A stretch of 64,000 nt of DNA, taken from NCBI RefSeq assembly GCF_015223105.1, contig NZ_JADFTZ010000002.1, positions 248,001 to 312,000 on the forward strand. The letters run 5' to 3'. This document shows, piece by piece, positions 1 to 64,000 of the stretch (position 1 is the first letter of the stretch; each line of letters opens with the position of its first letter). The DNA is from Flavobacterium proteolyticum (GTDB taxonomy: Bacteria; Bacteroidota; Bacteroidia; Flavobacteriales; Flavobacteriaceae). The notes below the pieces were generated by a model, which saw nothing but the letters and a program-made list of their open reading frames with translations, was not told the DNA's origin and did no database searches. Both the position numbers and the translations under genes were made by a program.

Positions 1-1
1 T

Positions 2-796
2 TCAGACTATTGGAGAGCTTGTATGGAAATGTCGAATGGAAATCTATTGATTCCTATAACAAAAACTTTTATGTTAGTTTCTCAAGGCGAGTTTGATTAT
101 GCATACAAATACATTGAAATATTAAAACTTTTTGCAGACAAAGAAAGCATCTCAACTGACTATTTAAAAGAAATTGAGTTTCGATTAGAACTTTTCAACA
201 ATGAAATAAATGATGAAATTGCAAAAGGAATTACTGAGCATGACAAAAAAAACTATGACAAAGCAATTGAAATTTATCAAAATATTAAAAAAGTATATCC
301 AAATTCATCATGGAACTTGTACGAATTATATTTTTCACAAAACACAAAAGATCTAAATGATAAAAAAATTGAAACAAACGATAGATCACAATGGGATAAA
401 GCCAAAATAGAGATTTACCAGCACAATCCTTTATACAATATGGATGTTAGAGCGAGCAACCCAAAAGAAGGTTATTTATTATTTAGACGTCAAGAAATTC
501 AATCTTTATTTAAAAATAAAAATGAAATTCTAAATGACATATACAAATACGCTGATATTGCATTAGATTTAGGTGTATATGATTTTGCAGCACAGGTATT
601 TTGGCTAACTGCTCCTTATATGAAGAATGATTCTGAAAAAGCAATAAACATATATTTATACAGCTTAGAAAAGTTAGGCGTTAAAAATTTAAAAGAGAAT
701 TTTAAAGGAAATTTTACTTCAATTTTCAAAAAAATAGAAAAAGAAAAGGAAAAAGAAATGCAGGAGAATATATTATATAAAAACATGAAAAAATAA
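2..796 (+). CDS. TPR-like hypothetical protein, 5' end outside the window
   Basis: The frame is open from base 2, reading SDYWRAC before the first ATG at 23, so the real start most likely lies upstream and the gene is cut by the window edge. The visible part (257 residues from the first Met) is helical and has a TPR-like stretch (KKNYDKAIEIYQNIKKVYP). The C-terminal tail is very rich in Lys and Glu. It ends three bases before the next ATG, so it is probably co-transcribed with the thioredoxin-like gene. I do not recognise a specific family. A role as a helper in a thioredoxin or protein-folding operon is only inferred from the neighbour. Confidence 0.6.
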   Translation, partial: SDYWRACMEMSNGNLLIPITKTFMLVSQGEFDYAYKYIEILKLFADKESISTDYLKEIEFRLELFNNEINDEIAKGITEHDKKNYDKAIEIYQNIKKVYPNSSWNLYELYFSQNTKDLNDKKIETNDRSQWDKAKIEIYQHNPLYNMDVRASNPKEGYLLFRRQEIQSLFKNKNEILNDIYKYADIALDLGVYDFAAQVFWLTAPYMKNDSEKAINIYLYSLEKLGVKNLKENFKGNFTSIFKKIEKEKEKEMQENILYKNMKK

Positions 797-799
797 AAT

Positions 800-1318
800 A
801 TGAAAAAACTAGCATTAGTATCAATTCTTTTTCTTTTCAATCTTGTATCAGCACAAGACAATGTAAATTATGAAAAAACAAACATTTTAAAGGTTGGAGA
901 TAAACTACCAATGTTTAGTTATCTAAATGAAAAAGGAGAATCGAAAAACATATCAGAGCATAAAGGAAAAATAATCCTTATTAATTTTTTTGCCACTTGG
1001 TGTGGTCCGTGTATGCAAGAAATGCCACACTTAGAATCTGAAATTTGGAATGTCTATAAAAACGATAATTTCATTTTGATGAGTTTTGGTAGAGAGCACA
1101 AATTAGAAGAAACCAATGCTTTTATCGCAAAGAAAAAATTCACTTTTCCTATTTATCCTGATGAAGCAAGAGCCATTTATAAACTTTTCGCAACACAATT
1201 CATCCCAAGAAATTATCTTATTGACGAAACAGGGACTATTATTTACACATCAATAGGATTCAAACAAGATGATTTTGATGAATTGAAAACGAAAATCAAA
1301 GCATTGTTAAATAAGTAA
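800..1318 (+). CDS. TlpA-like secreted thioredoxin-fold protein
   Basis: A 172-residue protein with a Sec signal peptide (MKKLALVSILFLFNLVSAQ, cleavage likely near residue 18), then a TlpA/ResA-type thioredoxin fold. The active-site motif WCGPC places the redox cysteines at residues 68 and 71, and the cis-Pro region reads FIPRNYLI. Such proteins act outside the inner membrane as thiol-disulfide oxidoreductases. In Bacteroidota, secreted TlpA-like proteins often follow genes of unknown function, as here, where the upstream TPR-like gene stops three bases before this ATG. The reduced partner cannot be read from the sequence. A terminator-like hairpin follows. Confidence 0.9.
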   Translation: MKKLALVSILFLFNLVSAQDNVNYEKTNILKVGDKLPMFSYLNEKGESKNISEHKGKIILINFFATWCGPCMQEMPHLESEIWNVYKNDNFILMSFGREHKLEETNAFIAKKKFTFPIYPDEARAIYKLFATQFIPRNYLIDETGTIIYTSIGFKQDDFDELKTKIKALLNK

Positions 1319-1337
1319 AAAAAAACCTTTAAATATT

Positions 1338-1374
1338 AATCCTGCCAGGTTTCAAAAACCTCTCAGGATTTTTT
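1338..1374 (+). terminator. Rho-independent terminator after the TlpA-like gene
   Basis: AATCCTG (1338-1344) pairs with CAGGATT (1364-1370), and the inner arm AGGTTT (1347-1352) pairs with AAACCT (1356-1361). A run of T follows. Confidence 0.8.
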
Positions 1375-1400
1375 GTAATTTTATATTTTATAAAAATAGT

Positions 1401-1799
1401 ATGACACTCTCAATCGAAACTCCAGCTTTATTATTCTCCGCAACCTCGTTAATCCTATTAGCTTATACTAATCGATTTTTAACGATTGCTCAAATCATCC
1501 GTAACTTGAAGAAAAACTACGACGACAATCATAACAAAAGCATTTTACTGGAAATCAAAAATTTAAACTTACGATTAACGCTAATCCGTTACATGCAACT
1601 TTTTGGAGTAATGTGTTTGTTCTTATCTGTTTTTGCAATGTTGCTACTTTATATAAATCATGGAGATTTTGGAATTTATCTATTTGGAGGTAGTTTATTT
1701 TGCTTATTGATTTCATTAGGAATCTCATTTTGGGAGATAAGTATTTCTGTCAATGCATTAAGAGTTCATTTAAAGGATTTATCAGAAGATGTCGAATAA
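1401..1799 (+). CDS. DUF2721 family membrane protein
   Basis: 132 residues with an N-terminal hydrophobic segment (about 8-24), a charged helical region, and two strong membrane segments (about 65-85 and 92-112). The opening MTLSIETPALLFSATSLILL and the later RLTLIRYMQLFGV fit the DUF2721 family, small inner membrane proteins of unknown function found in many proteobacteria and Bacteroidota. It stands alone between two terminator or promoter signals, so it is probably its own transcription unit. No catalytic motif is visible. Confidence 0.8.
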   Translation: MTLSIETPALLFSATSLILLAYTNRFLTIAQIIRNLKKNYDDNHNKSILLEIKNLNLRLTLIRYMQLFGVMCLFLSVFAMLLLYINHGDFGIYLFGGSLFCLLISLGISFWEISISVNALRVHLKDLSEDVE

Positions 1800-1801
1800 T
1801 T

Positions 1802-1832
1802 TTTGACTCTTTATTAAACCTTTTTAATTTTA
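1802..1832 (+). promoter_or_regulatory. Bacteroidota-type promoter for the Trp/Arg-rich protein
   Basis: TTTG (1802-1805), exactly 19 bases, then TAATTTTA (1825-1832). This is one base from the consensus TTTG-N19-TAnnTTTG. The expected start site is near 1839, giving a leader of about 30 bases before the ATG at 1869. Confidence 0.65.
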
Positions 1833-1868
1833 TAATGTCAAATTCATAATAAAAAAAGTATTTTAATT

Positions 1869-2690
1869 ATGAAAAAATTATCTGTTTTTTTGTTGCTAAT
1901 TCTTGGAATTACAGCAAGCTTTGGTCAAGAAAATGATAAAAATGATTTTCCTGAATTTACTGGTGACAATTTTAGTTTAGAAGGTGCTTTGGCATTATTT
2001 AAAAAAGCAAATTCACTAGAAGAATTTGAAAAATTAATCAATGAAGAAAACAATAATGTTAATAATCTTGATTTAAATAATGATGGCGAAACAGATTACA
2101 TTGTAGTGCAAGATATACAAGAAAAAGACACACATGTAATTGTTTTAAGTACTTTTTTAAACGAAAAAGAAAAACAAGATATCGCAATTATTGGAATTGA
2201 AAAAACGGGAAATGAATCAGCCATCTTACAAATTGAAGGTGATTCAGAATTATATGCTGAAAACACCATTATTGAACCTTTTGAAATAGATGAAAAAATG
2301 GAAAAATCAAAAGGAGGTCCCAATGCATTGGAAATTACACCAACAGGAGTTGTAGTAAATGTTTGGTTTTGGCCAAGTGTGCGCTTTTTATATGCACCAG
2401 GTTATGTCGTTTGGGTTTCTCCACATAGATGGGGATTCTATCCAAGATGGTGGAAGCCATGGAGACCATATCGTTACTCTGTATTTTATGGAAGATGCGC
2501 ACAGCATCGCGTATATTATCACAGAACGGCAACACATAGAGTTGTTGTCGCTAGAAAAGTATATTCCCCAAGAAGAAGCAGATCAACTATAGTAGTTCAT
2601 AACAGAAGAGGAACAACAGTTGTACACAAAAACAAAAGAGGAAAAACTACAGTTGTTAAAACAAAACGTCGTGGTGGTGCTAGAAGGTAA
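1869..2690 (+). CDS. Secreted two-part protein: acidic N half, Trp/Arg-rich basic C half
   Basis: 273 residues with a signal peptide (MKKLSVFLLLILGITASFGQ). Residues about 21-155 are acidic and include DLNNDGETDY, a calcium-loop-like motif seen in FG-GAP or EF-hand-like loops. From about residue 165 the protein changes sharply: a Trp- and Pro-rich stretch (WFWPSV, RWWKPWRPYRY) is followed by a strongly basic tail with RR and KR pairs to the C terminus. It has its own promoter and a bidirectional terminator. I do not recognise a named family. The basic tail could bind DNA, lipopolysaccharide or peptidoglycan outside the inner membrane, but this is inference. Confidence 0.75.
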   Translation: MKKLSVFLLLILGITASFGQENDKNDFPEFTGDNFSLEGALALFKKANSLEEFEKLINEENNNVNNLDLNNDGETDYIVVQDIQEKDTHVIVLSTFLNEKEKQDIAIIGIEKTGNESAILQIEGDSELYAENTIIEPFEIDEKMEKSKGGPNALEITPTGVVVNVWFWPSVRFLYAPGYVVWVSPHRWGFYPRWWKPWRPYRYSVFYGRCAQHRVYYHRTATHRVVVARKVYSPRRSRSTIVVHNRRGTTVVHKNKRGKTTVVKTKRRGGARR

Positions 2691-2714
2691 CGACAATTTA
2701 TATAAAGATGAAAT

Positions 2715-2745
2715 AAAAATCTCGTTTAGATTAAACGAGATTTTT
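2715..2745. terminator. Bidirectional terminator between convergent genes
   Basis: A perfect 14-bp stem (2715-2728 with 2732-2745) with a 3-base loop; the core is ATCTCGTTTA. A-run and T-run flanks make it work for both strands, between the gene ending at 2690 (+) and the gene ending at 2747 (-). Confidence 0.9.
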
Positions 2746-2746
2746 A

Positions 2747-3343
2747 TTATTCAATAACCCACAACAAAACTGGTTTTACTGATTGTTGTAAACGTTCATC
2801 TAACTTTTCCATAAAAGCATCCGAAACTGCTGGACAACCCCAACTTAAAGGACTGTGTCGCGGATAAATTTCTTTGTTTTTAACCGCGCTCCAAGAATGC
2901 AAAACCACTACCCTTTTTACCGCATTTTTATTGGTTGATTCTAATCCGTGTAACCAATATTTAACGTTGATTCCCCACGAACTATAATCGCGACTTCCTA
3001 TTTTGTATTTCCCCTTCATCGAGCAATGACTGTCTACTCTATTATCAAATTTTACCTTTTCCCATTTGTCTGGATTCTCTTCAAATTGATCGCAACTGCC
3101 ATGTGTAACCAAATTTTTATCCAACACTTTCTTACTTGCAAAATCATAAATAAAAAAACGATTCTTTCCAGAATGCACACTCAAATCAACTAAAAAATAA
3201 TACGATTCATTATAATTATTTTCTTTACAAAAGGAAGCTGCTTCTGCATGAATAGAACTGTAATCTTTTACAGCTAAAGGTTCTACTTCCGAATTATTAC
3301 AACATAAAAAACAAACGGCAATTAATAGTAAAAAATGCTTCAT
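2747..3343 (-). CDS. L,D-transpeptidase catalytic-domain-like lipoprotein (YkuD_2 type)
   Basis: The start is set at the ATG at 3343, giving 198 residues, because MKHFLLLIAVCFLCC is a lipoprotein signal peptide; ten further upstream residues in frame would spoil it. The C-terminal half holds VVLHSW and SPLSWGCPAVS, the region around the catalytic cysteine in the L,D-transpeptidase catalytic-domain family (PF13645-like). Such proteins are expected to act on peptidoglycan cross-links or lipoprotein anchoring outside the inner membrane. The protein is a little shorter than classical YkuD enzymes with accessory domains. The family call is firm; the substrate is not known. Confidence 0.8.
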   Translation of the reverse strand: MKHFLLLIAVCFLCCNNSEVEPLAVKDYSSIHAEAASFCKENNYNESYYFLVDLSVHSGKNRFFIYDFASKKVLDKNLVTHGSCDQFEENPDKWEKVKFDNRVDSHCSMKGKYKIGSRDYSSWGINVKYWLHGLESTNKNAVKRVVVLHSWSAVKNKEIYPRHSPLSWGCPAVSDAFMEKLDERLQQSVKPVLLWVIE

Positions 3344-3503
3344 AGAAATGGGATTAAAATAATATAACTCCACTTTCGAATTTTTATTTAAAACAATGAT
3401 GTTAAATTCGTACTAAAATTAAACCCTCAAAAAATCTTTCTTCATTTATCTATTCTCTTTTTTCTTTTTACCCTATCTTTGCGCCCCCTTAAAAATTTAG
3501 GAT

Positions 3504-4409
3504 ATGTCAAACAACAATATTATCAAAGGTGTTTTCTTGGTTGCATTAGGCGCAACGAGTTATGGTATGTTAGCTACTTTCGTTAAACTAGCTTACAAAG
3601 AAGATTTTACAACAGCCGAAGTAACTTCATCACAATTCATTTATGGAATTATTGGGATTTTAATCATCAACTTATTCCAACGCACTAAAAATAAAAATAC
3701 AGCAGCAAAAGCTTCTCCAAAAAATATTTTTCAACTAATGTTGGCCGGAACTTCATTAGGAATGACAAGTGTTTTTTATTATTTAGCTGTAAAATACATT
3801 CCTGTTTCTATTGGAATTGTATTGTTAATGCAAACCGTTTGGATGGGTGTTTTATTAGAATGGTTTTTGGATAAAAAAGCACCTTCTTTTCAAAAAATAA
3901 TTTCGGTAATCATTGTATTAATTGGAACAGCTTTGGCTATTAATATTTTCAAAATCGATTTTAATGACCCAACAATCGATTGGGCCAACGGATTATTCTG
4001 GGGATTATTAGCTGCTGCTTCTTTTACAACAACAATGTTCACAGCCAACAAAGTAGCATTAGGAATTTCTTCTGCACAAAGAAGTCTGTATATGTTATTA
4101 GGTGGTGCAGTTATCGTATTTGGTTTCAGCCTATACACGCAAGTTACTCCTTTCAACTTTGAAATTTTTGCGAAATGGGGAATTGTATTAGCCTTATTCG
4201 GTACAATAATTCCACCTATGTTATTAAACGCAGGATTTCCTCATACGGGAATTGGATTGGGAAGTATTGTTTCTTCTTTAGAATTACCCGTTTCGGTAAT
4301 GATGGCATTTTTTCTTTTAAACGAACAAGTATTATTCATTCAATGGATTGGAATTCTGTTAATTATTACCGCAATCGTAATTATGAACATACAATTCAAG
4401 AAAAAATAA
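3504..4409 (+). CDS. EamA/DMT-superfamily transporter
   Basis: 301 residues with about ten predicted membrane helices in two repeats of five, the layout of the EamA (RhaT-like) drug/metabolite transporter superfamily. GATSYGMLATFVKLAY near the N terminus and LLMQTVWMGVLLEW at the end of the first repeat fit the family. The transported substrate cannot be inferred. A -7-like box TATCTTTG lies at 3474-3481 without a good -33 element. A hairpin terminator at 4417-4441 ends the unit. Confidence 0.85.
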   Translation: MSNNNIIKGVFLVALGATSYGMLATFVKLAYKEDFTTAEVTSSQFIYGIIGILIINLFQRTKNKNTAAKASPKNIFQLMLAGTSLGMTSVFYYLAVKYIPVSIGIVLLMQTVWMGVLLEWFLDKKAPSFQKIISVIIVLIGTALAINIFKIDFNDPTIDWANGLFWGLLAAASFTTTMFTANKVALGISSAQRSLYMLLGGAVIVFGFSLYTQVTPFNFEIFAKWGIVLALFGTIIPPMLLNAGFPHTGIGLGSIVSSLELPVSVMMAFFLLNEQVLFIQWIGILLIITAIVIMNIQFKKK

Positions 4410-4416
4410 ATAAATT

Positions 4417-4441
4417 AGCGATGTAATTCATCGCTTTTTTT
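4417..4441 (+). terminator. Terminator directly abutting the alkB start codon
   Basis: AGCGATG (4417-4423) and CATCGCT (4429-4435) form a 7-bp stem with a TAATT loop, then T up to 4441. The next base begins the ATG of the downstream gene, so the hairpin occupies the place of its ribosome binding site. Confidence 0.75.
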
Positions 4442-5044
4442 ATGCTCGATTTATTCCCAAAAGAAAAAATAATACTTCCACTACCCGATGCGGTTTTTGA
4501 ATTTTATCCGAATTTCTTCAACAAAGAAGAAGCGGATTTACTTTGGGATAAATTACTAAACGAAACACCTTGGCAACAAGATGACATCACCATTTTTGGT
4601 AAGAAAATTGCCCAACCCCGATTAACGTGTTTGTTTGGAAACGAAGGTAAACCTTATTCTTATTCGGGTTTAACGATGCAACCTCATGCTTGGAATTCCA
4701 CTTTAATGTTTATTAAAGACAAAGTAGAACAAGTGGCTAATCACAACTTCACCACCGTTTTGGCTAATTTATACCGAAATGAAAAAGATAGCAATGGTTG
4801 GCACGCCGATAACGAAAAAGAATTAGGCCGAAATCCAATAATTGCCTCAGTAAGTTTTGGCGAAGAACGTAAGTTTCAATTGAAACACATTACCAACCCG
4901 GAAGCAAAAATGACCTTGAATTTAAACCACGGAAGTTTATTATTGATGAAAGAAGGAAGCCAAATTCACTACAAACACCAAATTCCGAAAGCCACACAAC
5001 CTAAAAATTCAAGAATAAATTTAACGTTTAGAACAATTCTGTAA
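4442..5044 (+). CDS. alkB: AlkB-like 2-oxoglutarate/Fe(II) dioxygenase
   Basis: 200 residues of the AlkB family, enzymes that oxidatively remove alkyl groups from damaged nucleic acid bases. The iron triad is visible: H121 and D123 in WHADNEK, and H179 in KHQIPK. The 2-oxoglutarate side chain contacts sit in RINLTFR near the C terminus. NLYRN is the usual strand before the HxD motif. The sequence is closer to the eukaryote ALKBH2/3 type than to E. coli AlkB. No other start exists upstream in a sensible place, so translation begins right behind the terminator hairpin of the transporter gene. Confidence 0.9.
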   Translation: MLDLFPKEKIILPLPDAVFEFYPNFFNKEEADLLWDKLLNETPWQQDDITIFGKKIAQPRLTCLFGNEGKPYSYSGLTMQPHAWNSTLMFIKDKVEQVANHNFTTVLANLYRNEKDSNGWHADNEKELGRNPIIASVSFGEERKFQLKHITNPEAKMTLNLNHGSLLLMKEGSQIHYKHQIPKATQPKNSRINLTFRTIL

Positions 5045-5182
5045 ATATTCCTCAAAAACGACAACCATCTTTAGAAAATTTTTAAAAATTTCAGAAAAAG
5101 TATTTGGCCTAATTTTTGAATTTATTTTTTTACTAATATTGAATTATTAACCAATAAACTAGACAGAAATAGTATTTACTTC

Positions 5183-5464
5183 ATGAAAAAGAAGAAAATT
5201 TCAGAATTCGACAACGAAACACTAGATAGAGTTGTTGCTATGGCGCAAGAGGAAAAAAAACCTTTTGAAGTTTTAAAAGAGGAATTCGGAGTAACAGAAA
5301 ACGAAGTTACCGAATTAATGCGAAAAAGATTGTCCAAAGATAATTTTGAACTTTGGAAAAAGAAAGTGACTGCGAGTAAGCCAAAACCGAAACCAATAAA
5401 ATATAACGAATTGGAAGACGAAGACTTAGACAGCAAATATTATTTCAAAAATAAATTCGACTAA
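5183..5464 (+). CDS. TIGR03643/DUF2805 family small protein
   Basis: 93 residues. The pattern LDRVVAMAQEEKKPFEVLKE followed by FGVTENEVTELMRKRLSK and FELWKKKV fits the TIGR03643 family, thought to contain a helix-turn-helix-like fold and of unknown function. The tail is acidic (NELEDEDLD). It has its own terminator and is not closely linked to its neighbours. A DNA-binding role is plausible from the fold but unproven. Confidence 0.8.
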   Translation: MKKKKISEFDNETLDRVVAMAQEEKKPFEVLKEEFGVTENEVTELMRKRLSKDNFELWKKKVTASKPKPKPIKYNELEDEDLDSKYYFKNKFD

Positions 5465-5468
5465 AATT

Positions 5469-5497
5469 AAAGCTCTTAACTAATTTAGAGCTTTTTT
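5469..5497 (+). terminator. Terminator after the TIGR03643 family gene
   Basis: AAGCTCT (5470-5476) pairs with AGAGCTT (5487-5493) over a 10-base loop, followed by six T. Confidence 0.8.
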
Positions 5498-5602
5498 ATT
5501 GGCACTAATTTGAAAGACTAAAACAATCCTATAAAATTTCTAAACACGAATTGTAACAATAATCCCATTTAATCTACTTATTGATAATTCAATTAAGATA
5601 AA

Positions 5603-7462
5603 ATGAAAAAAATAATACTATCCCTATCTATAATGGGATTTTTATGGAGCTGTAGTCCAACTCAAACGACTACAAAACAAAATGATGTTGCGGTGACTAT
5701 CGATTTAATCAATGTAAAAGACGACAAAGTAATGGTAACCGTTACACCTCCAACATTTACAAGTGAAACTGTAACTTTTCATTTCCCTAAAACAGTTCCA
5801 GGAACTTATTCAGAAGACGATTATGGGCGTTTTATTGAAAACGTAAAAGCTTTTGATGCTAAAGGAAATGCGCTTAAAATTGCGAAAATAGATGAAAACT
5901 CTTACTCTATTTCGGATGCAACTAAATTGGCTAAAATCACTTATCTAGTTAACGACACCTATGATACTGAAGGTGGTGCTGGTTTTGGAGAAAGCGAAGA
6001 TGTATTTTCTCCAGCTGGAACTAACATCAACGCCGGCGTTAACTTCATGTTGAACACACACGGATTCATTGGTTACTTCAAAGGAAAAGAAGAAACACCA
6101 TACAAATTAACCGTAACTCATCCTGAAACTTTAATGGGAGTATCTGCCATGACAGATTCAGACACAAGTGCAACTTCGGATGTATTTTATATGCCAAAAT
6201 ATGCAAGTTTGGTAGAAATGCCTATCATGTATTCAAAACCTGATTACACTTCATTCATGGTGGATGATATGGAAATTATCATCAGCGTATATTCTCCAAC
6301 AGGAAAATATACTGCAAAACAAATTACACCAAACATGGAAACGATGATGAAAGCACAAAAACGTTTCTTAGGCCCAATCAACTCTACAAAAAAATATGCT
6401 ATTTTATTGTATTTGTCTGATATGAAAGCTAAAGATGCAAAAGGGTTTGGAGCTTTAGAACATCCAACATCAACAACAGTGGTAATGCCAGAGATGATGG
6501 GATTAGAAATGTTACAAGAGCAATTAAAAGATGTAGTTTCGCACGAATTCTTCCATATTGTAACACCATTAACAATTCATTCAAACGAAATCCAATATTT
6601 CGACTTCAACAATCCTCAAATGTCAGAACATTTATGGATGTATGAAGGAGTTACCGAATACTTTGCCAACTTATTCCAAGTAAATCAAGGCTTAATTGAC
6701 GAAAAAGAATTCTTTGAAAGAATGGCAGGTAAAATTGCACAATCACGTCAAATGAATGACAACATGAGTTTTACTAAAATGAGTAAAAACGTATTGAATG
6801 CACCTTACAAAGATCAATACTTAAATGTATATCAAAAAGGAGCTTTAATTGCCATGTGTGTTGATATTTTAATTAGAGAAAATAGCAACGGGCAAAAAGG
6901 CATTTTAAATCTTATGCAAGAATTAGCCAAAGAATACGGAACTAAAAAAGCATTTAAAGACGATGAGTTATTCGCTAAAATCACTTCGTTAACATACCCA
7001 GCGGTTGGTGAGTTTTTAAACAAACACGTAGCAGGTGAAACTCCGATTCCATATGAGCAATATTTCGCAAAAATGGGTGTAACAGAAGCATCTATTGAAG
7101 TAGCAGGAAATCCATTCTTAAAAGGACAAAGAGAACCTTATATCACAGTAAATCCAAGTACAAAAGAGATTATGATTTTACCTGAAATCGAATTGAACGT
7201 GTTCATGACCACTTTAGGTTTGAAAAACAACGATACCCTTTTAGCTTTCAACGATAAAAGTTACAACTTAGACAATATCTACGATTTAATCATGGCGAGT
7301 ATGAACTGGAAAGATGGAGACGCTATTACCGTTAAAATTAAAAGAGACGGCAAAGAGCAAATCGTAAAAGGAAAAGTAGTAATGCCAAAAGAAAAACAAG
7401 ACGGCTACCAATCAACAGATGCTACTAAAAAAGCAGTTCGCGAAGCTTGGTTAAGAGGCTAA
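5603..7462 (+). CDS. Peptidase M61-family lipoprotein with a C-terminal PDZ-like region
   Basis: 619 residues. The start MKKIILSLSIMGFLWSCS carries a lipobox with Cys at residue 17, so the protein is probably lipid-anchored at the outer or inner membrane. The zinc motif HEFFH lies at residues 314-318 and the EGVTEY motif at about 348-353, both features of M61 glycyl aminopeptidase-like enzymes. The last 130 residues resemble a PDZ domain followed by a short tail, as usual in the family. Expected role: metallopeptidase acting on peptides at the cell envelope. It ends in a strong terminator and appears monocistronic. Confidence 0.88.
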   Translation: MKKIILSLSIMGFLWSCSPTQTTTKQNDVAVTIDLINVKDDKVMVTVTPPTFTSETVTFHFPKTVPGTYSEDDYGRFIENVKAFDAKGNALKIAKIDENSYSISDATKLAKITYLVNDTYDTEGGAGFGESEDVFSPAGTNINAGVNFMLNTHGFIGYFKGKEETPYKLTVTHPETLMGVSAMTDSDTSATSDVFYMPKYASLVEMPIMYSKPDYTSFMVDDMEIIISVYSPTGKYTAKQITPNMETMMKAQKRFLGPINSTKKYAILLYLSDMKAKDAKGFGALEHPTSTTVVMPEMMGLEMLQEQLKDVVSHEFFHIVTPLTIHSNEIQYFDFNNPQMSEHLWMYEGVTEYFANLFQVNQGLIDEKEFFERMAGKIAQSRQMNDNMSFTKMSKNVLNAPYKDQYLNVYQKGALIAMCVDILIRENSNGQKGILNLMQELAKEYGTKKAFKDDELFAKITSLTYPAVGEFLNKHVAGETPIPYEQYFAKMGVTEASIEVAGNPFLKGQREPYITVNPSTKEIMILPEIELNVFMTTLGLKNNDTLLAFNDKSYNLDNIYDLIMASMNWKDGDAITVKIKRDGKEQIVKGKVVMPKEKQDGYQSTDATKKAVREAWLRG

Positions 7463-7487
7463 ATTTAAGTTTGAAGGGGCACATATC

Positions 7488-7546
7488 TTGATTCTTGAAC
7501 TTGAATTTGAAATTGATTTTGAATTTCGCAATTGATATTGCACTTG
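7488..7546. repeat. Degenerate TTGAATTTGAAATTGAT-type intergenic repeat
   Basis: After the M61 stop codon comes a run of variants of TTGAAYTTGAATTTGAAATTG, ending in the small palindrome GCAATTGATATTGC (7529-7542). The periodicity is irregular. It looks like a decayed tandem repeat and lies just before the terminator. Confidence 0.4.
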
Positions 7547-7584
7547 AAAATCCTCAAAGTACTTAGTATTTTGAGGATTTTTTT
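7547..7584 (+). terminator. Terminator after the M61 peptidase gene
   Basis: AAAATCCTCAA (7547-7557) pairs with TTGAGGATTTT (7571-7581), 13-base loop, then T. Confidence 0.85.
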
Positions 7585-7662
7585 ATTTACTTTGCGAACA
7601 CAAATTAAAAATTCACGATGAAATCGAAGATTCACGAAATCCAAAATACAACAAATAAGACC

Positions 7663-8385
7663 ATGAGTAAAAAGATAGTTTTAGCCATAATTGCCGTAAT
7701 CACATTAGTAGCTTGTAATAATAAAGAATCCGATGCAAATGTGCATATTACAGGTAACATAAAAGGATTGAGCCAAGGAAAATTATATTTACAAAGAATA
7801 CAAGATTCTACTTTTGTAACTATTGATAGTATAATTATTAATGGCGATTCTAAGTTTGAAAGTCATATTAACTTAGATAGTCCAGAAATGTTATATTTGA
7901 ATTTAGACCGAGGACAAACCAAATCAGTTGATGACAATTTATATTTCTTTGCTGAACCAGGAAATATTCATATTGAAACTACCTTACAACATTTTTTCTC
8001 TGATGCTAAAATTACAGGATCAAAAAATCATGATTTATGGGTAAAGTTTGATAGTATTAACAAGCGTTTTAATGAAGAGAATCTAAAACTAATAACAAAA
8101 CGTCTTAGAAACGAAGTTAAGCCTAATCAAGCAACAGCAGACAGCATTGAACAAGCGTATCAAAAACTTTTAAAACGAAAATACCGTTACACAGCCCATT
8201 TTGCTGTTTCAAATGCAAACAAAGAAATTGCGCCTTACTTAGCACTTTCTGAAATTGCTGACATTAACACGCCTTATTTAGACACCATTCAAAAAAGCAT
8301 GACACCAGAAGTAGCGAAATCGAAATATGGAAAAATGTTAAATGAATATGTTAAGAAGAGAAAAGAAATTGAAGTTCAAAAATAA
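7663..8385 (+). CDS. DUF4369 lipoprotein
   Basis: 240 residues from the ATG at 7663. An in-frame ATG exists at 7618, but the 15 residues it adds come from a repeat-like ATTCACGA stretch and would bury the lipoprotein signal MSKKIVLAIIAVITLVACNN. The mature part (HITGNIKGLSQGKLYLQRIQ and later residues) is a DUF4369 domain, which in Bacteroidota usually precedes an AhpC/TSA thioredoxin domain. Here the thioredoxin domain is absent and the protein ends after a helical, Lys-rich region. Function unknown; location is likely the periplasmic face of a membrane. Confidence 0.8.
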   Translation: MSKKIVLAIIAVITLVACNNKESDANVHITGNIKGLSQGKLYLQRIQDSTFVTIDSIIINGDSKFESHINLDSPEMLYLNLDRGQTKSVDDNLYFFAEPGNIHIETTLQHFFSDAKITGSKNHDLWVKFDSINKRFNEENLKLITKRLRNEVKPNQATADSIEQAYQKLLKRKYRYTAHFAVSNANKEIAPYLALSEIADINTPYLDTIQKSMTPEVAKSKYGKMLNEYVKKRKEIEVQK

Positions 8386-8416
8386 AAAAAGCGGTCAATT
8401 TTTGACCGCTTTTTTT
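8384..8416. terminator. Bidirectional terminator
   Basis: GCGGTCAA (8391-8398) and TTGACCGC (8402-8409) with an A-run before and a T-run after. It serves the plus-strand DUF4369 gene and, through its A/T flanks, the minus-strand gene ending at 8454. Confidence 0.9.
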
Positions 8417-8453
8417 TAACTTTTAACATATAACGTTTATGTTAGGCTAATTT

Positions 8454-8978
8454 TCACCATATAAAATCAAACTTTTCAAAGGTTTTACAAGGTTGGTATT
8501 TTTCATTTGTTCCAAAATATATTTCATCTTCATGATAAAACAATAAAGCCCAATTCAAACTTTGGTCTATAATTGTTAAATCATCTGAACCTCCATAATA
8601 GAAACTATCAAAATATTTTATAAAAATTTTCCAAGGAACAATCATTGCATCTGTTTGTTGCCATGATAAAAAAACTTGTTTATCAAATGGAAGTCCACGA
8701 TGGTAGAGCCATTTTTTAATCTCTTTTTCATTATCGCCAGAAATTTTTGCTTTATCAATTATTCTAAAAATATCTTTTTTAAATGGAATTTCACAGTGTA
8801 AATTATTTTGGTTAATAAAATCCCACAAAAACTTTGAAGCATCATTATTCAAAGGTCTCAATTGATCAAGATGATCATTAGGTAATTTATCGTATTTTTC
8901 ATCCGAGAAACGCCATTTCAAACGAAAATCATCAATTGGAATTGTATGGTTAAAAATATTTTCAAAACTAACAGCCAT
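8454..8978 (-). CDS. Hypothetical cytoplasmic protein, 174 residues
   Basis: The ATG at 8978 is chosen because a near-consensus promoter (9010-9041) lies immediately upstream, inside the longer open frame that reaches 9086. The protein opens MAVSFENIFNHTIPIDDFRLKW and is rich in aromatic residues, with FLSWQQTDAMIVPWK and LNWALLFYHEDEIYFG toward the C terminus. There is no signal peptide or membrane segment. The size and composition recall small immunity-type or SMI1-like proteins, but I cannot assign a family and no toxin gene is next to it. Confidence 0.65.
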   Translation of the reverse strand: MAVSFENIFNHTIPIDDFRLKWRFSDEKYDKLPNDHLDQLRPLNNDASKFLWDFINQNNLHCEIPFKKDIFRIIDKAKISGDNEKEIKKWLYHRGLPFDKQVFLSWQQTDAMIVPWKIFIKYFDSFYYGGSDDLTIIDQSLNWALLFYHEDEIYFGTNEKYQPCKTFEKFDFIW

Positions 8979-9009
8979 TTTTTTTGTTTTTATAGATAGA
9001 CCACCAATA

Positions 9010-9041
9010 CAAATATACTGGTATTTAAAAACTGTGACAAA
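9010..9041 (-). promoter_or_regulatory. Promoter for the 174-residue hypothetical gene
   Basis: On the minus strand: TTTG (9041-9038), 20 bases, then TATATTTG (9017-9010), a perfect -7 box. The expected start site is near 9003, with a leader of about 25 bases to the ATG at 8978. Confidence 0.7.
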
Positions 9042-9072
9042 AAAAGAAACATTCAAAAACAAAAAAACCACC

Positions 9073-9098
9073 GCTAGCGCGAGCATCTTGCTCGTGAC
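9073..9098 (+). repeat. REP-like palindromic unit, copy 1
   Basis: GCTAGCGC followed by the perfect hairpin CGAGCA-TCT-TGCTCG (9080-9094) and GTGAC. It is GC-rich in an AT-rich genome and faces a second unit at 9142-9166 in the opposite orientation. Confidence 0.65.
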
Positions 9099-9141
9099 TA
9101 CATATTTTCAAACATTCAGAAAGCTATTTTATACTTTGTGT

Positions 9142-9166
9142 GCACAAGCGTGACGCTTGCGCTAGC
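9142..9166 (-). repeat. REP-like palindromic unit, copy 2 (inverted)
   Basis: GCACAAGCGTGACGCTTGCG then CTAGC. The hairpin is CAAGCG-TGA-CGCTTG (9145-9159) and the outer box GCTAGC sits at 9161-9166. Read on the minus strand it has the same layout as copy 1, but the stem bases differ and still pair. Confidence 0.65.
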
Positions 9167-9202
9167 ATTTAAAAATTCTGAAAAACTTAGAACGACATAA
9201 AA

Positions 9203-9233
9203 CAAAAAAAACCACCACATTGCTGTGATGGTT
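9203..9233 (-). terminator. Terminator of the tRNA-Thr transcript
   Basis: On the minus strand AACCATCACA (9233-9224) pairs with TGTGGTGGTT (9219-9210), with one G-T pair, and a run of T follows. Confidence 0.7.
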
Positions 9234-9243
9234 TCTACTTTAG

Positions 9244-9317
9244 AGCCGATGGAGGGACTCGAACCCACGACCTGCTGATTACAAATCAGCTGCTCTAGCC
9301 AGCTGAGCTACACCGGC
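9244..9317 (-). tRNA. tRNA-Thr (anticodon TGT)
   Basis: A 74-nt cloverleaf on the minus strand. The acceptor stem is GCCGGTG with CATCGGC (one G-T pair), the D arm contains AGCTCAGCTGGCTAGAGC, and the anticodon stem GCTGA/TCAGC encloses the loop TTTGTAA with anticodon TGT. The T arm holds GTGGGTTCGAGTCCC. CCA is not encoded, so it must be added by nucleotidyltransferase. A consensus promoter and a hairpin terminator flank it, so it is a single-gene unit. Confidence 0.97.
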
Positions 9318-9332
9318 AACTCTATTGCGGTG

Positions 9333-9363
9333 CAAATATAGTTCTGAAATTTAAATTTCCAAA
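9333..9363 (-). promoter_or_regulatory. Consensus promoter of tRNA-Thr
   Basis: Minus strand: TTTG (9363-9360), exactly 19 bases, TATATTTG (9340-9333). Both boxes match the Bacteroidota housekeeping consensus perfectly. The start site should be near 9327, ten bases before the tRNA 5' end. Confidence 0.85.
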
Positions 9364-9392
9364 AAAAATCTGCACTTTTTTATCGCAATTTT

Positions 9393-9662
9393 TTAGTTTA
9401 ATTCGTTTATTTTCGCAACAAATTGATTTGCAGCCGCTTCGTAATCTTTACGAATTTGTTTAAAATGCGCTTTTTTGTTCTCAACGTCTTTTTGATTCGC
9501 TCTAGTCATTAAAGTATCAAAAGTTTCGTAGATTTCATCAACTAATTTATCAGATGCTTCAGTTGGTTTTCCAGCTGTAGACATTTCCCAAATGTAAACG
9601 ATGTTTACAATATCCCCTAAAACGTAGTTGATTTCTTTTTTCAAGTTTTTAACGCTTGCCAT
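9393..9662 (-). CDS. Small hypothetical protein, helical, 89 residues
   Basis: The start at 9662 (MASVKNLKKEINYVLGDIVN) is preferred because the longer frame would begin inside the -7 promoter box. The protein is predicted all helical and highly charged, with no cysteine, signal peptide or membrane segment. From memory of similar genomes it resembles a conserved flavobacterial hypothetical, but I cannot name a domain. It is transcribed from its own promoter, between manA and tRNA-Thr. Confidence 0.8.
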   Translation of the reverse strand: MASVKNLKKEINYVLGDIVNIVYIWEMSTAGKPTEASDKLVDEIYETFDTLMTRANQKDVENKKAHFKQIRKDYEAAANQFVAKINELN

Positions 9663-9686
9663 TTTGTATAAATTTAAAATTTGAAG

Positions 9687-9715
9687 CAAAATTACATAAT
9701 ATATTTTGTTCTCAA
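9687..9715 (-). promoter_or_regulatory. Promoter for the 89-residue hypothetical gene
   Basis: Minus strand: TTG (9715-9713), 18 bases, TAATTTTG (9694-9687), a perfect -7 box. It lies at the very 3' end of, and just behind, manA. Confidence 0.6.
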
Positions 9716-9719
9716 TACA

Positions 9720-10679
9720 TTATATCGAAATTTCTAACAAAGTAGCCTTTCCTTTAACCGTTAAGTTTTCAATACATGCCGGAATCAAAATCGTGTCGCC
9801 CATTCGGTAACGCAAGATTTCTCCATTTACAATCATTTCAAATTGACCGTTAGTACACATAAAAACCGTAAAAGCTTGTTTGGTACGTTTCCAAATAAAA
9901 GTCTCCTGCAAAGCAATGATATTCGTAACAAAGTACGGGCAATCTACTATGGCTGCGCTTTTATTAGCTTCTTCTTCATAGTCAATTTTAGAAGGTGTTG
10001 TTTGGTAATTGATAGCATCTAAAGCTAATTCCGTATGCAATTCTCTTCCATTTCCATTAGCATCCACTCGATCCCAATCGTAAATACGGTACGTAACATC
10101 ACTCGTTTGCTGAATTTCCGCTACCACTACTCCTGCTCCAATGGCATGTATGGTTCCGGTTTCTAAAAAGAACACATCGCCTTTTGAAACAGGATATTCG
10201 TTAAGTAAATCAATTAGATTTTTATTTTCTAAATGCGCTAAATATTCTTGTTGATTGGAATCCTTTTTAAACCCAACAACCAAACGTGCCGATTCGTCCG
10301 CTTGCATTACATACCACATTTCCGTTTTCCCGAAAGAATTGTGACGTTCTTTAGCTAAAGCATCATTCGGATGCAATTGAATCGACAGATCTTCCTTCGC
10401 GTCAATGAATTTAAAAAGTAAAGGAAATTGTTTTCCAAAACGAGCAATTACCGATTTTCCTAAAATCTCTTCCGGATACAAATCGATAATTTCATTGATG
10501 TTTTTTCCTTTTAAAACGCCATTACTAACCACACTAATGTCGCCAGGAACGGTTGAAATTTCCCAACTCTCGCCTGTAGTTTCAGAAACTATGGGTTTAT
10601 TGAGATAAGTTTTCAACTTGGTTCCGCCCCAAATGCGGTCTTTAAGTATAGGTGTAAAGGTTAAAGGATAAAACTTCAT
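9720..10679 (-). CDS. manA: Mannose-6-phosphate isomerase, class I
   Basis: 319 residues from the ATG at 10679 (MKFYPLTFTPILKDRIWGG); the in-frame TTG two codons earlier is not needed. The enzyme interconverts fructose-6-phosphate and mannose-6-phosphate, feeding GDP-mannose and surface sugars. Zinc-site motifs of type I PMI are present: LSIQLHPND, KTEMWYV, and the GTIHAIGAG segment. The short Bacteroidota form lacks the large insertion of the eukaryotic enzyme. It is 69 bases downstream of the peroxiredoxin gene on the same strand and may have its own weak promoter. Confidence 0.93.
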   Translation of the reverse strand: MKFYPLTFTPILKDRIWGGTKLKTYLNKPIVSETTGESWEISTVPGDISVVSNGVLKGKNINEIIDLYPEEILGKSVIARFGKQFPLLFKFIDAKEDLSIQLHPNDALAKERHNSFGKTEMWYVMQADESARLVVGFKKDSNQQEYLAHLENKNLIDLLNEYPVSKGDVFFLETGTIHAIGAGVVVAEIQQTSDVTYRIYDWDRVDANGNGRELHTELALDAINYQTTPSKIDYEEEANKSAAIVDCPYFVTNIIALQETFIWKRTKQAFTVFMCTNGQFEMIVNGEILRYRMGDTILIPACIENLTVKGKATLLEISI

Positions 10680-10748
10680 AGTCAAATAGTGAAGTACAAA
10701 GATGCGAAAAAAGTATTAAAATCCTAAAATTTAGAGTTATTGGATTTA

Positions 10749-11201
10749 TTATTTTGCCTTCTGAATGGCTTTTAAAGCTCTTTCAATATGATTTTTCGCA
10801 CTCATACTATCAAAAATATAAATACAATAGCCTTTAGCATCAAAAACATACGTTACGCGACCAGGCAATAAACCTAAAAGCGCCGTTGGAACTCCAAACA
10901 AACGTCGCAGTTTTCTATCTGCATCCGAAAGTAAAATAAAAGGCAATTTGTATTTCTGTTGGAAATTCTGATGCGAACTAGCTGAATCTCCACTAACGCC
11001 AATTACTTCAGCACCTAAATCTTGAAAATCTTGATAGGCATCTCTAAAACTGCAAGCTTGCGTAGTACAACCTGGTGTAAAATCTTTTGGATAGAAGTAA
11101 ATTACAACGGGTTTCTGATTCACTTCCTGACTATCAAAAGCAGTTCCATCCTGCTTAGTTGCTTTAAAACTTGGTAATTTATCTCCAATTTGAATTGCCA
11201 T
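10749..11201 (-). CDS. bcp: Bcp/PrxQ-type peroxiredoxin
   Basis: 150 residues. The atypical 2-Cys motif FTPGCTTQACSF puts the peroxidatic cysteine at residue 45 and the resolving cysteine at residue 50, the PrxQ/Bcp spacing. It reduces hydroperoxides in the cytoplasm with thioredoxin as usual donor. The ATG lies one base from the stop codon of the upstream PTPS gene, so the two are probably translated together. Confidence 0.93.
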   Translation of the reverse strand: MAIQIGDKLPSFKATKQDGTAFDSQEVNQKPVVIYFYPKDFTPGCTTQACSFRDAYQDFQDLGAEVIGVSGDSASSHQNFQQKYKLPFILLSDADRKLRRLFGVPTALLGLLPGRVTYVFDAKGYCIYIFDSMSAKNHIERALKAIQKAK

Positions 11202-11202
11202 A

Positions 11203-11613
11203 TTACAAACCTTTATAAGTTACAAAGTTTCTCGGAGTTTCGTATAATGTAATTTCCAACTCTTTATTAGCATCAATCAAAACACGAAGTTTATGCCAAA
11301 TAATGTAAGCAATATGTTCCGCAGTTGGATTCAAATCTTTGAACTCTGGAACATCTTCGTTTAAATTTTTATGATCAAAAGCTTCTTCGATATGTTCTTT
11401 GATTAAATCGGATAAGACTTTAGTATCAATCACATAACCCGTTTCCTTATCCACTTCACCTGTTACCGAAACAATCAATTCGTAATTGTGCCCATGAAAG
11501 TTCGGATTGTTACATTTTCCAAACACTTCCTGATTTTTTTCCATAGACCAATCCTTGCGATACAAACGATGTGCAGCATTAAAATGGGCTTTTCTTGAAA
11601 CAGTTACTCTCAT
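11203..11613 (-). CDS. 6-pyruvoyltetrahydropterin synthase-type enzyme (PTPS), not typical QueD
   Basis: 136 residues of the PTPS/QueD family. Zinc ligands H15 (FNAAHRL), H40 and H42 (HGH) are in place. The catalytic Cys34 is separated from HGH by five residues (CNNPNFHGHNY), the spacing of tetrahydrobiopterin-making PTPS; bacterial QueD has three. DHKNLN, PTAEH and the late ETPRN also match PTPS. Automatic annotation would likely say 6-carboxytetrahydropterin synthase. The gene sits one base upstream of the peroxiredoxin gene. Enzyme family is certain; the pterin role over the queuosine role is an inference from the spacing. Confidence 0.85.
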   Translation of the reverse strand: MRVTVSRKAHFNAAHRLYRKDWSMEKNQEVFGKCNNPNFHGHNYELIVSVTGEVDKETGYVIDTKVLSDLIKEHIEEAFDHKNLNEDVPEFKDLNPTAEHIAYIIWHKLRVLIDANKELEITLYETPRNFVTYKGL

Positions 11614-11696
11614 GGTAATTTAGAATTTAGAAATTTGAATTCAGAATGTCGTTTTATATTAAAATTTTAAGGAATACGATTTTAAAAATTCATCCA

Positions 11697-11720
11697 ATTT
11701 CTTCAATCTGCGTTCCCTAA
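11697..11720 (-). repeat. Dispersed 3'-flanking repeat, copy after idi
   Basis: Contains TTCAATCTGCGTTCCCTAA, closely matching TTCAATCTGTGTTCCTAA at 18041-18058. It begins eight bases behind the stop codon of idi on the minus strand. Confidence 0.5.
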
Positions 11721-11727
11721 ATGAAAT

Positions 11728-12255
11728 TTACAATTTATGATCTTCTAGATAATGATAAAACTCGTCAAATATAATCTTAAACCAAACGGTATAAGCATCT
11801 GGATTAACAACCATGTCTTCTTTAATAGCTTCAATAGTCATCCACTTCCAACTTTCTACTTCATCTGGATTAATTATCGGAGCTTCATTATAGTATCCAA
11901 TCATTACATGATCTAATTCGTGTTCGGTTAAACCGTTATCAAAAGGTGCTTTATAAATGAAATGAAACAACTCTTTCAATTCAGCTTTAAAACCCATTTC
12001 TTCAAACAAGCGACGTTTTCCGGCTTCAATATTGGTTTCACCAGCGCGTTGATGACTGCAACAAGTATTCGTCCACAAAAGAGGTGAATGGTATTTGTGA
12101 TGGGCGCGTTGTTGCAACATCACTTCGTTTTTATCATTTAAAATGAATACCGAGAAAGCTCTGTGTAAAACGGCTTTTTCATGCGCTTCCATCTTATTCA
12201 TAAGCCCAATTGGCTCATCTTGTTCGTTAACTAAAATTACTTGTTCTTCTATCAT
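11728..12255 (-). CDS. idi: Isopentenyl-diphosphate delta-isomerase, type 1
   Basis: 175 residues. Type 1 IDI with a Nudix-like fold, interconverting IPP and DMAPP for quinones, carotenoids and undecaprenyl carriers. The active-site cysteine is in WTNTCCSH (residues 61-68), and the Nudix-like GKRRLFEEMGF and the ELDHVM glutamate follow. A -7-like box TATTTTTG (12280-12273 on the minus strand) precedes it without a clear -33 element. The genes on either side are unrelated in pathway. Confidence 0.95.
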   Translation of the reverse strand: MIEEQVILVNEQDEPIGLMNKMEAHEKAVLHRAFSVFILNDKNEVMLQQRAHHKYHSPLLWTNTCCSHQRAGETNIEAGKRRLFEEMGFKAELKELFHFIYKAPFDNGLTEHELDHVMIGYYNEAPIINPDEVESWKWMTIEAIKEDMVVNPDAYTVWFKIIFDEFYHYLEDHKL

Positions 12256-12409
12256 AGTAGTATAATGCTTGTCAAAAATACGAAAAAAGATAGGAATGAA
12301 AGCTAGTTTTTGAGTTTGTGATAAGTTTAACGTGTGTTGAATACAGCTTATTTGAAAATCGAACTATTGATTAAATTGTAGCTTTTTAAGAACAGAACAC
12401 TTTTTTCAC

Positions 12410-12417
12410 TATCTTTG
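12410..12417 (+). promoter_or_regulatory. Candidate -7 box with long leader before the cold-shock-domain gene
   Basis: TATCTTTG fits TAnnTTTG, though no good TTTG lies 19 bases upstream. The expected start near 12424 would give a leader of about 125 bases. The leader opens with the hairpin ATCATTA-G-TAATGAT (12420-12434). The rest of 12256-12409 holds only the idi promoter region. Confidence 0.4.
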
Positions 12418-12550
12418 CATCATTAGTAATGATATGAATTTCTTCTCGCAATACTTTGAATAAAAGTACTTTATAAATTTCTTGTTTATTTCGCTTGTGT
12501 GTTTTTATCCGTTTACTTTTAAAAAATACTAATTAAAATTATTGAATTTA

Positions 12551-12997
12551 ATGGCAAGACCGCAAGAAACCTTCAACAAAAGAGAACAAGAAAAACTAAG
12601 AGCACAAAAAAAGAAAGAAAAACAAGAAAAAAAAGAAGCTCGTAAAGCCAATCCTAAATTATCAGGAGAGGATTTATATGTATATGTAGACGAAAACGGG
12701 CACTTAACAAGCACACCTCCAGACCCTTCTAAAAGAATTGAAATTGATTTAGAAAGTATCGAAATTGGTGTTTCAAGAAAAACTGAATCAGATGAAGCAC
12801 CTACAGAACGAAGAGGAACCGTAGATTTCTTTAACGAATCTAAAGGTTTTGGTTTCATCAAAGAAGTAGAAACTGGAGAGAAATATTTTGTTCATATCAG
12901 TGGTTTAATAGACAAAGTTAAAGAAGGTAACTTAGTAACTTACGATTTAGAAAAAGGCGCTAAAGGCATGAATGCTGTAAACGTTAAAAAAATATAA
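12551..12997 (+). CDS. Cold-shock-domain protein with a long charged N-terminal arm
   Basis: 148 residues from the ATG at 12551 (MARPQETFNKREQEK). Residues 1-45 are a Lys/Glu/Arg-rich, likely coiled arm. Residues about 86-148 form a cold-shock domain: GTVDFFNESKGFGFIKE carries the RNP1 motif, and EKYFVHISG the RNP2 motif (FVHIS). The N-terminal part, with DLYVYVDENGHLTSTPPDP in the middle, is a separate flavobacterial feature. The protein likely binds RNA or single-stranded DNA. The long AT-rich leader is the usual place for temperature-dependent control of csp genes. Confidence 0.9.
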   Translation: MARPQETFNKREQEKLRAQKKKEKQEKKEARKANPKLSGEDLYVYVDENGHLTSTPPDPSKRIEIDLESIEIGVSRKTESDEAPTERRGTVDFFNESKGFGFIKEVETGEKYFVHISGLIDKVKEGNLVTYDLEKGAKGMNAVNVKKI

Positions 12998-13012
12998 TCC
13001 CCTTTTTATCCC

Positions 13013-13049
13013 AAAAAAAAATCACAGCTTGCACTGTGATTTTTTTTTG
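13013..13049. terminator. Bidirectional terminator between CSD gene and FAD oxidoreductase
   Basis: ATCACAG (13021-13027) and CTGTGAT (13034-13040), 6-base loop, with nine-base A and T flanks. Confidence 0.88.
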
Positions 13050-13060
13050 TTTATCATAAG

Positions 13061-13093
13061 AACACAATTAGTAAAAATTCGTGTAATTCGTAT
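13061..13093 (-). repeat. ATTCGTG-type repeat directly behind the FAD oxidoreductase stop
   Basis: ATTCGTGTAATTCGTAT (13077-13093) with a related AACACAATTAGT before it, a period of about ten bases. A related ATTCACGA arrangement (the reverse orientation) occurs at 7611-7638. Confidence 0.4.
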
Positions 13094-13095
13094 TT

Positions 13096-14658
13096 TTATT
13101 TCCCTAAACTCTCTGCAATTTTCAAGGCACATTTTTCACCATCGATTGCTGCGGAAATGATTCCACCAGCATAACCTGCTCCTTCGCCACATGGATACAA
13201 GCCTTTGATTTGAACGTGTTCTAATGAAAAGTTATCTCTTGGAATGCGCACTGGTGAAGAAGTTCTACTTTCTGGCGCGTGTAAAATGGCTTCATTTGTC
13301 ATGTAACCTCGCATTGATTTTCCAAATTGCACAAAACCTTCACGCATGATTTGAGTTAAAAATCCAGGGAAAACTTGCCCTAATTCAACCGAAGTAGTAC
13401 CAGGAACATAAGACGTTTTTGGAATGGCTGCCGAAACTTTATTTTGTGTAAAATCAACCATTCGTTGTGCAGGAACTTTTTGGGTTGAACCCGCTAAATG
13501 CCATGCTTTTTGCTCGATAGCTTTTTGAAATTCCATTCCTGCTAAAGGCCCGAATTTTACAAAAGGTTTGAAATCTTCCAACTTTAACTCTACTACAATT
13601 CCAGAATTCGCTGTCGCTTGATCACGCTTTGAAGGTGACCAACCATTGGTAACGACTTCACCTGGAGACGTAGCACAAGGTGCAATAACACCACCGGGAC
13701 ACATACAAAACGAATACATCCCACGACCATTCACTTGTTTTACAATCGAATACGGTGCTGGCGGCAAATAATCACCTCTAAAATCGCAGGAATATTGAAT
13801 TTGATCTATTAATTCTTGTGGATGTTCTGCACGAACGCCTAAAGCAAAGGGTTTCGCTTCAATGTGAACGCCTTTTTTATGTAGTAATTCAAAAATATCA
13901 CGAGCGGAATGTCCCGTAGCTAAAATGACTTTGTTAGCCGAAATCACATCTCCATTTTGAAGGACAACACCTTGCATTTCGTTGTTTTTGATAACAAAAT
14001 CAGTCACACGAGTTTCAAACAATACTTGTCCGCCACAGGCAATGATTTTCTCACGAATATCCTGAATAATTTGTGGTAATTTGTTAGTTCCAATGTGCGG
14101 ATGTGCCTCTACCATAATTTCAGGTGTAGCTCCAAAACCTACCAAAAGTTCCAAAATTCTATCTACATCACCGCGCTTTTTTGAGCGAGTGTACAATTTT
14201 CCGTCGGAATACGTTCCGGCTCCACCTTCTCCAAAACAATAATTGGAATCTTCATTTACGATACCATCACGATTAATCGCTTTTAAATCGCGACGACGAC
14301 CACGTACATCTTTTCCACGTTCTAAAACGATTGGTTTTAAGCCTAATTCGATTAATTGCAAAGCAGCAAATAATCCAGCTGGACCTGCTCCTACTACAAT
14401 TACTTCTTGTTGGTTGGCAACATTTGGATAATCAGGTAATTCAATTTTTTGCGCTACATATTCTTCTCCAACCAAGAATACATTGGCTTTAATGTTGATT
14501 TTTATCGCTTTCTGACGTGCATCAATCGAACGTTTTACAACCACCACTTTCTGAATTTCTTTTGGGCTAACCTGAAATAACTTGGCTACATGTTGGGCTA
14601 ACAAACTTTCGTTTGCGGCTACTTCAGGTGAAACTTGAAATTGAAATTCGCGTGGCAT
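13096..14658 (-). CDS. NAD(P)/FAD-dependent oxidoreductase (FAD-dependent protein, YtfP-like C-terminal type)
   Basis: 520 residues. An N-terminal region of about 85 residues (MPREFQFQVSPEVAANESLL) precedes the Rossmann FAD motif VIVVGAGPAGLFAALQLIE. CFGEGGAGTYSDGKLYTR and the final CGEGAGYAGGIISAAIDG are hallmarks of this large flavoprotein family seen across bacteria. It is cytoplasmic with no membrane segment. The physiological substrate is not known, so I give the family only. It is a single-gene unit, preceded by a 156-base gap that also holds the promoter of the divergent T9SS gene. Confidence 0.88.
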   Translation of the reverse strand: MPREFQFQVSPEVAANESLLAQHVAKLFQVSPKEIQKVVVVKRSIDARQKAIKINIKANVFLVGEEYVAQKIELPDYPNVANQQEVIVVGAGPAGLFAALQLIELGLKPIVLERGKDVRGRRRDLKAINRDGIVNEDSNYCFGEGGAGTYSDGKLYTRSKKRGDVDRILELLVGFGATPEIMVEAHPHIGTNKLPQIIQDIREKIIACGGQVLFETRVTDFVIKNNEMQGVVLQNGDVISANKVILATGHSARDIFELLHKKGVHIEAKPFALGVRAEHPQELIDQIQYSCDFRGDYLPPAPYSIVKQVNGRGMYSFCMCPGGVIAPCATSPGEVVTNGWSPSKRDQATANSGIVVELKLEDFKPFVKFGPLAGMEFQKAIEQKAWHLAGSTQKVPAQRMVDFTQNKVSAAIPKTSYVPGTTSVELGQVFPGFLTQIMREGFVQFGKSMRGYMTNEAILHAPESRTSSPVRIPRDNFSLEHVQIKGLYPCGEGAGYAGGIISAAIDGEKCALKIAESLGK

Positions 14659-14757
14659 ATCATAAATTTAAGAGTGCAAATTTAATTTTTTCCACACAAT
14701 TAAATAATTTATTTATCAAATTCATCGAATTATTTTAAACGGAATTCAAAAAATTCT

Positions 14758-14765
14758 TACATTTG
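14758..14765 (+). promoter_or_regulatory. Candidate -7 box for the T9SS cargo gene
   Basis: TACATTTG fits TAnnTTTG. TTTA at 14734-14737 is a weak -33 match 20 bases upstream. The ATG is at 14815. Confidence 0.4.
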
Positions 14766-14814
14766 TAAACAACTAAAAATTAATTCATTACGTCTAACTC
14801 TCAAACTTAAAATT

Positions 14815-16368
14815 ATGAAAAAAAAACTACTCTCAATTTTTATTTTCATTTGCTTGACTTCTAATTCTCAAACCTTTACTTCTGGAATGATTGAGCAAGG
14901 AAATGGATCTTCAAATATCTTTAGCACAACATCAATTGGAGCTGATGGTAAATTTTATTGCTTTTTTAATGATGGAACTGTAACGCATGTATCAAACAAT
15001 ATAAATCCAGTTTATCGTTTAGTAAGGTGGGAATCTGGAAGTTCTAGCTGGGTTTCTGTTTCTAATTTAGACGCTGCAAATATTCCAGGTGTAATAATTA
15101 CATCTGGTACTACTATGTTTAATGATGGCATTGCATTAGAAGTTGACTCATCTGGAGGTTTTCACATATTAATGAATGTTTACACAAGTAATGGTAGTGA
15201 ATTAAAATACGCATATAGTAGCAATGGAGCAAGTTGGACTTACACAACCGTAGACCATTCAAACAATCAAACAAACTATAGTTTCACTAATTTACAATTG
15301 AAATTAGATAATACGAATTATCCCCATGTGTATTATGTTATAAAAAATATTGGTTCTGGTGGCATTTCTACTAGAGTTTATTCTGTTATACATAAATTTT
15401 ATAACGGAAGTACTTGGACAACCGAAACCGCATATTCACAAACGGGAGGAAATGGAACCGGTGCTAACGACATTAACATGATGGCCGCTTGTATAGATAG
15501 CAATAACAAATCTCACATAGGGTTCGTAGCTGAAACAAATGGAAGCGGAACAGACGGAAGCTTATTGTATATTAATAATATTTCAGGAAGTTGGACTGCA
15601 CCTACTTTTATAGTTACTGGAGCAACAGGATCACCCGCTGCTGATAGAGTTAATATTTTATCTGACACCAACAACAAACAACATATAATTTACAGAGAAA
15701 ACAACACTACTTTTAAACTTATCTACACAACCAACAAAACAGGTTCATGGGTAGGAAGTCAAATAAATTCAAGTTTAACTTCTGGAATAATTTCAGCTAC
15801 AGATAGCTATAACGCATTTACAAGAAACAGTTCAAATGATTTGTTTTTAGCATATAATGCTTCCCCAAACACTACAAATAATGGACAAGTAAATTATGCT
15901 TGTTTATTCAATGGATATAGCACTTGGCAAACGGGAAGTGTATTTACAGGTAATTTAAGAACAGGACAATTTATTTCTGCTGAATTTAATAATAGTAAAA
16001 ATGCAATGATTACTTTTGATCATTTTACTGACCCTGCAGCTACAGGAGGCAATCCAAATTATGGTCCCCCAAACAATCCAAGACAATTACAATACGCAAC
16101 CGCTATCGTAAACAATTTATCTTCTAGTGATTTCATAAAAAATAATTTTAACATTTATCCTAATCCTACAAATTCATTATTATTCATAGATTTTGCAGAA
16201 TTTTCAGATATTTCTTTACAAGTTTTAGACTTGAATGGAAGAATAATAATTTCTAAATCAGCATCAAACTCTACAACCTTAGATACATCAGATTTGTCAT
16301 CAGGAGTATACCTTCTTAAAATTGATTCAGAAAAAGGAACTGGAACAATGAAAATCATTAAAAACTAA
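14815..16368 (+). CDS. Secreted beta-propeller-like protein with type A T9SS sorting tail
   Basis: 517 residues. A signal peptide (MKKKLLSIFIFICLTSNSQ) leads to a Ser/Gly/Asn-rich body with repeated aromatic-rich blades (for example DSSGGFHILMNVYTS and DSNNKSHIGFVAET), which look like a sialidase or Asp-box type beta-propeller. The last 75 residues are a type A sorting domain: FNIYPNPTNSLLFIDF, LQVLDLNGRII, DLSSGVYLLKI and the C-terminal KIIKN. The protein is therefore exported to the cell surface or medium by the type IX system. No catalytic site is visible and the ligand is unknown. Confidence 0.88.
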   Translation: MKKKLLSIFIFICLTSNSQTFTSGMIEQGNGSSNIFSTTSIGADGKFYCFFNDGTVTHVSNNINPVYRLVRWESGSSSWVSVSNLDAANIPGVIITSGTTMFNDGIALEVDSSGGFHILMNVYTSNGSELKYAYSSNGASWTYTTVDHSNNQTNYSFTNLQLKLDNTNYPHVYYVIKNIGSGGISTRVYSVIHKFYNGSTWTTETAYSQTGGNGTGANDINMMAACIDSNNKSHIGFVAETNGSGTDGSLLYINNISGSWTAPTFIVTGATGSPAADRVNILSDTNNKQHIIYRENNTTFKLIYTTNKTGSWVGSQINSSLTSGIISATDSYNAFTRNSSNDLFLAYNASPNTTNNGQVNYACLFNGYSTWQTGSVFTGNLRTGQFISAEFNNSKNAMITFDHFTDPAATGGNPNYGPPNNPRQLQYATAIVNNLSSSDFIKNNFNIYPNPTNSLLFIDFAEFSDISLQVLDLNGRIIISKSASNSTTLDTSDLSSGVYLLKIDSEKGTGTMKIIKN

Positions 16369-16383
16369 CTTAAATACAAAATA

Positions 16384-16409
16384 AGCTTCACGGATAAAAC
16401 CGTGAAGCT
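16384..16409 (+). terminator. Perfect hairpin between the T9SS gene and a small gene
   Basis: AGCTTCACGG (16384-16393) and CCGTGAAGCT (16400-16409), a 10-bp stem with a 6-base loop. It lacks a proper T-run, so it may be a weak terminator or an mRNA 3' stabiliser. Confidence 0.6.
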
Positions 16410-16422
16410 ATTTATCAAAAAA

Positions 16423-16662
16423 ATGTCAAGAAAAATAAAACTAATTTGGGATTTTAGAGGTGAAGCCGCAGCCAAAACAGCGGAACATCATGATATTCAT
16501 CTAAATGAATACTTAAAAAAAGAGAAAATCACATTAGAAAAAACAGGCTTTGAAGTTATCAATGAAATGCATGCGATTGCTTTCATTGTGGTAGATGAAA
16601 AAGATATGATTACTTTTAGAGATATTTTAAAACCTCACAGAGGCGAAATTTATCAGAATTAA
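16423..16662 (+). CDS. Small hypothetical protein, 79 residues
   Basis: Start at the ATG at 16423 (MSRKIKLIWDFRGEAAAKTA); the upstream GTG in frame lies inside a hairpin stem and is rejected. The protein is soluble, with many His residues in the first third (AEHHDIHL) and a beta-rich second half (AIAFIVVDEKDMITFRDIL). The size and the alternation of strands suggest a ferredoxin-like or YciI-like fold, though I do not recognise the family. Its stop codon overlaps that of the convergent AraC gene by four bases. Confidence 0.7.
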   Translation: MSRKIKLIWDFRGEAAAKTAEHHDIHLNEYLKKEKITLEKTGFEVINEMHAIAFIVVDEKDMITFRDILKPHRGEIYQN

Positions 16663-17525
16663 TTTTTAAGTTGATTTATAAATTCTGTTGGAGTTACGCC
16701 TACACTTTTCTTAAACAATTTTGAAAAATAAGAATAATTAGAATAGCCTAATTCATCTGCAATTTGAGCAATTGTTTTGTTTTGGTCTACCATAATACGC
16801 TTGCTTTCTAAAATTACTCTTCTGGTAATTAATTCCGTTATGGTAATATTCAATATATTTTTTGAAATTCTATTGAGATGTTTTAAGGTAATTGCCATTT
16901 TATCTGCATAAAACGAAGGCGACTTTTCGGTTCTATAATATTGCTCTAACAACAATTCAAATTCTTTTAACTTATGATTGTAGGTAGAAGTTAAATGATT
17001 AGAATCGACATTATAAATTCTTAAAATTTCAATCAGAATGCAATCTAACAAGTTGAGCATTTTGTCTTTTTTATGCAATTCGTCTTGTTCACTTTCAATT
17101 ACCATTAAATCAAAATAAGGCTGAATTTGCCTCATTTCATTACCCTTCAATTGCAATTCGGGATTATTTTTAGACGATTGAAAAAACAAATATTCTTCGA
17201 TTTTCTTATCTCGAAAATGCAAATTATAAATCTCTTTGGAAAAGAAAACAATGTAACCCTCAATATCTGAAGAAAGTTCCCAGAGATGAATTTGACCGGG
17301 TTGCATTAGAAAAAAACTTCCTTTTGCAATTGCAAATTCATCAAAATCTATTTTATGCAAACCCGTTCCTTGAGTAAATAGAACCAAAACATAAAAATCA
17401 TGTCGGTGCAACGATTCGATAAAACGATGTTCTTTTAAATGATTTTGAAAGGTATTGACATATAAATTGTGATGAAAGAAATTGCGTTTAAACTTCTTAA
17501 TTTCGTAAACTTCGTTTTTCTTCAT
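16659..17525 (-). CDS. AraC-family transcriptional regulator with cupin-like N-terminal domain
   Basis: 288 residues. Residues 1-150 form a cupin-like sensor (LHRHDFYVLVLFTQGTG and FFLMQPGQIHLWEL). The C terminus carries the two AraC helix-turn-helix motifs, ending with IADELGYSNYSYFSKLFKKS and GVTPTEFI. Such proteins usually activate genes in response to a small effector. The nearest candidate target is the divergent DUF983 gene across a 90-base intergenic region, but no operator can be proven. The stop overlaps the neighbour's stop. Confidence 0.92.
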   Translation of the reverse strand: MKKNEVYEIKKFKRNFFHHNLYVNTFQNHLKEHRFIESLHRHDFYVLVLFTQGTGLHKIDFDEFAIAKGSFFLMQPGQIHLWELSSDIEGYIVFFSKEIYNLHFRDKKIEEYLFFQSSKNNPELQLKGNEMRQIQPYFDLMVIESEQDELHKKDKMLNLLDCILIEILRIYNVDSNHLTSTYNHKLKEFELLLEQYYRTEKSPSFYADKMAITLKHLNRISKNILNITITELITRRVILESKRIMVDQNKTIAQIADELGYSNYSYFSKLFKKSVGVTPTEFINQLKN

Positions 17526-17615
17526 ATCAAAAATGTCTTTTTTGTGCTATAATATGCGAAAATACAAAACCTCTTTTAAATTATAATCGCTTAAATTTGC
17601 TAAAAATATAAAGCA

Positions 17616-17978
17616 ATGTTAAAAACCATTATAAACATATTCGGGAACAAATGTCCCAATTGCAACAAAGGAAAGATTTTTGAAAAAGGATTATTGCATT
17701 TTAGCTTTAGTTTTCCAAAAATGCATGAAAATTGCTCCAATTGCGGAACAAAATTTGAAAAAGAACCCGGTTTTTTCTTTGGAGGAATGTTTGTTAGTTA
17801 CGGACTTGGCGTTGCTGAAGCTTTAATTACCTACTTTATCTGCATGCCATTTTTTGAAGAAACCTTCGATTTACGAATTATTCCAATTATTGGAGTTGTC
17901 ATTTTAAGTTTAACTTTAGTCAACATCAAACTATCGCGAATTATTTGGATTTATATGTTTAAGGAGTATTCGATGTAA
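17616..17978 (+). CDS. DUF983 family membrane protein
   Basis: 120 residues. The N terminus has two CxxC pairs (CPNCNKGKIFEKG and CSNCGTKFEKEPG), a probable zinc ribbon, followed by FFFGGMFVSYGLGVAEALI and two membrane helices. This is the DUF983 layout. Function is unknown. A -7-like box TAAATTTG at 17592-17599 would give a very short leader. A terminator follows. Confidence 0.88.
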   Translation: MLKTIINIFGNKCPNCNKGKIFEKGLLHFSFSFPKMHENCSNCGTKFEKEPGFFFGGMFVSYGLGVAEALITYFICMPFFEETFDLRIIPIIGVVILSLTLVNIKLSRIIWIYMFKEYSM

Positions 17979-17982
17979 AAAG

Positions 17983-18018
17983 AAAATCCAAACTCAATTA
18001 AAGAGTTTGGATTTTATA
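17983..18018. terminator. Bidirectional terminator between DUF983 and recQ
   Basis: AAAATCCAAACTC (17983-17995) and GAGTTTGGATTTT (18003-18015) form a perfect 13-bp stem. Confidence 0.88.
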
Positions 18019-18034
18019 TTTTTAGAATTTCTCA

Positions 18035-18058
18035 AATTATTTCAATCTGTGTTCCTAA
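18035..18058 (-). repeat. Dispersed 3'-flanking repeat, copy after recQ
   Basis: AATTATTTCAATCTGTGTTC then CTAA, the partner of 11697-11720. It lies 16 bases behind the recQ stop codon on the minus strand. Confidence 0.5.
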
Positions 18059-18074
18059 TTTCAAAAATTAAGAA

Positions 18075-20270
18075 TTAATTCGCTACTTCGCTAATAAACT
18101 TAATTCGCATTAAACGAAGTTCTTCGATATCGTAATCGCCATCGAATTCTTTTAAAGCGTCTTTGATATTATCGGATTCTGAATCCATAAAATAATCGTG
18201 AATTTCCTCTTGCTGGTCTTCGTCTAAAATTTCATCAATCCAATAGCGGATATTCAATTTGGTTCCTGAATACACGATTTGTTCCATTTCTTTCAACAAA
18301 CCATCCATATCCAAGCCTTTGGCTTTCGCAATATCGTCTAAGCCTAATTTTCGATCCACATTTTGAATGATATACAACTTCAATCCAGAATTTGCTCCAG
18401 TAGATTTCACTACTAAATCATCTGGACGAATAATGTCGTTATCTTCTACATATCTATTGATTAAATCAACAAATGGTTTTCCATATTTTTTAGCTTTTCC
18501 TTCTCCTACCCCATGAACATTACTTAGTTCATCAATAGAAATTGGATATTTCAACGCCATATCTTCCAAAGAAGGATCTTGAAAAATCACAAACGGTGGA
18601 ACTCCTAATTTTTTAGCTTCTTTTTTACGCAAATCGCGCAACATTGTCATTAAAGCTTCATCTGCCGTTCCTGAAGATTTAGCTGCAGTTACTATTGCCT
18701 CATCTTCTTCTTCATTATATTCATGGTCTTCTGACATCATAAAAGAAACTGGCTTTTTAATGAAAGCTTCTCCTTTTTCTGACATCTTTAGCACACCATA
18801 GGTCTCAATGTCTTTTGTCAACAAGCCATCCACTAAAACTTGGCGAATTAATGCCATCCAATATTTTTCATCAAAACCAGAACCACTACCAAAATAAGGT
18901 TGTGCATCTATTTTTTGTGCTTTAATAATTGCATTTACTTTACCTACAAGTGCTAAAACCACTTCTTTAGACTTGAACAATTGCTTGGTATCGCGAACTA
19001 CTTTTAACAAGGTAACCACTTGGTCTTGCGCTTCGACTTTTTTCTTTGGATTACGAACATTATCATCCATATCGGCACCTTCTCCGTTGACATCATCAAA
19101 TTCTTCACCGAAATAATGCAATAGGAATTTACGACGCGACATCGAAGTTTCAGCATAAGCTACCACTTCTTGTAACAACGCAAATCCAATTTCTTGTTCG
19201 GCAACAGGTTTTCCTGAAAGGAATTTTTCTAATTTTTCAATATCCTTATATGAATAATACGCCAAACAATGTCCTTCGCCACCATCACGACCGGCACGAC
19301 CTGTTTCTTGATAATAACTTTCTAATGATTTTGGAATATCATGGTGAATTACAAAACGAACATCGGGTTTATCGATTCCCATACCAAAAGCGATGGTTGC
19401 TACTACCACTTCCACATCTTCCATTAAGAACATGTCTTGATGTTTGGCACGCGTTTTAGCATCTAAACCAGCATGATAAGGCACGGCACTAATACCATTG
19501 ACTTGTAAAACCTGAGCAATTTCTTCCACTTTTTTACGACTCAAACAGTAAATAACACCTGATTTTCCTTTATGTTGTTTGATGAATCGAATAATATCCG
19601 ATTCCACATTTTTAGTTTTAGTACGTACTTCGTAGTATAAATTAGGACGATTAAACGAAGCTTTGAAAGTATTCGCATCCGGCATATCCAAGTTTTTCAA
19701 GATATCTTCTTGCACTTTTGGAGTAGCGGTTGCAGTTAAACCAATCATGGGTACATCGCCTAAAAGACGAACGATGTTTCGTAAATTACGGTATTCTGGA
19801 CGAAAATCGTGTCCCCATTCCGAGATACAATGTGCCTCATCGATAGCTACGAAAGACAATTTCACACTATTTAAAAACTCGATATACTCTTCTTTTGTTA
19901 ACGATTCAGGGGCTACGTATAACAATTTAGTGATGCCCGAAGTAATGTCTTTTTTTACTTTGGCAATTTCAGTTTTATTTAATGAAGAATTCAAAACATG
20001 AGCAATTCCTTGCTCTGAACTTAAGCTTCGAATGGCATCAACTTGGTTTTTCATCAGCGCAATAAGCGGAGAAACTACAATCGCAGTTCCGTCTAACACC
20101 AATGCTGGCAACTGATAACAAAGCGACTTTCCACCACCAGTAGGCATAATCACAAAAGTATTATTACCTGTGATGATACTTTTAACTACTTGTTCTTGAA
20201 GTCCTTTGAATTGGTTAAAACCAAAATATTTCTTTAATTCTTTATGTAAATCAATTTCGTGTGGATTCAT
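18075..20270 (-). CDS. recQ: ATP-dependent DNA helicase RecQ without zinc cysteines
   Basis: 731 residues. Walker A TGGGKS is at residues 44-49, and the DEAH motif reads IDEAHCISEWGHDFRP. Helicase motif VI is ETGRAGRDG. The zinc subdomain that follows normally carries four cysteines; here it reads SMSRRKFLLHYFGEEFDD and GEGADMDDNVRNPKKK, with no cysteine at all. A winged-helix region and an HRDC domain (PSLEDMALKYPISIDELSN) follow, then an extra C-terminal helical domain. It unwinds recombination and replication intermediates. It is divergent from kdsD with shared promoter space. Confidence 0.95.
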   Translation of the reverse strand: MNPHEIDLHKELKKYFGFNQFKGLQEQVVKSIITGNNTFVIMPTGGGKSLCYQLPALVLDGTAIVVSPLIALMKNQVDAIRSLSSEQGIAHVLNSSLNKTEIAKVKKDITSGITKLLYVAPESLTKEEYIEFLNSVKLSFVAIDEAHCISEWGHDFRPEYRNLRNIVRLLGDVPMIGLTATATPKVQEDILKNLDMPDANTFKASFNRPNLYYEVRTKTKNVESDIIRFIKQHKGKSGVIYCLSRKKVEEIAQVLQVNGISAVPYHAGLDAKTRAKHQDMFLMEDVEVVVATIAFGMGIDKPDVRFVIHHDIPKSLESYYQETGRAGRDGGEGHCLAYYSYKDIEKLEKFLSGKPVAEQEIGFALLQEVVAYAETSMSRRKFLLHYFGEEFDDVNGEGADMDDNVRNPKKKVEAQDQVVTLLKVVRDTKQLFKSKEVVLALVGKVNAIIKAQKIDAQPYFGSGSGFDEKYWMALIRQVLVDGLLTKDIETYGVLKMSEKGEAFIKKPVSFMMSEDHEYNEEEDEAIVTAAKSSGTADEALMTMLRDLRKKEAKKLGVPPFVIFQDPSLEDMALKYPISIDELSNVHGVGEGKAKKYGKPFVDLINRYVEDNDIIRPDDLVVKSTGANSGLKLYIIQNVDRKLGLDDIAKAKGLDMDGLLKEMEQIVYSGTKLNIRYWIDEILDEDQQEEIHDYFMDSESDNIKDALKEFDGDYDIEELRLMRIKFISEVAN

Positions 20271-20292
20271 TCTCTATTAATATGATTTTACC

Positions 20293-20300
20293 TAAATTTG
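20293..20300 (+). promoter_or_regulatory. Candidate -7 box for the kdsD-tatC-lptB operon
   Basis: TAAATTTG, directly abutting CAAACATA (a -7-like TATGTTTG on the other strand), so TTTGCAAA forms the centre of a palindrome. No strong -33 element is seen. Confidence 0.4.
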
Positions 20301-20306
20301 CAAACA

Positions 20307-20337
20307 TAAAGATACGATTTTCTTTTATACACACAAA
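20307..20337 (-). promoter_or_regulatory. Promoter for recQ
   Basis: Minus strand: TTTG (20337-20334), exactly 19 bases, TATCTTTA (20314-20307), one base off consensus. The leader to the recQ ATG at 20270 would be about 30 bases. Confidence 0.6.
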
Positions 20338-20355
20338 TTTTTTAATATTTCTATT

Positions 20356-21321
20356 TTGAGCACAACTGATACGATTTTAGCTACCGCAAAACGAACTTTA
20401 CTTTCGGAAAGTAAAAGCATCGCAGATCTAGTGAATTATCTTGACGAAGACTTTGCAAAAAGTGTTACCGAAATCTTCAACACCAAAGGAAGACTAGTTA
20501 TAACTGGAATTGGCAAAAGCGCTTTAATCGCTCAAAAGATTGTAGCTACTCTGAATTCAACTGGAACTCCTTCTATGTTTCTACACGCCGCAGAAGCGGT
20601 TCATGGTGATTTAGGAATGGTACAACCAGAAGACATCATCATTTGTATTTCAAAAAGCGGAAATAGCCCAGAAATTAAAGTATTGGCGCCGTTATTAAAA
20701 CGTTTTGGCAATACCTTAATTGGGATGACGGCTGATAAAAATTCGTTTCTAGGAAAAGAATCACACTATATTTTACATGCGTATGTAGAAAGCGAAGCGT
20801 GCCCAAACAACTTAGCACCAACCAACAGTACTACAGCTCAATTAGTATTAGGCGATGCTTTAGCTGTTTGCTTAATGGAAATGCGCAACTTTAAAAGCGA
20901 AGATTTTGCTGTATATCATCCTGGTGGCGCTTTAGGGAAAAAATTATTGTTGCGCGTAAAAGATATGTTAGATACGTCGCACAAACCAATGGTTACTCCA
21001 GATGCTTCTATCAAAAAAGTAATTATGGAGATTTCCGAAAAACGTTTGGGTGTAACAGCAGTTATTGAAAACAATCAAGTAATTGGCATTGTAACAGATG
21101 GAGATATTCGTAGAATGCTGAACAATCGTGATACTTTTGCCGATTTAACAGCGCAAGACATCATGACAAAAAATCCAAAAAACATTAATTCCAGCATTTT
21201 AGTTTCGGAAGCGTTAAATATCTTAGAAAACAATTCGATTACACAATTGGTTGTAATTGACAATAATGAATACAAAGGAATACTTCACTTACACGATATT
21301 TTAAAAGAAGGAATCGTATAA
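20356..21321 (+). CDS. kdsD: KpsF/GutQ-family D-arabinose 5-phosphate isomerase
   Basis: 321 residues starting at a TTG codon (MSTTDTILATAKRTLLSESK). The first 190 residues are a SIS domain (GIGKSALIAQKIVATLNSTG; CISKSGNSPEI; HPGGALGKKLLL), and two CBS repeats follow. The enzyme turns ribulose 5-phosphate into arabinose 5-phosphate, the first step to Kdo for lipopolysaccharide. The presence of lptB three genes later supports the lipopolysaccharide role. The stop overlaps the tatC ATG by one base (TAATG). Confidence 0.92.
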   Translation: MSTTDTILATAKRTLLSESKSIADLVNYLDEDFAKSVTEIFNTKGRLVITGIGKSALIAQKIVATLNSTGTPSMFLHAAEAVHGDLGMVQPEDIIICISKSGNSPEIKVLAPLLKRFGNTLIGMTADKNSFLGKESHYILHAYVESEACPNNLAPTNSTTAQLVLGDALAVCLMEMRNFKSEDFAVYHPGGALGKKLLLRVKDMLDTSHKPMVTPDASIKKVIMEISEKRLGVTAVIENNQVIGIVTDGDIRRMLNNRDTFADLTAQDIMTKNPKNINSSILVSEALNILENNSITQLVVIDNNEYKGILHLHDILKEGIV

Positions 21322-22142
21322 TGGCAGATAAAAATATAAAAGAGATGTCGTTTTTAGACCATCTCGAAGAATTACGTTGGTTATTAGTAAGAAGTTCGGC
21401 AGCCATACTAATTTGCGGAATTGTCGCTTTCTTTTTCAGTGATTTTATTTTCAATGAAATTATTTTTGGCCCTAAAAGTCCCGATTTTGTCACGTACCAA
21501 TTCTTTTGCGATTTAGGAAAACAATTTGATATGGGCGATACAATGTGCATCACCGAAATCAACCTTCCTATTCAAAACAGAGAAATGGGCGGACAGTTTT
21601 CAATGCACATGTGGACCTCCATTACGGTAGGGTTTATTTTCGCCTTCCCTTTTATTCTTTGGGAAATTTGGAAATTTATTAGTCCGGCTTTGTATGAAAA
21701 AGAGAAGAAATACGCGGCATCGTTTATCATTATTTCTTCTATATTATTTTTTATTGGAGTTTTGTTTGGCTATTATTTAATTGCACCATTATCCGTTCAA
21801 TTCTTCGCCAGTTACATTGTGAGTCCAGAAATTAGTAATTCGATTGATATTGATTCCTACATGAGTTTGATGAAAACATCCGCTATTGCAAGTGGATTGT
21901 TATTTGAATTACCTATCATCATTTTCTTCTTAACCAAGATTGGATTAGTCACTCCCGAATTTTTAAGAAAATACAGAAAATACACTTTAGTTGTCGTATT
22001 AATTGTAGCGGCAGTAATTACACCTCCTGATGTTTTGAGTCAAATTATCGTTACAATTCCGATTATGATATTATACGAAGTTAGTATTTTAATTAGTGTT
22101 TTAGTGGTAAAAAGTCAAGAAAGAGAAAAATTAAAAGCATAA
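21321..22142 (+). CDS. tatC: Twin-arginine translocase subunit TatC
   Basis: 273 residues with six membrane helices. The N-terminal MSFLDHLEELRWLLVRS is the conserved signal-recognition face of TatC, and FAFPFILWEIWKFISPALYEKEKK the conserved loop after helix 2. It recognises twin-arginine signals and moves folded proteins across the inner membrane. Compared with E. coli it has a Bacteroidota insert in the first periplasmic loop. No tatA is found within the window, so its partner lies elsewhere. Translationally coupled to kdsD. Confidence 0.95.
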   Translation: MADKNIKEMSFLDHLEELRWLLVRSSAAILICGIVAFFFSDFIFNEIIFGPKSPDFVTYQFFCDLGKQFDMGDTMCITEINLPIQNREMGGQFSMHMWTSITVGFIFAFPFILWEIWKFISPALYEKEKKYAASFIIISSILFFIGVLFGYYLIAPLSVQFFASYIVSPEISNSIDIDSYMSLMKTSAIASGLLFELPIIIFFLTKIGLVTPEFLRKYRKYTLVVVLIVAAVITPPDVLSQIIVTIPIMILYEVSILISVLVVKSQEREKLKA

Positions 22143-22146
22143 AAAA

Positions 22147-22497
22147 ATGGCAGATTTAGTAAAAGAATTCAACGATTATCGTTCAAAAATGAACGAAAAA
22201 TTATTAGCAGACAATAACAAAGTCATCAAAAGAATTTTCAATGTAGACACCAATGCTTACATGGAAGGCGCTTTAGATGTTAAAACAAAAGAATTGTTAG
22301 GCTTAGTAGCTTCAGCAGTTTTACGTTGTGATGATTGCATCAAATATCATTTAGAAACGGCTTACAAAAACGGCGTTACGAAAGAAGAAATGATGGAAAG
22401 CATGGGAATTGCCACTTTAGTAGGTGGAACTATTGTAATTCCTCACTTAAGAAGAGCTTACGAATTTTGGGAAGCTTTAGAGGAGCAAACTAAATAA
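22147..22497 (+). CDS. Carboxymuconolactone decarboxylase (AhpD-like) family protein
   Basis: 116 residues. The motif RCDDCIKYHLETAYKNG has the CxxC and nearby His of AhpD-like alkylhydroperoxidase proteins. GIATLVGGTIVIPHLRRA closes the family fold. Likely a thiol-based redox protein in the cytoplasm. It lies four bases behind tatC, in the same operon. The real substrate is not known. Confidence 0.9.
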   Translation: MADLVKEFNDYRSKMNEKLLADNNKVIKRIFNVDTNAYMEGALDVKTKELLGLVASAVLRCDDCIKYHLETAYKNGVTKEEMMESMGIATLVGGTIVIPHLRRAYEFWEALEEQTK

Positions 22498-22583
22498 TTG
22501 TTAAAAGATAAATTGTTAAATTGTTTATTCGTTTATTTGTAAATCGATTAAACAATCAAACTTCTAAACATTTAAACCTCAGA

Positions 22584-23384
22584 ATGAAATTAAGAGCAGA
22601 AAATTTAGTTAAAACCTATAAAAAAAGAAGTGTAGTAAAAGGGATTTCCGTTGAAGTAAACCAAGGAGAAATCGTGGGTTTATTAGGTCCAAATGGTGCC
22701 GGAAAAACCACTTCGTTCTACATGATTGTAGGTTTAGTAAAACCAAATAGCGGAAATATCTATCTTGATGATATGGATATTACCAACTTCCCAATGTACA
22801 AACGCGCACAAAACGGAATTGGTTATTTGGCACAAGAAGCTTCTGTTTTTAGAAAACTAAGTATCGAAGATAACATTTTGAGTGTTTTGCAATTAACCAC
22901 GCTTACAAAAGCTGAGCAAGAAGCTAAAATGGAAGAATTAATTGCTGAGTTTGCCTTGGAACACATTCGAACCAATCGTGGAGATTTACTTTCTGGTGGA
23001 GAACGCCGTCGTACGGAGATTGCGCGCGCTTTAGCAACCGATCCAAAATTCATTCTTTTGGACGAACCGTTTGCAGGAGTTGACCCTGTTGCCGTAGAAG
23101 ACATTCAAAGAATTGTTGCCCAATTAAAAAATAAAAACATCGGGATTTTAATTACCGACCATAACGTTCAAGAAACCTTAGCAATTACCGACAAAACCTA
23201 TTTAATGTTTGAAGGAGGAATTCTGAAAGCTGGAAAACCAGAGGAATTAGCATCAGATGAAGTGGTTAGACGTGTATACTTAGGACAAAATTTCGAATTA
23301 AGAAGAACTAAAATTGATTTTGAAGCACCTAAAACCACTATCATTCACGGTAAAGGAGAACTGAATTTGAATAAAGAAGAATAA
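22584..23384 (+). CDS. lptB: LPS export ABC transporter ATP-binding protein LptB
   Basis: 266 residues from the ATG at 22584 ([20 protein letters not shown]); the in-frame TTG at 22521 adds low-complexity residues. Walker [10 protein letters not shown], signature [16 protein letters not shown], Walker [14 protein letters not shown], and H-loop [11 protein letters not shown] are all present. The length and the [12 protein letters not shown] segment fit LptB, which powers extraction of lipopolysaccharide from the inner membrane. The operon with kdsD supports this. The C-terminal tail after residue 240 is a family extension. Confidence 0.95.
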
Positions 23385-23416
23385 AAAAATCCCTCAACAA
23401 TTTGAGGGATTTTTTA
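23384..23416. terminator. Bidirectional terminator after lptB
   Basis: ATCCCTCAA with TTGAGGGAT (core arms 23391-23397 and 23402-23408), A-run before and T-run after. It also serves the convergent minus-strand lysozyme-like gene. Confidence 0.9.
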
Positions 23417-23430
23417 TTTTGCAATTTTAA

Positions 23431-24282
23431 TCATCGAATACACTTCAACAACAACTTATTCTTATTTCCATTAAAAATATTAACATCCACCATGCCTTCA
23501 ACACCTTCAATTTGAGCTTTTTCTGTGAATTGCCAAAATTGCCAATCGGATTCTAAATCGTTTCTCCAAAAATTGTAATTGGCAATCCAAAGCGGATATT
23601 CTGAAAATTCTTCTTTTAAAAAATCGGTATAATAACTTTCACCAGAATAAATAATTGGCTTGACTTTGTAATGCTTTTCTACCTTTTTTAACCAACGACG
23701 TAATCCTACTTTTAAACTGTCTATTGATTGGGATTTTGATAATTTTTCAATATCCAAAACAGGAGGTAAATCACCTTTTTGCAATTTTACAGTTTTGATA
23801 AAATTTTCGGCTTGTTCAATCGAATTTTCGTTGGGACGATAATAATGATAAGCGCCTCGAATGAGTTCTCGCTCTTTTGAAGCTTTCCAATTCTCTTTGA
23901 ATCTTGAATCTACCTTATTTTTTCCAGCAGTAGCACGAATAAAAACAAAAGACAATTCAAACGATTCATCAATATGATAGGTTTGTTCCCAATCGATTTC
24001 ACTTTGGTATTCCGAAACATCAAAACCAATTGCTTTGTCATCATGTTTGTGCAACACTTCGTAAATGCGGATATCGGCTAACTTTCGTTCTTCTTTCGAT
24101 AAATTTTCAACATTTTTATCGGTTTTAAAACCTAAATAATACAGGAAACCATCGCGAAATTTATAAATTCCAATCGCAACAAATAGAAATAACACAAAAG
24201 AAATCAGATAGAAAATCCATTTACTTGTAGCGTTGGATTTTCGTTTTGTGGCAGGTTTTCGTCTGTAACTTTTGGACGCCAT
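23431..24282 (-). CDS. GH25 lysozyme-like protein, membrane-anchored
   Basis: 283 residues. A very basic N terminus (MASKSYRRKPATKRKSNATS) is followed by one membrane helix (WIFYLISFVLFLFVAIGIY). The outer part is a glycoside hydrolase family 25 domain: IGFDVSEYQSEIDWEQ carries the first Asp, YHYYRPN and LPPVLDIEKL the catalytic acid region. It would cut peptidoglycan between N-acetylmuramate and N-acetylglucosamine. The ATG overlaps the pssA stop by one base (TAATG), so both genes are one operon. Confidence 0.9.
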   Translation of the reverse strand: MASKSYRRKPATKRKSNATSKWIFYLISFVLFLFVAIGIYKFRDGFLYYLGFKTDKNVENLSKEERKLADIRIYEVLHKHDDKAIGFDVSEYQSEIDWEQTYHIDESFELSFVFIRATAGKNKVDSRFKENWKASKERELIRGAYHYYRPNENSIEQAENFIKTVKLQKGDLPPVLDIEKLSKSQSIDSLKVGLRRWLKKVEKHYKVKPIIYSGESYYTDFLKEEFSEYPLWIANYNFWRNDLESDWQFWQFTEKAQIEGVEGMVDVNIFNGNKNKLLLKCIR

Positions 24283-25025
24283 TACGCCTTAGCTACCATT
24301 TTATTACTGATTACCGAAACCAGTACATAACTTATGATAATCAAAGGAATTGCAACAAATCCTAAAATAAAAAAGGACAATAAAGAACCAATTAAAAACA
24401 AGATTTGCATTTTATATTTCGCCCAAGTAAATTCTTTAATTTTCAATGAAAACAACGGAATTTCAGCGTTTAAGATATACGAACTCAAAATCGTGATAAA
24501 TAACAACACATAAGGATTATACAAAACTGTAGTCAATCCTTCAAAATCATTTGCGTATTGAATCATCGGAATACTCATAATTACCAAAGCGTTTGCAGGT
24601 GTTGGCAATCCAATGAAAGAATCCGTTTGGCGTGTATCGATATTAAAATTTGCCAAACGATAGCAAGAAGCCAACGTAATTAAAAAGCCTAAATAAGGCA
24701 CAAATCCCATATAAAAATACTCTTCCGTTAAATAATAAACCGAAGTAGAATCTTCTTGAATATTTTGAAACAATACAAACATCATTAATCCTGGCACTAC
24801 GCCACAAGTCACCATATCTGCTAAAGAATCTAATTGCACACCTAAAGGTCCGGCAACATTGAATTTTCTAGCTAAAAATCCGTCCCAAAAATCAAAGAAA
24901 ATACCCAAACAAACAAAAATAAACGCTTCATCATAATAGCCTTTAAAAATAGCGATAATGGCTAACAATCCAGATGCTAAATTTAGCAAAGTGATTAGAT
25001 TGGGAATGTGCTTTTTGATATTCAT
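24282..25025 (-). CDS. pssA: CDP-diacylglycerol--serine O-phosphatidyltransferase
   Basis: 247 residues, about seven membrane helices. The CDP-alcohol phosphatidyltransferase signature is complete: DFWDGFLARKFNVAGPLG followed by QLDSLADMVTCGVVPG. The serine-specific phosphatidyltransferase of Bacteroidota has this length and this early motif, and makes phosphatidylserine for phosphatidylethanolamine. It is the first gene of a two-gene operon with the GH25 protein. Serine as the acceptor is inferred from family resemblance. Confidence 0.9.
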   Translation of the reverse strand: MNIKKHIPNLITLLNLASGLLAIIAIFKGYYDEAFIFVCLGIFFDFWDGFLARKFNVAGPLGVQLDSLADMVTCGVVPGLMMFVLFQNIQEDSTSVYYLTEEYFYMGFVPYLGFLITLASCYRLANFNIDTRQTDSFIGLPTPANALVIMSIPMIQYANDFEGLTTVLYNPYVLLFITILSSYILNAEIPLFSLKIKEFTWAKYKMQILFLIGSLLSFFILGFVAIPLIIISYVLVSVISNKMVAKA

Positions 25026-25170
25026 ATAACGTGACTTTATAAACTCTTTACTTAATTTAATGCTGTTATTGCAACTAAAATGAATTGCAAAATTACAACT
25101 AAAAAAGACCTAAAAACAAGCCTTCCCTAATTTACAGCAAATGTAATACAATAAGTTAATACTTTTAGAG

Positions 25171-25201
25171 TTTACTATTTGAGAAATTTATTTCATCTTT
25201 G
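25171..25201 (+). promoter_or_regulatory. Candidate promoter for the PorV-family gene
   Basis: TTTA (25171-25174), 19 bases, CATCTTTG (25194-25201). Start site expected near 25208, so close to the TTG start codons at 25210 and 25216 that the mRNA would be nearly leaderless. Confidence 0.45.
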
Positions 25202-25209
25202 TAAAAAAA

Positions 25210-26289
25210 TTGGCATTGAAAAAGACCATTTTATTACTTTTAATTTGTTTTTGTGGGGCAACCTATGGGCAAACCGTTAGGAAATATTCAAATGAGTTTA
25301 TGAATATTGGAGTTGACGCTGCTGCTTTAGGGATGTCTAATGCTGTTGTGGCTCATACTGGCGATGTAAATTCTGGCTATTGGAATCCTGCGGGATTATT
25401 AAAATTAGAAGACAAACAGTTTTCATTAATGCATGCCAATTATTTTGCGAATATTGCCCAATATGATTACGCTGGTTTTGCGATGCCAATCGACGACAGA
25501 AGTGCGATTGGAATTTCCTTAATTCGTTTTGGAGTTGATGACATTTTAAACACAACCCAATTAATTGATAGCGAAGGAAATATCGACTACAACAGAATTT
25601 CACTTTTTTCTACTGCCGATTATGGTTTAACCGTTTCTTATGCTAGAAGTTTACCTATTGAAGGTTTAAATTATGGAGTAAATGCGAAAGTAATACGAAG
25701 AGTAATTGGAGATTTTGCCAATTCTTGGGGTTTTGGGTTGGATTTAGGAATTCAGTACATAAGTGATGACGAAGATTGGAAATTTGGTTTAATGATTCGC
25801 GATATCACCACTACTTACAATACTTGGACAATTGATGAAGAGAAGTTTCAAGAAATTGCTGATGCGATCCCTGGTGAAAACCAAGAATTACCAGAAACTA
25901 GTGAAATCACATTACCGAAAGCGCAATTGGGAATGTCAAAAAAATGGATTATTCGCTATGATTATAGTTTGTTAGCAGCGACCAATTTAAACATGCAATT
26001 TGCAAGAACTAATGATATTATTTCAACCAACACTGTAAGTATTGATCCTGCACTTGGTTTGGAATTTGGCTATATCGATTTGGTTTATTTGAGAGCTGGT
26101 GTTGGAAATTTTCAGCAAATAACTCAAATTGATGATTCAAAAAAATTAAGTTTTCAACCGAATATTGGATTGGGATTCAAATACAAAGGCATTCAAGTGG
26201 ATTATGCTTTAACTGACTTAGGTGACCAAAGTGCGGCTTTATATTCTAATATTTTTTCGATAAAAGTAGATTGGGAATTGTTTAGATAA
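25210..26289 (+). CDS. PorV/PorQ-family outer membrane protein
   Basis: 359 residues. Signal peptide ALKKTILLLLICFCGATYGQ. The first mature segment (RKYSNEFMNIGVDAAALGMS and GYWNPAGLLKL) is the signature of the PorV/PorQ family, FadL-like barrels of the type IX machinery; PorV is the shuttle that carries cargo. No ATG exists in a suitable place. The start is TTG at 25210 or, equally possible, TTG at 25216. The barrel ends in an aromatic-rich last strand (IKVDWELFR). Whether it is PorV itself or a paralogue cannot be told here. Confidence 0.82.
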   Translation: MALKKTILLLLICFCGATYGQTVRKYSNEFMNIGVDAAALGMSNAVVAHTGDVNSGYWNPAGLLKLEDKQFSLMHANYFANIAQYDYAGFAMPIDDRSAIGISLIRFGVDDILNTTQLIDSEGNIDYNRISLFSTADYGLTVSYARSLPIEGLNYGVNAKVIRRVIGDFANSWGFGLDLGIQYISDDEDWKFGLMIRDITTTYNTWTIDEEKFQEIADAIPGENQELPETSEITLPKAQLGMSKKWIIRYDYSLLAATNLNMQFARTNDIISTNTVSIDPALGLEFGYIDLVYLRAGVGNFQQITQIDDSKKLSFQPNIGLGFKYKGIQVDYALTDLGDQSAALYSNIFSIKVDWELFR

Positions 26290-26321
26290 TTTCAGAAACC
26301 AGAAGAAAGACTTTATATAAA

Positions 26322-27440
26322 ATGACAAAAAAATTATTTTTCGCTTTACTTATTTTAATTTCTTTTTGTGGGTTTGCCCAAAATATTACTCTTTCTGAAA
26401 AAGCAAAAGTTAGTATTTTAACTTGTGGTTTAGGTCCAGAATCATATGCTATGTATGGACATACAGGAATTCGTATTCAAGACAGTATTTATGGAATTGA
26501 TGTAGTTTACAATTATGGTGCATTTGATTTTAGCACACCTAATTTTATTGGTAGATTTATAAAAGGCGATTTACAATATTTTGTTACCAACGGTAGTTTT
26601 ATCGATTTTTATTACAATTATCAAGCGGAAAATCGTGAAATTATTGAACAAGAATTAGACCTTAAACCATCTCAAATTAACACCCTGTTTCAACAATTAA
26701 ATCAATCGGTTTATAGTGAGGACCGATTTTATACCTATAAATTCATCGACAGAAATTGCACAACGATGGTGGTAGATAAAATCAATGAGATTTTAGGAAA
26801 AGAAGCTGTCAAATCAGATACTTCCAATCAATCCTATAGAGAAATTCTGTATCCCTACATGTCGGATTTTTATATGAAATTAGGAATTCAATTGATTTTC
26901 GGAACAAAAGTAGATGAACCAGCAACTCGATTATTTTTACCTTACGAATTCAAAGACGCTATTTCAACTGCAAAAATAAATGGAAATAAAATTGAAAAGA
27001 GTAATTCAAAAATTTTGCAAGTAACCAAAGCCGAAACTCCATTTAATTGGTTAAACTCAATTTATTCTTTACTTACAGCGCTTTTGATTTTAGTTCTTTT
27101 AAACAAAAAATGGATAAAAATTAGCTACTTTGTCTTTGCTGGATTATTAGGACTTTTCTTCTCTTTGGTAGGATTATACTCATTGCACGAAGAAATCTTA
27201 TGGAATTATAATATTTTACTATTCAATCCGCTTTTATTAATTTTTGCTTGGTATCTTAAAAAAGGAATTAAAGAAAGAATTGTGCTATTTGGACAAATTA
27301 TTCTAGCGATGTTATTGGTTTATCTAGCGTATATGACTACAAAAATTCATCTGGAAATCGTTTGGCCTTTTATTGCCTTACACTTTTATTGGATAGGAAA
27401 AATTGTTTTACAAATTAAGAAATCAAATTTAGCGCGCTAA
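26322..27440 (+). CDS. DUF4105 protein with C-terminal membrane helices
   Basis: 372 residues. Signal peptide MTKKLFFALLILISFCGFAQ. Residues 22-230 form a DUF4105 domain (Lnb N-terminal periplasmic domain-like): SILTCGLGPESYAMYGHTGI and FIDRNCTTMVVDKINEIL carry the His and Cys of the presumed NlpC/P60-like active site. The last 130 residues hold about four membrane helices. It likely cleaves or modifies an envelope substrate. The gene is 32 bases behind the PorV-family gene, so likely one operon. Confidence 0.82.
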   Translation: MTKKLFFALLILISFCGFAQNITLSEKAKVSILTCGLGPESYAMYGHTGIRIQDSIYGIDVVYNYGAFDFSTPNFIGRFIKGDLQYFVTNGSFIDFYYNYQAENREIIEQELDLKPSQINTLFQQLNQSVYSEDRFYTYKFIDRNCTTMVVDKINEILGKEAVKSDTSNQSYREILYPYMSDFYMKLGIQLIFGTKVDEPATRLFLPYEFKDAISTAKINGNKIEKSNSKILQVTKAETPFNWLNSIYSLLTALLILVLLNKKWIKISYFVFAGLLGLFFSLVGLYSLHEEILWNYNILLFNPLLLIFAWYLKKGIKERIVLFGQIILAMLLVYLAYMTTKIHLEIVWPFIALHFYWIGKIVLQIKKSNLAR

Positions 27441-27463
27441 TAAAACTGACTACTGAAAACTAA

Positions 27464-28846
27464 TTACTGTCCTCTAAAGAACAAAACAGTGCTCATCGTT
27501 TTTACTACAATATTGATATCTAAAAATAAACTTCGATGTTTGATATAATACAAATCGTAGCGAAGTTTCATTAAACTATCTTCTAAGTTAGAACCATAAG
27601 GATAATTTACTTGTGCCCAACCTGTAAGTCCAGGTTTAATAACGTGGCGTGTTTGATACAAAGGAATAGCATTAGCAATTTGCTCAACAAACACAGGTCG
27701 CTCTGGACGTGGACCAATGATCGCCATATCGCCTTTTAACACATTGATAAATTGAGGTAATTCGTCTAATCTTGTTTTTCTAAGAAATTTTCCAAAAGGA
27801 GTAATTCGGCTATCATTTGTTGTAGCAAAAACAGCTCCGTTTTGTTCGGCATTTTGTACCATAGTTCTCATTTTGTAAATCGTAAATGGAACTCCGTTTT
27901 TACCTACACGCTCTTGGGTATAAAAGAAACTTCCTCTATTAACAAAAAGATTGATAATCCATAAAAAAGGCGCCAATATAAAAAAACCAATTAATCCAAC
28001 TAGCGAAAAAACGATATCAAAAAAACGACTGTAATACACATATAATTTGTTTTGATTGCTTCTACTAAACGGAAAAAACTTATACAATTCTCTATCTTCA
28101 AAATGAATGGGTAATCGATACGTACTATATTCGTAAACTTGATTGTACTTTCTAATTACAATTCCCTTTTCGAGCAATCGAAGTAACTTGTTATATAAAT
28201 CTACTGAAGTTAATTTGTTTTTTGCATTTGCTACTACAATTTCAGAAATATAATTTTGCTGTACAAACGCATCTATATCTTCTGCTAAAATACGCCCTAA
28301 ACTTGTTTTATTGGGTTCATTATCTACTGCGATATATCCTACTACCTTATAATGTGGATTAAATTTTGCTAATTCAGCTACTAATGTATCAACTTCCTTA
28401 CTACTTCCAACAAAAAGCACCTTTTTCATAAATCGGTTAGAAGCCAAAAATACAATATAGGCATAGCGCCAGACCAACAATGAAATTAAAATGGAAAAGA
28501 AAAACAATATAATTTGCAAACGATTAGAGGGCAACACGGGAGTATAGAAAGGAGTTAACAAGTAAAACAATACCGTAACAGAAGTAGTTAAGATAATACT
28601 TTTAGAAATTTGAAAACGGTTACTAGCAATTTGCAAATTGTACATTTCGAAAATTGTACCGAAGAACACCAAATAAAGAGCTAAAACGATTGTCCAGTAA
28701 AAACTAGTTTGAGAAACTCTGAAATAATCGAATTGAGTATAATGCCCAATTAGCGCCAACGTTAGCACCGTAAACACGACATCCATAACACGCAATAAGA
28801 TTTTGCGTTCGGAAATTTCAAAATGTATTTTTTGGGAGGCGCTCAT
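27464..28846 (-). CDS. Undecaprenyl-phosphate sugar phosphotransferase (WcaJ-like)
   Basis: 460 residues. Four to five membrane helices in the first 160 residues, a Rossmann-like central region (KVLFVGSSKEVDTLVAELAK), then the bacterial sugar transferase domain: RVGKNGVPFTIYKMRTMV and LDELPQFINVLKGDMAIIGPRPERP. It transfers the first sugar-1-phosphate onto undecaprenyl phosphate and starts repeat-unit synthesis. It is the last gene of the minus-strand polysaccharide unit, separated by 169 AT-rich bases, so it may have its own promoter (-7-like TTACTTTG, 28872-28865). Confidence 0.9.
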   Translation of the reverse strand: MSASQKIHFEISERKILLRVMDVVFTVLTLALIGHYTQFDYFRVSQTSFYWTIVLALYLVFFGTIFEMYNLQIASNRFQISKSIILTTSVTVLFYLLTPFYTPVLPSNRLQIILFFFSILISLLVWRYAYIVFLASNRFMKKVLFVGSSKEVDTLVAELAKFNPHYKVVGYIAVDNEPNKTSLGRILAEDIDAFVQQNYISEIVVANAKNKLTSVDLYNKLLRLLEKGIVIRKYNQVYEYSTYRLPIHFEDRELYKFFPFSRSNQNKLYVYYSRFFDIVFSLVGLIGFFILAPFLWIINLFVNRGSFFYTQERVGKNGVPFTIYKMRTMVQNAEQNGAVFATTNDSRITPFGKFLRKTRLDELPQFINVLKGDMAIIGPRPERPVFVEQIANAIPLYQTRHVIKPGLTGWAQVNYPYGSNLEDSLMKLRYDLYYIKHRSLFLDINIVVKTMSTVLFFRGQ

Positions 28847-29015
28847 TTTATTATTATTCTAACGCAAAGTAACGAATTTAAGAGAAATAAGGAAACAACT
28901 ATCGCTTTTTTATCAATATAATATTAATACAAAGTATTATCATTCGTTTATTTTACAAAATGTAGTATTTTTATTATTCCATTAAAGAAACTTTAAAAAC
29001 TATATTAAAGTAAAA

Positions 29016-30023
29016 TTATTTCAATATGGAAACCCAGCTTTGCTTTACTAATTGCCAATCCATCTGCTCTATAAAAGTTCTGGCATTAGTTATTAATAAA
29101 TTATTTTTGGGTTTGTTTTCTAATAAATCTAACACTGCATTTGTCATAGCCGTAATGTCATTGTCTGGAACTAATAAGGCATTTTGTTCATTGGCCAACA
29201 AAAATGGAATTCCACCAACTTTAGTACTTATTACTGGCAAACCTAATGCCATTGCCTCCATTACACTAACGGGAGTATTATCAAAATGAGTTGTATTGAT
29301 AAAAATATCATGTTTTGAAGCTAATTCCCACCACTCTTCTTTTGTTAATTGTCCAGAAAAATTTACTGCAATACCTAGAGACTTTGCAAAATCCTTTGTA
29401 GTTTGTAAACTTCCGTCCTTGTCCGGACCAACCATAGTTAAAGTAGCAGAGGGATATTGTTCTTGAAGCTGTTGTAAAACTTTAACCGCCATTTTTGGAT
29501 TATAAATAGAAGCAAAAGCGCGAACCCAAAGTAAATTTGGAGTTAATTCAGTTCGTAATTTAAACTCGTACTTTTCGATTTCAATAGTGTTTGGTATATG
29601 AATTACATTTTTAAAACCTTCTTTTTCAAAAGCTTGTTTCAAATAACCTGAGGGTGCTACATTTTTATAAGCATTTGAAAATAGAATCCGACATAACATG
29701 GGATTCTTTTTTAAACGATTAGGTAAATCGCCACCATGTAAAATGGGAATATATTTAATATTGAAAAAACGCGCCAGTTGACTACATAAAAAGGCATACC
29801 AAAACGCTTTTGTGCTATAGGTATCAATCAAAAGGTAAGACACTTGTTTACGATAATTAATAACAGACCACATCATGTCTAACAAGCGCAATGGAAAAGA
29901 TTTTTTATTAGAAGCATAAAAAACAGTAAAACCTTCCTGCTCTAGTTGAAGACCTAAAGTTTCTATAGTAGTTTTATTAAAACCATGTTTACTTAACCGA
30001 TTCCCTAGATACAGCAGTTTCAT
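29016..30023 (-). CDS. Family 4 glycosyltransferase
   Basis: 335 residues, GT-B fold. The C-terminal half carries PKMAVKVLQQLQEQYPSATL, then FINTTHFDNTPVSVMEAMAL and GLPVISTKVGGIPFLL, the usual nucleotide-sugar site with the EX7E-type glutamate. It adds one sugar to the growing lipid-linked unit on the cytoplasmic face. Its first 35 bases overlap the end of the polymerase gene, which points to coupled translation. Donor and acceptor are unknown. Confidence 0.88.
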   Translation of the reverse strand: MKLLYLGNRLSKHGFNKTTIETLGLQLEQEGFTVFYASNKKSFPLRLLDMMWSVINYRKQVSYLLIDTYSTKAFWYAFLCSQLARFFNIKYIPILHGGDLPNRLKKNPMLCRILFSNAYKNVAPSGYLKQAFEKEGFKNVIHIPNTIEIEKYEFKLRTELTPNLLWVRAFASIYNPKMAVKVLQQLQEQYPSATLTMVGPDKDGSLQTTKDFAKSLGIAVNFSGQLTKEEWWELASKHDIFINTTHFDNTPVSVMEAMALGLPVISTKVGGIPFLLANEQNALLVPDNDITAMTNAVLDLLENKPKNNLLITNARTFIEQMDWQLVKQSWVSILK

Positions 30024-31341
30024 CTACAAATTGAACTTTTAAAAGTGATAAAGCATACACAAAGGCTGGGGCTGCTAATCGCATAGCGGCGTGATTAATG
30101 GTTAAAATCCAAAAAACAACAAAAGAAAAAAGAAAAATATTTTGCTTATTATTGAAATATAAAGCTAATGGCGTTGTAAGCAAAATTATCAATCCTAACA
30201 ATCCAAGTGAACCATGTTCGGCTAACATTCTTGTAATTTCATTATGGGAAGCCGCTTCAATTCCAGTTGTTTCTTCTCTGTATTCTTTGTTTTTTCCTAC
30301 TCCAACACCAAAAATTGGATTATCTAAGAACATATTAAATTCTGATTCGATTAGTTGTTCCCTTCCAGTTAACTTACTTTCCTTTACCCTTCCTTTGGCA
30401 TCTTGATTGGCATAACGCTTATCTATTAATCCGCTTGTTTGAAGTGAACTGTAAGTCCACACGCCTAAAAAAGCAATAAAACCAACTACAACAAACAACA
30501 CAATCTTATTTTTTGCTTTTGAATTTGTATTGAAAAACAAATAAATCATCAATAGAATTATCATTAAAACTCCAGTAATGATTCCACCTCTTGAAAATGT
30601 AACAATTCCTCTAAAACTTATAAATAGAAACAAAATTAAGTTGATTAATAAAACTCCTTTTGTTTTGGAACTGAGGACAATTTTGGTAAAAAAAAGAAAA
30701 ATACCTAACCCTAAAATTGTAGAAACCTGATTGGGGCCAAATCCTCCAGAAGTTTTAAAATTAGACTGCGTATTAAAAACCACTTCTTTTACGCTTGGTG
30801 TGTACAAATACATGTATACCAAAGTAGCAATTAAAGGAAAAGCCAACATATCAATGATAGTTAATACTTGTTTAAGTGTTACCCTTCTTTGATAGCAATA
30901 TATAGAACAAACTGTTAAACAAATAGGTCCAACGATATTGAAGGTAATAGCTTTTCTAACATCCGTTTCATAATCTAAGGTAAAGAACGAGAGAATAACA
31001 CTCGGTATCAATAACAGTCCAAAAATCCAATACAAGACAGCATTTTTTGAAAACCCCTTAAAAAGCATTCCTATGATTAAGATCCCCATTACCCCATATT
31101 TGGCATACTGCTCAAAAATAATACCTTGAGTCATCCGCAAAAAAACTTCTGCTCCAACAATGTAAGCTGCCACATATAAGGCTTCATTATTAGCATTTTT
31201 TCTTAAAATCACATAACGAAAACCAACCAAAATAATAGTAACGGCATATACCTTTGAAATAGGCGGAACCAAAAAAATAACCAATCCAATTAGAGCATGG
31301 ATAATTACAAATTTTAAATACTGTATGGTTTCGCTATTCAT
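29989..31341 (-). CDS. O-antigen ligase/polymerase family protein (Wzy_C type)
   Basis: 450 residues with about ten to twelve membrane helices and a large periplasmic loop. The loop contains ESKLTGREQLIESEFNMFLD, FGVGVGKN and ASHNEITRMLAEHGSLGLLG, the Wzy_C signature shared by O-antigen ligases and ExoQ-like polymerases. It joins or polymerises glycan chains on the periplasmic side. Polymerase or ligase cannot be told apart by sequence alone. It overlaps the gene before by four bases and the gene after by 35. Confidence 0.88.
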   Translation of the reverse strand: MNSETIQYLKFVIIHALIGLVIFLVPPISKVYAVTIILVGFRYVILRKNANNEALYVAAYIVGAEVFLRMTQGIIFEQYAKYGVMGILIIGMLFKGFSKNAVLYWIFGLLLIPSVILSFFTLDYETDVRKAITFNIVGPICLTVCSIYCYQRRVTLKQVLTIIDMLAFPLIATLVYMYLYTPSVKEVVFNTQSNFKTSGGFGPNQVSTILGLGIFLFFTKIVLSSKTKGVLLINLILFLFISFRGIVTFSRGGIITGVLMIILLMIYLFFNTNSKAKNKIVLFVVVGFIAFLGVWTYSSLQTSGLIDKRYANQDAKGRVKESKLTGREQLIESEFNMFLDNPIFGVGVGKNKEYREETTGIEAASHNEITRMLAEHGSLGLLGLIILLTTPLALYFNNKQNIFLFSFVVFWILTINHAAMRLAAPAFVYALSLLKVQFVDETAVSRESVK

Positions 31342-32429
31342 AATTTTCTTTGATAGGCTGCTGTTATTTTTTGAATCACTTTTTCAGGTGCATAATTATT
31401 TTTGACAAAAGTATTCAATTTTTTAGCTAGAGTAGCATTTTTATAGGATTCATTTGCTATTTTTATAAGAGCGTTTTTAAGTTGCGCTTCATCATCTGAC
31501 GCTATTAAATAACCTGTTACCTCATTCTGAATAATCGTGCTGCAATAGCCGACATCGGTACTAATTACAGTCAGTTCTGCCATTCCATATTCTAATAACG
31601 TTACAGGAAACCCTTCATAACTTGAGACTAAAATCCCGACTTTAGCTTGCTTCAAAATAGATTTCACATCAGTACAAGAACCATAAATAAAAACAGCTTG
31701 TTGCAAATTATTTTCCTTGATAAAATTTTTCAATTTCTCTGAATAATGATCTTGATTATCTTTTCCAATCAAATGCAACGTCCAACCTTCATTAGCAATT
31801 TGACTAGCTAAAAAAGATTGCAATGCTAAGATATGATTCTTAGGGTGATGTAAATTAGCTAAAAACACGATTCTTTTATCGGAAGTTCCTTTTAAAATGG
31901 TTACGGGTATCTCGTCTTCAGATGTCGAAGTAAAATTGGATAGAAATTCCACATTTTTAACTCTTAGCTTTTTTTGTGCCCAATCTTTTAGTACTTCATT
32001 CACCGTAAAAACACCACTAAAAAAAATAGAAAAAAAACGGAGTAAAAAATAACCCTTTTGTGATTTTACTCGATTCCCGAAATGATCGTGCCAAAAAATT
32101 CGTACTGATGGCATTGTCATCTTTAATAAAGCAGCAAAAAAATAGGAACTCCCGTGAGCGTGAATCGTATTTACTTTATTTATTTTGACAAAAGTTCTCA
32201 AGCGAAGTAGCGCACTAAAATCAATAGCTTTCTTTTTATTCAAAAAAGCATACCCTACTTTTTGATTGATTGTGTTTCTCAACCCACCTTCCAATCGGGT
32301 CGTTACTAAGCCAGAATATCCTACTTCTTCTAAAAGTCCATTTGCAATAGTAACCGCCATACGTTCCGCTCCGCCAGGTTCTAGACTATCAATTAATTGA
32401 ATAACACGTATTTCTTTAGGTGAAGCCAA
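31338..32429 (-). CDS. Family 4 glycosyltransferase
   Basis: 363 residues. IQLIDSLEPGGAERMAVTIAN is the classical N-terminal donor-loop motif of GT4 enzymes, and ILVSSYEGFPVTLLEYGMAE holds the C-terminal nucleotide-sugar site with the conserved Glu. A cytoplasmic or membrane-associated enzyme of the surface-polysaccharide pathway. Its stop overlaps the ATG of the next gene by four bases. It is preceded by a 125-base gap with an 8-bp repeat array. Confidence 0.9.
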   Translation of the reverse strand: MASPKEIRVIQLIDSLEPGGAERMAVTIANGLLEEVGYSGLVTTRLEGGLRNTINQKVGYAFLNKKKAIDFSALLRLRTFVKINKVNTIHAHGSSYFFAALLKMTMPSVRIFWHDHFGNRVKSQKGYFLLRFFSIFFSGVFTVNEVLKDWAQKKLRVKNVEFLSNFTSTSEDEIPVTILKGTSDKRIVFLANLHHPKNHILALQSFLASQIANEGWTLHLIGKDNQDHYSEKLKNFIKENNLQQAVFIYGSCTDVKSILKQAKVGILVSSYEGFPVTLLEYGMAELTVISTDVGYCSTIIQNEVTGYLIASDDEAQLKNALIKIANESYKNATLAKKLNTFVKNNYAPEKVIQKITAAYQRKL

Positions 32430-32513
32430 ATGGTTTTACTTATTATGATTAGGTTGTAAAAATAGAAAAAATCAAAAGAACAAAATCAAACACAAGAACA
32501 AAAATCAATATCA

Positions 32514-32549
32514 AACACCCCGTCCCCTAGTCTCCCCATCTCCCTGTCA
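32514..32549 (-). repeat. 8-bp tandem repeat array behind the repeat-bearing glycosyltransferase
   Basis: Four units in plus-strand reading: AACACCCC, GTCCCCTA, GTCTCCCC, ATCTCCCT (32514-32545), then a decayed GTCA. The same unit occurs six times inside the next gene at 33083-33130. Confidence 0.7.
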
Positions 32550-32554
32550 CAAAA

Positions 32555-33682
32555 TCACCCTCTCAACAATTTCTTAATCTCAACTTCAAACTTATCGGTT
32601 GTAAATTGTCTAGACCAAGATTGCCCTTCTGAAGCCATTTTTTTATATTCTTCTTGATTGTTTAAAACGTTCATTATTTGACTTACATCGTTGTGTAGTT
32701 GTTCTTTCAAAACAATACCTCTACTTCCATTCCCCATCATAAAGGAAACACAAGAAACAGGAGAAGCAATAGGCACACAACCCCAAAACATAGCTTCCGC
32801 CACTACTTTTGGCCAACCTTCACTTTTGGAGGGTAAAATTAAAAAATGACTCGTCTGATAAGCTTTTAAAACCGCTTCTTTAGATTGATTCCCTTTTAAG
32901 GTTATTATGTTTTCTAATTTATTTTCAGTAATGTAACGTTCTAAATCCGTTCTTAAAACCCCTTCTCCATATAAATCAATTTGTACTTTTTTCCCTTGTC
33001 GATACAGTGCTTCCACTGATTGAATAGCATATAAAGGCTGCTTTCCAGGCGAAAGTGTCCCCACAAATAAAAACTTCACGTCATCTCCTCGTCTCCCCGT
33101 CTCCTCGTCTCCCAATCGCCCAATCTCCTCTTCACTGTATGTAGCTGTAAAAAACGGTTTAATATTTTTTGTCTGGTTCGACCATTCCCCATAGACTAAA
33201 ACCTGCATATTTCGGGTTAAAAAAGTATTAGATAAAATCCATTTTTGAATACGATAGCTCCAAGGTTGTTGGCTTTTAGGATCCCAGTTTCCTGCATATT
33301 TAGCCGTTTTTTGTTTATTAGGAAATAAAATTTGAATCAAACAAGCCAATAAAGCAATATTTCCTGGACAACGCAAATGAATATGGTCGGCTTGTTTCAT
33401 AGCTTTGAAGATTTTTACTAAAGCCACAAAGGCAAGAGGAATTGCTTTCAGTTTATTTTTAAATGAAGTGATATCAAATTCCTGAAGTTCAATAACTTTT
33501 TCCACTTCAAAAGAGATAGGCGCAATTAAAAGTTTTTTATCTTCTCTCCAAATAGGGCAACAAAATTGAATTGAATGAGCATATTTTGCCCATAATTGCA
33601 TTTCTTTTTCATAAGGTGCGTAAAGATGATTTTGATTATCTTTTTGAACAATTGGCGCAGATGAAATTACTAGTAACCTCAT
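32555..33682 (-). CDS. GT-B glycosyltransferase with an in-frame 8-bp repeat insertion
   Basis: 375 residues. The C-terminal half (VKFLFVGTLSPGKQPLYAIQ, then FLILPSKSEGWPKVVAEAMF and WGCVPIASP) is a family 4-like GT-B donor domain. Between the two halves sits EEIGRLGDEETGRRGD, two 8-residue units encoded by six copies of an 8-bp DNA repeat (33083-33130). Because six units make 48 bases, the frame is kept. The insert falls in the interdomain linker, so the enzyme may still work. The gene is two bases behind the acyltransferase gene. Confidence 0.87.
   Translation of the reverse strand: MRLLVISSAPIVQKDNQNHLYAPYEKEMQLWAKYAHSIQFCCPIWREDKKLLIAPISFEVEKVIELQEFDITSFKNKLKAIPLAFVALVKIFKAMKQADHIHLRCPGNIALLACLIQILFPNKQKTAKYAGNWDPKSQQPWSYRIQKWILSNTFLTRNMQVLVYGEWSNQTKNIKPFFTATYSEEEIGRLGDEETGRRGDDVKFLFVGTLSPGKQPLYAIQSVEALYRQGKKVQIDLYGEGVLRTDLERYITENKLENIITLKGNQSKEAVLKAYQTSHFLILPSKSEGWPKVVAEAMFWGCVPIASPVSCVSFMMGNGSRGIVLKEQLHNDVSQIMNVLNNQEEYKKMASEGQSWSRQFTTDKFEVEIKKLLRG
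33083..33130 (-). repeat. Six 8-bp tandem units inside a glycosyltransferase gene
   Basis: Plus-strand units: ATCTCCTC, GTCTCCCC, GTCTCCTC, GTCTCCCA, ATCGCCCA, ATCTCCTC. Length 48 bp, codes for two 8-residue repeats on the minus strand. A related array lies behind the gene at 32514-32549. Confidence 0.85.
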
Positions 33683-33684
33683 AA

Positions 33685-34236
33685 TTAAATATAGCCCTCC
33701 GAACTTTTTTCTGAAACCTTTACAGCCGGTACTCCAAGCATTACGCTATTTGCAGAAACATTCATATTAACAAGTGAGCAAGCTCCAATTAACACATTAT
33801 CTTCCACGTTGATATTCCCTGCAATTACCACATTAGCGCCAACATACACATTATTTCCGATTTTTGGAACTCCTCTATTTTCTCCTAGTCCCGAAACCCC
33901 AATAGTAACGCCTTGCGATAGGTTACAATTGTCACCAATATGCGTTTTTGCGTTTAAAATAACACCTCCAAAATGTCCAATGTAGAAAGAATGACCAATT
34001 TGAGCTGAAGCCGGGATCGAAATACCTGTTGTGATTTCAATTATTTTTTGCCAAACTAAGCAAAATAATTGCAACAGTTGCTTTGCAATAGGAATGGGCA
34101 TTTTATAAACCGCATGAGCGATACGATATTGAAAACCAGCCCAAAAACCTTGCGTAAAAAATACGATGGTAAAAAAATTTCCACCGTATTTTTTATATTT
34201 TTTATAATCAGTGCTAATTAAATGTAAAAGACTCAT
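33685..34236 (-). CDS. Hexapeptide-repeat acyltransferase (serine acetyltransferase-like)
   Basis: 183 residues. After a helical N-terminal part comes a left-handed beta-helix: IPASAQIGHSFYIGHFGGVI, then GDNCNLSQGVTIGVSG and VYVGANVVIAGNINVEDNVL. The H-x-G-G pattern around GHFGGVI fits the active His of CysE-like acetyltransferases. In a polysaccharide operon such enzymes usually O- or N-acetylate a sugar. It is the first gene of the minus-strand unit and has a good promoter. Confidence 0.88.
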   Translation of the reverse strand: MSLLHLISTDYKKYKKYGGNFFTIVFFTQGFWAGFQYRIAHAVYKMPIPIAKQLLQLFCLVWQKIIEITTGISIPASAQIGHSFYIGHFGGVILNAKTHIGDNCNLSQGVTIGVSGLGENRGVPKIGNNVYVGANVVIAGNINVEDNVLIGACSLVNMNVSANSVMLGVPAVKVSEKSSEGYI

Positions 34237-34256
34237 TTACTTTTTTTATTTAAAAG

Positions 34257-34286
34257 TAAATATACAACTATGTTGAAACTAAACAA
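34257..34286 (-). promoter_or_regulatory. Promoter of the first polysaccharide operon
   Basis: Minus strand: TTG (34286-34284), exactly 19 bases, TATATTTA (34264-34257). The start site should be near 34250, 14 bases before the ATG at 34236. Confidence 0.6.
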
Positions 34287-34301
34287 GAAAACGTTTCTAT
34301 C

Positions 34302-34691
34302 TTAAAAAATATTTTCGATAAATTCTTTTGTAATAGGCTTGCTGGTAAACAAAACCGATTCATCTACCTTAGCTTTATGTATATACAAATCATCAACAGT
34401 AGTAGATAAAATACATATCTTAGTATGATTTTTTAACGTATCTGACAAAGAATTAAACTTTTCAATAAATGCAAATCCATCTAAAAGTGGCATATAGATA
34501 TCCAAAAAAATCAAATCCGGTAATTTAGCCGTTACATTTTGAAATTCTTCTAAATATTGAATAGCCGTTACGGAAGAATTAAATTCCATAATATCTACTG
34601 ATTCATCAAAATTAGTTATGATTTTTGAGGTAAAGTAACAATCAAACTCATTATCATCAACAATCATTACTTTTTTTACTTTAGCTTTCAT
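34302..34691 (-). CDS. Single-domain response regulator (receiver only)
   Basis: 129 residues, only a receiver domain. The acidic pair D12-D13 (VDDNE), phospho-acceptor D64 (IFLDIYMPLLDG) and the switch Lys in TSKPI are all present, so it should be phosphorylated. There is no output domain. It lies four bases behind the LytTR regulator and, with the GAF kinase upstream, makes a two-component set. It could act by protein contact or as a phosphate sink. Confidence 0.9.
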   Translation of the reverse strand: MKAKVKKVMIVDDNEFDCYFTSKIITNFDESVDIMEFNSSVTAIQYLEEFQNVTAKLPDLIFLDIYMPLLDGFAFIEKFNSLSDTLKNHTKICILSTTVDDLYIHKAKVDESVLFTSKPITKEFIENIF

Positions 34692-34695
34692 TACT

Positions 34696-35451
34696 TTATA
34701 TTTTAATAAATTTCACAAATTCTTCTTGTCTTCTCTTGGCTACGGGTAACGAAATTCCGTAATCAAACTCACAATAAAACCCATCTTTTTTTACAATTTT
34801 AACTATTTTTTTTATATTAACAACATAAGAATGATGAATTCTAAAAAAATAATTATTCAAAAGTAGAGAATTATACTCTCCAAGGTTTTTACTTGACAGA
34901 ATTTTTTGTTTGTTAGACAAAACAAACTCTGTATACTTTCCTTCCGCCTTGCAATACATAATATCTTCCACTTTAATCAATTCGATTTTATCAGATGACG
35001 AAATCGCGATAAAACCATTCTCACTCGTTTCACTACCATAACTTTTAATTTGATTGACCTTCTGATTTTGAAAACTCAATTCCATCTCAATCAACTTAAT
35101 AACCTTGTAAAGAGAAACAATAAGCTCATTAAAATCAAGCGGTTTTAACTGAAAATCAGCAGCTCCAAATCGAAAAGCATCATACGCTTTATTGATATCA
35201 GTTGACGCAAAAATGAACTTAGGAATATTAAAATCCAATTGTTTTATCAAATAAAATTCAGCTAAATTAGTGGCCGTTGGATCTAAAAATATCAGCTCAG
35301 GCTTGTGCGTTCTAATTAAAGTCATAGCTTCAGACAAACTATTTGCAAAACCGCAAATTTCGAGTATTACCGAATTTTCATCAGCAAATTTTGAAAGTTG
35401 TGCTACCACATCAGAGTTACTATCAATAATGATGGATTTCAGTAATCGCAT
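34696..35451 (-). CDS. LytTR-family response regulator with a divergent receiver
   Basis: 251 residues. The receiver (1-120) has D10 and the acceptor D57 (LIFLDPTATN) and K103 (LKP), but the usual second acidic residue after D10 is Ser (IIIDSNSD), and the MP after the acceptor is lost. Residues about 145-251 form a LytTR DNA-binding domain (EDIMYCKAEGKYTEF; FFRIHHSYVVNIKKI). It binds direct repeats as a dimer. A matching repeat pair lies upstream of the adhesin-like gene at 43820-43850, in the same probable transcription unit. Confidence 0.92.
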   Translation of the reverse strand: MRLLKSIIIDSNSDVVAQLSKFADENSVILEICGFANSLSEAMTLIRTHKPELIFLDPTATNLAEFYLIKQLDFNIPKFIFASTDINKAYDAFRFGAADFQLKPLDFNELIVSLYKVIKLIEMELSFQNQKVNQIKSYGSETSENGFIAISSSDKIELIKVEDIMYCKAEGKYTEFVLSNKQKILSSKNLGEYNSLLLNNYFFRIHHSYVVNIKKIVKIVKKDGFYCEFDYGISLPVAKRRQEEFVKFIKI

Positions 35452-35509
35452 AGAATGAATTTAGATATTAAAACTCCATAAAGATAATTATTTTTTTATG
35501 GTATTTTAC

Positions 35510-36718
35510 TTATTCTTTAGGAATTGTAATTAAAAATTTAGTTCCTTTACCCAATTGCGATTTTACAGTTATGGCGCCACCTAACTTTTGTATGATTTTT
35601 TTAACAGTGGCTAAACCTAATCCACTTCCTGCATATTCTGATTTGGTATGCAATCTTTTGAAAGGTTTGAAAATAGAATCATAATACTCTGTTGCAATAC
35701 CAATACCATTATCTTCAACTTCAAAATAGTAATGAAACAAGTCCGATTTATAACTAATTTTAACTTCTAGGGCACGCTCCTGACTTCTGTACTTCAAAGC
35801 ATTATCAATCAAATTGTAAAAAATCATGTGCAAAGCCAATTTAGAATAATAAATGGCTGGCATTGACTGAATAACCAAATTAGAATCTGAGGAATGATGG
35901 TGTTCCACCAAATTATGGAAAATTTGCTCAAGAAAAACATTCAAATCAATCGACTCTTTTTCGTCAATTTTACTATCAGATTTGGCATAATCCAACAAAT
36001 CAACGATCAATTGATTCATGGTATCTACATTGGTATTAATGAACTGAAAGTATTTTTGCTCTTTTTCATCTATTTGACCTTCGCGTTTCATTTCAATAAG
36101 TTGTAAAAAAGACTTAATGGAACGTAAGGGAGCACGTAAATCATGTGCAGCAGTGTGCGCAAATTCTTCCATTTGTTTTGAATAATACTCAACCTCTTCT
36201 TGGTATCGTTTTAACTCAAAATTTTGTCTTCTAAGTTCGAGTAAATAAACAATCTGTTTGGCAAGACGTTTTAAAATTTGTTTTTTTTCTTCAGAAATTG
36301 TTTTGGGTTCTTCTTGACTAATAACACACAAAGTTCCGAAAGCAATTCCTGACGAATTTTGTAATGGAACGCCATAATAAGAAACAATGTTTAGATCATT
36401 TTCTACTAAAGGACTATTTTGAAATCTACTATCTGTTCTTAAATCAGGCACTTCAAATAGTTCTTCATTTGAAAGCAAGGCGTGAAAACAAATGGAATGC
36501 TCAATCGGAGTTTCTTGTAAATCAACACCTACCTTAGATTTAAAAAACTGACGTTTATCATCAATCAAACTAAGTAACACAATAGGCATATCACAAATAC
36601 ATGAAGCCAAACGAGTAATATCATCATACATTTCTTCTGGCAAAGTATCTAGAATTTTATAATTTTCTAAAGCCTTTACTCGACTGTAATCCTGATGATT
36701 TAATATCTTATTTTCCAT
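35510..36718 (-). CDS. GAF-domain sensor histidine kinase
   Basis: 402 residues from the ATG at 36718 (MENKILNHQDYSRVKALENY). Residues about 25-170 are a GAF domain typical of cytoplasmic sensor kinases, including HSICFHAL and YYGVPLQNSSG. A short coiled coil leads to the HisKA box with H192 (AAHDLRAPLRS), followed by HATPase motifs (NLIDNALKYRS, DNGIGI, GSGLGLATVKKI). There is no membrane segment. It starts 21 bases behind the OmpA gene and precedes the LytTR regulator by 58 bases, so it links a T9SS cluster to a regulator. Confidence 0.93.
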   Translation of the reverse strand: MENKILNHQDYSRVKALENYKILDTLPEEMYDDITRLASCICDMPIVLLSLIDDKRQFFKSKVGVDLQETPIEHSICFHALLSNEELFEVPDLRTDSRFQNSPLVENDLNIVSYYGVPLQNSSGIAFGTLCVISQEEPKTISEEKKQILKRLAKQIVYLLELRRQNFELKRYQEEVEYYSKQMEEFAHTAAHDLRAPLRSIKSFLQLIEMKREGQIDEKEQKYFQFINTNVDTMNQLIVDLLDYAKSDSKIDEKESIDLNVFLEQIFHNLVEHHHSSDSNLVIQSMPAIYYSKLALHMIFYNLIDNALKYRSQERALEVKISYKSDLFHYYFEVEDNGIGIATEYYDSIFKPFKRLHTKSEYAGSGLGLATVKKIIQKLGGAITVKSQLGKGTKFLITIPKE

Positions 36719-36739
36719 TGTTCTAAAATACAAAAAAAA

Positions 36740-38668
36740 TTAATATCCCGTTACAATAAATTCGCTTCTTCTATTCATTTGATGCTCCTCTTCTGAACAT
36801 GTAACGCCATCAACGCAACGATTGATAGGTTCTTTTTCACCTAAACCTTTGCTAGTAATTCTACTTACATGAATTCCTTTTGCTACTAACCAATTAAGGG
36901 TAGCCAAAGCCCTTTTATTAGACAATTCTAAATTATAATCAGCTGAAGCTCTACTATCGGTATGCGATTTAATTTCCAATTTTAGCTCTGGATATTGTTG
37001 TAAAACATGTAAAAGTATGGCAATCTGCTTTTCTGCTTTAGCATTAATTTTAGAATCATCTAAATCAAAATGAATGTTTTGAATGGAGAAAAACTTAGCC
37101 AAATCAACTCCCTGTTTTAATTGTATTTCTTTTGGCAACAAAACAATTGAAGTGTTTTTATTTGAAATTAATTGCGATTTTATATAATCTTCTTTTGTTT
37201 CGTAAGCATCATGTTCATACCTTAAATACCAACCCAATGTGGTATAATTATTATTCAAAATAAATTCTCCATTAGCATTTGTCGTAGTTTTATCTACTAT
37301 TTTTCTAGAATCATCAAATAACGAAACAGTAGCATTTGATATGGGAGTTCCAAACAAGGCATCTTGCAACTTACCAGTAAAAACTTGCGCTTCAACTGAA
37401 TATATAGTAGTATTTTCGATAAATTTATAAACATCATCGCTTCCCTTTCCTTCTGGTCGATTGGAAGAAAGATATCCTATTTGTGTTTCTGAATTTATAA
37501 CATAAGCAAAATCATCATAAGCAGTATTAATAGGATTGCCCAAATTTACAGGTTTGGAAAAGCTTCTATCTTCATTCATTTTTGAAACAAAAACATCTAA
37601 CCCACCCAAACCTAAATGACCATCTGAAGCAAAATACAGTTCGCCATTAGAGGATAAAAAAGGAAATGTTTCTCGTCCTTCTGTATTAATAGTGGCACCC
37701 AAATTTTCTGGAGCATCAAATTTTCCATCAGCTAAAATTGCTACTCGATACAAATCAGACTGCCCTAATGTACCTGGCATATTGGAAGAAAAATAAAGTG
37801 TCTTCTCGTCTGGACTCAAAGTTGGATGTGCACAATTGTAATTATCGCTATTAAAAGCCAATTCCACAACATCAGTCCATTGTCCATTTTTTAAACGAGC
37901 GCTGTAAATTTTAAGAGAAACCTCATCCTTGTTATTTTTCTTTTGTTTATTTTTTTTAAAATTATTTCGAGTAAAATAAAGCGTTAAACCATCTTTTGTT
38001 AAAACAGCGGTAGACTCATTACTATTAAAGATAGTATTCTTAAGAAATGATTCTGAATTTTCGAATTGATTAGATGCATTCACTTTACTACTATACAAGG
38101 CAGAAAAAGGCTGCTTAGTCCAACTATCAAGTTTTGATTCTTTTGACGCTCTAGCACTTGTGAAAATGATTCCATCTTTTGATTCAAAAACACCATAATC
38201 GCTAAAGGCAGAATTAATTTCTAAATTCGAAATTGTATAACGTTTACTATCGGTTTTAATTTGAGATAAATAATTGGATTGCGCCTCAAATTGTTGGGCT
38301 CTTGAATCGGCTTTTTTCATTCTTGAAAACAAAGCATGATAATAATTTGATTTTTCAAGATCAGGAATCGTTTTCAAGGTTTGTGAATAGCGATAATAAT
38401 ATTCATAATCAATATCCTCAGTAGACTTTATTAATTTTTCGTACCAAACATTAGCTTCCGAATAATTGGCATTAAAATAATAGGAATCGGCTATTTTTTT
38501 ATAAATATCAGGAGAACCATACCCATTTTTATCTACTTCAATATAAATAGAAACAGCATTCATATAGCCTAATTTTTCAAAGGCAGCATTAGCTTCTTTT
38601 ATTTTCTTTTCTTGTGAAAATCCAATAAAAAAAAGCATCAACATAAAAATAGTGTAGCTACTTTTCAT
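36740..38668 (-). CDS. OmpA-family protein with TPR and PD40 repeats (PorE-like)
   Basis: 642 residues. Signal peptide MKSSYTIFMLMLFFIGFSQ. TPR-like helices (25-130), WD40-like PD40 beta-propeller repeats with SPDEKTLYFSSNMPGTLG (about 140-430), a carboxypeptidase-regulatory-like beta fold (about 440-520), then an OmpA peptidoglycan-binding domain (FDLDDSKINAKAEKQIAILL to the end). This is the layout of Bacteroidota OmpA proteins beside PorP/SprF genes. It probably ties the outer membrane apparatus to peptidoglycan. The PorP/SprF gene is 11 bases upstream. Confidence 0.92.
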   Translation of the reverse strand: MKSSYTIFMLMLFFIGFSQEKKIKEANAAFEKLGYMNAVSIYIEVDKNGYGSPDIYKKIADSYYFNANYSEANVWYEKLIKSTEDIDYEYYYRYSQTLKTIPDLEKSNYYHALFSRMKKADSRAQQFEAQSNYLSQIKTDSKRYTISNLEINSAFSDYGVFESKDGIIFTSARASKESKLDSWTKQPFSALYSSKVNASNQFENSESFLKNTIFNSNESTAVLTKDGLTLYFTRNNFKKNKQKKNNKDEVSLKIYSARLKNGQWTDVVELAFNSDNYNCAHPTLSPDEKTLYFSSNMPGTLGQSDLYRVAILADGKFDAPENLGATINTEGRETFPFLSSNGELYFASDGHLGLGGLDVFVSKMNEDRSFSKPVNLGNPINTAYDDFAYVINSETQIGYLSSNRPEGKGSDDVYKFIENTTIYSVEAQVFTGKLQDALFGTPISNATVSLFDDSRKIVDKTTTNANGEFILNNNYTTLGWYLRYEHDAYETKEDYIKSQLISNKNTSIVLLPKEIQLKQGVDLAKFFSIQNIHFDLDDSKINAKAEKQIAILLHVLQQYPELKLEIKSHTDSRASADYNLELSNKRALATLNWLVAKGIHVSRITSKGLGEKEPINRCVDGVTCSEEEHQMNRRSEFIVTGY

Positions 38669-38679
38669 AATGTATTTTT

Positions 38680-39612
38680 TTAAAAGAATCTTGGAGAAAA
38701 AACTTTTGCATCTGACTTAAGAAACTCAAAGCGTAAAAAGAATTCGTGCGAACCCGAATTATAATTAGCCAATTGAGCAGCTTCTGTATCATATGAATAC
38801 CCAACAAAAATGGAATCAGATACCTGAAATCCAACCAAAGCACTTACAGCGCCATTAATACGATAAGCGCCACCTGCTGTTAATTTATCATAGAATAAAA
38901 AATTTGCTGTTAAATCAACTTGCAAAGGAGAACCCGAAACAAATTTTGATAAGAAAGCGGGTTTAAATTTTACGGTATCACTCAAATCAAAAACGTAGCC
39001 TCCCATAAAATAGTAATGCATACTTTTAGTTGCTGTTGAAGATCGTGTATTATCATCGTAGTGCTTTGTTTCTAAAAAATTAGGCACAGATAATCCCAAA
39101 TAATAGTGATCAGAATACCAATAAAATCCTGCACCAAAATTAGGAGAAAATCGATTGTCCACATTATTTTGCAACAACGGATCACTCGGATCATATATAC
39201 TTAACTTGGTATAATCTACATTCAGTAAATTGGCAGTAGCTTTAAATCCAAATGACAACTGAGACAAATTCTCAAATCCAATGCGATAAGAAAAATCCGC
39301 TGACAGGGTTTGCTCAATTGACGGACCAATTTCGTCGTTAATAACAGACAGTCCCCAACCCATATTTGAGTCTTTCATAGGAGAATGAACAGAAACAGAA
39401 GCAGTCTCAGGAGCACCTTCAAGGCCAACCCATTGAGAACGATAAAGAGCTAATACACTCAAAGCATCACGAGTACCAGCATAAGCCGGATTGATAACAG
39501 TAGTGTTGTACATGTAATTAGTAAACTGTGGATCTTGTTGCGAAAACACACGTTCCGCAGTTAGCAGCAACAACATAGGAGTTACCACTAATAATTGAAT
39601 TAACTTTCTCAT
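38680..39612 (-). CDS. PorP/SprF-family type IX secretion outer membrane protein
   Basis: 310 residues. The signal peptide ends near residue 24, and the mature protein starts QQDPQFTNYMYNTTVINPAY followed by AGTRDALSVLALYRSQWVG, the PorP/SprF signature. A beta-barrel of the outer membrane is expected, ending with FLRFEFL near the C terminus. SprF of Flavobacterium is needed to export its type B adhesin partner, and here the partner is the gene upstream. A perfect hairpin lies in the 132-base gap between them. Confidence 0.95.
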   Translation of the reverse strand: MRKLIQLLVVTPMLLLLTAERVFSQQDPQFTNYMYNTTVINPAYAGTRDALSVLALYRSQWVGLEGAPETASVSVHSPMKDSNMGWGLSVINDEIGPSIEQTLSADFSYRIGFENLSQLSFGFKATANLLNVDYTKLSIYDPSDPLLQNNVDNRFSPNFGAGFYWYSDHYYLGLSVPNFLETKHYDDNTRSSTATKSMHYYFMGGYVFDLSDTVKFKPAFLSKFVSGSPLQVDLTANFLFYDKLTAGGAYRINGAVSALVGFQVSDSIFVGYSYDTEAAQLANYNSGSHEFFLRFEFLKSDAKVFSPRFF

Positions 39613-39678
39613 TTTGTATTTTGGGGGATTTAATGATGAGAATTTTACGATATCAGGGTGAATAAATACTTACTACTA

Positions 39679-39703
39679 GAAAGGAGTTGAAACAACTCCT
39701 TTC
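39679..39703 (-). other. Perfect 11-bp hairpin between adhesin-like gene and porP/sprF
   Basis: GAAAGGAGTTG (39679-39689) and CAACTCCTTTC (39693-39703) with an AAA loop. There is no T-run on the minus strand, so it is more likely an mRNA processing or stability element than a terminator. Confidence 0.6.
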
Positions 39704-39744
39704 AGAGTAATAAGCTTCCCCAAAATATCCATAAAATGAATGCC

Positions 39745-42700
39745 TTAATTGGATGCTATATATAAGTATCCTGTTTTTTGTACGTTTTTTAAATTATCAA
39801 CAATATTGTCGTATGAAATCACATAAAAATAGGTTCCTTGAGGCAACATGCCACTCGATACGTTTAATGAACTATCGGAAACACCTTTGAAAACATGAGT
39901 TACATTATCATAACTAGAAGTTTCAAATACTTTAGCACCATAACGATTGAAAATCTCAACCTTATTATTCGGATAACACTCTATGCCTTCTAAGTAAAAA
40001 ATATCATTTTTACCATCTCCGTTCGGAGTCAAAGCATTGTATATTTTAACACCACAACTTAAAACTACTTCTTGTTCTAAAATGGATACATTACCACAAG
40101 CATCAGAAGCTGTCCATTTTCTAAAAATTTTAGATTGACTAGCACAATCTCCGGCTTCTTGAGTTTCTTCATACGTAACAGAAACCATATTAGAATCATC
40201 TGTTGCTAAAACTTCGGGTATAGCTGCAATTTGTTCACAATCGGAATAAATTACCTCAGCTACTGAAGTAGTAAAAATTGGAGCTTTAATATCTTGAACA
40301 AAAACATGTTGACTCAATTCACTAACATTACCACAAGAATCAGTAGCCAACCAATAACGGATAATTTCAGAATTAGAACTACAAGTACCTGTAATTAATT
40401 CTTGCTCATAAGTTACTGTAACTTCTGAAGCGCAATTATCAGTCGCTTCAATAGTATAAACAGGTAACACATCTTGAACAGATAAGTATAAAGTTCTTGG
40501 AATTTGAGTCACAATTACAGGAGCCACATCATCTTGAATTAAAAAAGTTTGACTACAAGTAAATTGATTTAGAATTTCTGAACTATTTCTATTTTGATTC
40601 GCATAAAAAGTAATTGTATAAGTGCGTACCACGGTACTACCACATGTGGCAGCTCCTGTATTAACAGCACTAATAACAACTGTTGAACATTCCTCACCAA
40701 TAATTTCTCCTGCATGAATTCCCAACTGTTCAAAAGCAGCTACAGTTAATTCCGTTTCAGAAGGGATAGTAGCATAACAAGGAACGATTTCATCTATAAA
40801 AACGGGACAAACTACATCAGTTATACATCTAGAATCCAAATGAATATCTGAAACATTCGACCAATTTCCCTGAAAATCTTGAATACGATAAGATCGAACA
40901 GATGGAACACCTGCAAATGATGCATCAGGTATAAAAGTTGCAGTTCCATTAACAGTATTCAAATTCCAAACCCCTTCTCCTGATACCTGCATTTGAACGG
41001 AATTTCCATTAGGAGTAACAGTTGTATTTGAAGTGGCAGAAGTAACAAACTCTAAAGTAGCTGGATTAACAACATCACCAAGAATATCATTCTGAATCAA
41101 GTCTATTGTAACTGTTTGCCCCATTATATAACGAGAGAAATCAGATTGTGTAACAGGTAATAAATCAAAACTTATTACAGCCTCATTACTGATATTTTCA
41201 TTATAATCACGTATAAAATAAGTAACACTAGTTGGAGTTCCATAAAAAGTAGCTTGAGGAACAAATTGAATTAATCCAGAAACGATATCAATACTCCATC
41301 TACCTTCATTTGGCATATCAAATCCAATTAAATTATTTTCTGAGCAATAGGCTTTATTTTGAGCATTAGCAGGCTCAAAAAATCGAATTCGAGTAGGATT
41401 AACAACTGCTCCAACGGTATCATTTTGATAAGCGTTAATAGTAATAGTGGAGTTAGGTGAATATGTCAAAACATCATCACTAGCAACCGGACATGAAGGA
41501 GCTAAAATAGCTACTGAAATATGTTGCTGACTAGTACATTGAGTGGTTAAATCAGTACAGATAAACTGGTAATTCCCCACGCTTAAATTTTCAACCAAAA
41601 AAGTAGAAGTAGTTCCTTGATATTGTGCTCCAGTTGTAACCTCACTTACAGTCCACTGCCCAGGCAAATTAGACAATAAAACTGAGGCTAAAGATTCGTC
41701 ACACCCTACTGAATTAACAATCGAAACTGTTGGATTTGGTGCATTGTACACGTAAAAAGACTGTGCAAATTCGCGTCCACAAGCATCTTTAGTTTTTGCC
41801 AAATAAGTTGTACCAGCTTGTAATCCACTAAAAACTGTTGAACTTTGATAATTATAAATTTGTTGCGTACCGCTAGCATCATACAACGCATAAGTGTAGG
41901 GAGCTCTTCCTCCTGTTGCTACCATATTCACGGTAGTTTCACAAGCAACTATAGATTCAAAAGTAAAAGGAGCTAATGCTACTGTAAAGGCATACTCATA
42001 TAAAAAACCACCTTGCAAACGAGGTAAACCATTAACACCTCCTAATTGTCTAGGTTCAACAACCTGACCATTACGAACTCCTCCATAACGGAAATAATAT
42101 TGCTGATTATTAGGCACTGAAAAAGTAATAGTTCTATTGGTGCTGTTATAATTAAATGGACTACCATAGCCTATATCTCCTGAGAAAACAACAGCTCCAG
42201 ACTGATTATAAAGAGCAACATAAGTAAACACTAATCCAACTGGTAAAGTCAAAACTACAGGAACCATATTTGTTATAGAGCCACAGCTAATAACATCATG
42301 AGTAATCTCAGAATTTCTAGTATGAGCTGTTGTATGTTCAAAGGTTTTGGTTTTACCACAAGCATCAGTCAAAGTAAAATTATAGGTTCCTGGAGGAAAT
42401 GATCTTGAATCACTATAAGATAAAGAATTGGTAGCAAATGGATTGGTAAATGTCATTGAATAAGGATATGAAACATGTCTAGAAGTAAGACTAGAACCAG
42501 CATTTGCTTGAGTAGTATAATTTGCAGGACCAGAATTTACAGTTAAAGCAACAGGACCAACAACAAAACTAGAAACAGGAAGCTCATTCAATCGAATTAA
42601 AGAAACATCATCAAAATACGCACTTTGATCAATAAATGAGGCACTAAAATTAGAATCCATAGAGGGATTAAAAGGAGTAACATCTTCTCTAATTAACCTT

Positions 42701-43740
42701 TGAACTGTAAAACCACACGCATCAATTAATGTAACACGATATTCAATACCATATTTCAAACCTAAAGCTACAGAAATTGCACCTCCTGTCGGTGTACCAT
42801 TAATATGAGATAAATCAACACTTTGAGTGGTAATAGGATTGCCAAATATATTAACAGGAACATTCCCCGGATTACTTGTTTCTTCAACTGAAACTTGAAC
42901 AGGATTTACAACATTATCTCTAAAGAATTTAACATCATATCCATAAGCACATGAATTATTAGGATCGATAAAAACAGAAATTCTTGGAGCATCAAAAATG
43001 ATATTCTTATTTACAGGCATATTAACAACGCCTCCAGGTATAGATCCGCAATTATTAAACCCAGAATAAGTTATAGAACTTCCATTAAAAAAAGAAACTG
43101 GAATAATTATATCTACACTTTTGTTGGTTTGAATGTACGGCTCTGTTTGAGGAAAATTAGAAACAAACTCAATTGTATTCCCTAAATTATTTACTAGTGT
43201 ATAATTGACATTACCTGTACCTGTATTGGAAATAGTTTTGAATCTAAATTTAAAGGAGTCACCGCAAGTATTAGAGTTTAAAGTAGTAATTCTATCTACT
43301 AAACTTACATAAGTAACAACCGAAACAGCATTATTTAAACCATTTGCAATAACAATAGTTTTATCAGCGCTATTTCCACCACATGAGTCCATCACATCCA
43401 CTACATAGGTACCTGCTAACAAACCAGTAACCACATATGAACTAGTATTTTGAGAAAGGCTAAAGTTTCTTGCTCCTCCTGGTCCACTTAAAATTCGAAT
43501 TTGATAATTTTGATTCGTAAAATCATTTTGTCCCAAAGTACTGTGAATATTTGTCAAGCGAATCTCACCATCTGCACCATTAAAACATCTTGGTGAAACA
43601 AAGCTATAACCAAAATCATCTGCCGGTCTAACTGAACCATTGGCACATTGCGTGTATGCATTTTCACAAAATAAAAGAGAGAAAACCACAAGCACAAATA
43701 GCGGCAAATTTGAATTTATTTTAAGTATTTTTGTATTCAT
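39745..43740 (-). CDS. Large surface protein with T9SS type B sorting domain
   Basis: 1331 residues. Signal peptide MNTKILKINSNLPLFVLVVF ending near residue 31. Residues 31-750 are Ser/Thr/Asn-rich with SprB-type repeats (for example GADGEIRLTNIHSTLG). Two CshA-like blocks (about 752-965) share YQNDTVGAVVNP/IQNDILGDVVNP and SGEGVWNLNTVNG-type motifs. Two HYR-like blocks with DSCGNVS/DACGNVS follow. Residues 1232-1331 are the type B gliding-motility C-terminal domain: ALTPNGDGKNDIFYLEGIE and VEIFNRYGAKVFET. It should be placed on the surface by the neighbouring PorP/SprF protein. Likely an adhesin; ligand unknown. Confidence 0.93.
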   Translation of the reverse strand: MNTKILKINSNLPLFVLVVFSLLFCENAYTQCANGSVRPADDFGYSFVSPRCFNGADGEIRLTNIHSTLGQNDFTNQNYQIRILSGPGGARNFSLSQNTSSYVVTGLLAGTYVVDVMDSCGGNSADKTIVIANGLNNAVSVVTYVSLVDRITTLNSNTCGDSFKFRFKTISNTGTGNVNYTLVNNLGNTIEFVSNFPQTEPYIQTNKSVDIIIPVSFFNGSSITYSGFNNCGSIPGGVVNMPVNKNIIFDAPRISVFIDPNNSCAYGYDVKFFRDNVVNPVQVSVEETSNPGNVPVNIFGNPITTQSVDLSHINGTPTGGAISVALGLKYGIEYRVTLIDACGFTVQRLIREDVTPFNPSMDSNFSASFIDQSAYFDDVSLIRLNELPVSSFVVGPVALTVNSGPANYTTQANAGSSLTSRHVSYPYSMTFTNPFATNSLSYSDSRSFPPGTYNFTLTDACGKTKTFEHTTAHTRNSEITHDVISCGSITNMVPVVLTLPVGLVFTYVALYNQSGAVVFSGDIGYGSPFNYNSTNRTITFSVPNNQQYYFRYGGVRNGQVVEPRQLGGVNGLPRLQGGFLYEYAFTVALAPFTFESIVACETTVNMVATGGRAPYTYALYDASGTQQIYNYQSSTVFSGLQAGTTYLAKTKDACGREFAQSFYVYNAPNPTVSIVNSVGCDESLASVLLSNLPGQWTVSEVTTGAQYQGTTSTFLVENLSVGNYQFICTDLTTQCTSQQHISVAILAPSCPVASDDVLTYSPNSTITINAYQNDTVGAVVNPTRIRFFEPANAQNKAYCSENNLIGFDMPNEGRWSIDIVSGLIQFVPQATFYGTPTSVTYFIRDYNENISNEAVISFDLLPVTQSDFSRYIMGQTVTIDLIQNDILGDVVNPATLEFVTSATSNTTVTPNGNSVQMQVSGEGVWNLNTVNGTATFIPDASFAGVPSVRSYRIQDFQGNWSNVSDIHLDSRCITDVVCPVFIDEIVPCYATIPSETELTVAAFEQLGIHAGEIIGEECSTVVISAVNTGAATCGSTVVRTYTITFYANQNRNSSEILNQFTCSQTFLIQDDVAPVIVTQIPRTLYLSVQDVLPVYTIEATDNCASEVTVTYEQELITGTCSSNSEIIRYWLATDSCGNVSELSQHVFVQDIKAPIFTTSVAEVIYSDCEQIAAIPEVLATDDSNMVSVTYEETQEAGDCASQSKIFRKWTASDACGNVSILEQEVVLSCGVKIYNALTPNGDGKNDIFYLEGIECYPNNKVEIFNRYGAKVFETSSYDNVTHVFKGVSDSSLNVSSGMLPQGTYFYVISYDNIVDNLKNVQKTGYLYIASN

Positions 43741-43819
43741 AACTCTTTATTTTAGGGAATAATTACTGTTTGAACAAGTACAAATTTGTAGTAACCTTGG
43801 TTCATTCCCTACGCCTAAG

Positions 43820-43850
43820 TAATAACTGTAAAGATTTTATTAATAACTGT
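43820..43850 (-). promoter_or_regulatory. Pair of LytTR-like direct repeats upstream of the adhesin-like gene
   Basis: On the minus strand ACAGTTATTA occurs twice (43850-43841 and 43829-43820) with a 21-bp period. This is the geometry of LytTR sites (9-bp half sites, 12-bp spacer), and the half sites match the LytTR consensus at eight of nine positions. The proximal copy lies about 31 bases upstream of a -7-like CAAATTTG (43788-43781), so it would abut the -33 region. Elsewhere in 43741-44009 are an inverted pair TAGGGAAT/ATTCCCTA (43753-43760, 43804-43811) and a -7-like TATTTTTG at 43925-43932 facing the kinase gene. Confidence 0.55.
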
Positions 43851-44009
43851 TCTTGCACTCAGAATATCTTTAAAACAAATACTTATATTTTTTTTTCAAA
43901 TTAAACTTCACTTACAATTTATATTATTTTTGTATTATTTTTTGTATATTTACATACCTAGAGCACCATAATAAGAATCTCTTTTAATTCTTTTATCTTC
44001 AAACTTATT

Positions 44010-47000
44010 ATGCAAAAAAGTAACACCTTCAATGCCGAAATAATTGATCAAACTGAAACAGTTGCAAAAACAGGAAGTTGGGAATTAGACCTAATATCAA
44101 ATGAATTGCATTGGTCAAAAGGAGTATACAGAATTTTGGAAATAGAACCTTCAGCTGAAAAATTAAACATTAATGTAGGCTTAGAAGTCATTCATCCTGA
44201 AGACAGAGAAATAGCACTCGAAAAAATGACACTGGCAATAAATCAAGGAATCGAATACCGAATCAAAAAAAGATTTATAACCGCCAACAACAAAATCAAA
44301 CACATCATATCTTCTGGTAAAGTAATTAAAGACGAAAACGACAAGGCTATCAAATTGATAGGAGTATTTCAAGACATCACAGAGTTTGTAGAAACAAATG
44401 AAAAAATTGAACTACTCAATAAAATCACTAAAGATGTAATTTTTGATTGGGATATAGAAAATGATGTCTTTAATTGGGGCGAAAGTTTCACACGACTATT
44501 TGGACATGATTTTGGAGACAACCCATTTAAACTCGAAGATTGGAATAAATTAATGCACCCTATTGACACTGAAACACATCGAGAAGAATGGTATGCTTTT
44601 TTTTATAACCCAAATGCGAGCCAATGGAGCAAAGAATTTCGCTTTAAAAAAAGTGATAATTCATATGCATACGTTGAGGAAAACGCCATTATAATTAGAG
44701 ACGGCAATGGCAATCCAATTAAAATGATTGGACTCTTAAGAGACATCTCTGCAAGAAAAATCATTAGCATCCAAAAAAAAATACAAAATCAAATTTCCAT
44801 ATTTTTTAAAGAAGAGAAAAAAACAGAAGATATTCTTGAAGATATTCTGCAATATCTAACTAAATACGACGATTTTCTTGCTACTGAATTATGGCTGTTA
44901 AACTCCTGCAAAACAAACATCACTTTAAAGAAATGGGCAACCCAAAACGATAACATAAAAAAAAGCTACGAAAAAACATATAATTTTTCTAGATTCACAG
45001 AAAACCAAGGACTTCCCGGAATCATCTGGAAAGAAAAAAAACACAAAATCTGGAAAAAAGAAGACATCAACAACTATTTTTTCAGAAAAGAATTAGCTGA
45101 TGAATTAGAAGTAAAATCACTTCTAGGAGTGCCACTCTTCAACAATAATGACTTCATAGGCTCTTTAGTATTCTTTTCTAAAGACGACCTTACTCTAGAC
45201 CAAATAAAAATTGAACCTTATCTTTCGCTGAGTCATTATCTGGGATCGGAGATAAAACGCAAAATGAATGAGGAAATGAATACGTTGATGTTTGAAAGCG
45301 CACCAGATATTATTGCTATAGCAAATGCTTATGGCCATTTCACAAAAGTAAACCAAGCATTTTGCGATTTATTAGGATATACCGAAGACGAAATAACTTC
45401 AAAACCTTATACCTATTTCTTACACCCTGATGATTTAAAAAAATCTGAGGTAGAATATATAGAAACCATATCTGGAAACAGAAAAGCAAATAATTTCGCA
45501 AATAGATACCGAACAAAAAACGGAGATTACAAATGGATTTCTTGGAGTTCTTCTGAAATTTTTGGAGATGAAAACAATGCTTTTTCTTATGGTAGAAATA
45601 TTACAGAGATTACTGAACTACAATACCTCTTTCAAGAAACAGCAAAGTTAGCAGAAATTGGAAGCTGGGAATATTACACCAATACTCAACTGCCCTTTTT
45701 CTTTTTATCAAGTGTAGTAAAAGACATCTTAGAACTAGATACGAACGAAAACATAGATCTAGAAACCTTACTGAACTTCACCTACGAAAATGATCGAAAA
45801 AAAACAGAAAATGCATTTTATAAATTAATAAATAGGGGTAAAAAATTTGATATCGAATTCCAAATTACAACCAAAAAAGGAAACTCCAAATGGGTAAGAT
45901 GTATCGGAAAACCCGAATACAACTTTGAAAATAAAATGACCAAAATTCTGGGAAGTATTCAAAATATAACCCATCAAAAAGTAAATGAACTCGATTTAGC
46001 GCAAAAAAACATTTTTCTTTCCTCTATCACTAGCGTGATTACAGAATTAATTAATGCCGATGATTGGTACGAATCATTAAGTAAAGTTTTTCAAATAACA
46101 GGAAGCAATATCAATGTAGATAGAATTTACTATTTTGAAATAGACGAAACAAATAATGACGAACCTAGAACATGCAGTCAAAAATTAGAATGGACAAAAA
46201 AGGACATAGCCCCTCAAATAGAAAATCCAGAATTACAAAGAGTACCAATGGAAGTCTTTACTGATTTTTTCGATCCTTTAATGGAAGGAAAACTAGTTTC
46301 TGCAATTACTTCCCAATTACCAGAAGGAAATTTAAAAGATAATGTAACGAGTCAAAACATCAAATCATTTTTAGTTTTACCACTCTTTATCAACAACGAA
46401 TTCCATGGTTTTATTGGATTTGATGATTGTACTACTGAACGCAATTGGTCAATCAGCGAATTAAGTTTTCTTTCAAATATAGTTTTCAACCTAGCTACTA
46501 CCATTCAGAGAATTAAAACTAACATCGCACTTCAAAAATCACTAGACGAAAAAAACAATATTTTAGAAAGTATAGGAGATGCCTTTATTTCTCTAGATAA
46601 AAATTGGAACATCACCTATTGGAACAACAAAACAGAAAAAATTATTGGACTTAATAGAGCAGAAGTATTTGGTAAAAATTTATGGGAATTATTTCCTCAA
46701 ATCAAAAATACCATCCAAGAAACAAAATACAAAGAAGCGCTATTAGAACAGAAAACAGTATATTTTCAAACTTTTTTAGACAAGCTCAACTTATGGGTAG
46801 AAATTAGTGTATATCCTTCAAAAACAGGATTATCTATCTATTACAAAGACATCACAAACACTAAAGCTTATGAAGATGCCCTAAAAGCTTCAAACGATCG
46901 TTTTGAAAAATCTACTTCAGCCACAAATGATGCTATTTGGGACTGGGATATTGAAAAAAACACCATGTATCGTGGTGAAGGTTTTTACAAATCTTTTGGA

Positions 47001-48005
47001 TATAAAGTTCCAAGTTTTATTAATGACACCAACATACTAAACTTAATAAAATCAAGAGTAAGACCTGACCAAGCCGATGAGGTAATCAATTCATTAATAG
47101 AAGCAATTAATAATCCTGAAAAACAAAATTGGCACCAGGAATATTGGTATAAAAAAGCAAATGGCGAATATGCTTTCATTATAAACAACGGAGTTATTAT
47201 CAGAAATGAAGATGGAGTTGCAACACGAATTGTAGGGGCACTACAAGACATTACACACCTAAAAGAACAAGAAGACTCGCTACGCATTCTAAACAAAAAA
47301 CTAGAAAAACAAACAAAAGCACTACTAAATTCCAATCAAGAGCTAGAACAATTTGCTTATGTAGCTTCTCATGATTTACAAGAACCGTTAAGAATGGTAA
47401 CTAGTTTTCTTACGCACTTGGAAAAAAAATACGATAATGTGCTTGATGAAAAAGGAAAGCAGTATATTTACTTTGCCGTTGATGGTGCTAATAGAATGCG
47501 AAATATTATTCTAGACATTCTAGAATACTCAAGAGTAGGAAAACTAAAAGAAGAAAGCGACAAAATCGATTTGAACAAACTTATTGAGGAAATTTGCAAA
47601 ATAAACCATCAAACAATAAACGAAAAACAAGCTAAAATTATTTATGACAAATTACCAATAATTAATTCTTACAAAACACCTTTAACTCAAATTTTACATA
47701 ACTTAATCGGAAACGCTCTCAAATACCAACAAGCTAACAAAATACCTATCATAAAAATTAAAGTTGAAGAAAAAGATAAAAATTGGCATTTTAAAATTAA
47801 AGACAATGGCATTGGAATAGATAAAGAATTTCAGGATAAAATTTTTGTAATTTTCCAAAGATTACACACCAAACAAGAATATAGCGGCTCTGGAATGGGA
47901 CTAGCAATTGTGAAAAAAATTATTGAAAATCTAAATGGAACCATCTGGGTTGAATCCGAAGTAAATAAAGGTGCAACGTTTCATTTTACATTACCAAAAA
48001 AATGA
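44010..48005 (+). CDS. Cytoplasmic multi-PAS/GAF sensor histidine kinase
   Basis: 1331 residues without signal peptide or membrane segment. Order read from the repeats: PAS (about 10-130), PAS (135-250), GAF (255-420), PAS (429-540), PAS (545-660), GAF (662-845), PAS (850-960), PAS (963-1085), then HisKA with H1121 (VASHDLQEPLRM) and HATPase with NLIGNALKYQQ, DNGIGI and GSGMGLAIVKKI. The PAS domains end in DIT-type linkers. It integrates several cytoplasmic signals; ligands cannot be read. No receiver is fused. It overlaps the next gene by four bases (ATGA), and faces the adhesin gene across 269 bases. Confidence 0.93.
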   Translation: MQKSNTFNAEIIDQTETVAKTGSWELDLISNELHWSKGVYRILEIEPSAEKLNINVGLEVIHPEDREIALEKMTLAINQGIEYRIKKRFITANNKIKHIISSGKVIKDENDKAIKLIGVFQDITEFVETNEKIELLNKITKDVIFDWDIENDVFNWGESFTRLFGHDFGDNPFKLEDWNKLMHPIDTETHREEWYAFFYNPNASQWSKEFRFKKSDNSYAYVEENAIIIRDGNGNPIKMIGLLRDISARKIISIQKKIQNQISIFFKEEKKTEDILEDILQYLTKYDDFLATELWLLNSCKTNITLKKWATQNDNIKKSYEKTYNFSRFTENQGLPGIIWKEKKHKIWKKEDINNYFFRKELADELEVKSLLGVPLFNNNDFIGSLVFFSKDDLTLDQIKIEPYLSLSHYLGSEIKRKMNEEMNTLMFESAPDIIAIANAYGHFTKVNQAFCDLLGYTEDEITSKPYTYFLHPDDLKKSEVEYIETISGNRKANNFANRYRTKNGDYKWISWSSSEIFGDENNAFSYGRNITEITELQYLFQETAKLAEIGSWEYYTNTQLPFFFLSSVVKDILELDTNENIDLETLLNFTYENDRKKTENAFYKLINRGKKFDIEFQITTKKGNSKWVRCIGKPEYNFENKMTKILGSIQNITHQKVNELDLAQKNIFLSSITSVITELINADDWYESLSKVFQITGSNINVDRIYYFEIDETNNDEPRTCSQKLEWTKKDIAPQIENPELQRVPMEVFTDFFDPLMEGKLVSAITSQLPEGNLKDNVTSQNIKSFLVLPLFINNEFHGFIGFDDCTTERNWSISELSFLSNIVFNLATTIQRIKTNIALQKSLDEKNNILESIGDAFISLDKNWNITYWNNKTEKIIGLNRAEVFGKNLWELFPQIKNTIQETKYKEALLEQKTVYFQTFLDKLNLWVEISVYPSKTGLSIYYKDITNTKAYEDALKASNDRFEKSTSATNDAIWDWDIEKNTMYRGEGFYKSFGYKVPSFINDTNILNLIKSRVRPDQADEVINSLIEAINNPEKQNWHQEYWYKKANGEYAFIINNGVIIRNEDGVATRIVGALQDITHLKEQEDSLRILNKKLEKQTKALLNSNQELEQFAYVASHDLQEPLRMVTSFLTHLEKKYDNVLDEKGKQYIYFAVDGANRMRNIILDILEYSRVGKLKEESDKIDLNKLIEEICKINHQTINEKQAKIIYDKLPIINSYKTPLTQILHNLIGNALKYQQANKIPIIKIKVEEKDKNWHFKIKDNGIGIDKEFQDKIFVIFQRLHTKQEYSGSGMGLAIVKKIIENLNGTIWVESEVNKGATFHFTLPKK

Positions 48006-49612
48006 ACCTACTTAGAAAAATAAATAAATGTTTAGATTACTGGCCAAATCAGCTGGCCATTATATCTTTTTTTATTTTACTTATCATTAATATATTCTTA
48101 ACCTATAGAATTTACAACAATGAATATGGCAATGAATTAATTAAGGTAAAAGAAGAGTCTTTCAAGATAAAAAACCAATTGGAAGGTACCATCAATTACA
48201 GTTCTAACGTAGTTAAAGTAATTAGTTTTATCGCCGAAAAGAATTTAGAAGAACAAGAATTTGAACCTGTTGCAAAAAATCTAGTAGAAAAAAACAAATA
48301 TGTTGATGGAATTCAATTGGTCAAAGGATTTAAGATTATAAAAACACATCCTTTACTCGGAAATGAAAAAAGTATTGGCTACAACCTTACACTAAACAAA
48401 CTTCATGAAAAAGCAGCAAAAGATGCAATAAAAAAAAATAAAATATTTTTTGAAGGACCATTCGAGTTAGTTCAAGGCGGAATGGGAATTGTAGGCCGAG
48501 AACCTATTTATAAAAATGGTAAATTTTGGGGGTTTTCTGCTGTGATTATTAAAACCGAAACTTTTTTAAAAGCGATTCACTTAGACGACCTTGGGAGCAA
48601 TTCAAAGTTTGATTATCAAATTGTTCAAAAAGAAAACGATTTAAAAGGTCCTAAGTTTTTTAAAAACAATGCCGATTTTAGCAAAGGAATTATTTACAAA
48701 TCTTTCTTACCTGCTGGTGATTGGTACTTGTATGTAAAACTTAAAGAACCAAAATATTTAAACAGATCCGTCGAGTTTTTAATTTACGGAATTATTTTAA
48801 GCATAATAATTGCATTGTACCTAAGAAAACTAGCAGAAGAACCATTAAAACTGGAAACCTTAGTTGATAAAAAAACTGCCGATTTAGAAAAATTAAATTT
48901 AGAATTAGAAAACAGAGCAAAAGAACTTACGAAAGTAAATAAAGAGTTAGAATATTTTGCTTACATCATTTCGCATGACTTGCAAGAGCCACTGAGAATG
49001 ATTACTAGTTTTTTAACCCAACTAGAGAAGAAATACAATGATGTAATTGACGACAAAGGAAAAAGATACATCTACTTTGCGGTTGATGGTGCTAAGAGAA
49101 TGAAGAATATTATTCTAGATATTTTAGAATTTTCAAGAGTTGGAAAATACAACGACAAAAAAGAAGCGATTAACTTAAATGAAATCGTTCAAGAAATTGA
49201 ATCTTTCCATAAACTCGAATTCCCACATGGCAAACTAGTTTATGAAAATCTACCTACTATAAATTCATATAAATCGCCATTAATTCAAATATTTCAAAAT
49301 CTAATTGGTAATGCTTTTAAATATTCTAAGGAAAATGAAGCCCCAATTGTGTCGGTTAAAGTAATAGAAGAAAACGACAAACAAATTACCTTTGCAATTA
49401 AAGACAATGGAATTGGAATAGAAAATGAATATCTGGAAAAAATATTTGTTCTTTTTCAAAGATTACACACAAGAGAAGGCGACAAAGGAAGTGGAATGGG
49501 ATTAGCCATTGTAAAGAAAATTATAGAAAATCTGAACGGTACCATTTGGGTAGAATCGAAGGTAAATGTAGGCAGTACATTTTACTTTACACTACCAAAA
49601 GAAAAGGAATAA
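48002..49612 (+). CDS. CHASE-domain membrane histidine kinase
   Basis: 536 residues. Membrane helix at about 16-35, then a periplasmic CHASE-like ligand domain (about 40-255; FFEGPFELVQGGMGIVGREP and FWGFSAVIIKTETF fit CHASE), a second helix at about 260-280, a coiled coil, HisKA with H325 (IISHDLQEPLRM), and a complete HATPase (NLIGNAFKYSK, DNGIGI, GSGMGLAIVKKI). The catalytic core is close to that of the upstream kinase, so it is a tandem paralogue. It senses an unknown small molecule outside the membrane. Overlap of four bases with the gene before. Confidence 0.93.
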   Translation: MNLLRKINKCLDYWPNQLAIISFFILLIINIFLTYRIYNNEYGNELIKVKEESFKIKNQLEGTINYSSNVVKVISFIAEKNLEEQEFEPVAKNLVEKNKYVDGIQLVKGFKIIKTHPLLGNEKSIGYNLTLNKLHEKAAKDAIKKNKIFFEGPFELVQGGMGIVGREPIYKNGKFWGFSAVIIKTETFLKAIHLDDLGSNSKFDYQIVQKENDLKGPKFFKNNADFSKGIIYKSFLPAGDWYLYVKLKEPKYLNRSVEFLIYGIILSIIIALYLRKLAEEPLKLETLVDKKTADLEKLNLELENRAKELTKVNKELEYFAYIISHDLQEPLRMITSFLTQLEKKYNDVIDDKGKRYIYFAVDGAKRMKNIILDILEFSRVGKYNDKKEAINLNEIVQEIESFHKLEFPHGKLVYENLPTINSYKSPLIQIFQNLIGNAFKYSKENEAPIVSVKVIEENDKQITFAIKDNGIGIENEYLEKIFVLFQRLHTREGDKGSGMGLAIVKKIIENLNGTIWVESKVNVGSTFYFTLPKEKE

Positions 49613-49614
49613 AG

Positions 49615-50535
49615 ATGAAATCGGAACTTAAGATAACACTTTTATACATTACCATTGGAATATTGTGGATATTCTTAAGCGACCATTTTGTGCTTTTATT
49701 TATCACAAAAAACACCCAAGAACAAATCACTAATTTTCAAAATATTAAAGGCTGTTTTTTTGTTATTTCAACCGGATTGCTCTTATTTACCTTACTTAAA
49801 AGACATAATTCTGCCATTCGACAAAAAATTGAAGAACTAAAAGAAAAATCTTCAGAACTTAAAAAAACCAATAACGAACTTGAAAATTACTTTTTTCTGG
49901 CTTCTCATGATTTGCAAGAGCCCAATAGAACCATCATTAGTTTCTTAACAAATCTTGAAAAAAAACACAAAAACAGTCTTGATGAACAAGGACACAAATA
50001 CATCAAATTCGCCATTGATGGTGCGTACTACATGCGCAAAAGTATTTTAAACTTACAACAACACACTAAAATAGGTAAAAACTTAAATTACAAAAACATA
50101 GATCTAAATCTGGTCATTAACAACATACTAAAAGAATATGAAAATACGTTAACACCCGATAATATAACCTTATCTAGGCTACCTATTATAAAAACAGATG
50201 GAAATTTAATATACCTAATTTTTAAAAATTTAATTGAAAATGCAATTAAATTTAAAAAAGATAATGAAAAGCTACACATCTCAATTACTTACAAAGAGCA
50301 CCCTGATCATTGGGAATTCACTTGTTCAGATAATGGTATCGGAATTGATGAAGAGTATCATGAAAAAATTTTTCAATTATTCCAACGCTTGAATTCAAAC
50401 ATTGAAAATAAAGGAACTGGCGTAGGTTTATCAATTACTAAAAAAGCAGTTGAAATTTTAGGAGGAAAAATTCAAATTGATGCAACTCGAAATCAAGGCA
50501 GTTCATTTTATTTCACATTACCAAAAAAGCAATAA
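49615..50535 (+). CDS. Short two-helix membrane histidine kinase
   Basis: 306 residues from the ATG at 49615 (MKSELKITLLYITIGILW), two bases behind the previous stop; the longer frame would overlap the CHASE kinase. Two membrane helices (about 7-30 and 45-63) enclose only a short loop, so there is no real ligand domain. A coiled coil leads to H98 in LASHDLQEPNRT, where the usual Leu after Pro is Asn. HATPase motifs are NLIENAIKFKK, DNGIGI and GTGVGLSITKKA. It is a third paralogue of the same core, possibly a helper kinase. Confidence 0.9.
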   Translation: MKSELKITLLYITIGILWIFLSDHFVLLFITKNTQEQITNFQNIKGCFFVISTGLLLFTLLKRHNSAIRQKIEELKEKSSELKKTNNELENYFFLASHDLQEPNRTIISFLTNLEKKHKNSLDEQGHKYIKFAIDGAYYMRKSILNLQQHTKIGKNLNYKNIDLNLVINNILKEYENTLTPDNITLSRLPIIKTDGNLIYLIFKNLIENAIKFKKDNEKLHISITYKEHPDHWEFTCSDNGIGIDEEYHEKIFQLFQRLNSNIENKGTGVGLSITKKAVEILGGKIQIDATRNQGSSFYFTLPKKQ

Positions 50536-50575
50536 AACACCAAGTTTAATCAATTTAAAATCAAAATTATATAAG

Positions 50576-50620
50576 AAAAAAGAGATAAAAAAATGATATT
50601 TAACTCTTTTTTTGATTTTT
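50576..50620 (+). terminator. Possible weak terminator within the signalling cluster
   Basis: AAAAAAGAG (50576-50584) pairs with CTCTTTTTT (50604-50612) over a 19-base loop, with more T afterwards. A -7-like TATCTTTA at 50639-50646 suggests a new start for the next gene. Confidence 0.35.
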
Positions 50621-50676
50621 TTTTAGAGAAATTAAAGTATCTTTATAAAACAAACAACAAAACTACCCCCATAGCT

Positions 50677-51102
50677 ATGAAAAAAAATCAAATCTTACTA
50701 GTAGAAGATAACGAAGGAGATATCGTTTTAACTTCAGAAGCTTTTGAAGAATGTGGCTGTAAAACAAATATTCAAGTAGCTCGAAATGGTAAAGAAGCCA
50801 TTAATATCTTGTTTGATCAGAGTGACGATGCCCAATTGCCAGATTTAATTCTCCTAGACATTAATTTACCTTTATTGAACGGACATGAGGTATTAAAAAA
50901 AATTAAGGAAAATGAAAAAACACAGTACATTCCAGTTGTAATTTTAACAACTTCTTCTGCTATCAGCGATATCAACTTAACTTACGAAAATTTTGCTAAT
51001 TCCTTTATTACAAAACCCGCTGATATTAATGATTTTTTTGAAACAATTAATAGTTTAAGCAACTATTGGTTTAACATTTGTAAATTACCAGCTAAGAAAT
51101 GA
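50677..51102 (+). CDS. Rcp1-like single-domain response regulator
   Basis: 141 residues from the ATG at 50677; the longer frame adds a low-complexity Phe-rich leader. Receiver residues: E10-D11 (LLVEDNEGDI), phospho-acceptor D61 (LILLDINLPLLNGHEV), Thr-Ser-Ser in the alpha4 region and the Lys in FITKPAD. VEDNEGD and the C-terminal NYWFNICKLP fit the Rcp1 group of stand-alone receivers that pair with phytochrome-like kinases. No output domain. Close paralogue of the receiver gene at 57649. Confidence 0.92.
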   Translation: MKKNQILLVEDNEGDIVLTSEAFEECGCKTNIQVARNGKEAINILFDQSDDAQLPDLILLDINLPLLNGHEVLKKIKENEKTQYIPVVILTTSSAISDINLTYENFANSFITKPADINDFFETINSLSNYWFNICKLPAKK

Positions 51103-51103
51103 T

Positions 51104-52063
51104 ATGTTTGTAGACGAAAGAAAGTATAATATTATAGTCATCGAAGACAACTTTGGCGATTTTTTCCTTTTAGAAGAATATGTAAGTGAAAAAATCAAAA
51201 ATCCTACTATTAAGCATCTAGAACGATTTAGTGAACTAAATGACTTCAAAGACGAAGTGGGCCAGTATGATATTATTTTTTTAGACCTTTCATTACCTGA
51301 CAAAAGCGGATCAGAGTTAGTAGAAAGTGTACTAAAAATTGCAAAAAATATCCCTGTAGTAGTATTAACAGGATATTCAGATTTTTCGTTTGCTTTAAAA
51401 GCAATTGCATTAGGAGCTTCAGATTACCTCTTAAAAGATGAACTTAACAGTGTAACCCTTTACAAAAGTATCGTATACAATATCGAACGCTTTAAAAACA
51501 TAATTAAAATTAAAGAATCGGAACAATTATACAACGACTTATTCGAACTAAGTCCGCAACCTATTTTTGTAATTGATGCCGCAACTTTACAAATTTTAGA
51601 TGTAAACCAAGCCTGTGAAAAATTGTACGAATTTAAAAAGGAAGAATTATTAAATCAATCTATTACAACTATTTTTAAAGACGAGGAAACTATTTTTGAC
51701 AACCATCAAACCATAATTACACAAACCCATCAAAAAAAGAACAAAGAGAAAATCATCTCCGAAGTAAAATATAATAAAATCATCCATAACAATAAAGAAG
51801 CAATAATAATCGTAAGTAATGATATCACGAAAAGTATTGAACATCTTAATGAAATCGAAAGTCAAAACACAAAGTTAAAGGATATCGCTTGGATTCAATC
51901 CCACATTGTTAGAGCACCACTTACAAATATTTTAGGACTTATTCAATTAATAAATGAAACCGAATCCGTAAAAGATAAAGAATTGCTTCTTCACCTGAAC
52001 CAATCAGTACAAGAACTAGATAACAGCATCAATGAAATAGTAAATAAAACGCATGCTATGTAA
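51104..52063 (+). CDS. Receiver-PAS-orphan DHp protein
   Basis: 319 residues. Residues 1-125 are a receiver with E14-D15 and D61 (IIFLDLSLPDKSG). Residues 140-255 are a PAS domain (LFELSPQPIFVIDAATLQIL). The last 60 residues start IAWIQSHIVRAPLTNILGLI, an H-box with H267, a HisKA-like dimerisation and phosphotransfer helix pair. The protein ends there: there is no HATPase domain, and the stop is followed at 52081 by another gene. It could pass phosphate between receiver and His without ATP, or be a truncated kinase. It starts one base behind the previous stop. Confidence 0.9.
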   Translation: MFVDERKYNIIVIEDNFGDFFLLEEYVSEKIKNPTIKHLERFSELNDFKDEVGQYDIIFLDLSLPDKSGSELVESVLKIAKNIPVVVLTGYSDFSFALKAIALGASDYLLKDELNSVTLYKSIVYNIERFKNIIKIKESEQLYNDLFELSPQPIFVIDAATLQILDVNQACEKLYEFKKEELLNQSITTIFKDEETIFDNHQTIITQTHQKKNKEKIISEVKYNKIIHNNKEAIIIVSNDITKSIEHLNEIESQNTKLKDIAWIQSHIVRAPLTNILGLIQLINETESVKDKELLLHLNQSVQELDNSINEIVNKTHAM

Positions 52064-52080
52064 CTAAAAAATCTTTGCCT

Positions 52081-52467
52081 ATGAAAAAACACATTTTCAT
52101 AATAGATGACGATCCAATTTCTACTATAATTCTAAAAAAAAATTTAGAACTTATTGCAGTTTTTAAAGGAATTGAAACATTTAATAACGGTAAAGATGCT
52201 TTTAACTTTTTAGAAAAAGAATATCAAAAAGAAGATAAATATATAATTTTCCTTGACCTCAATATGCCAGAAATGAACGGATGGGAATTCCTAGACAAAG
52301 TAAAGCATGTGATTTCATCACATAACACAACAATTTATGTACTCACTTCGTCTATCAACAAAGCAGATATGGAAAAAACAACGCAATTTTCATTAATTGA
52401 AAAATACATATCAAAACCTATTGATAAAAAGATACTAATTGAAATTAAAGAAAAATACAAATTGTAA
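52081..52467 (+). CDS. Single-domain response regulator
   Basis: 128 residues from the ATG at 52081 (MKKHIFIIDDDPISTIILKK). Acidic triad D9-D11, acceptor D59 (IIFLDLNMPEMNGWEF), switch Thr in VLTSS and Lys in ISKPID, so a full receiver. It is of the CheY-like flavobacterial type rather than the Rcp1 type. No output domain. It follows the receiver-PAS-DHp gene by 17 bases and is followed by a 150-base gap with a promoter. Confidence 0.9.
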   Translation: MKKHIFIIDDDPISTIILKKNLELIAVFKGIETFNNGKDAFNFLEKEYQKEDKYIIFLDLNMPEMNGWEFLDKVKHVISSHNTTIYVLTSSINKADMEKTTQFSLIEKYISKPIDKKILIEIKEKYKL

Positions 52468-52550
52468 AATAAATAGAAATACCCCACCCACTTCCAAAAT
52501 CGACCTACTTTAAAATCTGGACTATATTCAATAAAATTAAAAATAAAAAG

Positions 52551-52580
52551 TTGACAATCAATAAATTATCACTAATTTAA
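52551..52580 (+). promoter_or_regulatory. Promoter of the giant PAS kinase gene
   Basis: TTG (52551-52553), exactly 19 bases, TAATTTAA (52573-52580). The start site is expected near 52587, about 30 bases before the ATG at 52618. Confidence 0.5.
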
Positions 52581-52617
52581 GCATCGAAACTTTAGTTCAA
52601 TATAAAAGCAATTAATA

Positions 52618-55600
52618 ATGAGTAAAGACCATTTAAACTATAATCTTTTCAACCTTAACCCTTTACCATCGTGGATATACAACTTTCAAACGTTCCAAAT
52701 TCTAGATGTAAATATTGCTGCCATTGAAAACTATGGATATTCAAAAGAAGAATTTCTGGAGCTAACCATTAAGGACATTAGACCTCCGCATGAAATAGAA
52801 AAACTTCTTAATGCTCATGCAACTATTAAAAACCAAAATGGAAATATCTATTTTGGCGTTTTTACCCATTTAAAAAAAGATGGAACACTTATTCAAGTAG
52901 AAATTAATGGTCATAAAATCGATTTCAACAACCAAGAGTGCATATTGGTTGTTTGCCAAGATATTACCAAAAGAATTGAACAAGAAGAACTAATACTGCA
53001 AAGTGAACAACGCTTCAAATCCTTAGTACAAGAAGGGGGCGACATGATAAGCATTATTGACGCAGATGGTAAATATAGTTATACAAGCCCTACAACAACC
53101 GCTATTTTAGGAATAACTCCTGAAGAGTTTCAAGGCAATACAATTTTTGATTTTATCCATCCTGAAGATATCGAGAAAGCTTCAAACTACATGCTAAGAA
53201 TAGCTAAAGAAAAAAAAGTAATCGTAGAACCTTTCAGACTTAAAGATGGTAATAACGAATGGAGATGGATTGAAACAGTGTTAACCAATATGATTGACAA
53301 TCCTGCCATTAGAGGAATTGTTGCCAATTCTAGAGATATTACAAAACAAAGAGAAGAAGAGCAACTACTAAGGCTGCTAAGTAGCGTAGTAACAAATACT
53401 AAAGATTCAGTCGTAATTACAGAGGTAGAACTCATTGATTATTCTGGACCCAAAATCATATACGTAAATGATGCTTTCACGAAAATGACAGGTTATGATG
53501 CTGCTGAAGTAATTGGAAAAACAACTAAAATCCTTCACGGCCCAAATACCGATCATGAGGAACTTAAAAAATTGAGCAGAGCTATTGAAAATTGGGAATC
53601 CTACGAAATCACAACAGTAAATTACAAAAAAAACGGAGAAGAGTTTTGGAATAATTTTAAAATATCGCCTGTAGCTGATGAAAAAGGAATATATACCCAT
53701 TGGATAGCCATACAAAGAGACGTAACAGAGCAAAAACAAAAAGAACTTGAAAAAGAACTTTTAGGAAAAATAAGTCTAGACTTCTCTTCCGAAAAAAATT
53801 TATTAGCATCTTCTAAATTACTTTGTCAAACTATTTGCGACTATGGCCGATTTGACCTTGTGGAATTATGGATGCCAAATATCGAAAATACATTACTACA
53901 ATTGATCACAAATAATGTAGCTTCTTCAAATGCAACTTCATTTTCTGAATTAACAAAAGAAGTACAAAACTTTAAACTAAACGAAGGTCTTCCTGGAACA
54001 GTATGGAGCAAAAAGAAGACCTTACTTTGGGAAGAAATTAACACGAATAATGATTTTATTCGCAAAGAAGCCGCTGAAAAAACGGCACTTAAAAATGCAG
54101 CTGGTTTTCCGCTAATTCAAAACAACAATATTGTAGGGGTATTACTAATAGCCACACAAAAAGAAATAAATCATTTAAAAAAACACATCAAACTTTTTGA
54201 ACATTTAAAGCAATTCATAGGATCAGAAATCAACCGAAAAAAACTAGAAAACGATTTAGATTATTTATACAACACCATCCCTGATTTACTATGCGTAACA
54301 GATTTTGAAGGTAAATTTTTAAAAATAAACAAAGCAGCTTGTGACTTATTAGGCTATACAGAAAACGAAATTCTGCACCAACCCTTTAACAAATTTGTCC
54401 ATCCGGATGACAAAAACCGATCTATTGAAGAACTTGAAAATACCACTAAAGGACAAACAACTTTAAGATTTGAAAATAGATACATAACCAAAACCGGAAA
54501 AGTAATTTGGCTAAGCTGGACATCTAGAACTGCTTCGGAGGTTGGACTAATTTATGCCACTGCAAAAAACATTACCGAGGAAAAAAAGATAAAAGAACTC
54601 AACAGACAAACACGCGAACTTGCCAAAGTGGGCGGCTGGGAATACAATTTAATTGAAAACCATTTATTCTGGTCAGTAGAAGTACATCGTTTACACGAAA
54701 CAGATCCAAACACATTCATTCCAGATGTAAATACAGCCATAAACTTTTACAAAGAAGAGCATAAAGCTTATGTTACAGAATGCATAACCAAAAGCATTAC
54801 AGAAGGAGCCTATTTAGATTATGAAGCTATTATCATCAATAAAAGTAACAAAGAACGATGGATAAGAGTAATTGGAAATCCTGAATATGAAAATGGTACA
54901 TGCGTAAAATTTGTAGGTAGTTTTCAAGACATAACCGATCGTAAAGAAACAGAAGAACGATTACAAAACATATCAGATAACATTCCGGGAGTAGTTTATC
55001 AATACCTACTTCATCCTGATGGCAGCGAAGAAATTAAAAATGTAAGCAAAGGCGCAGAAAAAATTTGGGGATATACAGCCGATACAATTACAAACAATAT
55101 TGACTTAGCATGGAATCAAATCAAAGCAGGAGGCGATTTTGAGGCAGTAAAGCAAAGCATTGTTGATTCTATCATAAACAGAACAAACTGGTCAATTAAA
55201 TTCCGTTCGGTTGCTCCTAATGGAGAAAAACGTATGCTTCAAGGTTATGGAAAACCTGAATTTTCTATAGACGGCACCATTCTTTTTAATTCCATTTTAT
55301 TAGATATTACGCAAGAAACTCAAAACGAAGAACTATTAGCGCAAGTAACCAAATTAGCCAAAATAGGAAGTTGGGAACTTGATTGTATAGAAAATAAAAT
55401 GTATTGGTCAAACACCGTGTACGAACTTCATGAAACCGACCCTAAAACGTTTATACCCAATTTAGAGGATGGTATCAATTTCTACAGAGAAGATTTTAGA
55501 CAAATGGTGGCAGAAAAAACAGCAATAAGTTTAGAAACGGGAATACCTTTTGATTTCGAAGCCATTATAGTGACAGACAAAAACAAAGAACGTTGGGTAA

Positions 55601-57573
55601 GATGCATAGGAAATGCTGAAATGAAAAATGAAAAATGCATACGTTTATATGGAAGTTTTCAAGACATTCATGACCAAAAAATAGTAGAACTACAAAAAAA
55701 CAGCCTACAAAACACTCTAGAAAACAGTTTAAATGAGATTTATCTATTTGATGCAGATACTTTTCAATTTATTTACGTTAACAAAGGTGCAATAAATAAT
55801 ATTGGTTATACTGCAGATGAAATAAAAAAACTAACACCATTAGATATTAATCCCGATTATAAACTAGCTTCGTTTAAAGATCTGGCTAAGCCTTTAATAA
55901 ACAAAGAAAAGGAAAAACTAATCTTTTTTACAAACCATCAAAGAAAAGATGGCACTCTTTACCCAGTAGAAGTGCACTTACAATTAGTTACAGAAAATAA
56001 CCAAAGAAGATTTTTAGCTATAATAGTTGATATAACAGAACGTAAAAGAACCGAAAAAGAAATTAGTGATAGCGAAGAAAAAAGAAAATTAATCATGAGT
56101 GGCGCATTAGATGCCATCATTTGTATCGACACGACAGAAGCTATTACTTTTTGGAACAAGCAAGCCGAAGAAATTTTTGGTTGGAAGGAAACAGAAGCAC
56201 TTGGGCAACAACTATCCGAACTAATTGTACCTGAACCATTTCGAAAATACCATAGAGAAGGCATGAAACACTATCTCAAAACAGGTGAAGGAAAAGCACT
56301 AAATGTACTATTAGAATTAAGTGCCATCAAACGAAGTGGCGAAGAATTTCCAATAGAATTAACAGTAATTCCCATAAAACAAGGAGAAGATTTGTTTTTC
56401 TGTGCCTTCATTAGAGATATAACAGAACGTAAAAAATCAGAAACGAGTATTCTACAAGCAAAAGAACGCTTTGAAAAAGTAACAGAAGCAACTAATGACG
56501 CTATTTGGGACTACGATGTGGCAAACAATACGCTGTTTTGGGGGAAAGGGTTTCAAACCTTATTCGGTTACGACTTGGAAGTCACCAAACCATCATTTGA
56601 ACTATTAGCTTCATTAATCCACGAAGACGATAGAGAACGCATCACAAGCAAAATAGGGCAATACATGCAAGATCCAAATCTCAAAAACTGGCACGAAGAA
56701 TATAGATTTACAAAAGCAGACGGATCTATAGCTTATGTAATTGATCGCGCTACATTTTTAAGAAATAATCTTGGAAAAGTAGTACGAGTGATTGGAGCTA
56801 TGACTGATATTTCAGAACAAAAAAATCATGAAGCCCAACTCATTGCCTTGAACGAATCATTACAATCGTATGCCAAAGAACTAGAACGATCTAACGAAGA
56901 ATTAGAACAATTTGCTTTTATTACATCTCACGATTTACAAGAACCGCTACGAATGATTTCAAGCTTCATGGATCAGCTAAAACGCAAATATGAGGACAAA
57001 TTAGATGACAAAGCACTACAATACATAGAATTTGCTACAAACGGTTCAAAACGTATGAAGCAAATCATCTTAGATCTTTTAGATTATTCTAGAGCAGGAA
57101 GACCAACAGATTTAATTGAAAAAGTAGACATCAATGAAATAATTACGGATTTCAAACTATTAAGAGGAAAAATTATTGCTGAAAAATCAGCAGTGATTAC
57201 TTCCGATGCTATTCCAGTTATTAAAACCTATAAAACAGGAATTACTCAGGTATTCCACTCACTATTAGACAACGCTATTAAATATTCAAAAAAAGAAGAA
57301 GCTCCAAATATTAAAATTACTTGTAAAGAAGAAAAAGACAAATGGACATTTGCAGTAAAAGATAACGGTATAGGTATTGACCCTAAATTCTATAGTAAGA
57401 TTTTCATTATTTTCCAACGCCTTCATAATCGCGAAGAATACGAAGGAACAGGTATTGGGCTCTCTATAGTCAAACGCCATATCGATTTCTTAGGAGGTAA
57501 AATTTGGGTAGAATCGGAACTAGAAAAAGGAACAACATTTTATTTTGAAATCCCTAAAACAAATGAACATTAA
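52618..57573 (+). CDS. Giant cytoplasmic histidine kinase with ten PAS and one GAF domain
   Basis: 1651 residues, no membrane segment. Order: PAS (1-125), PAS (131-250), PAS (252-378; LOV-like outline but no flavin-binding Cys), GAF (382-540), PAS (548-660), PAS (669-780), PAS (782-905), PAS (914-1020), PAS (1025-1140), PAS (1150-1280), PAS (1285-1405), HisKA with H1438 (ITSHDLQEPLRM) and HATPase (SLLDNAIKYSK, DNGIGI, GTGIGLSIVKRH). The PAS domains at 669 and 914 are clearly recent duplicates. It likely integrates several cytoplasmic signals and hands phosphate to the Rcp1-like receiver 75 bases downstream. Confidence 0.93.
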   Translation: MSKDHLNYNLFNLNPLPSWIYNFQTFQILDVNIAAIENYGYSKEEFLELTIKDIRPPHEIEKLLNAHATIKNQNGNIYFGVFTHLKKDGTLIQVEINGHKIDFNNQECILVVCQDITKRIEQEELILQSEQRFKSLVQEGGDMISIIDADGKYSYTSPTTTAILGITPEEFQGNTIFDFIHPEDIEKASNYMLRIAKEKKVIVEPFRLKDGNNEWRWIETVLTNMIDNPAIRGIVANSRDITKQREEEQLLRLLSSVVTNTKDSVVITEVELIDYSGPKIIYVNDAFTKMTGYDAAEVIGKTTKILHGPNTDHEELKKLSRAIENWESYEITTVNYKKNGEEFWNNFKISPVADEKGIYTHWIAIQRDVTEQKQKELEKELLGKISLDFSSEKNLLASSKLLCQTICDYGRFDLVELWMPNIENTLLQLITNNVASSNATSFSELTKEVQNFKLNEGLPGTVWSKKKTLLWEEINTNNDFIRKEAAEKTALKNAAGFPLIQNNNIVGVLLIATQKEINHLKKHIKLFEHLKQFIGSEINRKKLENDLDYLYNTIPDLLCVTDFEGKFLKINKAACDLLGYTENEILHQPFNKFVHPDDKNRSIEELENTTKGQTTLRFENRYITKTGKVIWLSWTSRTASEVGLIYATAKNITEEKKIKELNRQTRELAKVGGWEYNLIENHLFWSVEVHRLHETDPNTFIPDVNTAINFYKEEHKAYVTECITKSITEGAYLDYEAIIINKSNKERWIRVIGNPEYENGTCVKFVGSFQDITDRKETEERLQNISDNIPGVVYQYLLHPDGSEEIKNVSKGAEKIWGYTADTITNNIDLAWNQIKAGGDFEAVKQSIVDSIINRTNWSIKFRSVAPNGEKRMLQGYGKPEFSIDGTILFNSILLDITQETQNEELLAQVTKLAKIGSWELDCIENKMYWSNTVYELHETDPKTFIPNLEDGINFYREDFRQMVAEKTAISLETGIPFDFEAIIVTDKNKERWVRCIGNAEMKNEKCIRLYGSFQDIHDQKIVELQKNSLQNTLENSLNEIYLFDADTFQFIYVNKGAINNIGYTADEIKKLTPLDINPDYKLASFKDLAKPLINKEKEKLIFFTNHQRKDGTLYPVEVHLQLVTENNQRRFLAIIVDITERKRTEKEISDSEEKRKLIMSGALDAIICIDTTEAITFWNKQAEEIFGWKETEALGQQLSELIVPEPFRKYHREGMKHYLKTGEGKALNVLLELSAIKRSGEEFPIELTVIPIKQGEDLFFCAFIRDITERKKSETSILQAKERFEKVTEATNDAIWDYDVANNTLFWGKGFQTLFGYDLEVTKPSFELLASLIHEDDRERITSKIGQYMQDPNLKNWHEEYRFTKADGSIAYVIDRATFLRNNLGKVVRVIGAMTDISEQKNHEAQLIALNESLQSYAKELERSNEELEQFAFITSHDLQEPLRMISSFMDQLKRKYEDKLDDKALQYIEFATNGSKRMKQIILDLLDYSRAGRPTDLIEKVDINEIITDFKLLRGKIIAEKSAVITSDAIPVIKTYKTGITQVFHSLLDNAIKYSKKEEAPNIKITCKEEKDKWTFAVKDNGIGIDPKFYSKIFIIFQRLHNREEYEGTGIGLSIVKRHIDFLGGKIWVESELEKGTTFYFEIPKTNEH

Positions 57574-57648
57574 GTTGAAAAAAACATATAAGTACAAACA
57601 CGTCGAATAAAAAGAAATAAGTAGATTATAATTTAAAAACGAAGTAAA

Positions 57649-58089
57649 ATGGACTCAAAAAAAACAGCACATATTCTTTTGGTAGAAGATAATGAAGGAG
57701 ATATATTACTTACGATTGATGCTTTTGAAGAAAGTAAAATAAATACAGAAATCAGTGTAGCAAGAAACGGTCAAGAAGCTTTAGACTTTTTATACAACAG
57801 AAGTAATTTCATTGAAGCTAAAAGACCAGACCTTATACTTTTAGACATTAATCTACCCATTTTCAACGGACACGAAGTACTAAAACAAATTAAAACAGAT
57901 CTTAATCTAAAGAAGATTCCTGTTATAATGCTCACTACATCTTCTTTTGCAAACGATATTAGTCAAGCCTACGAAAACAATTGCAACAGTTATGTAAAAA
58001 AACCATTAGATATGGATGATTTTCTTGAAGCTATATTAAAAATAGAAAATTTCTGGCTAGAGATTTGTACATTACCTGGTAAAGTCTAA
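57649..58089 (+). CDS. Rcp1-like single-domain response regulator
   Basis: 146 residues. E13-D14 (LLVEDNEGDI), acceptor D66 (LILLDINLPIFNGHEV), Lys in VKKPLD. C-terminal ENFWLEICTLPGKV matches the end of the receiver at 50677, so the two are paralogues. It is the last gene of the plus-strand signalling cluster and the likely partner of the giant kinase. There is no output domain. Only seven bases separate its stop from the convergent glycosyltransferase gene. Confidence 0.93.
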   Translation: MDSKKTAHILLVEDNEGDILLTIDAFEESKINTEISVARNGQEALDFLYNRSNFIEAKRPDLILLDINLPIFNGHEVLKQIKTDLNLKKIPVIMLTTSSFANDISQAYENNCNSYVKKPLDMDDFLEAILKIENFWLEICTLPGKV

Positions 58090-58096
58090 TCAAATA

Positions 58097-59245
58097 TCAA
58101 AAAAGCAGTATTTTTTTGTAAAAATCTATATTATTTTGAGCGATTTCATGTAGAGCAAACTTTTCCGAAACAAATCGCTTTGCTTGTTTTGCAATTGCTT
58201 GTGCTTTTTCAGGATTACTTAAAACTTCAACGATGGCATTCGCAATATCTTTTGGTTCATGAGGATTGCATAACCAACCGGTTTCACCATCAGTAATTAC
58301 TTCTGGACCTGGTCCTAACTTAGTAAAAACAACAGGTTTCTCCATTGCCATGGCTTCTGGAGCTACTAATCCTAGAGTTTCCATATGGGAAGGAAATACA
58401 CAAACCGCTGCTTTTGCATAAGCATTTGGTATTTCAGTAAAGGAAACAGCACCATGAAAAACAACATCCTTAGCATATTCACCCAATTTTGGCAACTCTA
58501 TTTCTTTCAACATTTTGATATAAGAACTACCATCAGGAAACAACCAATCTCTTCCATACAAATTCAAAATAGCATTTGGAAATTGCTCTTTTACTAATGG
58601 AAAAGCTTGAATCAACTGACGTACACCTTTCTTCTCACAAATAGTTCCCGCAAAAGTTATATTATTAGGTTCAATTGCTACGTTTTTAGGTTGAAACAAT
58701 TGGCTATTAATGGGGTTAAAAATAACTTCAATTGGTTTGTTATGATAACTCAAATAGGTTGCAGTATGGCTTTTAACATAATTAGAAACCGCGATAAAAG
58801 CAGCTGCCTTTTTAAAAGAACGCTTTTCTTGAAATCCTTTCCACCAATTGATTCCTCTATTTTCTCCTTCAGCAAAAAAATGATGACCACCATGTAAGCG
58901 AATGATGTATTTTATCTCTTTAATTTTAGGTAAAAACGCAAGAGACAATTCGGCTCCTTCTACGATATCAATTGGATTTTTTTTATGAATGGCTGCAATA
59001 GTTTTCCCGATATTTTTTGAATTGAAATACCAAGCTAATCCTTTTACTTTACTTTTTCGTATTCGAATAACGTTAACACCATTAACATTTTCGATTTCAT
59101 CAGAAAAAACATAATTCAAACCCACAACGGTAACCTGAACTCCTTTAGCTACTAAAGTTTCCGCCATAGTTTTTACAAAACTACCCAAGCCTCCGTGTGG
59201 AAAGCCTGCTTTTGGATATTCGTTAGTTAGGAAACAGATATGCAT
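58097..59245 (-). CDS. Family 4 glycosyltransferase
   Basis: 382 residues. N-terminal MHICFLTNEYPKAGFPHGGL carries the glycine-rich donor loop; TFAGTICEKKGVRQLIQAFP and CVFPSHMETLGLVAPEAMAM carry the C-terminal nucleotide-sugar site with the conserved Glu. GT4 enzymes build surface polysaccharides and glycolipids. It overlaps the acyltransferase gene upstream by one base and is the last gene of the second glycan locus. Donor sugar unknown. Confidence 0.9.
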   Translation of the reverse strand: MHICFLTNEYPKAGFPHGGLGSFVKTMAETLVAKGVQVTVVGLNYVFSDEIENVNGVNVIRIRKSKVKGLAWYFNSKNIGKTIAAIHKKNPIDIVEGAELSLAFLPKIKEIKYIIRLHGGHHFFAEGENRGINWWKGFQEKRSFKKAAAFIAVSNYVKSHTATYLSYHNKPIEVIFNPINSQLFQPKNVAIEPNNITFAGTICEKKGVRQLIQAFPLVKEQFPNAILNLYGRDWLFPDGSSYIKMLKEIELPKLGEYAKDVVFHGAVSFTEIPNAYAKAAVCVFPSHMETLGLVAPEAMAMEKPVVFTKLGPGPEVITDGETGWLCNPHEPKDIANAIVEVLSNPEKAQAIAKQAKRFVSEKFALHEIAQNNIDFYKKILLF

Positions 59246-59817
59246 TAGTTTTGATTATTTTTAATAGTTACCACAGTGTTATCTGGAATATCTTTAGTGA
59301 CTAAAACATGGGCTCCAATAATTACATTATTACCTATATTTAATTCTCCAATTATTGAAGAATTCGCATAAAGTGTAACATTATCTCCGATAATATTACC
59401 TGCTCCACTTCCATTCTTCTTATGTCCGATAGTACACCCTTGATGAATAATAAATCCTTTACCTATTTTATTTCTACTACCAATAACGGTTCCTTGTCCG
59501 TGGGTAACATTAAATCCAACATCTATTCGATTATTAAAATATATTTCGCATGAACATAGTTCTTTTAATAACCAATGAATTTGAGGCTTTAATTGTTCTT
59601 CATTATTAATATGCAAAATTTCTCCTAATCGAAACAAAAAAACAGCTAAGTCATTACTATTAGTAATGATACGATTCTTAACTTCCTCATCTGAAATTTT
59701 ACTATGAAATTTCACATCTGCAACTGTTTTATGAAATGCTTCAATTATATATTCATCCTTTATAGGTTGAGGTTGAAATACTTTTTTTAATAAGAAATTT
59801 ACAAAATTTATCATCAT
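59245..59817 (-). CDS. Serine acetyltransferase-like hexapeptide protein
   Basis: 190 residues. A helical N-terminal domain as in CysE-like proteins, then a left-handed beta-helix with VTHGQGTVIGSRNKIGKGFI and IHQGCTIGHKKNGSGAGNII. The His of VTHGQG corresponds in position to the active His. It probably acetylates a sugar or amino group on a surface glycan, judged by its neighbours, rather than serine. Its stop overlaps the start of the glycosyltransferase gene by one base. Confidence 0.85.
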   Translation of the reverse strand: MMINFVNFLLKKVFQPQPIKDEYIIEAFHKTVADVKFHSKISDEEVKNRIITNSNDLAVFLFRLGEILHINNEEQLKPQIHWLLKELCSCEIYFNNRIDVGFNVTHGQGTVIGSRNKIGKGFIIHQGCTIGHKKNGSGAGNIIGDNVTLYANSSIIGELNIGNNVIIGAHVLVTKDIPDNTVVTIKNNQN

Positions 59818-59874
59818 CTTAATATATAGATTACTAAAATGAAATTCAATTCATTCCAAAATCAATTAATAAAT

Positions 59875-61269
59875 TTATTGAACAATAGCCTCACTTAGAA
59901 GAGTACTATTTTTATCCAACGGATAATTAACAATACGCTGCATCCATTTCTTTCTATCAGGTCCGGTTTCCTCAGGATGATTAATAGCTAAAATTATTTT
60001 ACGTGAAATATCTATTTTACTATTAATCCAACCTACAGCTTCTAATCCCTCCATACTTTTAAAATGTTGAAATCCATAACACATGGCAACTTTACAAGTT
60101 GAATTTTCAACAGGATCATAATTCAAATATAAACAGGGCTTATCGTAAACAGCAAAATCATGAGCCATTGTACTTCCTAAATTAATAACAACATCTGAAT
60201 GTTTGGAAGTATTAACTAATAAATATACATCATTAAAAGCTGGATATATACTAGAAAAAGAATTACCAGAACCTGCATCCATTCTCCAATCAGGATCAAT
60301 TGGAAAAACAAAACTCTTATATTTTTCTATTATATTATCAAATCGATTTGTTTTATCAACTGGACATTTTCTAAACAGTATTTGAGGTCGAATTGATTCA
60401 TCAATTTTTGAAACTTCTTCACAAATATCTTCTAAATAATTTGGTTCATAAGGTGATGTTGCATCATTTGCTGAAAAACAAACTGTCTTTTTGTTGATAT
60501 CCAAACCATGTTTACTAAAAAACAATTCTTTTGATTCAATAAATTCATCTCTAAAATAGAATTCAAATTGAGGCGATCCTACCACCTTAATTTGTTCCAT
60601 TTTGATTTCAGGATAAAGCAATGTTAGTTGATTCTTCATTAAATCAGACCAAACCAAGTATTTATCATATCTTGAAATCAAACGTGCTTTTGGCACATTG
60701 TCCCATGAAAAAATTACAGTTGCTGTTCGAATTTTTTTCTTCTTAGCAACAGCAATAATTGGAGCACTTATTGGGGCACGTTGATGTAAGTTTAAAATAT
60801 AATCGGGATTTAATTGCTCGATATCTTTTGCAATCTTTTCGAAAATAGCATCTTTAGAAATTTCGGCATCATACAACGCTTCCATTTTTAAAATTAAATT
60901 GTAATTCCAAGAAAAAACGGTTCCCAAAACTTCTGCCAATCGATACAACATTTTTTGTTTTAGGCTTTTTTGGTTGCGATTCCAAAAATCCATTACAGTA
61001 GGATTCTTTAATATTTTAGTATTAACCTTCAAACGGGCATAAGCCAAACTTTCTCGTAAAAGTCGGGCTTTTGGTTTTTCTATAAAATGAGGGATAGCTT
61101 TGATTTCTGTCAAAGTAGGTTGCACTCTTTTTACTTCTTCAATAGCCGCATTTGATATTTGATGGTAAAGAACTACCTCAACACCTTTTGCTTGCAATTC
61201 GTTTATAAAACTCGAATACAAATAATTTCTAACCGCTACACCATCTGGTACTATTAATACAACTCTCAT
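59875..61269 (-). CDS. GT-B-like glycosyltransferase or glycerophosphotransferase-like protein
   Basis: 464 residues. N-terminal Rossmann-like start (MRVVLIVPDGVAVRNYLYSS) and a C-terminal domain with VVGSPQFEFY, then FLF-poor linker and the motif VVINLGSTMAHDFAVYDKPC, as in the nucleotide site of GT-B enzymes and CDP-glycerol glycerophosphotransferase-like proteins. The S-x-x-x-x-D-F/A pattern around LGSTMAHDFA fits a sugar or polyol phosphate donor site. No membrane segment. I do not recognise a named family. Sits between the GNAT-like gene (13 bases before) and the acyltransferase. Confidence 0.7.
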   Translation of the reverse strand: MRVVLIVPDGVAVRNYLYSSFINELQAKGVEVVLYHQISNAAIEEVKRVQPTLTEIKAIPHFIEKPKARLLRESLAYARLKVNTKILKNPTVMDFWNRNQKSLKQKMLYRLAEVLGTVFSWNYNLILKMEALYDAEISKDAIFEKIAKDIEQLNPDYILNLHQRAPISAPIIAVAKKKKIRTATVIFSWDNVPKARLISRYDKYLVWSDLMKNQLTLLYPEIKMEQIKVVGSPQFEFYFRDEFIESKELFFSKHGLDINKKTVCFSANDATSPYEPNYLEDICEEVSKIDESIRPQILFRKCPVDKTNRFDNIIEKYKSFVFPIDPDWRMDAGSGNSFSSIYPAFNDVYLLVNTSKHSDVVINLGSTMAHDFAVYDKPCLYLNYDPVENSTCKVAMCYGFQHFKSMEGLEAVGWINSKIDISRKIILAINHPEETGPDRKKWMQRIVNYPLDKNSTLLSEAIVQ

Positions 61270-61282
61270 CTATAAATTTTAG

Positions 61283-62305
61283 CTAGGATTGGGGAATAAA
61301 ATTAGGTCTATCTTGGTCACCATCTCCTTTAAAAATTAAAAAATCTTGTTCGGAAGTGGTAAAATAATGTATCGCTGTATTTTCTTGAACAAACGGCTCA
61401 AAATAATTTGGAATGCAATTCAAATCAGCATCTGTTTTTAATTGGAATCCTGCTTGTTCAATGACATCTAACTGTAATCCGCCAGCGTAAAGATCAACAT
61501 ATTCATAATCATTTTTTTTCATTACCTGTTGAATCGCATATCCAATTCCTGCTAATTGCGTATAATCTCCAATGAAATCAACTATTCTTAGTACTTTTAC
61601 TCCATTATAAGCAACTTCTCTTGTAATTAGAATCGAATTTAGCTGTCCCAAATTTTCATCAATACCAAAAATTTTATACTGATAAACGGGATGATTGAAA
61701 TAGCGCTTTTCTAGATACCAAGCGTCTTTATATGGTAATGCTTCAGAAAAAGATGATATATCAAAATGCGCTTGTAAATCGGAAAAAGTATTAAATTCCT
61801 TGAAAGAAACTTTAATGTTTTCTACAAATTCTGGAATTTCTTTGGAAACAATTTTTGCAATATTATACGATTCTTTATCATTCAATCTATAATAATGATT
61901 CAATTTTCCGGTCTTAAAACGTAAGAATTGATAAATTGGAATGGTCTTAGGAGCTATCCCACATGAAGAAAAGATTTTACAATCAGATTGTGTATGTAAG
62001 TATTCTAAAATCTTGATTCCCAACATCGGGTCATCAGTTTTGATTACTTTCCATATAGAACCCCAAATACAACTGTTTTGATAGGCTTCTGTGTTTTTTA
62101 TAAAACCACAAAGTCCTACAATTTTATTATTTGTAACATCAATCGCTAAAGCGAAATTAATACGTTCTCCACATTGGTATTCGTAAAGAAAAAAAGACTT
62201 ATTGGTTGCCAATAGATGACCTTCTTTCCAATTTTCATTAATGAAAGTCATTATAGCATCAACATCTTCTAATGTTGCAAAGCGTATGAGATGTTTGTCT
62301 AACAT
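61283..62305 (-). CDS. GNAT-fold acyltransferase-like protein
   Basis: 340 residues. The N-terminal third is a GNAT domain (IRFATLEDVDAIMTFINENW and KIVGLCGFIKN). A second half with VLRIVDFIGDYTQLAGIGYA and GLQLDVIEQAGFQLKT suggests a further GNAT or FemAB-like lobe. It begins seven bases inside the ACP gene, so translation is coupled. It could transfer an acyl unit from the ACP to a sugar amino group; this is inferred from the context only. Confidence 0.75.
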   Translation of the reverse strand: MLDKHLIRFATLEDVDAIMTFINENWKEGHLLATNKSFFLYEYQCGERINFALAIDVTNNKIVGLCGFIKNTEAYQNSCIWGSIWKVIKTDDPMLGIKILEYLHTQSDCKIFSSCGIAPKTIPIYQFLRFKTGKLNHYYRLNDKESYNIAKIVSKEIPEFVENIKVSFKEFNTFSDLQAHFDISSFSEALPYKDAWYLEKRYFNHPVYQYKIFGIDENLGQLNSILITREVAYNGVKVLRIVDFIGDYTQLAGIGYAIQQVMKKNDYEYVDLYAGGLQLDVIEQAGFQLKTDADLNCIPNYFEPFVQENTAIHYFTTSEQDFLIFKGDGDQDRPNFIPQS

Positions 62306-62538
62306 TTAGAACTAATACAAGCTACAATTGCACCTACATTTTCCCAACCTTGAATTTCCATAGTGGTAAATCGAATACCAAAATGATTTTCAAAAGCTAC
62401 CACTAATTGAATATGTGTTAATGAATCCCAACCATCTACATCAGCTGCTGTGGTTTCATTAGTTAAAACGATGTCTTCGTTATCTAAAATATCAATAAAA
62501 ATTGCATTAATATCTTTTAATATTTGTTCTCTTTCCAT
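62299..62538 (-). CDS. Stand-alone acyl carrier protein
   Basis: 79 residues, acidic and four-helical. S39 in DGWDSLTHIQLVVAFE is the phosphopantetheine attachment site (the DSL motif). This form, with GWDS, is typical of ACPs in glycan- and secondary-metabolite loci rather than the fatty acid AcpP. It starts two bases behind the methyltransferase stop and overlaps the GNAT-like gene by seven bases. Likely cargo: a glyceryl unit loaded by the FkbH-type protein encoded at the window end. Confidence 0.9.
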   Translation of the reverse strand: MEREQILKDINAIFIDILDNEDIVLTNETTAADVDGWDSLTHIQLVVAFENHFGIRFTTMEIQGWENVGAIVACISSKC

Positions 62539-62540
62539 AC

Positions 62541-63443
62541 TTATTGTTTCTTTATAAAAGCAGCATACATTACTGGTACTTTGAATTTTGCTGCTTGCTT
62601 TTCTGTTATTTTTTCAGAAATTACAATTCTTTCTTCAATGATTTCAAAACCTGCCTGATTTAGCATATCTCTAATTTCAGTTTCATTGTGAAACAAATAA
62701 ATATGATCAATCATTGGGGCATTAATTGGAGTAGTAATATAACAAACTCCATCTTTATTTAACAATTGGTTGATTTTATTCAACAAATTCAGCGGTTCTT
62801 CTACATGCTCTAACACCTCACCCATGGTAATAAAATCATAGGTTTCACTTTCTCTAAAATCAAAAATATTTTTTAGAAAATAGTTTACTTGATTCGTATT
62901 AATAATACCTTGTGCTAAATCTAATGAGCTTTGACTAATATCAACCAAATCAAATTTTTCGATATTCGTTAGCAAATTTACGGCTTCGTTCATATACAAA
63001 CCGTGTCCGCCACCAATTTCTAAATATTTTTTTCCGCCTTTAGCGTATTTATTAATGTTTTCAATAAAAAACAAAATGCGTTCATATTGATCAAACCAAA
63101 GAAATTGGGCCAAAACCAAACCATGCATGTGATACGTCATGATTTCGGGATTACCGTAGATTCTTTTTTCTACATCATCGAAAGAACTATTAGAATACTT
63201 TCCTTCTCTAATGAATTTGAATCGTTCTTCTAACATATCTTCAATCATATGAAGATAACAATCCACACCAAAATCGATTGATTTTTGATTACGCTCTAGA
63301 TATTCATTGTATTTATTGAAAAAAGAATTGGCTAAGTTTTCATAATCAGTACCATAACCTTCCAAATGAGCCACTAATTTTTCGTAATGCTTTGGATTTT
63401 TTGCTTTAATCTTATCTAATATAACCTTTAAAATGGTACTCAT
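62541..63443 (-). CDS. Class I SAM-dependent methyltransferase
   Basis: 300 residues. KYLEIGGGHGLYMNEAVNLL is SAM motif I (E-x-G-G-G-x-G), followed by FDLVDISQSSLDLAQ, and MGEVLEHVEEPLNLL is the post-II motif of class I enzymes. A helical N-terminal region of about 130 residues is not a known domain to me. It lies three bases behind the FkbH-type gene and two bases before the ACP gene. It may methylate an ACP-bound glyceryl unit, as in FkbG-type steps, or a sugar. Substrate not proven. Confidence 0.88.
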   Translation of the reverse strand: MSTILKVILDKIKAKNPKHYEKLVAHLEGYGTDYENLANSFFNKYNEYLERNQKSIDFGVDCYLHMIEDMLEERFKFIREGKYSNSSFDDVEKRIYGNPEIMTYHMHGLVLAQFLWFDQYERILFFIENINKYAKGGKKYLEIGGGHGLYMNEAVNLLTNIEKFDLVDISQSSLDLAQGIINTNQVNYFLKNIFDFRESETYDFITMGEVLEHVEEPLNLLNKINQLLNKDGVCYITTPINAPMIDHIYLFHNETEIRDMLNQAGFEIIEERIVISEKITEKQAAKFKVPVMYAAFIKKQ

Positions 63444-63446
63444 AAA

Positions 63447-64000
63447 TTATTCATGTGACTTCAAAGTGATGTAATTGGTTCTTTCTTTATATGCTTTCAA
63501 TGGTAAAAACCAGAAATCATTTTCTTGCTCAAAACCTAAATTTTGATAATGATTTTTTACAATTTCGTTTTTTGGAGTTGGAATATATTCACCTATAATA
63601 CGTTCAAAACCATTCGCTTTTGCATACGCTGTTAAAGTATTCAACATAAAGTTTTCCATTCCGCGTTTTAATACACGACAACTCATAAACCAAGACTCAA
63701 TAAACAAATCTGTTTCGCTATTCTTCTTTAAAACAACAACTGCTATCAAACCATTATCCCCAAATTTATCTTCAAGGGTAAAAGCAAAAGTAGCATATTC
63801 ATTGGATTTTGCAAGATTTTCGATATCCGATTCGGTATAACGAACAGTTCTTAAATTAAATTGATTAGATCGTTGCGATAATTGGGCGACCCTTGGAATA
63901 TTAAATTTAGTAAAAGAAGCGACTACAGAAATCATATCCAAACTTTTCAAAAAATCATCTTCGTTTGTAAACTTCTGTTTGGTAACCGTGCGTTGCGCTT
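63447..64000 (-). CDS. FkbH-type HAD-IIIC protein, C-terminal part (cut by window end)
   Basis: The frame stays open to base 64000, and the residues read before the first visible start codon (AQRTVTKQKFTNEDDFLKSL) continue the same protein, so the gene is partial. The visible part has FNIPRVAQLSQRSNQFNLRT followed by VRYTE, a hallmark of the FkbH family between its HAD phosphatase and its GNAT-like domain. The last 100 residues are that GNAT domain (FMLNTLTAYAKANGFERI and IVKNHYQNLGF). FkbH proteins load 1,3-bisphosphoglycerate as a glyceryl thioester on an ACP. Confidence 0.85.
   Translation of the reverse strand, partial: AQRTVTKQKFTNEDDFLKSLDMISVVASFTKFNIPRVAQLSQRSNQFNLRTVRYTESDIENLAKSNEYATFAFTLEDKFGDNGLIAVVVLKKNSETDLFIESWFMSCRVLKRGMENFMLNTLTAYAKANGFERIIGEYIPTPKNEIVKNHYQNLGFEQENDFWFLPLKAYKERTNYITLKSHE

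Follow-up and report, generated by a model that had tools for sequence, protein, structure and literature searches.

What can a run of histidine kinases and receivers do when none of its proteins carries a recognizable output domain? The question is raised by eight genes at 44010-58089 of the window, the 64,000-nucleotide stretch of the Flavobacterium proteolyticum genome that we analyzed. The ORF list places all eight on the + strand, as an earlier note on this DNA had described, and its claim that the cluster lacks an output domain is borne out by Pfam searches of the eight proteins and NCBIfam searches of seven.

Domain content of the cluster

The features of the cluster are as follows.

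44010-48005, + strand: A, multi-PAS/GAF histidine kinase, box SHDLQEPLR (Pfam PAS/GAF, HisKA and HATPase_c; orthologues in L041 and L043)
48002-49612, + strand: B, CHASE-domain histidine kinase, box SHDLQEPLR (Pfam CHASE, HisKA and HATPase_c; relatives)
49615-50535, + strand: C, short histidine kinase, box SHDLQEPNR, in which two hydrophobic helices are visible by eye
50677-51102, + strand: D, single-domain Rcp1-type receiver, REC_DH (Pfam Response_reg only; D/H profile)
51104-52063, + strand: E, candidate receiver-PAS-DHp phosphotransferase without a CA/HATPase domain (Pfam, alignment, AlphaFold2)
51839-52060, + strand: DHpE hairpin of E, residues 246-319, QSHxVRAPL-type motif, followed by the stop
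52075-52467, + strand: F, short single-domain receiver of the REC_F class, Asp61 (Pfam Response_reg only)
52618-57573, + strand: G, giant multi-PAS histidine kinase, box SHDLQEPLR (Pfam; second kinase clade)
57649-58089, + strand: H, single-domain Rcp1-type receiver, partner lineage of G (Pfam Response_reg only)

The mechanical ORFs of C and D open at 49546 (with TTG) and 50593, and the starts in relatives correspond to the residue encoded at 49615 and to 50677, respectively. F is listed with a TTG start, and an ATG lies at 52081. Pfam finds in C only HATPase_c, at an E-value of 0.01, and the H-box was assigned by eye; in G it finds many PAS domains (PAS_3 in nine stretches), HisKA and HATPase_c, with GAF_2 below its cut-off. 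Pfam gave no match to a DNA-binding, GGDEF, EAL or enzymatic output domain in any of the eight proteins, and among the best 25 NCBIfam matches for each of the seven proteins other than G, only the PAS model TIGR00229 exceeded its curated cut-off.

The core box that the kinases had been said to share is indeed SHDLQEPLR in A, B and G, but C has SHDLQEPNR. A search of the 2.83 Mb genome with a codon pattern for HDLQEP gave four matches, all of them within the cluster, and the reversed pattern, used as a control, gave none. The description of the kinases as tandem paralogues suits A and B, which lie close together in the kinase tree, but not C, which is on a long branch shared with the third kinase of L194, or G, which belongs to a distinct and well-supported clade. 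The window contains two adjoining units, A-F and G-H.

E as a candidate histidine phosphotransferase

The acceptor sites of E are Asp61 (codon 51284-51286) and His267 (codon 51902-51904). Pfam recognizes Response_reg and PAS in this protein, with a sub-threshold HisKA match at 266-312 of 15.8 bits against a cut-off of 26.9; the homologue in L044 likewise falls short at 26.2 bits. Because both matches are below the cut-off, the DHp assignment rests also on a profile and a structural model. In a sequence comparison with the PDB, the DHpE profile best matches the DHp domains of histidine kinases, and the AlphaFold2 model (pLDDT 87.0, pTM 0.54) predicts a two-helix hairpin at 242-285 and 292-318 together with a long helix. 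Foldseek places PAS-DHp kinase structures first for this model, with many further rows covering PAS/LOV domains only. Pfam gives no HATPase match in E, which terminates directly past the hairpin, and no Hpt (PF01627) match in E or anywhere in the genome, with control matches in 8 of 14 genomes.

His267 is retained in all 36 aligned E proteins, and the residues around it differ from those of the kinases. Across 40 E-type proteins, position H+1 is V/I in 33, E in 4 and another residue in 3, and H+4 is A/S in 38 and T/N in none; in the HDLQEP kinases, H+1 is D/E in 55 of 55. In the accessible part of PMC3510030, E/D at H+1 is needed for kinase activity and T/N at H+4 for phosphatase activity. Judged by these positions, the residues published for both activities are mostly gone from E proteins. 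The acidic H+1 retained in 4 of the 40 counts against a relay. We rejected the possibility that E is a pseudogene: ATPase-less E-type proteins are intact, with a similar end point in several families.

We consider it probable that the cluster forms a multi-input phosphorelay of separate proteins, running from A/B/C/G through D/H and His267 of E to F; the phosphotransfer steps, their direction and the output of the relay we infer from sequence. The kinases A, B, C (and G) would phosphorylate themselves and pass the phosphoryl group to the Rcp1-type receivers D (and H), from which His267 would take it. With its DHp hairpin and no ATPase domain, E would be purely a histidine phosphotransferase, presumably dimeric, and phosphorylated E would hand the group to the single-domain receiver F. 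The receiver of E (Asp61) may be an extra phosphate site or a switch on the availability of the histidine, and F, which has no output domain, is expected to work through protein contact. The phosphorelay acting by contact that the earlier note proposed is thus still the best reading, although that note had not distinguished the two units or singled out E, which we place at the center.

The receiver site of E is degenerate in 7 of the 36 proteins, yet the histidine is retained, so this histidine can have another use. Six of the seven lack a nearby Rcp1-type receiver; such a receiver is present beside 28 of 29 E proteins with an intact site as opposed to 1 of 7 with a degenerate one, presence having been set by hand. 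In our judgement the seven look like about four separate losses, the rows sharing descent.

Gene order in relatives and gene fusions

A search for the same order in relatives recovered the complete, collinear set of eight in F. aquaticum (L041) and in UBA7663 (L043). Because the order is conserved in relatives, the arrangement is not the scattered one that the earlier note had set against its own proposal. The core of kinase, receiver and E was found again in several Bacteroidota families, and full-length E occurs in 18 of 394 genomes, with the best five candidates per genome scored.

Neighbors were counted for 29 non-redundant E proteins from loci L162-L231, outside model training. In 21 of them the gene immediately upstream of E encodes a single Rcp1-type receiver, and in 3 it encodes a kinase. 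An F-type receiver follows immediately downstream in 17 and is not the next gene in the other 12. The reverse arrangement, with an F-type receiver just before E or an Rcp1-type receiver just after it, occurs in none of the 29. Counted from the receivers, 21 of 25 single Rcp1-type receivers have E as the next gene downstream, with a kinase next upstream within 500 bp in 20 and farther away in 2. The Rcp1-type receiver before E is usually preceded by an HDLQEP-box kinase. F-type receivers (n = 39) follow E in 17 cases, another ATPase-less DHpE protein in 7 and a kinase in 7. Many other ATPase-less DHpE proteins are solitary. These solitary proteins, the other settings of F-type receivers, the 12 E proteins not followed by one and the small number of genomes with full-length E all weigh against the relay. 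Clustering of the flanking ORFs of 35 module loci gave no group of more than five loci that could represent a recurrent neighboring output gene. From each of the two largest groups we looked at one protein and set it aside; the one from L206 is a GTP-binding GTPase, and the one from L044 is a short-chain dehydrogenase.

Three natural fusions join DHpE to REC_F with no ATPase domain between them, all in genome G090 (twice in L122, once in L127). This genome belongs to another family. The model of the DHpE-REC_F fusion has a pLDDT of 90.6 and a pTM of 0.69; its fold comparison says nothing on the hairpin or on the domain arrangement because the rows listed fall mainly on the receiver, at model residues 103-235.

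These fusions bear on a different role for E, as a dimeric adaptor or scaffold whose hairpin only dimerizes and whose receiver and PAS domain steer contacts, with no relay through it. For archaeal REC-PAS/GAF-HisKA proteins that lack HATPase, the accessible part of PMC5847659 proposes dimerization and contacts between proteins; the long helix and PAS domain of the E model suit dimerization, and solitary E-type proteins occur in L227, L229, L163 and L178. A scaffold, however, would need neither the invariant phospho-acceptor histidine nor a REC_F domain right behind the hairpin, and we consider this role unlikely.

A phosphorelay through E is also to be weighed against clustered but separate two-component pairs, in which the HDLQEP kinases would signal to D and H, these acting by contact, and E and F would be another branch or a phosphate sink. 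The profile of the D/H class is closest to RcpA and Rcp1-type receivers (RcpA 1k68 and Rcp1 1i3c/1jlk at ranks 1, 3 and 4), and the Cph1/Rcp1-type pairing, known without an E protein, speaks for such pairs. The cluster shares with these pairs the box SHDLQEP, which Cph1 carries, and an Rcp1-type receiver beside the kinase, but A, B, C and G have no phytochrome domain (Pfam, E-value 0.01). Some loci also lack an Rcp1-type receiver, namely L219 and L220, with kinase and E, and L206, with kinases, E and F. Against separate pairs, the order kinase, Rcp1-type receiver, E recurs across several families, degenerate E receiver sites are found mostly where the Rcp1-type receiver is absent, and DHpE covaries with the Rcp1-type receiver. 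This distance covariation is exploratory, covering eleven pairs over 23 and 20 loci without correction and with rows related by descent; for DHpE and the Rcp1-type receiver the partial r is 0.37 (23 loci) and 0.44 (20 loci), with permutation p of about 0.002 and 0.001. Over the 23 loci, the values for DHpE with the receiver of E itself (0.35) and for DHpE with the kinase (0.32) are about as high, and DHpE and F give only a weak signal (partial r of 0.16, p about 0.1). Both observations count against the relay. We regard separate pairs as quite improbable.

The LytTR regulator on the other strand

A set of three genes on the opposite strand offers a candidate target.

34302-34691, - strand: single receiver of the REC_F class, adjoining the LytTR gene
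34696-35451, - strand: LytTR-type regulator with a weak receiver domain, candidate downstream regulator
35510-36733, - strand: kinase of the LytTR set, HisKA and HATPase_c, box AHDLRAPLR

The relay could end on gene expression if this regulator were phosphorylated directly or contacted by a phosphorylated REC_F-class receiver, in line with the earlier suggestion that the cluster feeds it. Synteny in relatives favors this: the set of LytTR, kinase and receiver is a neighbor of the module in F. aquaticum, G032 and G154, and is 59 bp from F in L226, in another genus. A LytTR match at an E-value of 1e-40 is present in 6 of 100 genomes, 4 of which have an E of the D-lineage (G000, G009, G023) or a remnant (G032), and a REC_F-class receiver adjoins the LytTR gene in six of seven cases and is one gene off in the seventh. 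On the other hand, just 2 of the 32 module stretches contain LytTR, in G009 it is on a different contig from E, and G013 carries the set, own kinase included, but no E match of the D-lineage kind; the synteny may also be plain inheritance. Support for the link is thus mixed. With so few module stretches, a kinase of its own and 4 of 7 homologues without the receiver Asp, a loss that counts against direct phosphorylation, LytTR is unlikely to be the phosphate acceptor, and we judge this ending of the relay improbable.

Comparison with known systems

The precedent for such a relay is the Pak-SdrG-PhyT-PhyR phosphorelay of Sphingomonas melonis, where, in the accessible part of PMC5898713, several kinases converge on a single-domain receiver, and a phosphotransferase derived from a kinase passes the phosphoryl group by way of a conserved His to a last regulator. 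According to the same excerpt, PhyT is membrane-bound and keeps a degenerate ATPase domain, whereas E has none and carries a receiver and PAS, and PhyR has a sigma-factor-like output domain that F lacks. ChpT and Spo0B are likewise histidine phosphotransferases that act as dimers and are based on a DHp-like four-helix bundle (excerpts of PMC3433190 and PMC5898713). According to the accessible part of PMC3433190, ChpT lacks autokinase activity, and no ATP was found in its C-terminal domain, which is of the Bergerat type. E, which stops past the hairpin, has no counterpart of that domain. E has the DHp hairpin with a conserved His seen in Spo0B, ChpT and PhyT, but not the degenerate ATPase-like domain. 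Spo0B retains such a domain at its C terminus. With its own receiver, E resembles, in our comparison, Spo0F and Spo0B as if fused.

The domain architecture of E is, by description only, that of archaeal REC-PAS/GAF-HisKA proteins without HATPase such as AF_1472; as far as the accessible part of PMC5847659 goes, none of these had been studied and their partners were then unknown. HATPase-less proteins also occur in Archaeoglobus (PMC1183210, in excerpt). In contrast to the archaeal proteins, E is a Bacteroidota protein whose conserved gene neighborhood points to candidate partners. REC-controlled histidine kinases such as LvrB differ from E in having their own HATPase domain, and the receiver-PAS kinases of L231 keep theirs (HisKA_2 or HisKA_3 type). 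The Bacteroidetes CheY-like regulator PorX, of the type IX secretion system, binds PorL and not T9SS promoters, as described in an excerpt of PMC5005315; F, by comparison, is a bare receiver. Titles and abstract openings in the open-access literature, a scope that makes the negative weak, yielded no paper on the module, and the accessible parts of PMC11210211 and PMC4558063 contain nothing on it.

More broadly, and tentatively, DHpE may be a dedicated Bacteroidota class of histidine phosphotransferase, arisen by total loss of the ATPase domain and of the kinase and phosphatase residues, that replaces HPt and feeds output-less REC_F receivers controlling their partners, pseudo-receiver LytTR regulators included, by contact alone. 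Because the REC-PAS-HisKA architecture without an ATPase domain stands here inside a recurrent gene set, its partners can be named and the relay can be tested in vitro. If the relay is real, it shows how far a kinase can shrink toward a phosphate carrier, and it may account for part of the output-less receivers of Bacteroidota.

Gene content and organization of the cluster

The cluster on the + strand of the window comprises eight ORFs. Pfam searches of the eight proteins returned domains of sensor, kinase and receiver types only.

44010-58089, + strand: histidine kinases A, B, C and G (box HDLQEP); single-domain receivers D and H (Rcp1-type) and F (short, REC_F class); receiver-PAS-DHp protein E
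51104-52063, + strand: E, with His267 in its DHp hairpin (DHpE) and no ATPase domain
34302-36733, - strand: LytTR set, made up of a LytTR regulator (34696-35451), a kinase and a REC_F-class receiver

Spacing of genes in the cluster
A/B: 4 bp overlap
B/C: 2 bp
C/D: 57 bp, or 141 bp if D begins at the start used by its relatives
D/E: 1 bp
E/F: 11 or 17 bp
Upstream of G: 150 bp gap
Upstream of H: 75 bp gap

The host genome (2.83 Mb, 17 contigs, completeness 99.94%) contains the HDLQEP codon pattern four times, each time within this cluster. Among its 37 receiver matches, five belong to open frames no longer than 175 aa; the window accounts for four of the five and the cluster for three. Kinases A and B fall together with the first and second kinases of locus L194, where the gene row reads HK-HK-HK-receiver-E-F. 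The G and H clades, each of 12 rows (support 100/98 and 100/99, respectively), are drawn largely from the same loci, and a G/H-type kinase–receiver pair precedes an E in L034, L039, L192, L224, L225 and L228. On these groupings, we read the window as an A-F unit joined to a G-H pair. A comparable row, lacking F, occurs in L215.

The complete A-H order is present in F. aquaticum (L041) and UBA7663 (L043), and MAG.495 (L040) and W57 (L031) retain A-G as far as their contig ends. Across a sample of 100 genomes, the distribution of E is patchy: five, our own included, give receiver-to-DHp matches (G000, G023, G009, G031 and G059), G017 carries a shorter receiver-DHp form, and in G032 the protein is reduced to a receiver-only remnant. 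The G032 locus (L037) has the same CHU_C and glycosyltransferase neighbors as the window, and C, F, G and H are absent. The remnant (L037:12091-12495) ends beside the glycosyltransferase gene, and the chromosomal site is unchanged.

Structure and key residues of protein E

The AlphaFold2 model of E, built from 36 sequences (pLDDT 87.0, pTM 0.54), consists of a receiver, a long helix (residues 116-149), a PAS domain and a hairpin (242-285 and 292-318), with the C terminus only a few residues past the hairpin. A profile of ATPase-less DHp segments (18 rows), in which Asn, Ser, His and Arg are invariant, matches DHp domains of histidine kinases in the PDB. Among 40 distinct E-type segments, the residue at H+1 is V in 26, I in 7, E in 4 and K, Q or R in one each, and that at H+4 is A in 34, S in 4 and K or V in one each. 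The corresponding positions in 55 distinct HDLQEP kinase segments are D (54) or E (1) and E (53), L (1) or I (1). As stated in PMC3510030, kinase activity requires E/D at H+1 and phosphatase activity T/N at H+4. Read against this rule, the residues suggest that E should have neither activity and that the HDLQEP kinases should be poor phosphatases.

Occurrence of E and its gene neighborhood

Full-length E, defined as a match running from the receiver through the DHp within an open frame of <400 aa and counted by hand, occurs in at least 18 of the 394 genomes searched across the phylum and at least 15 of the 397 searched in the family. These are lower bounds, since five candidates were scored per genome, and the two lists share six of the genomes with full-length E. 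The DHpE profile alone matches (E 1e-8) in 42 of 148 sampled genomes of the phylum, a figure that includes ATPase-bearing kinases. The searches yielded 18 further full-length-E loci (L212-L229). By hand count, 16 of these have an HDLQEP kinase in the gene row of E, 14 show the order kinase, Rcp1-type receiver, E, and 11 have F directly after E, including L223 despite a 151 bp gap; in L227 and L229, E is solitary. A mechanical count covered L162-L231, which lie outside the domain-model training, and L129-L131, whose DHp segments are inside the DHpE model. Here an Rcp1-type receiver is immediately upstream in 21 of 29 non-redundant E proteins and an F-type receiver immediately downstream in 17; some of the 29 are rows of search profile A2, and neighbors had no role in their selection. 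The order kinase, Rcp1-type receiver, E-type protein spans families f1, f7, f17, f18, f22, f33, f36 and f46.

Partners and order of transfer

The receiver site of E (acid pair, Asp, Thr/Ser and Lys) is intact in 29 of 36 E proteins. An Rcp1-type receiver, assigned by hand, is present in the locus for 28 of these 29 versus 1 of the 7 with a degenerate site (Fisher p 2.4e-5, a value that ignores relatedness). The lone E-type proteins of L163 and L178 have a degenerate site with neither Asp nor Lys, and their histidine is intact.

Over 23 loci, partial distance correlations link DHpE to the Rcp1-type receiver (0.37, p 0.002), to E's own receiver (0.35, p 0.0005) and to the kinase (0.32, p 0.0005); the value is 0.20 (p 0.05) for kinase and Rcp1-type receiver and -0.02 for E's receiver and the Rcp1-type receiver. 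In the 20 loci with F, the values are 0.44 (p 0.001) for DHpE and the Rcp1-type receiver, 0.36 (p 0.01) for the Rcp1-type receiver and F, and 0.16 (p 0.1) for DHpE and F. We favor an order in which the phosphoryl group would pass from a kinase to D or H, then to His267 and on to F, with E's own receiver acting as a switch or side acceptor.

For the final step, from His267 to F, we draw on gene order and fusions. In G090 (family f7), three proteins, two at L122 and one at L127, have DHpE fused to a following REC_F with no ATPase domain between them. ATPase-less DHpE proteins adjoin single REC_F genes in L120, L175, L184, L197, L200 and L203, and many others are solitary; among 43 that lack the REC_E receiver, a mechanical count places REC_F immediately downstream in 7 and upstream in 2, on the same strand. 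At L231, the position of E is taken by receiver-PAS proteins with HisKA_2 or HisKA_3 plus HATPase, adjoined by kinases and Rcp1-type receivers. This receiver-PAS pair is thus followed by parts of several kinds, the ATPase-less hairpin being one.

Two kinases are interrupted at other loci. The HDLQEP kinase of L218:2571-8630 lies in two ORFs that break between the DHp and ATPase domains, representing either a frameshift or a split kinase. At L128:5417-6135, a break separates the DHp and ATPase parts of a SHNFRAP-type kinase into two ORFs; an intact copy lies nearby, and a REC_F gene stands behind each of the two copies.

Candidate output

In the window, the LytTR set adjoins the T9SS-type genes CHU_C, PorP/SprF and OmpA. 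In F. aquaticum and G154, the module is flanked by the set together with these T9SS-type genes, and in G032 by the same genes minus OmpA; in L226, the set alone lies beside the module. Short-chain dehydrogenase, FAA hydrolase and amidohydrolase genes (assigned by Pfam for some members) lie near the module in three loci (L044, L214 and L217). Of seven LytTR homologues, four (L240, L241, L226 and L239) have another residue in place of the phospho-acceptor Asp of the receiver, and three (the window copy and those of L242 and L238) retain it. No such loss occurs in the REC_F-class receivers nearby, all seven of which have the Asp. A receiver of this class may contact the LytTR regulator. Output by contact has a precedent in this phylum in PorX, for which binding to PorL, but not to T9SS promoters, has been reported (PMC5005315).

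Relation to known systems

Among known systems, Pak-SdrG-PhyT-PhyR (PMC5898713) is closest in action, and an archaeal receiver-PAS-HisKA type, described as unstudied in PMC5847659, is closest in architecture. A degenerate ATPase domain is a feature of the ChpT/PhyT group; E is without one, and we therefore place it outside that group. We regard E as a new variant, one that probably works as the members of the ChpT/PhyT group do.
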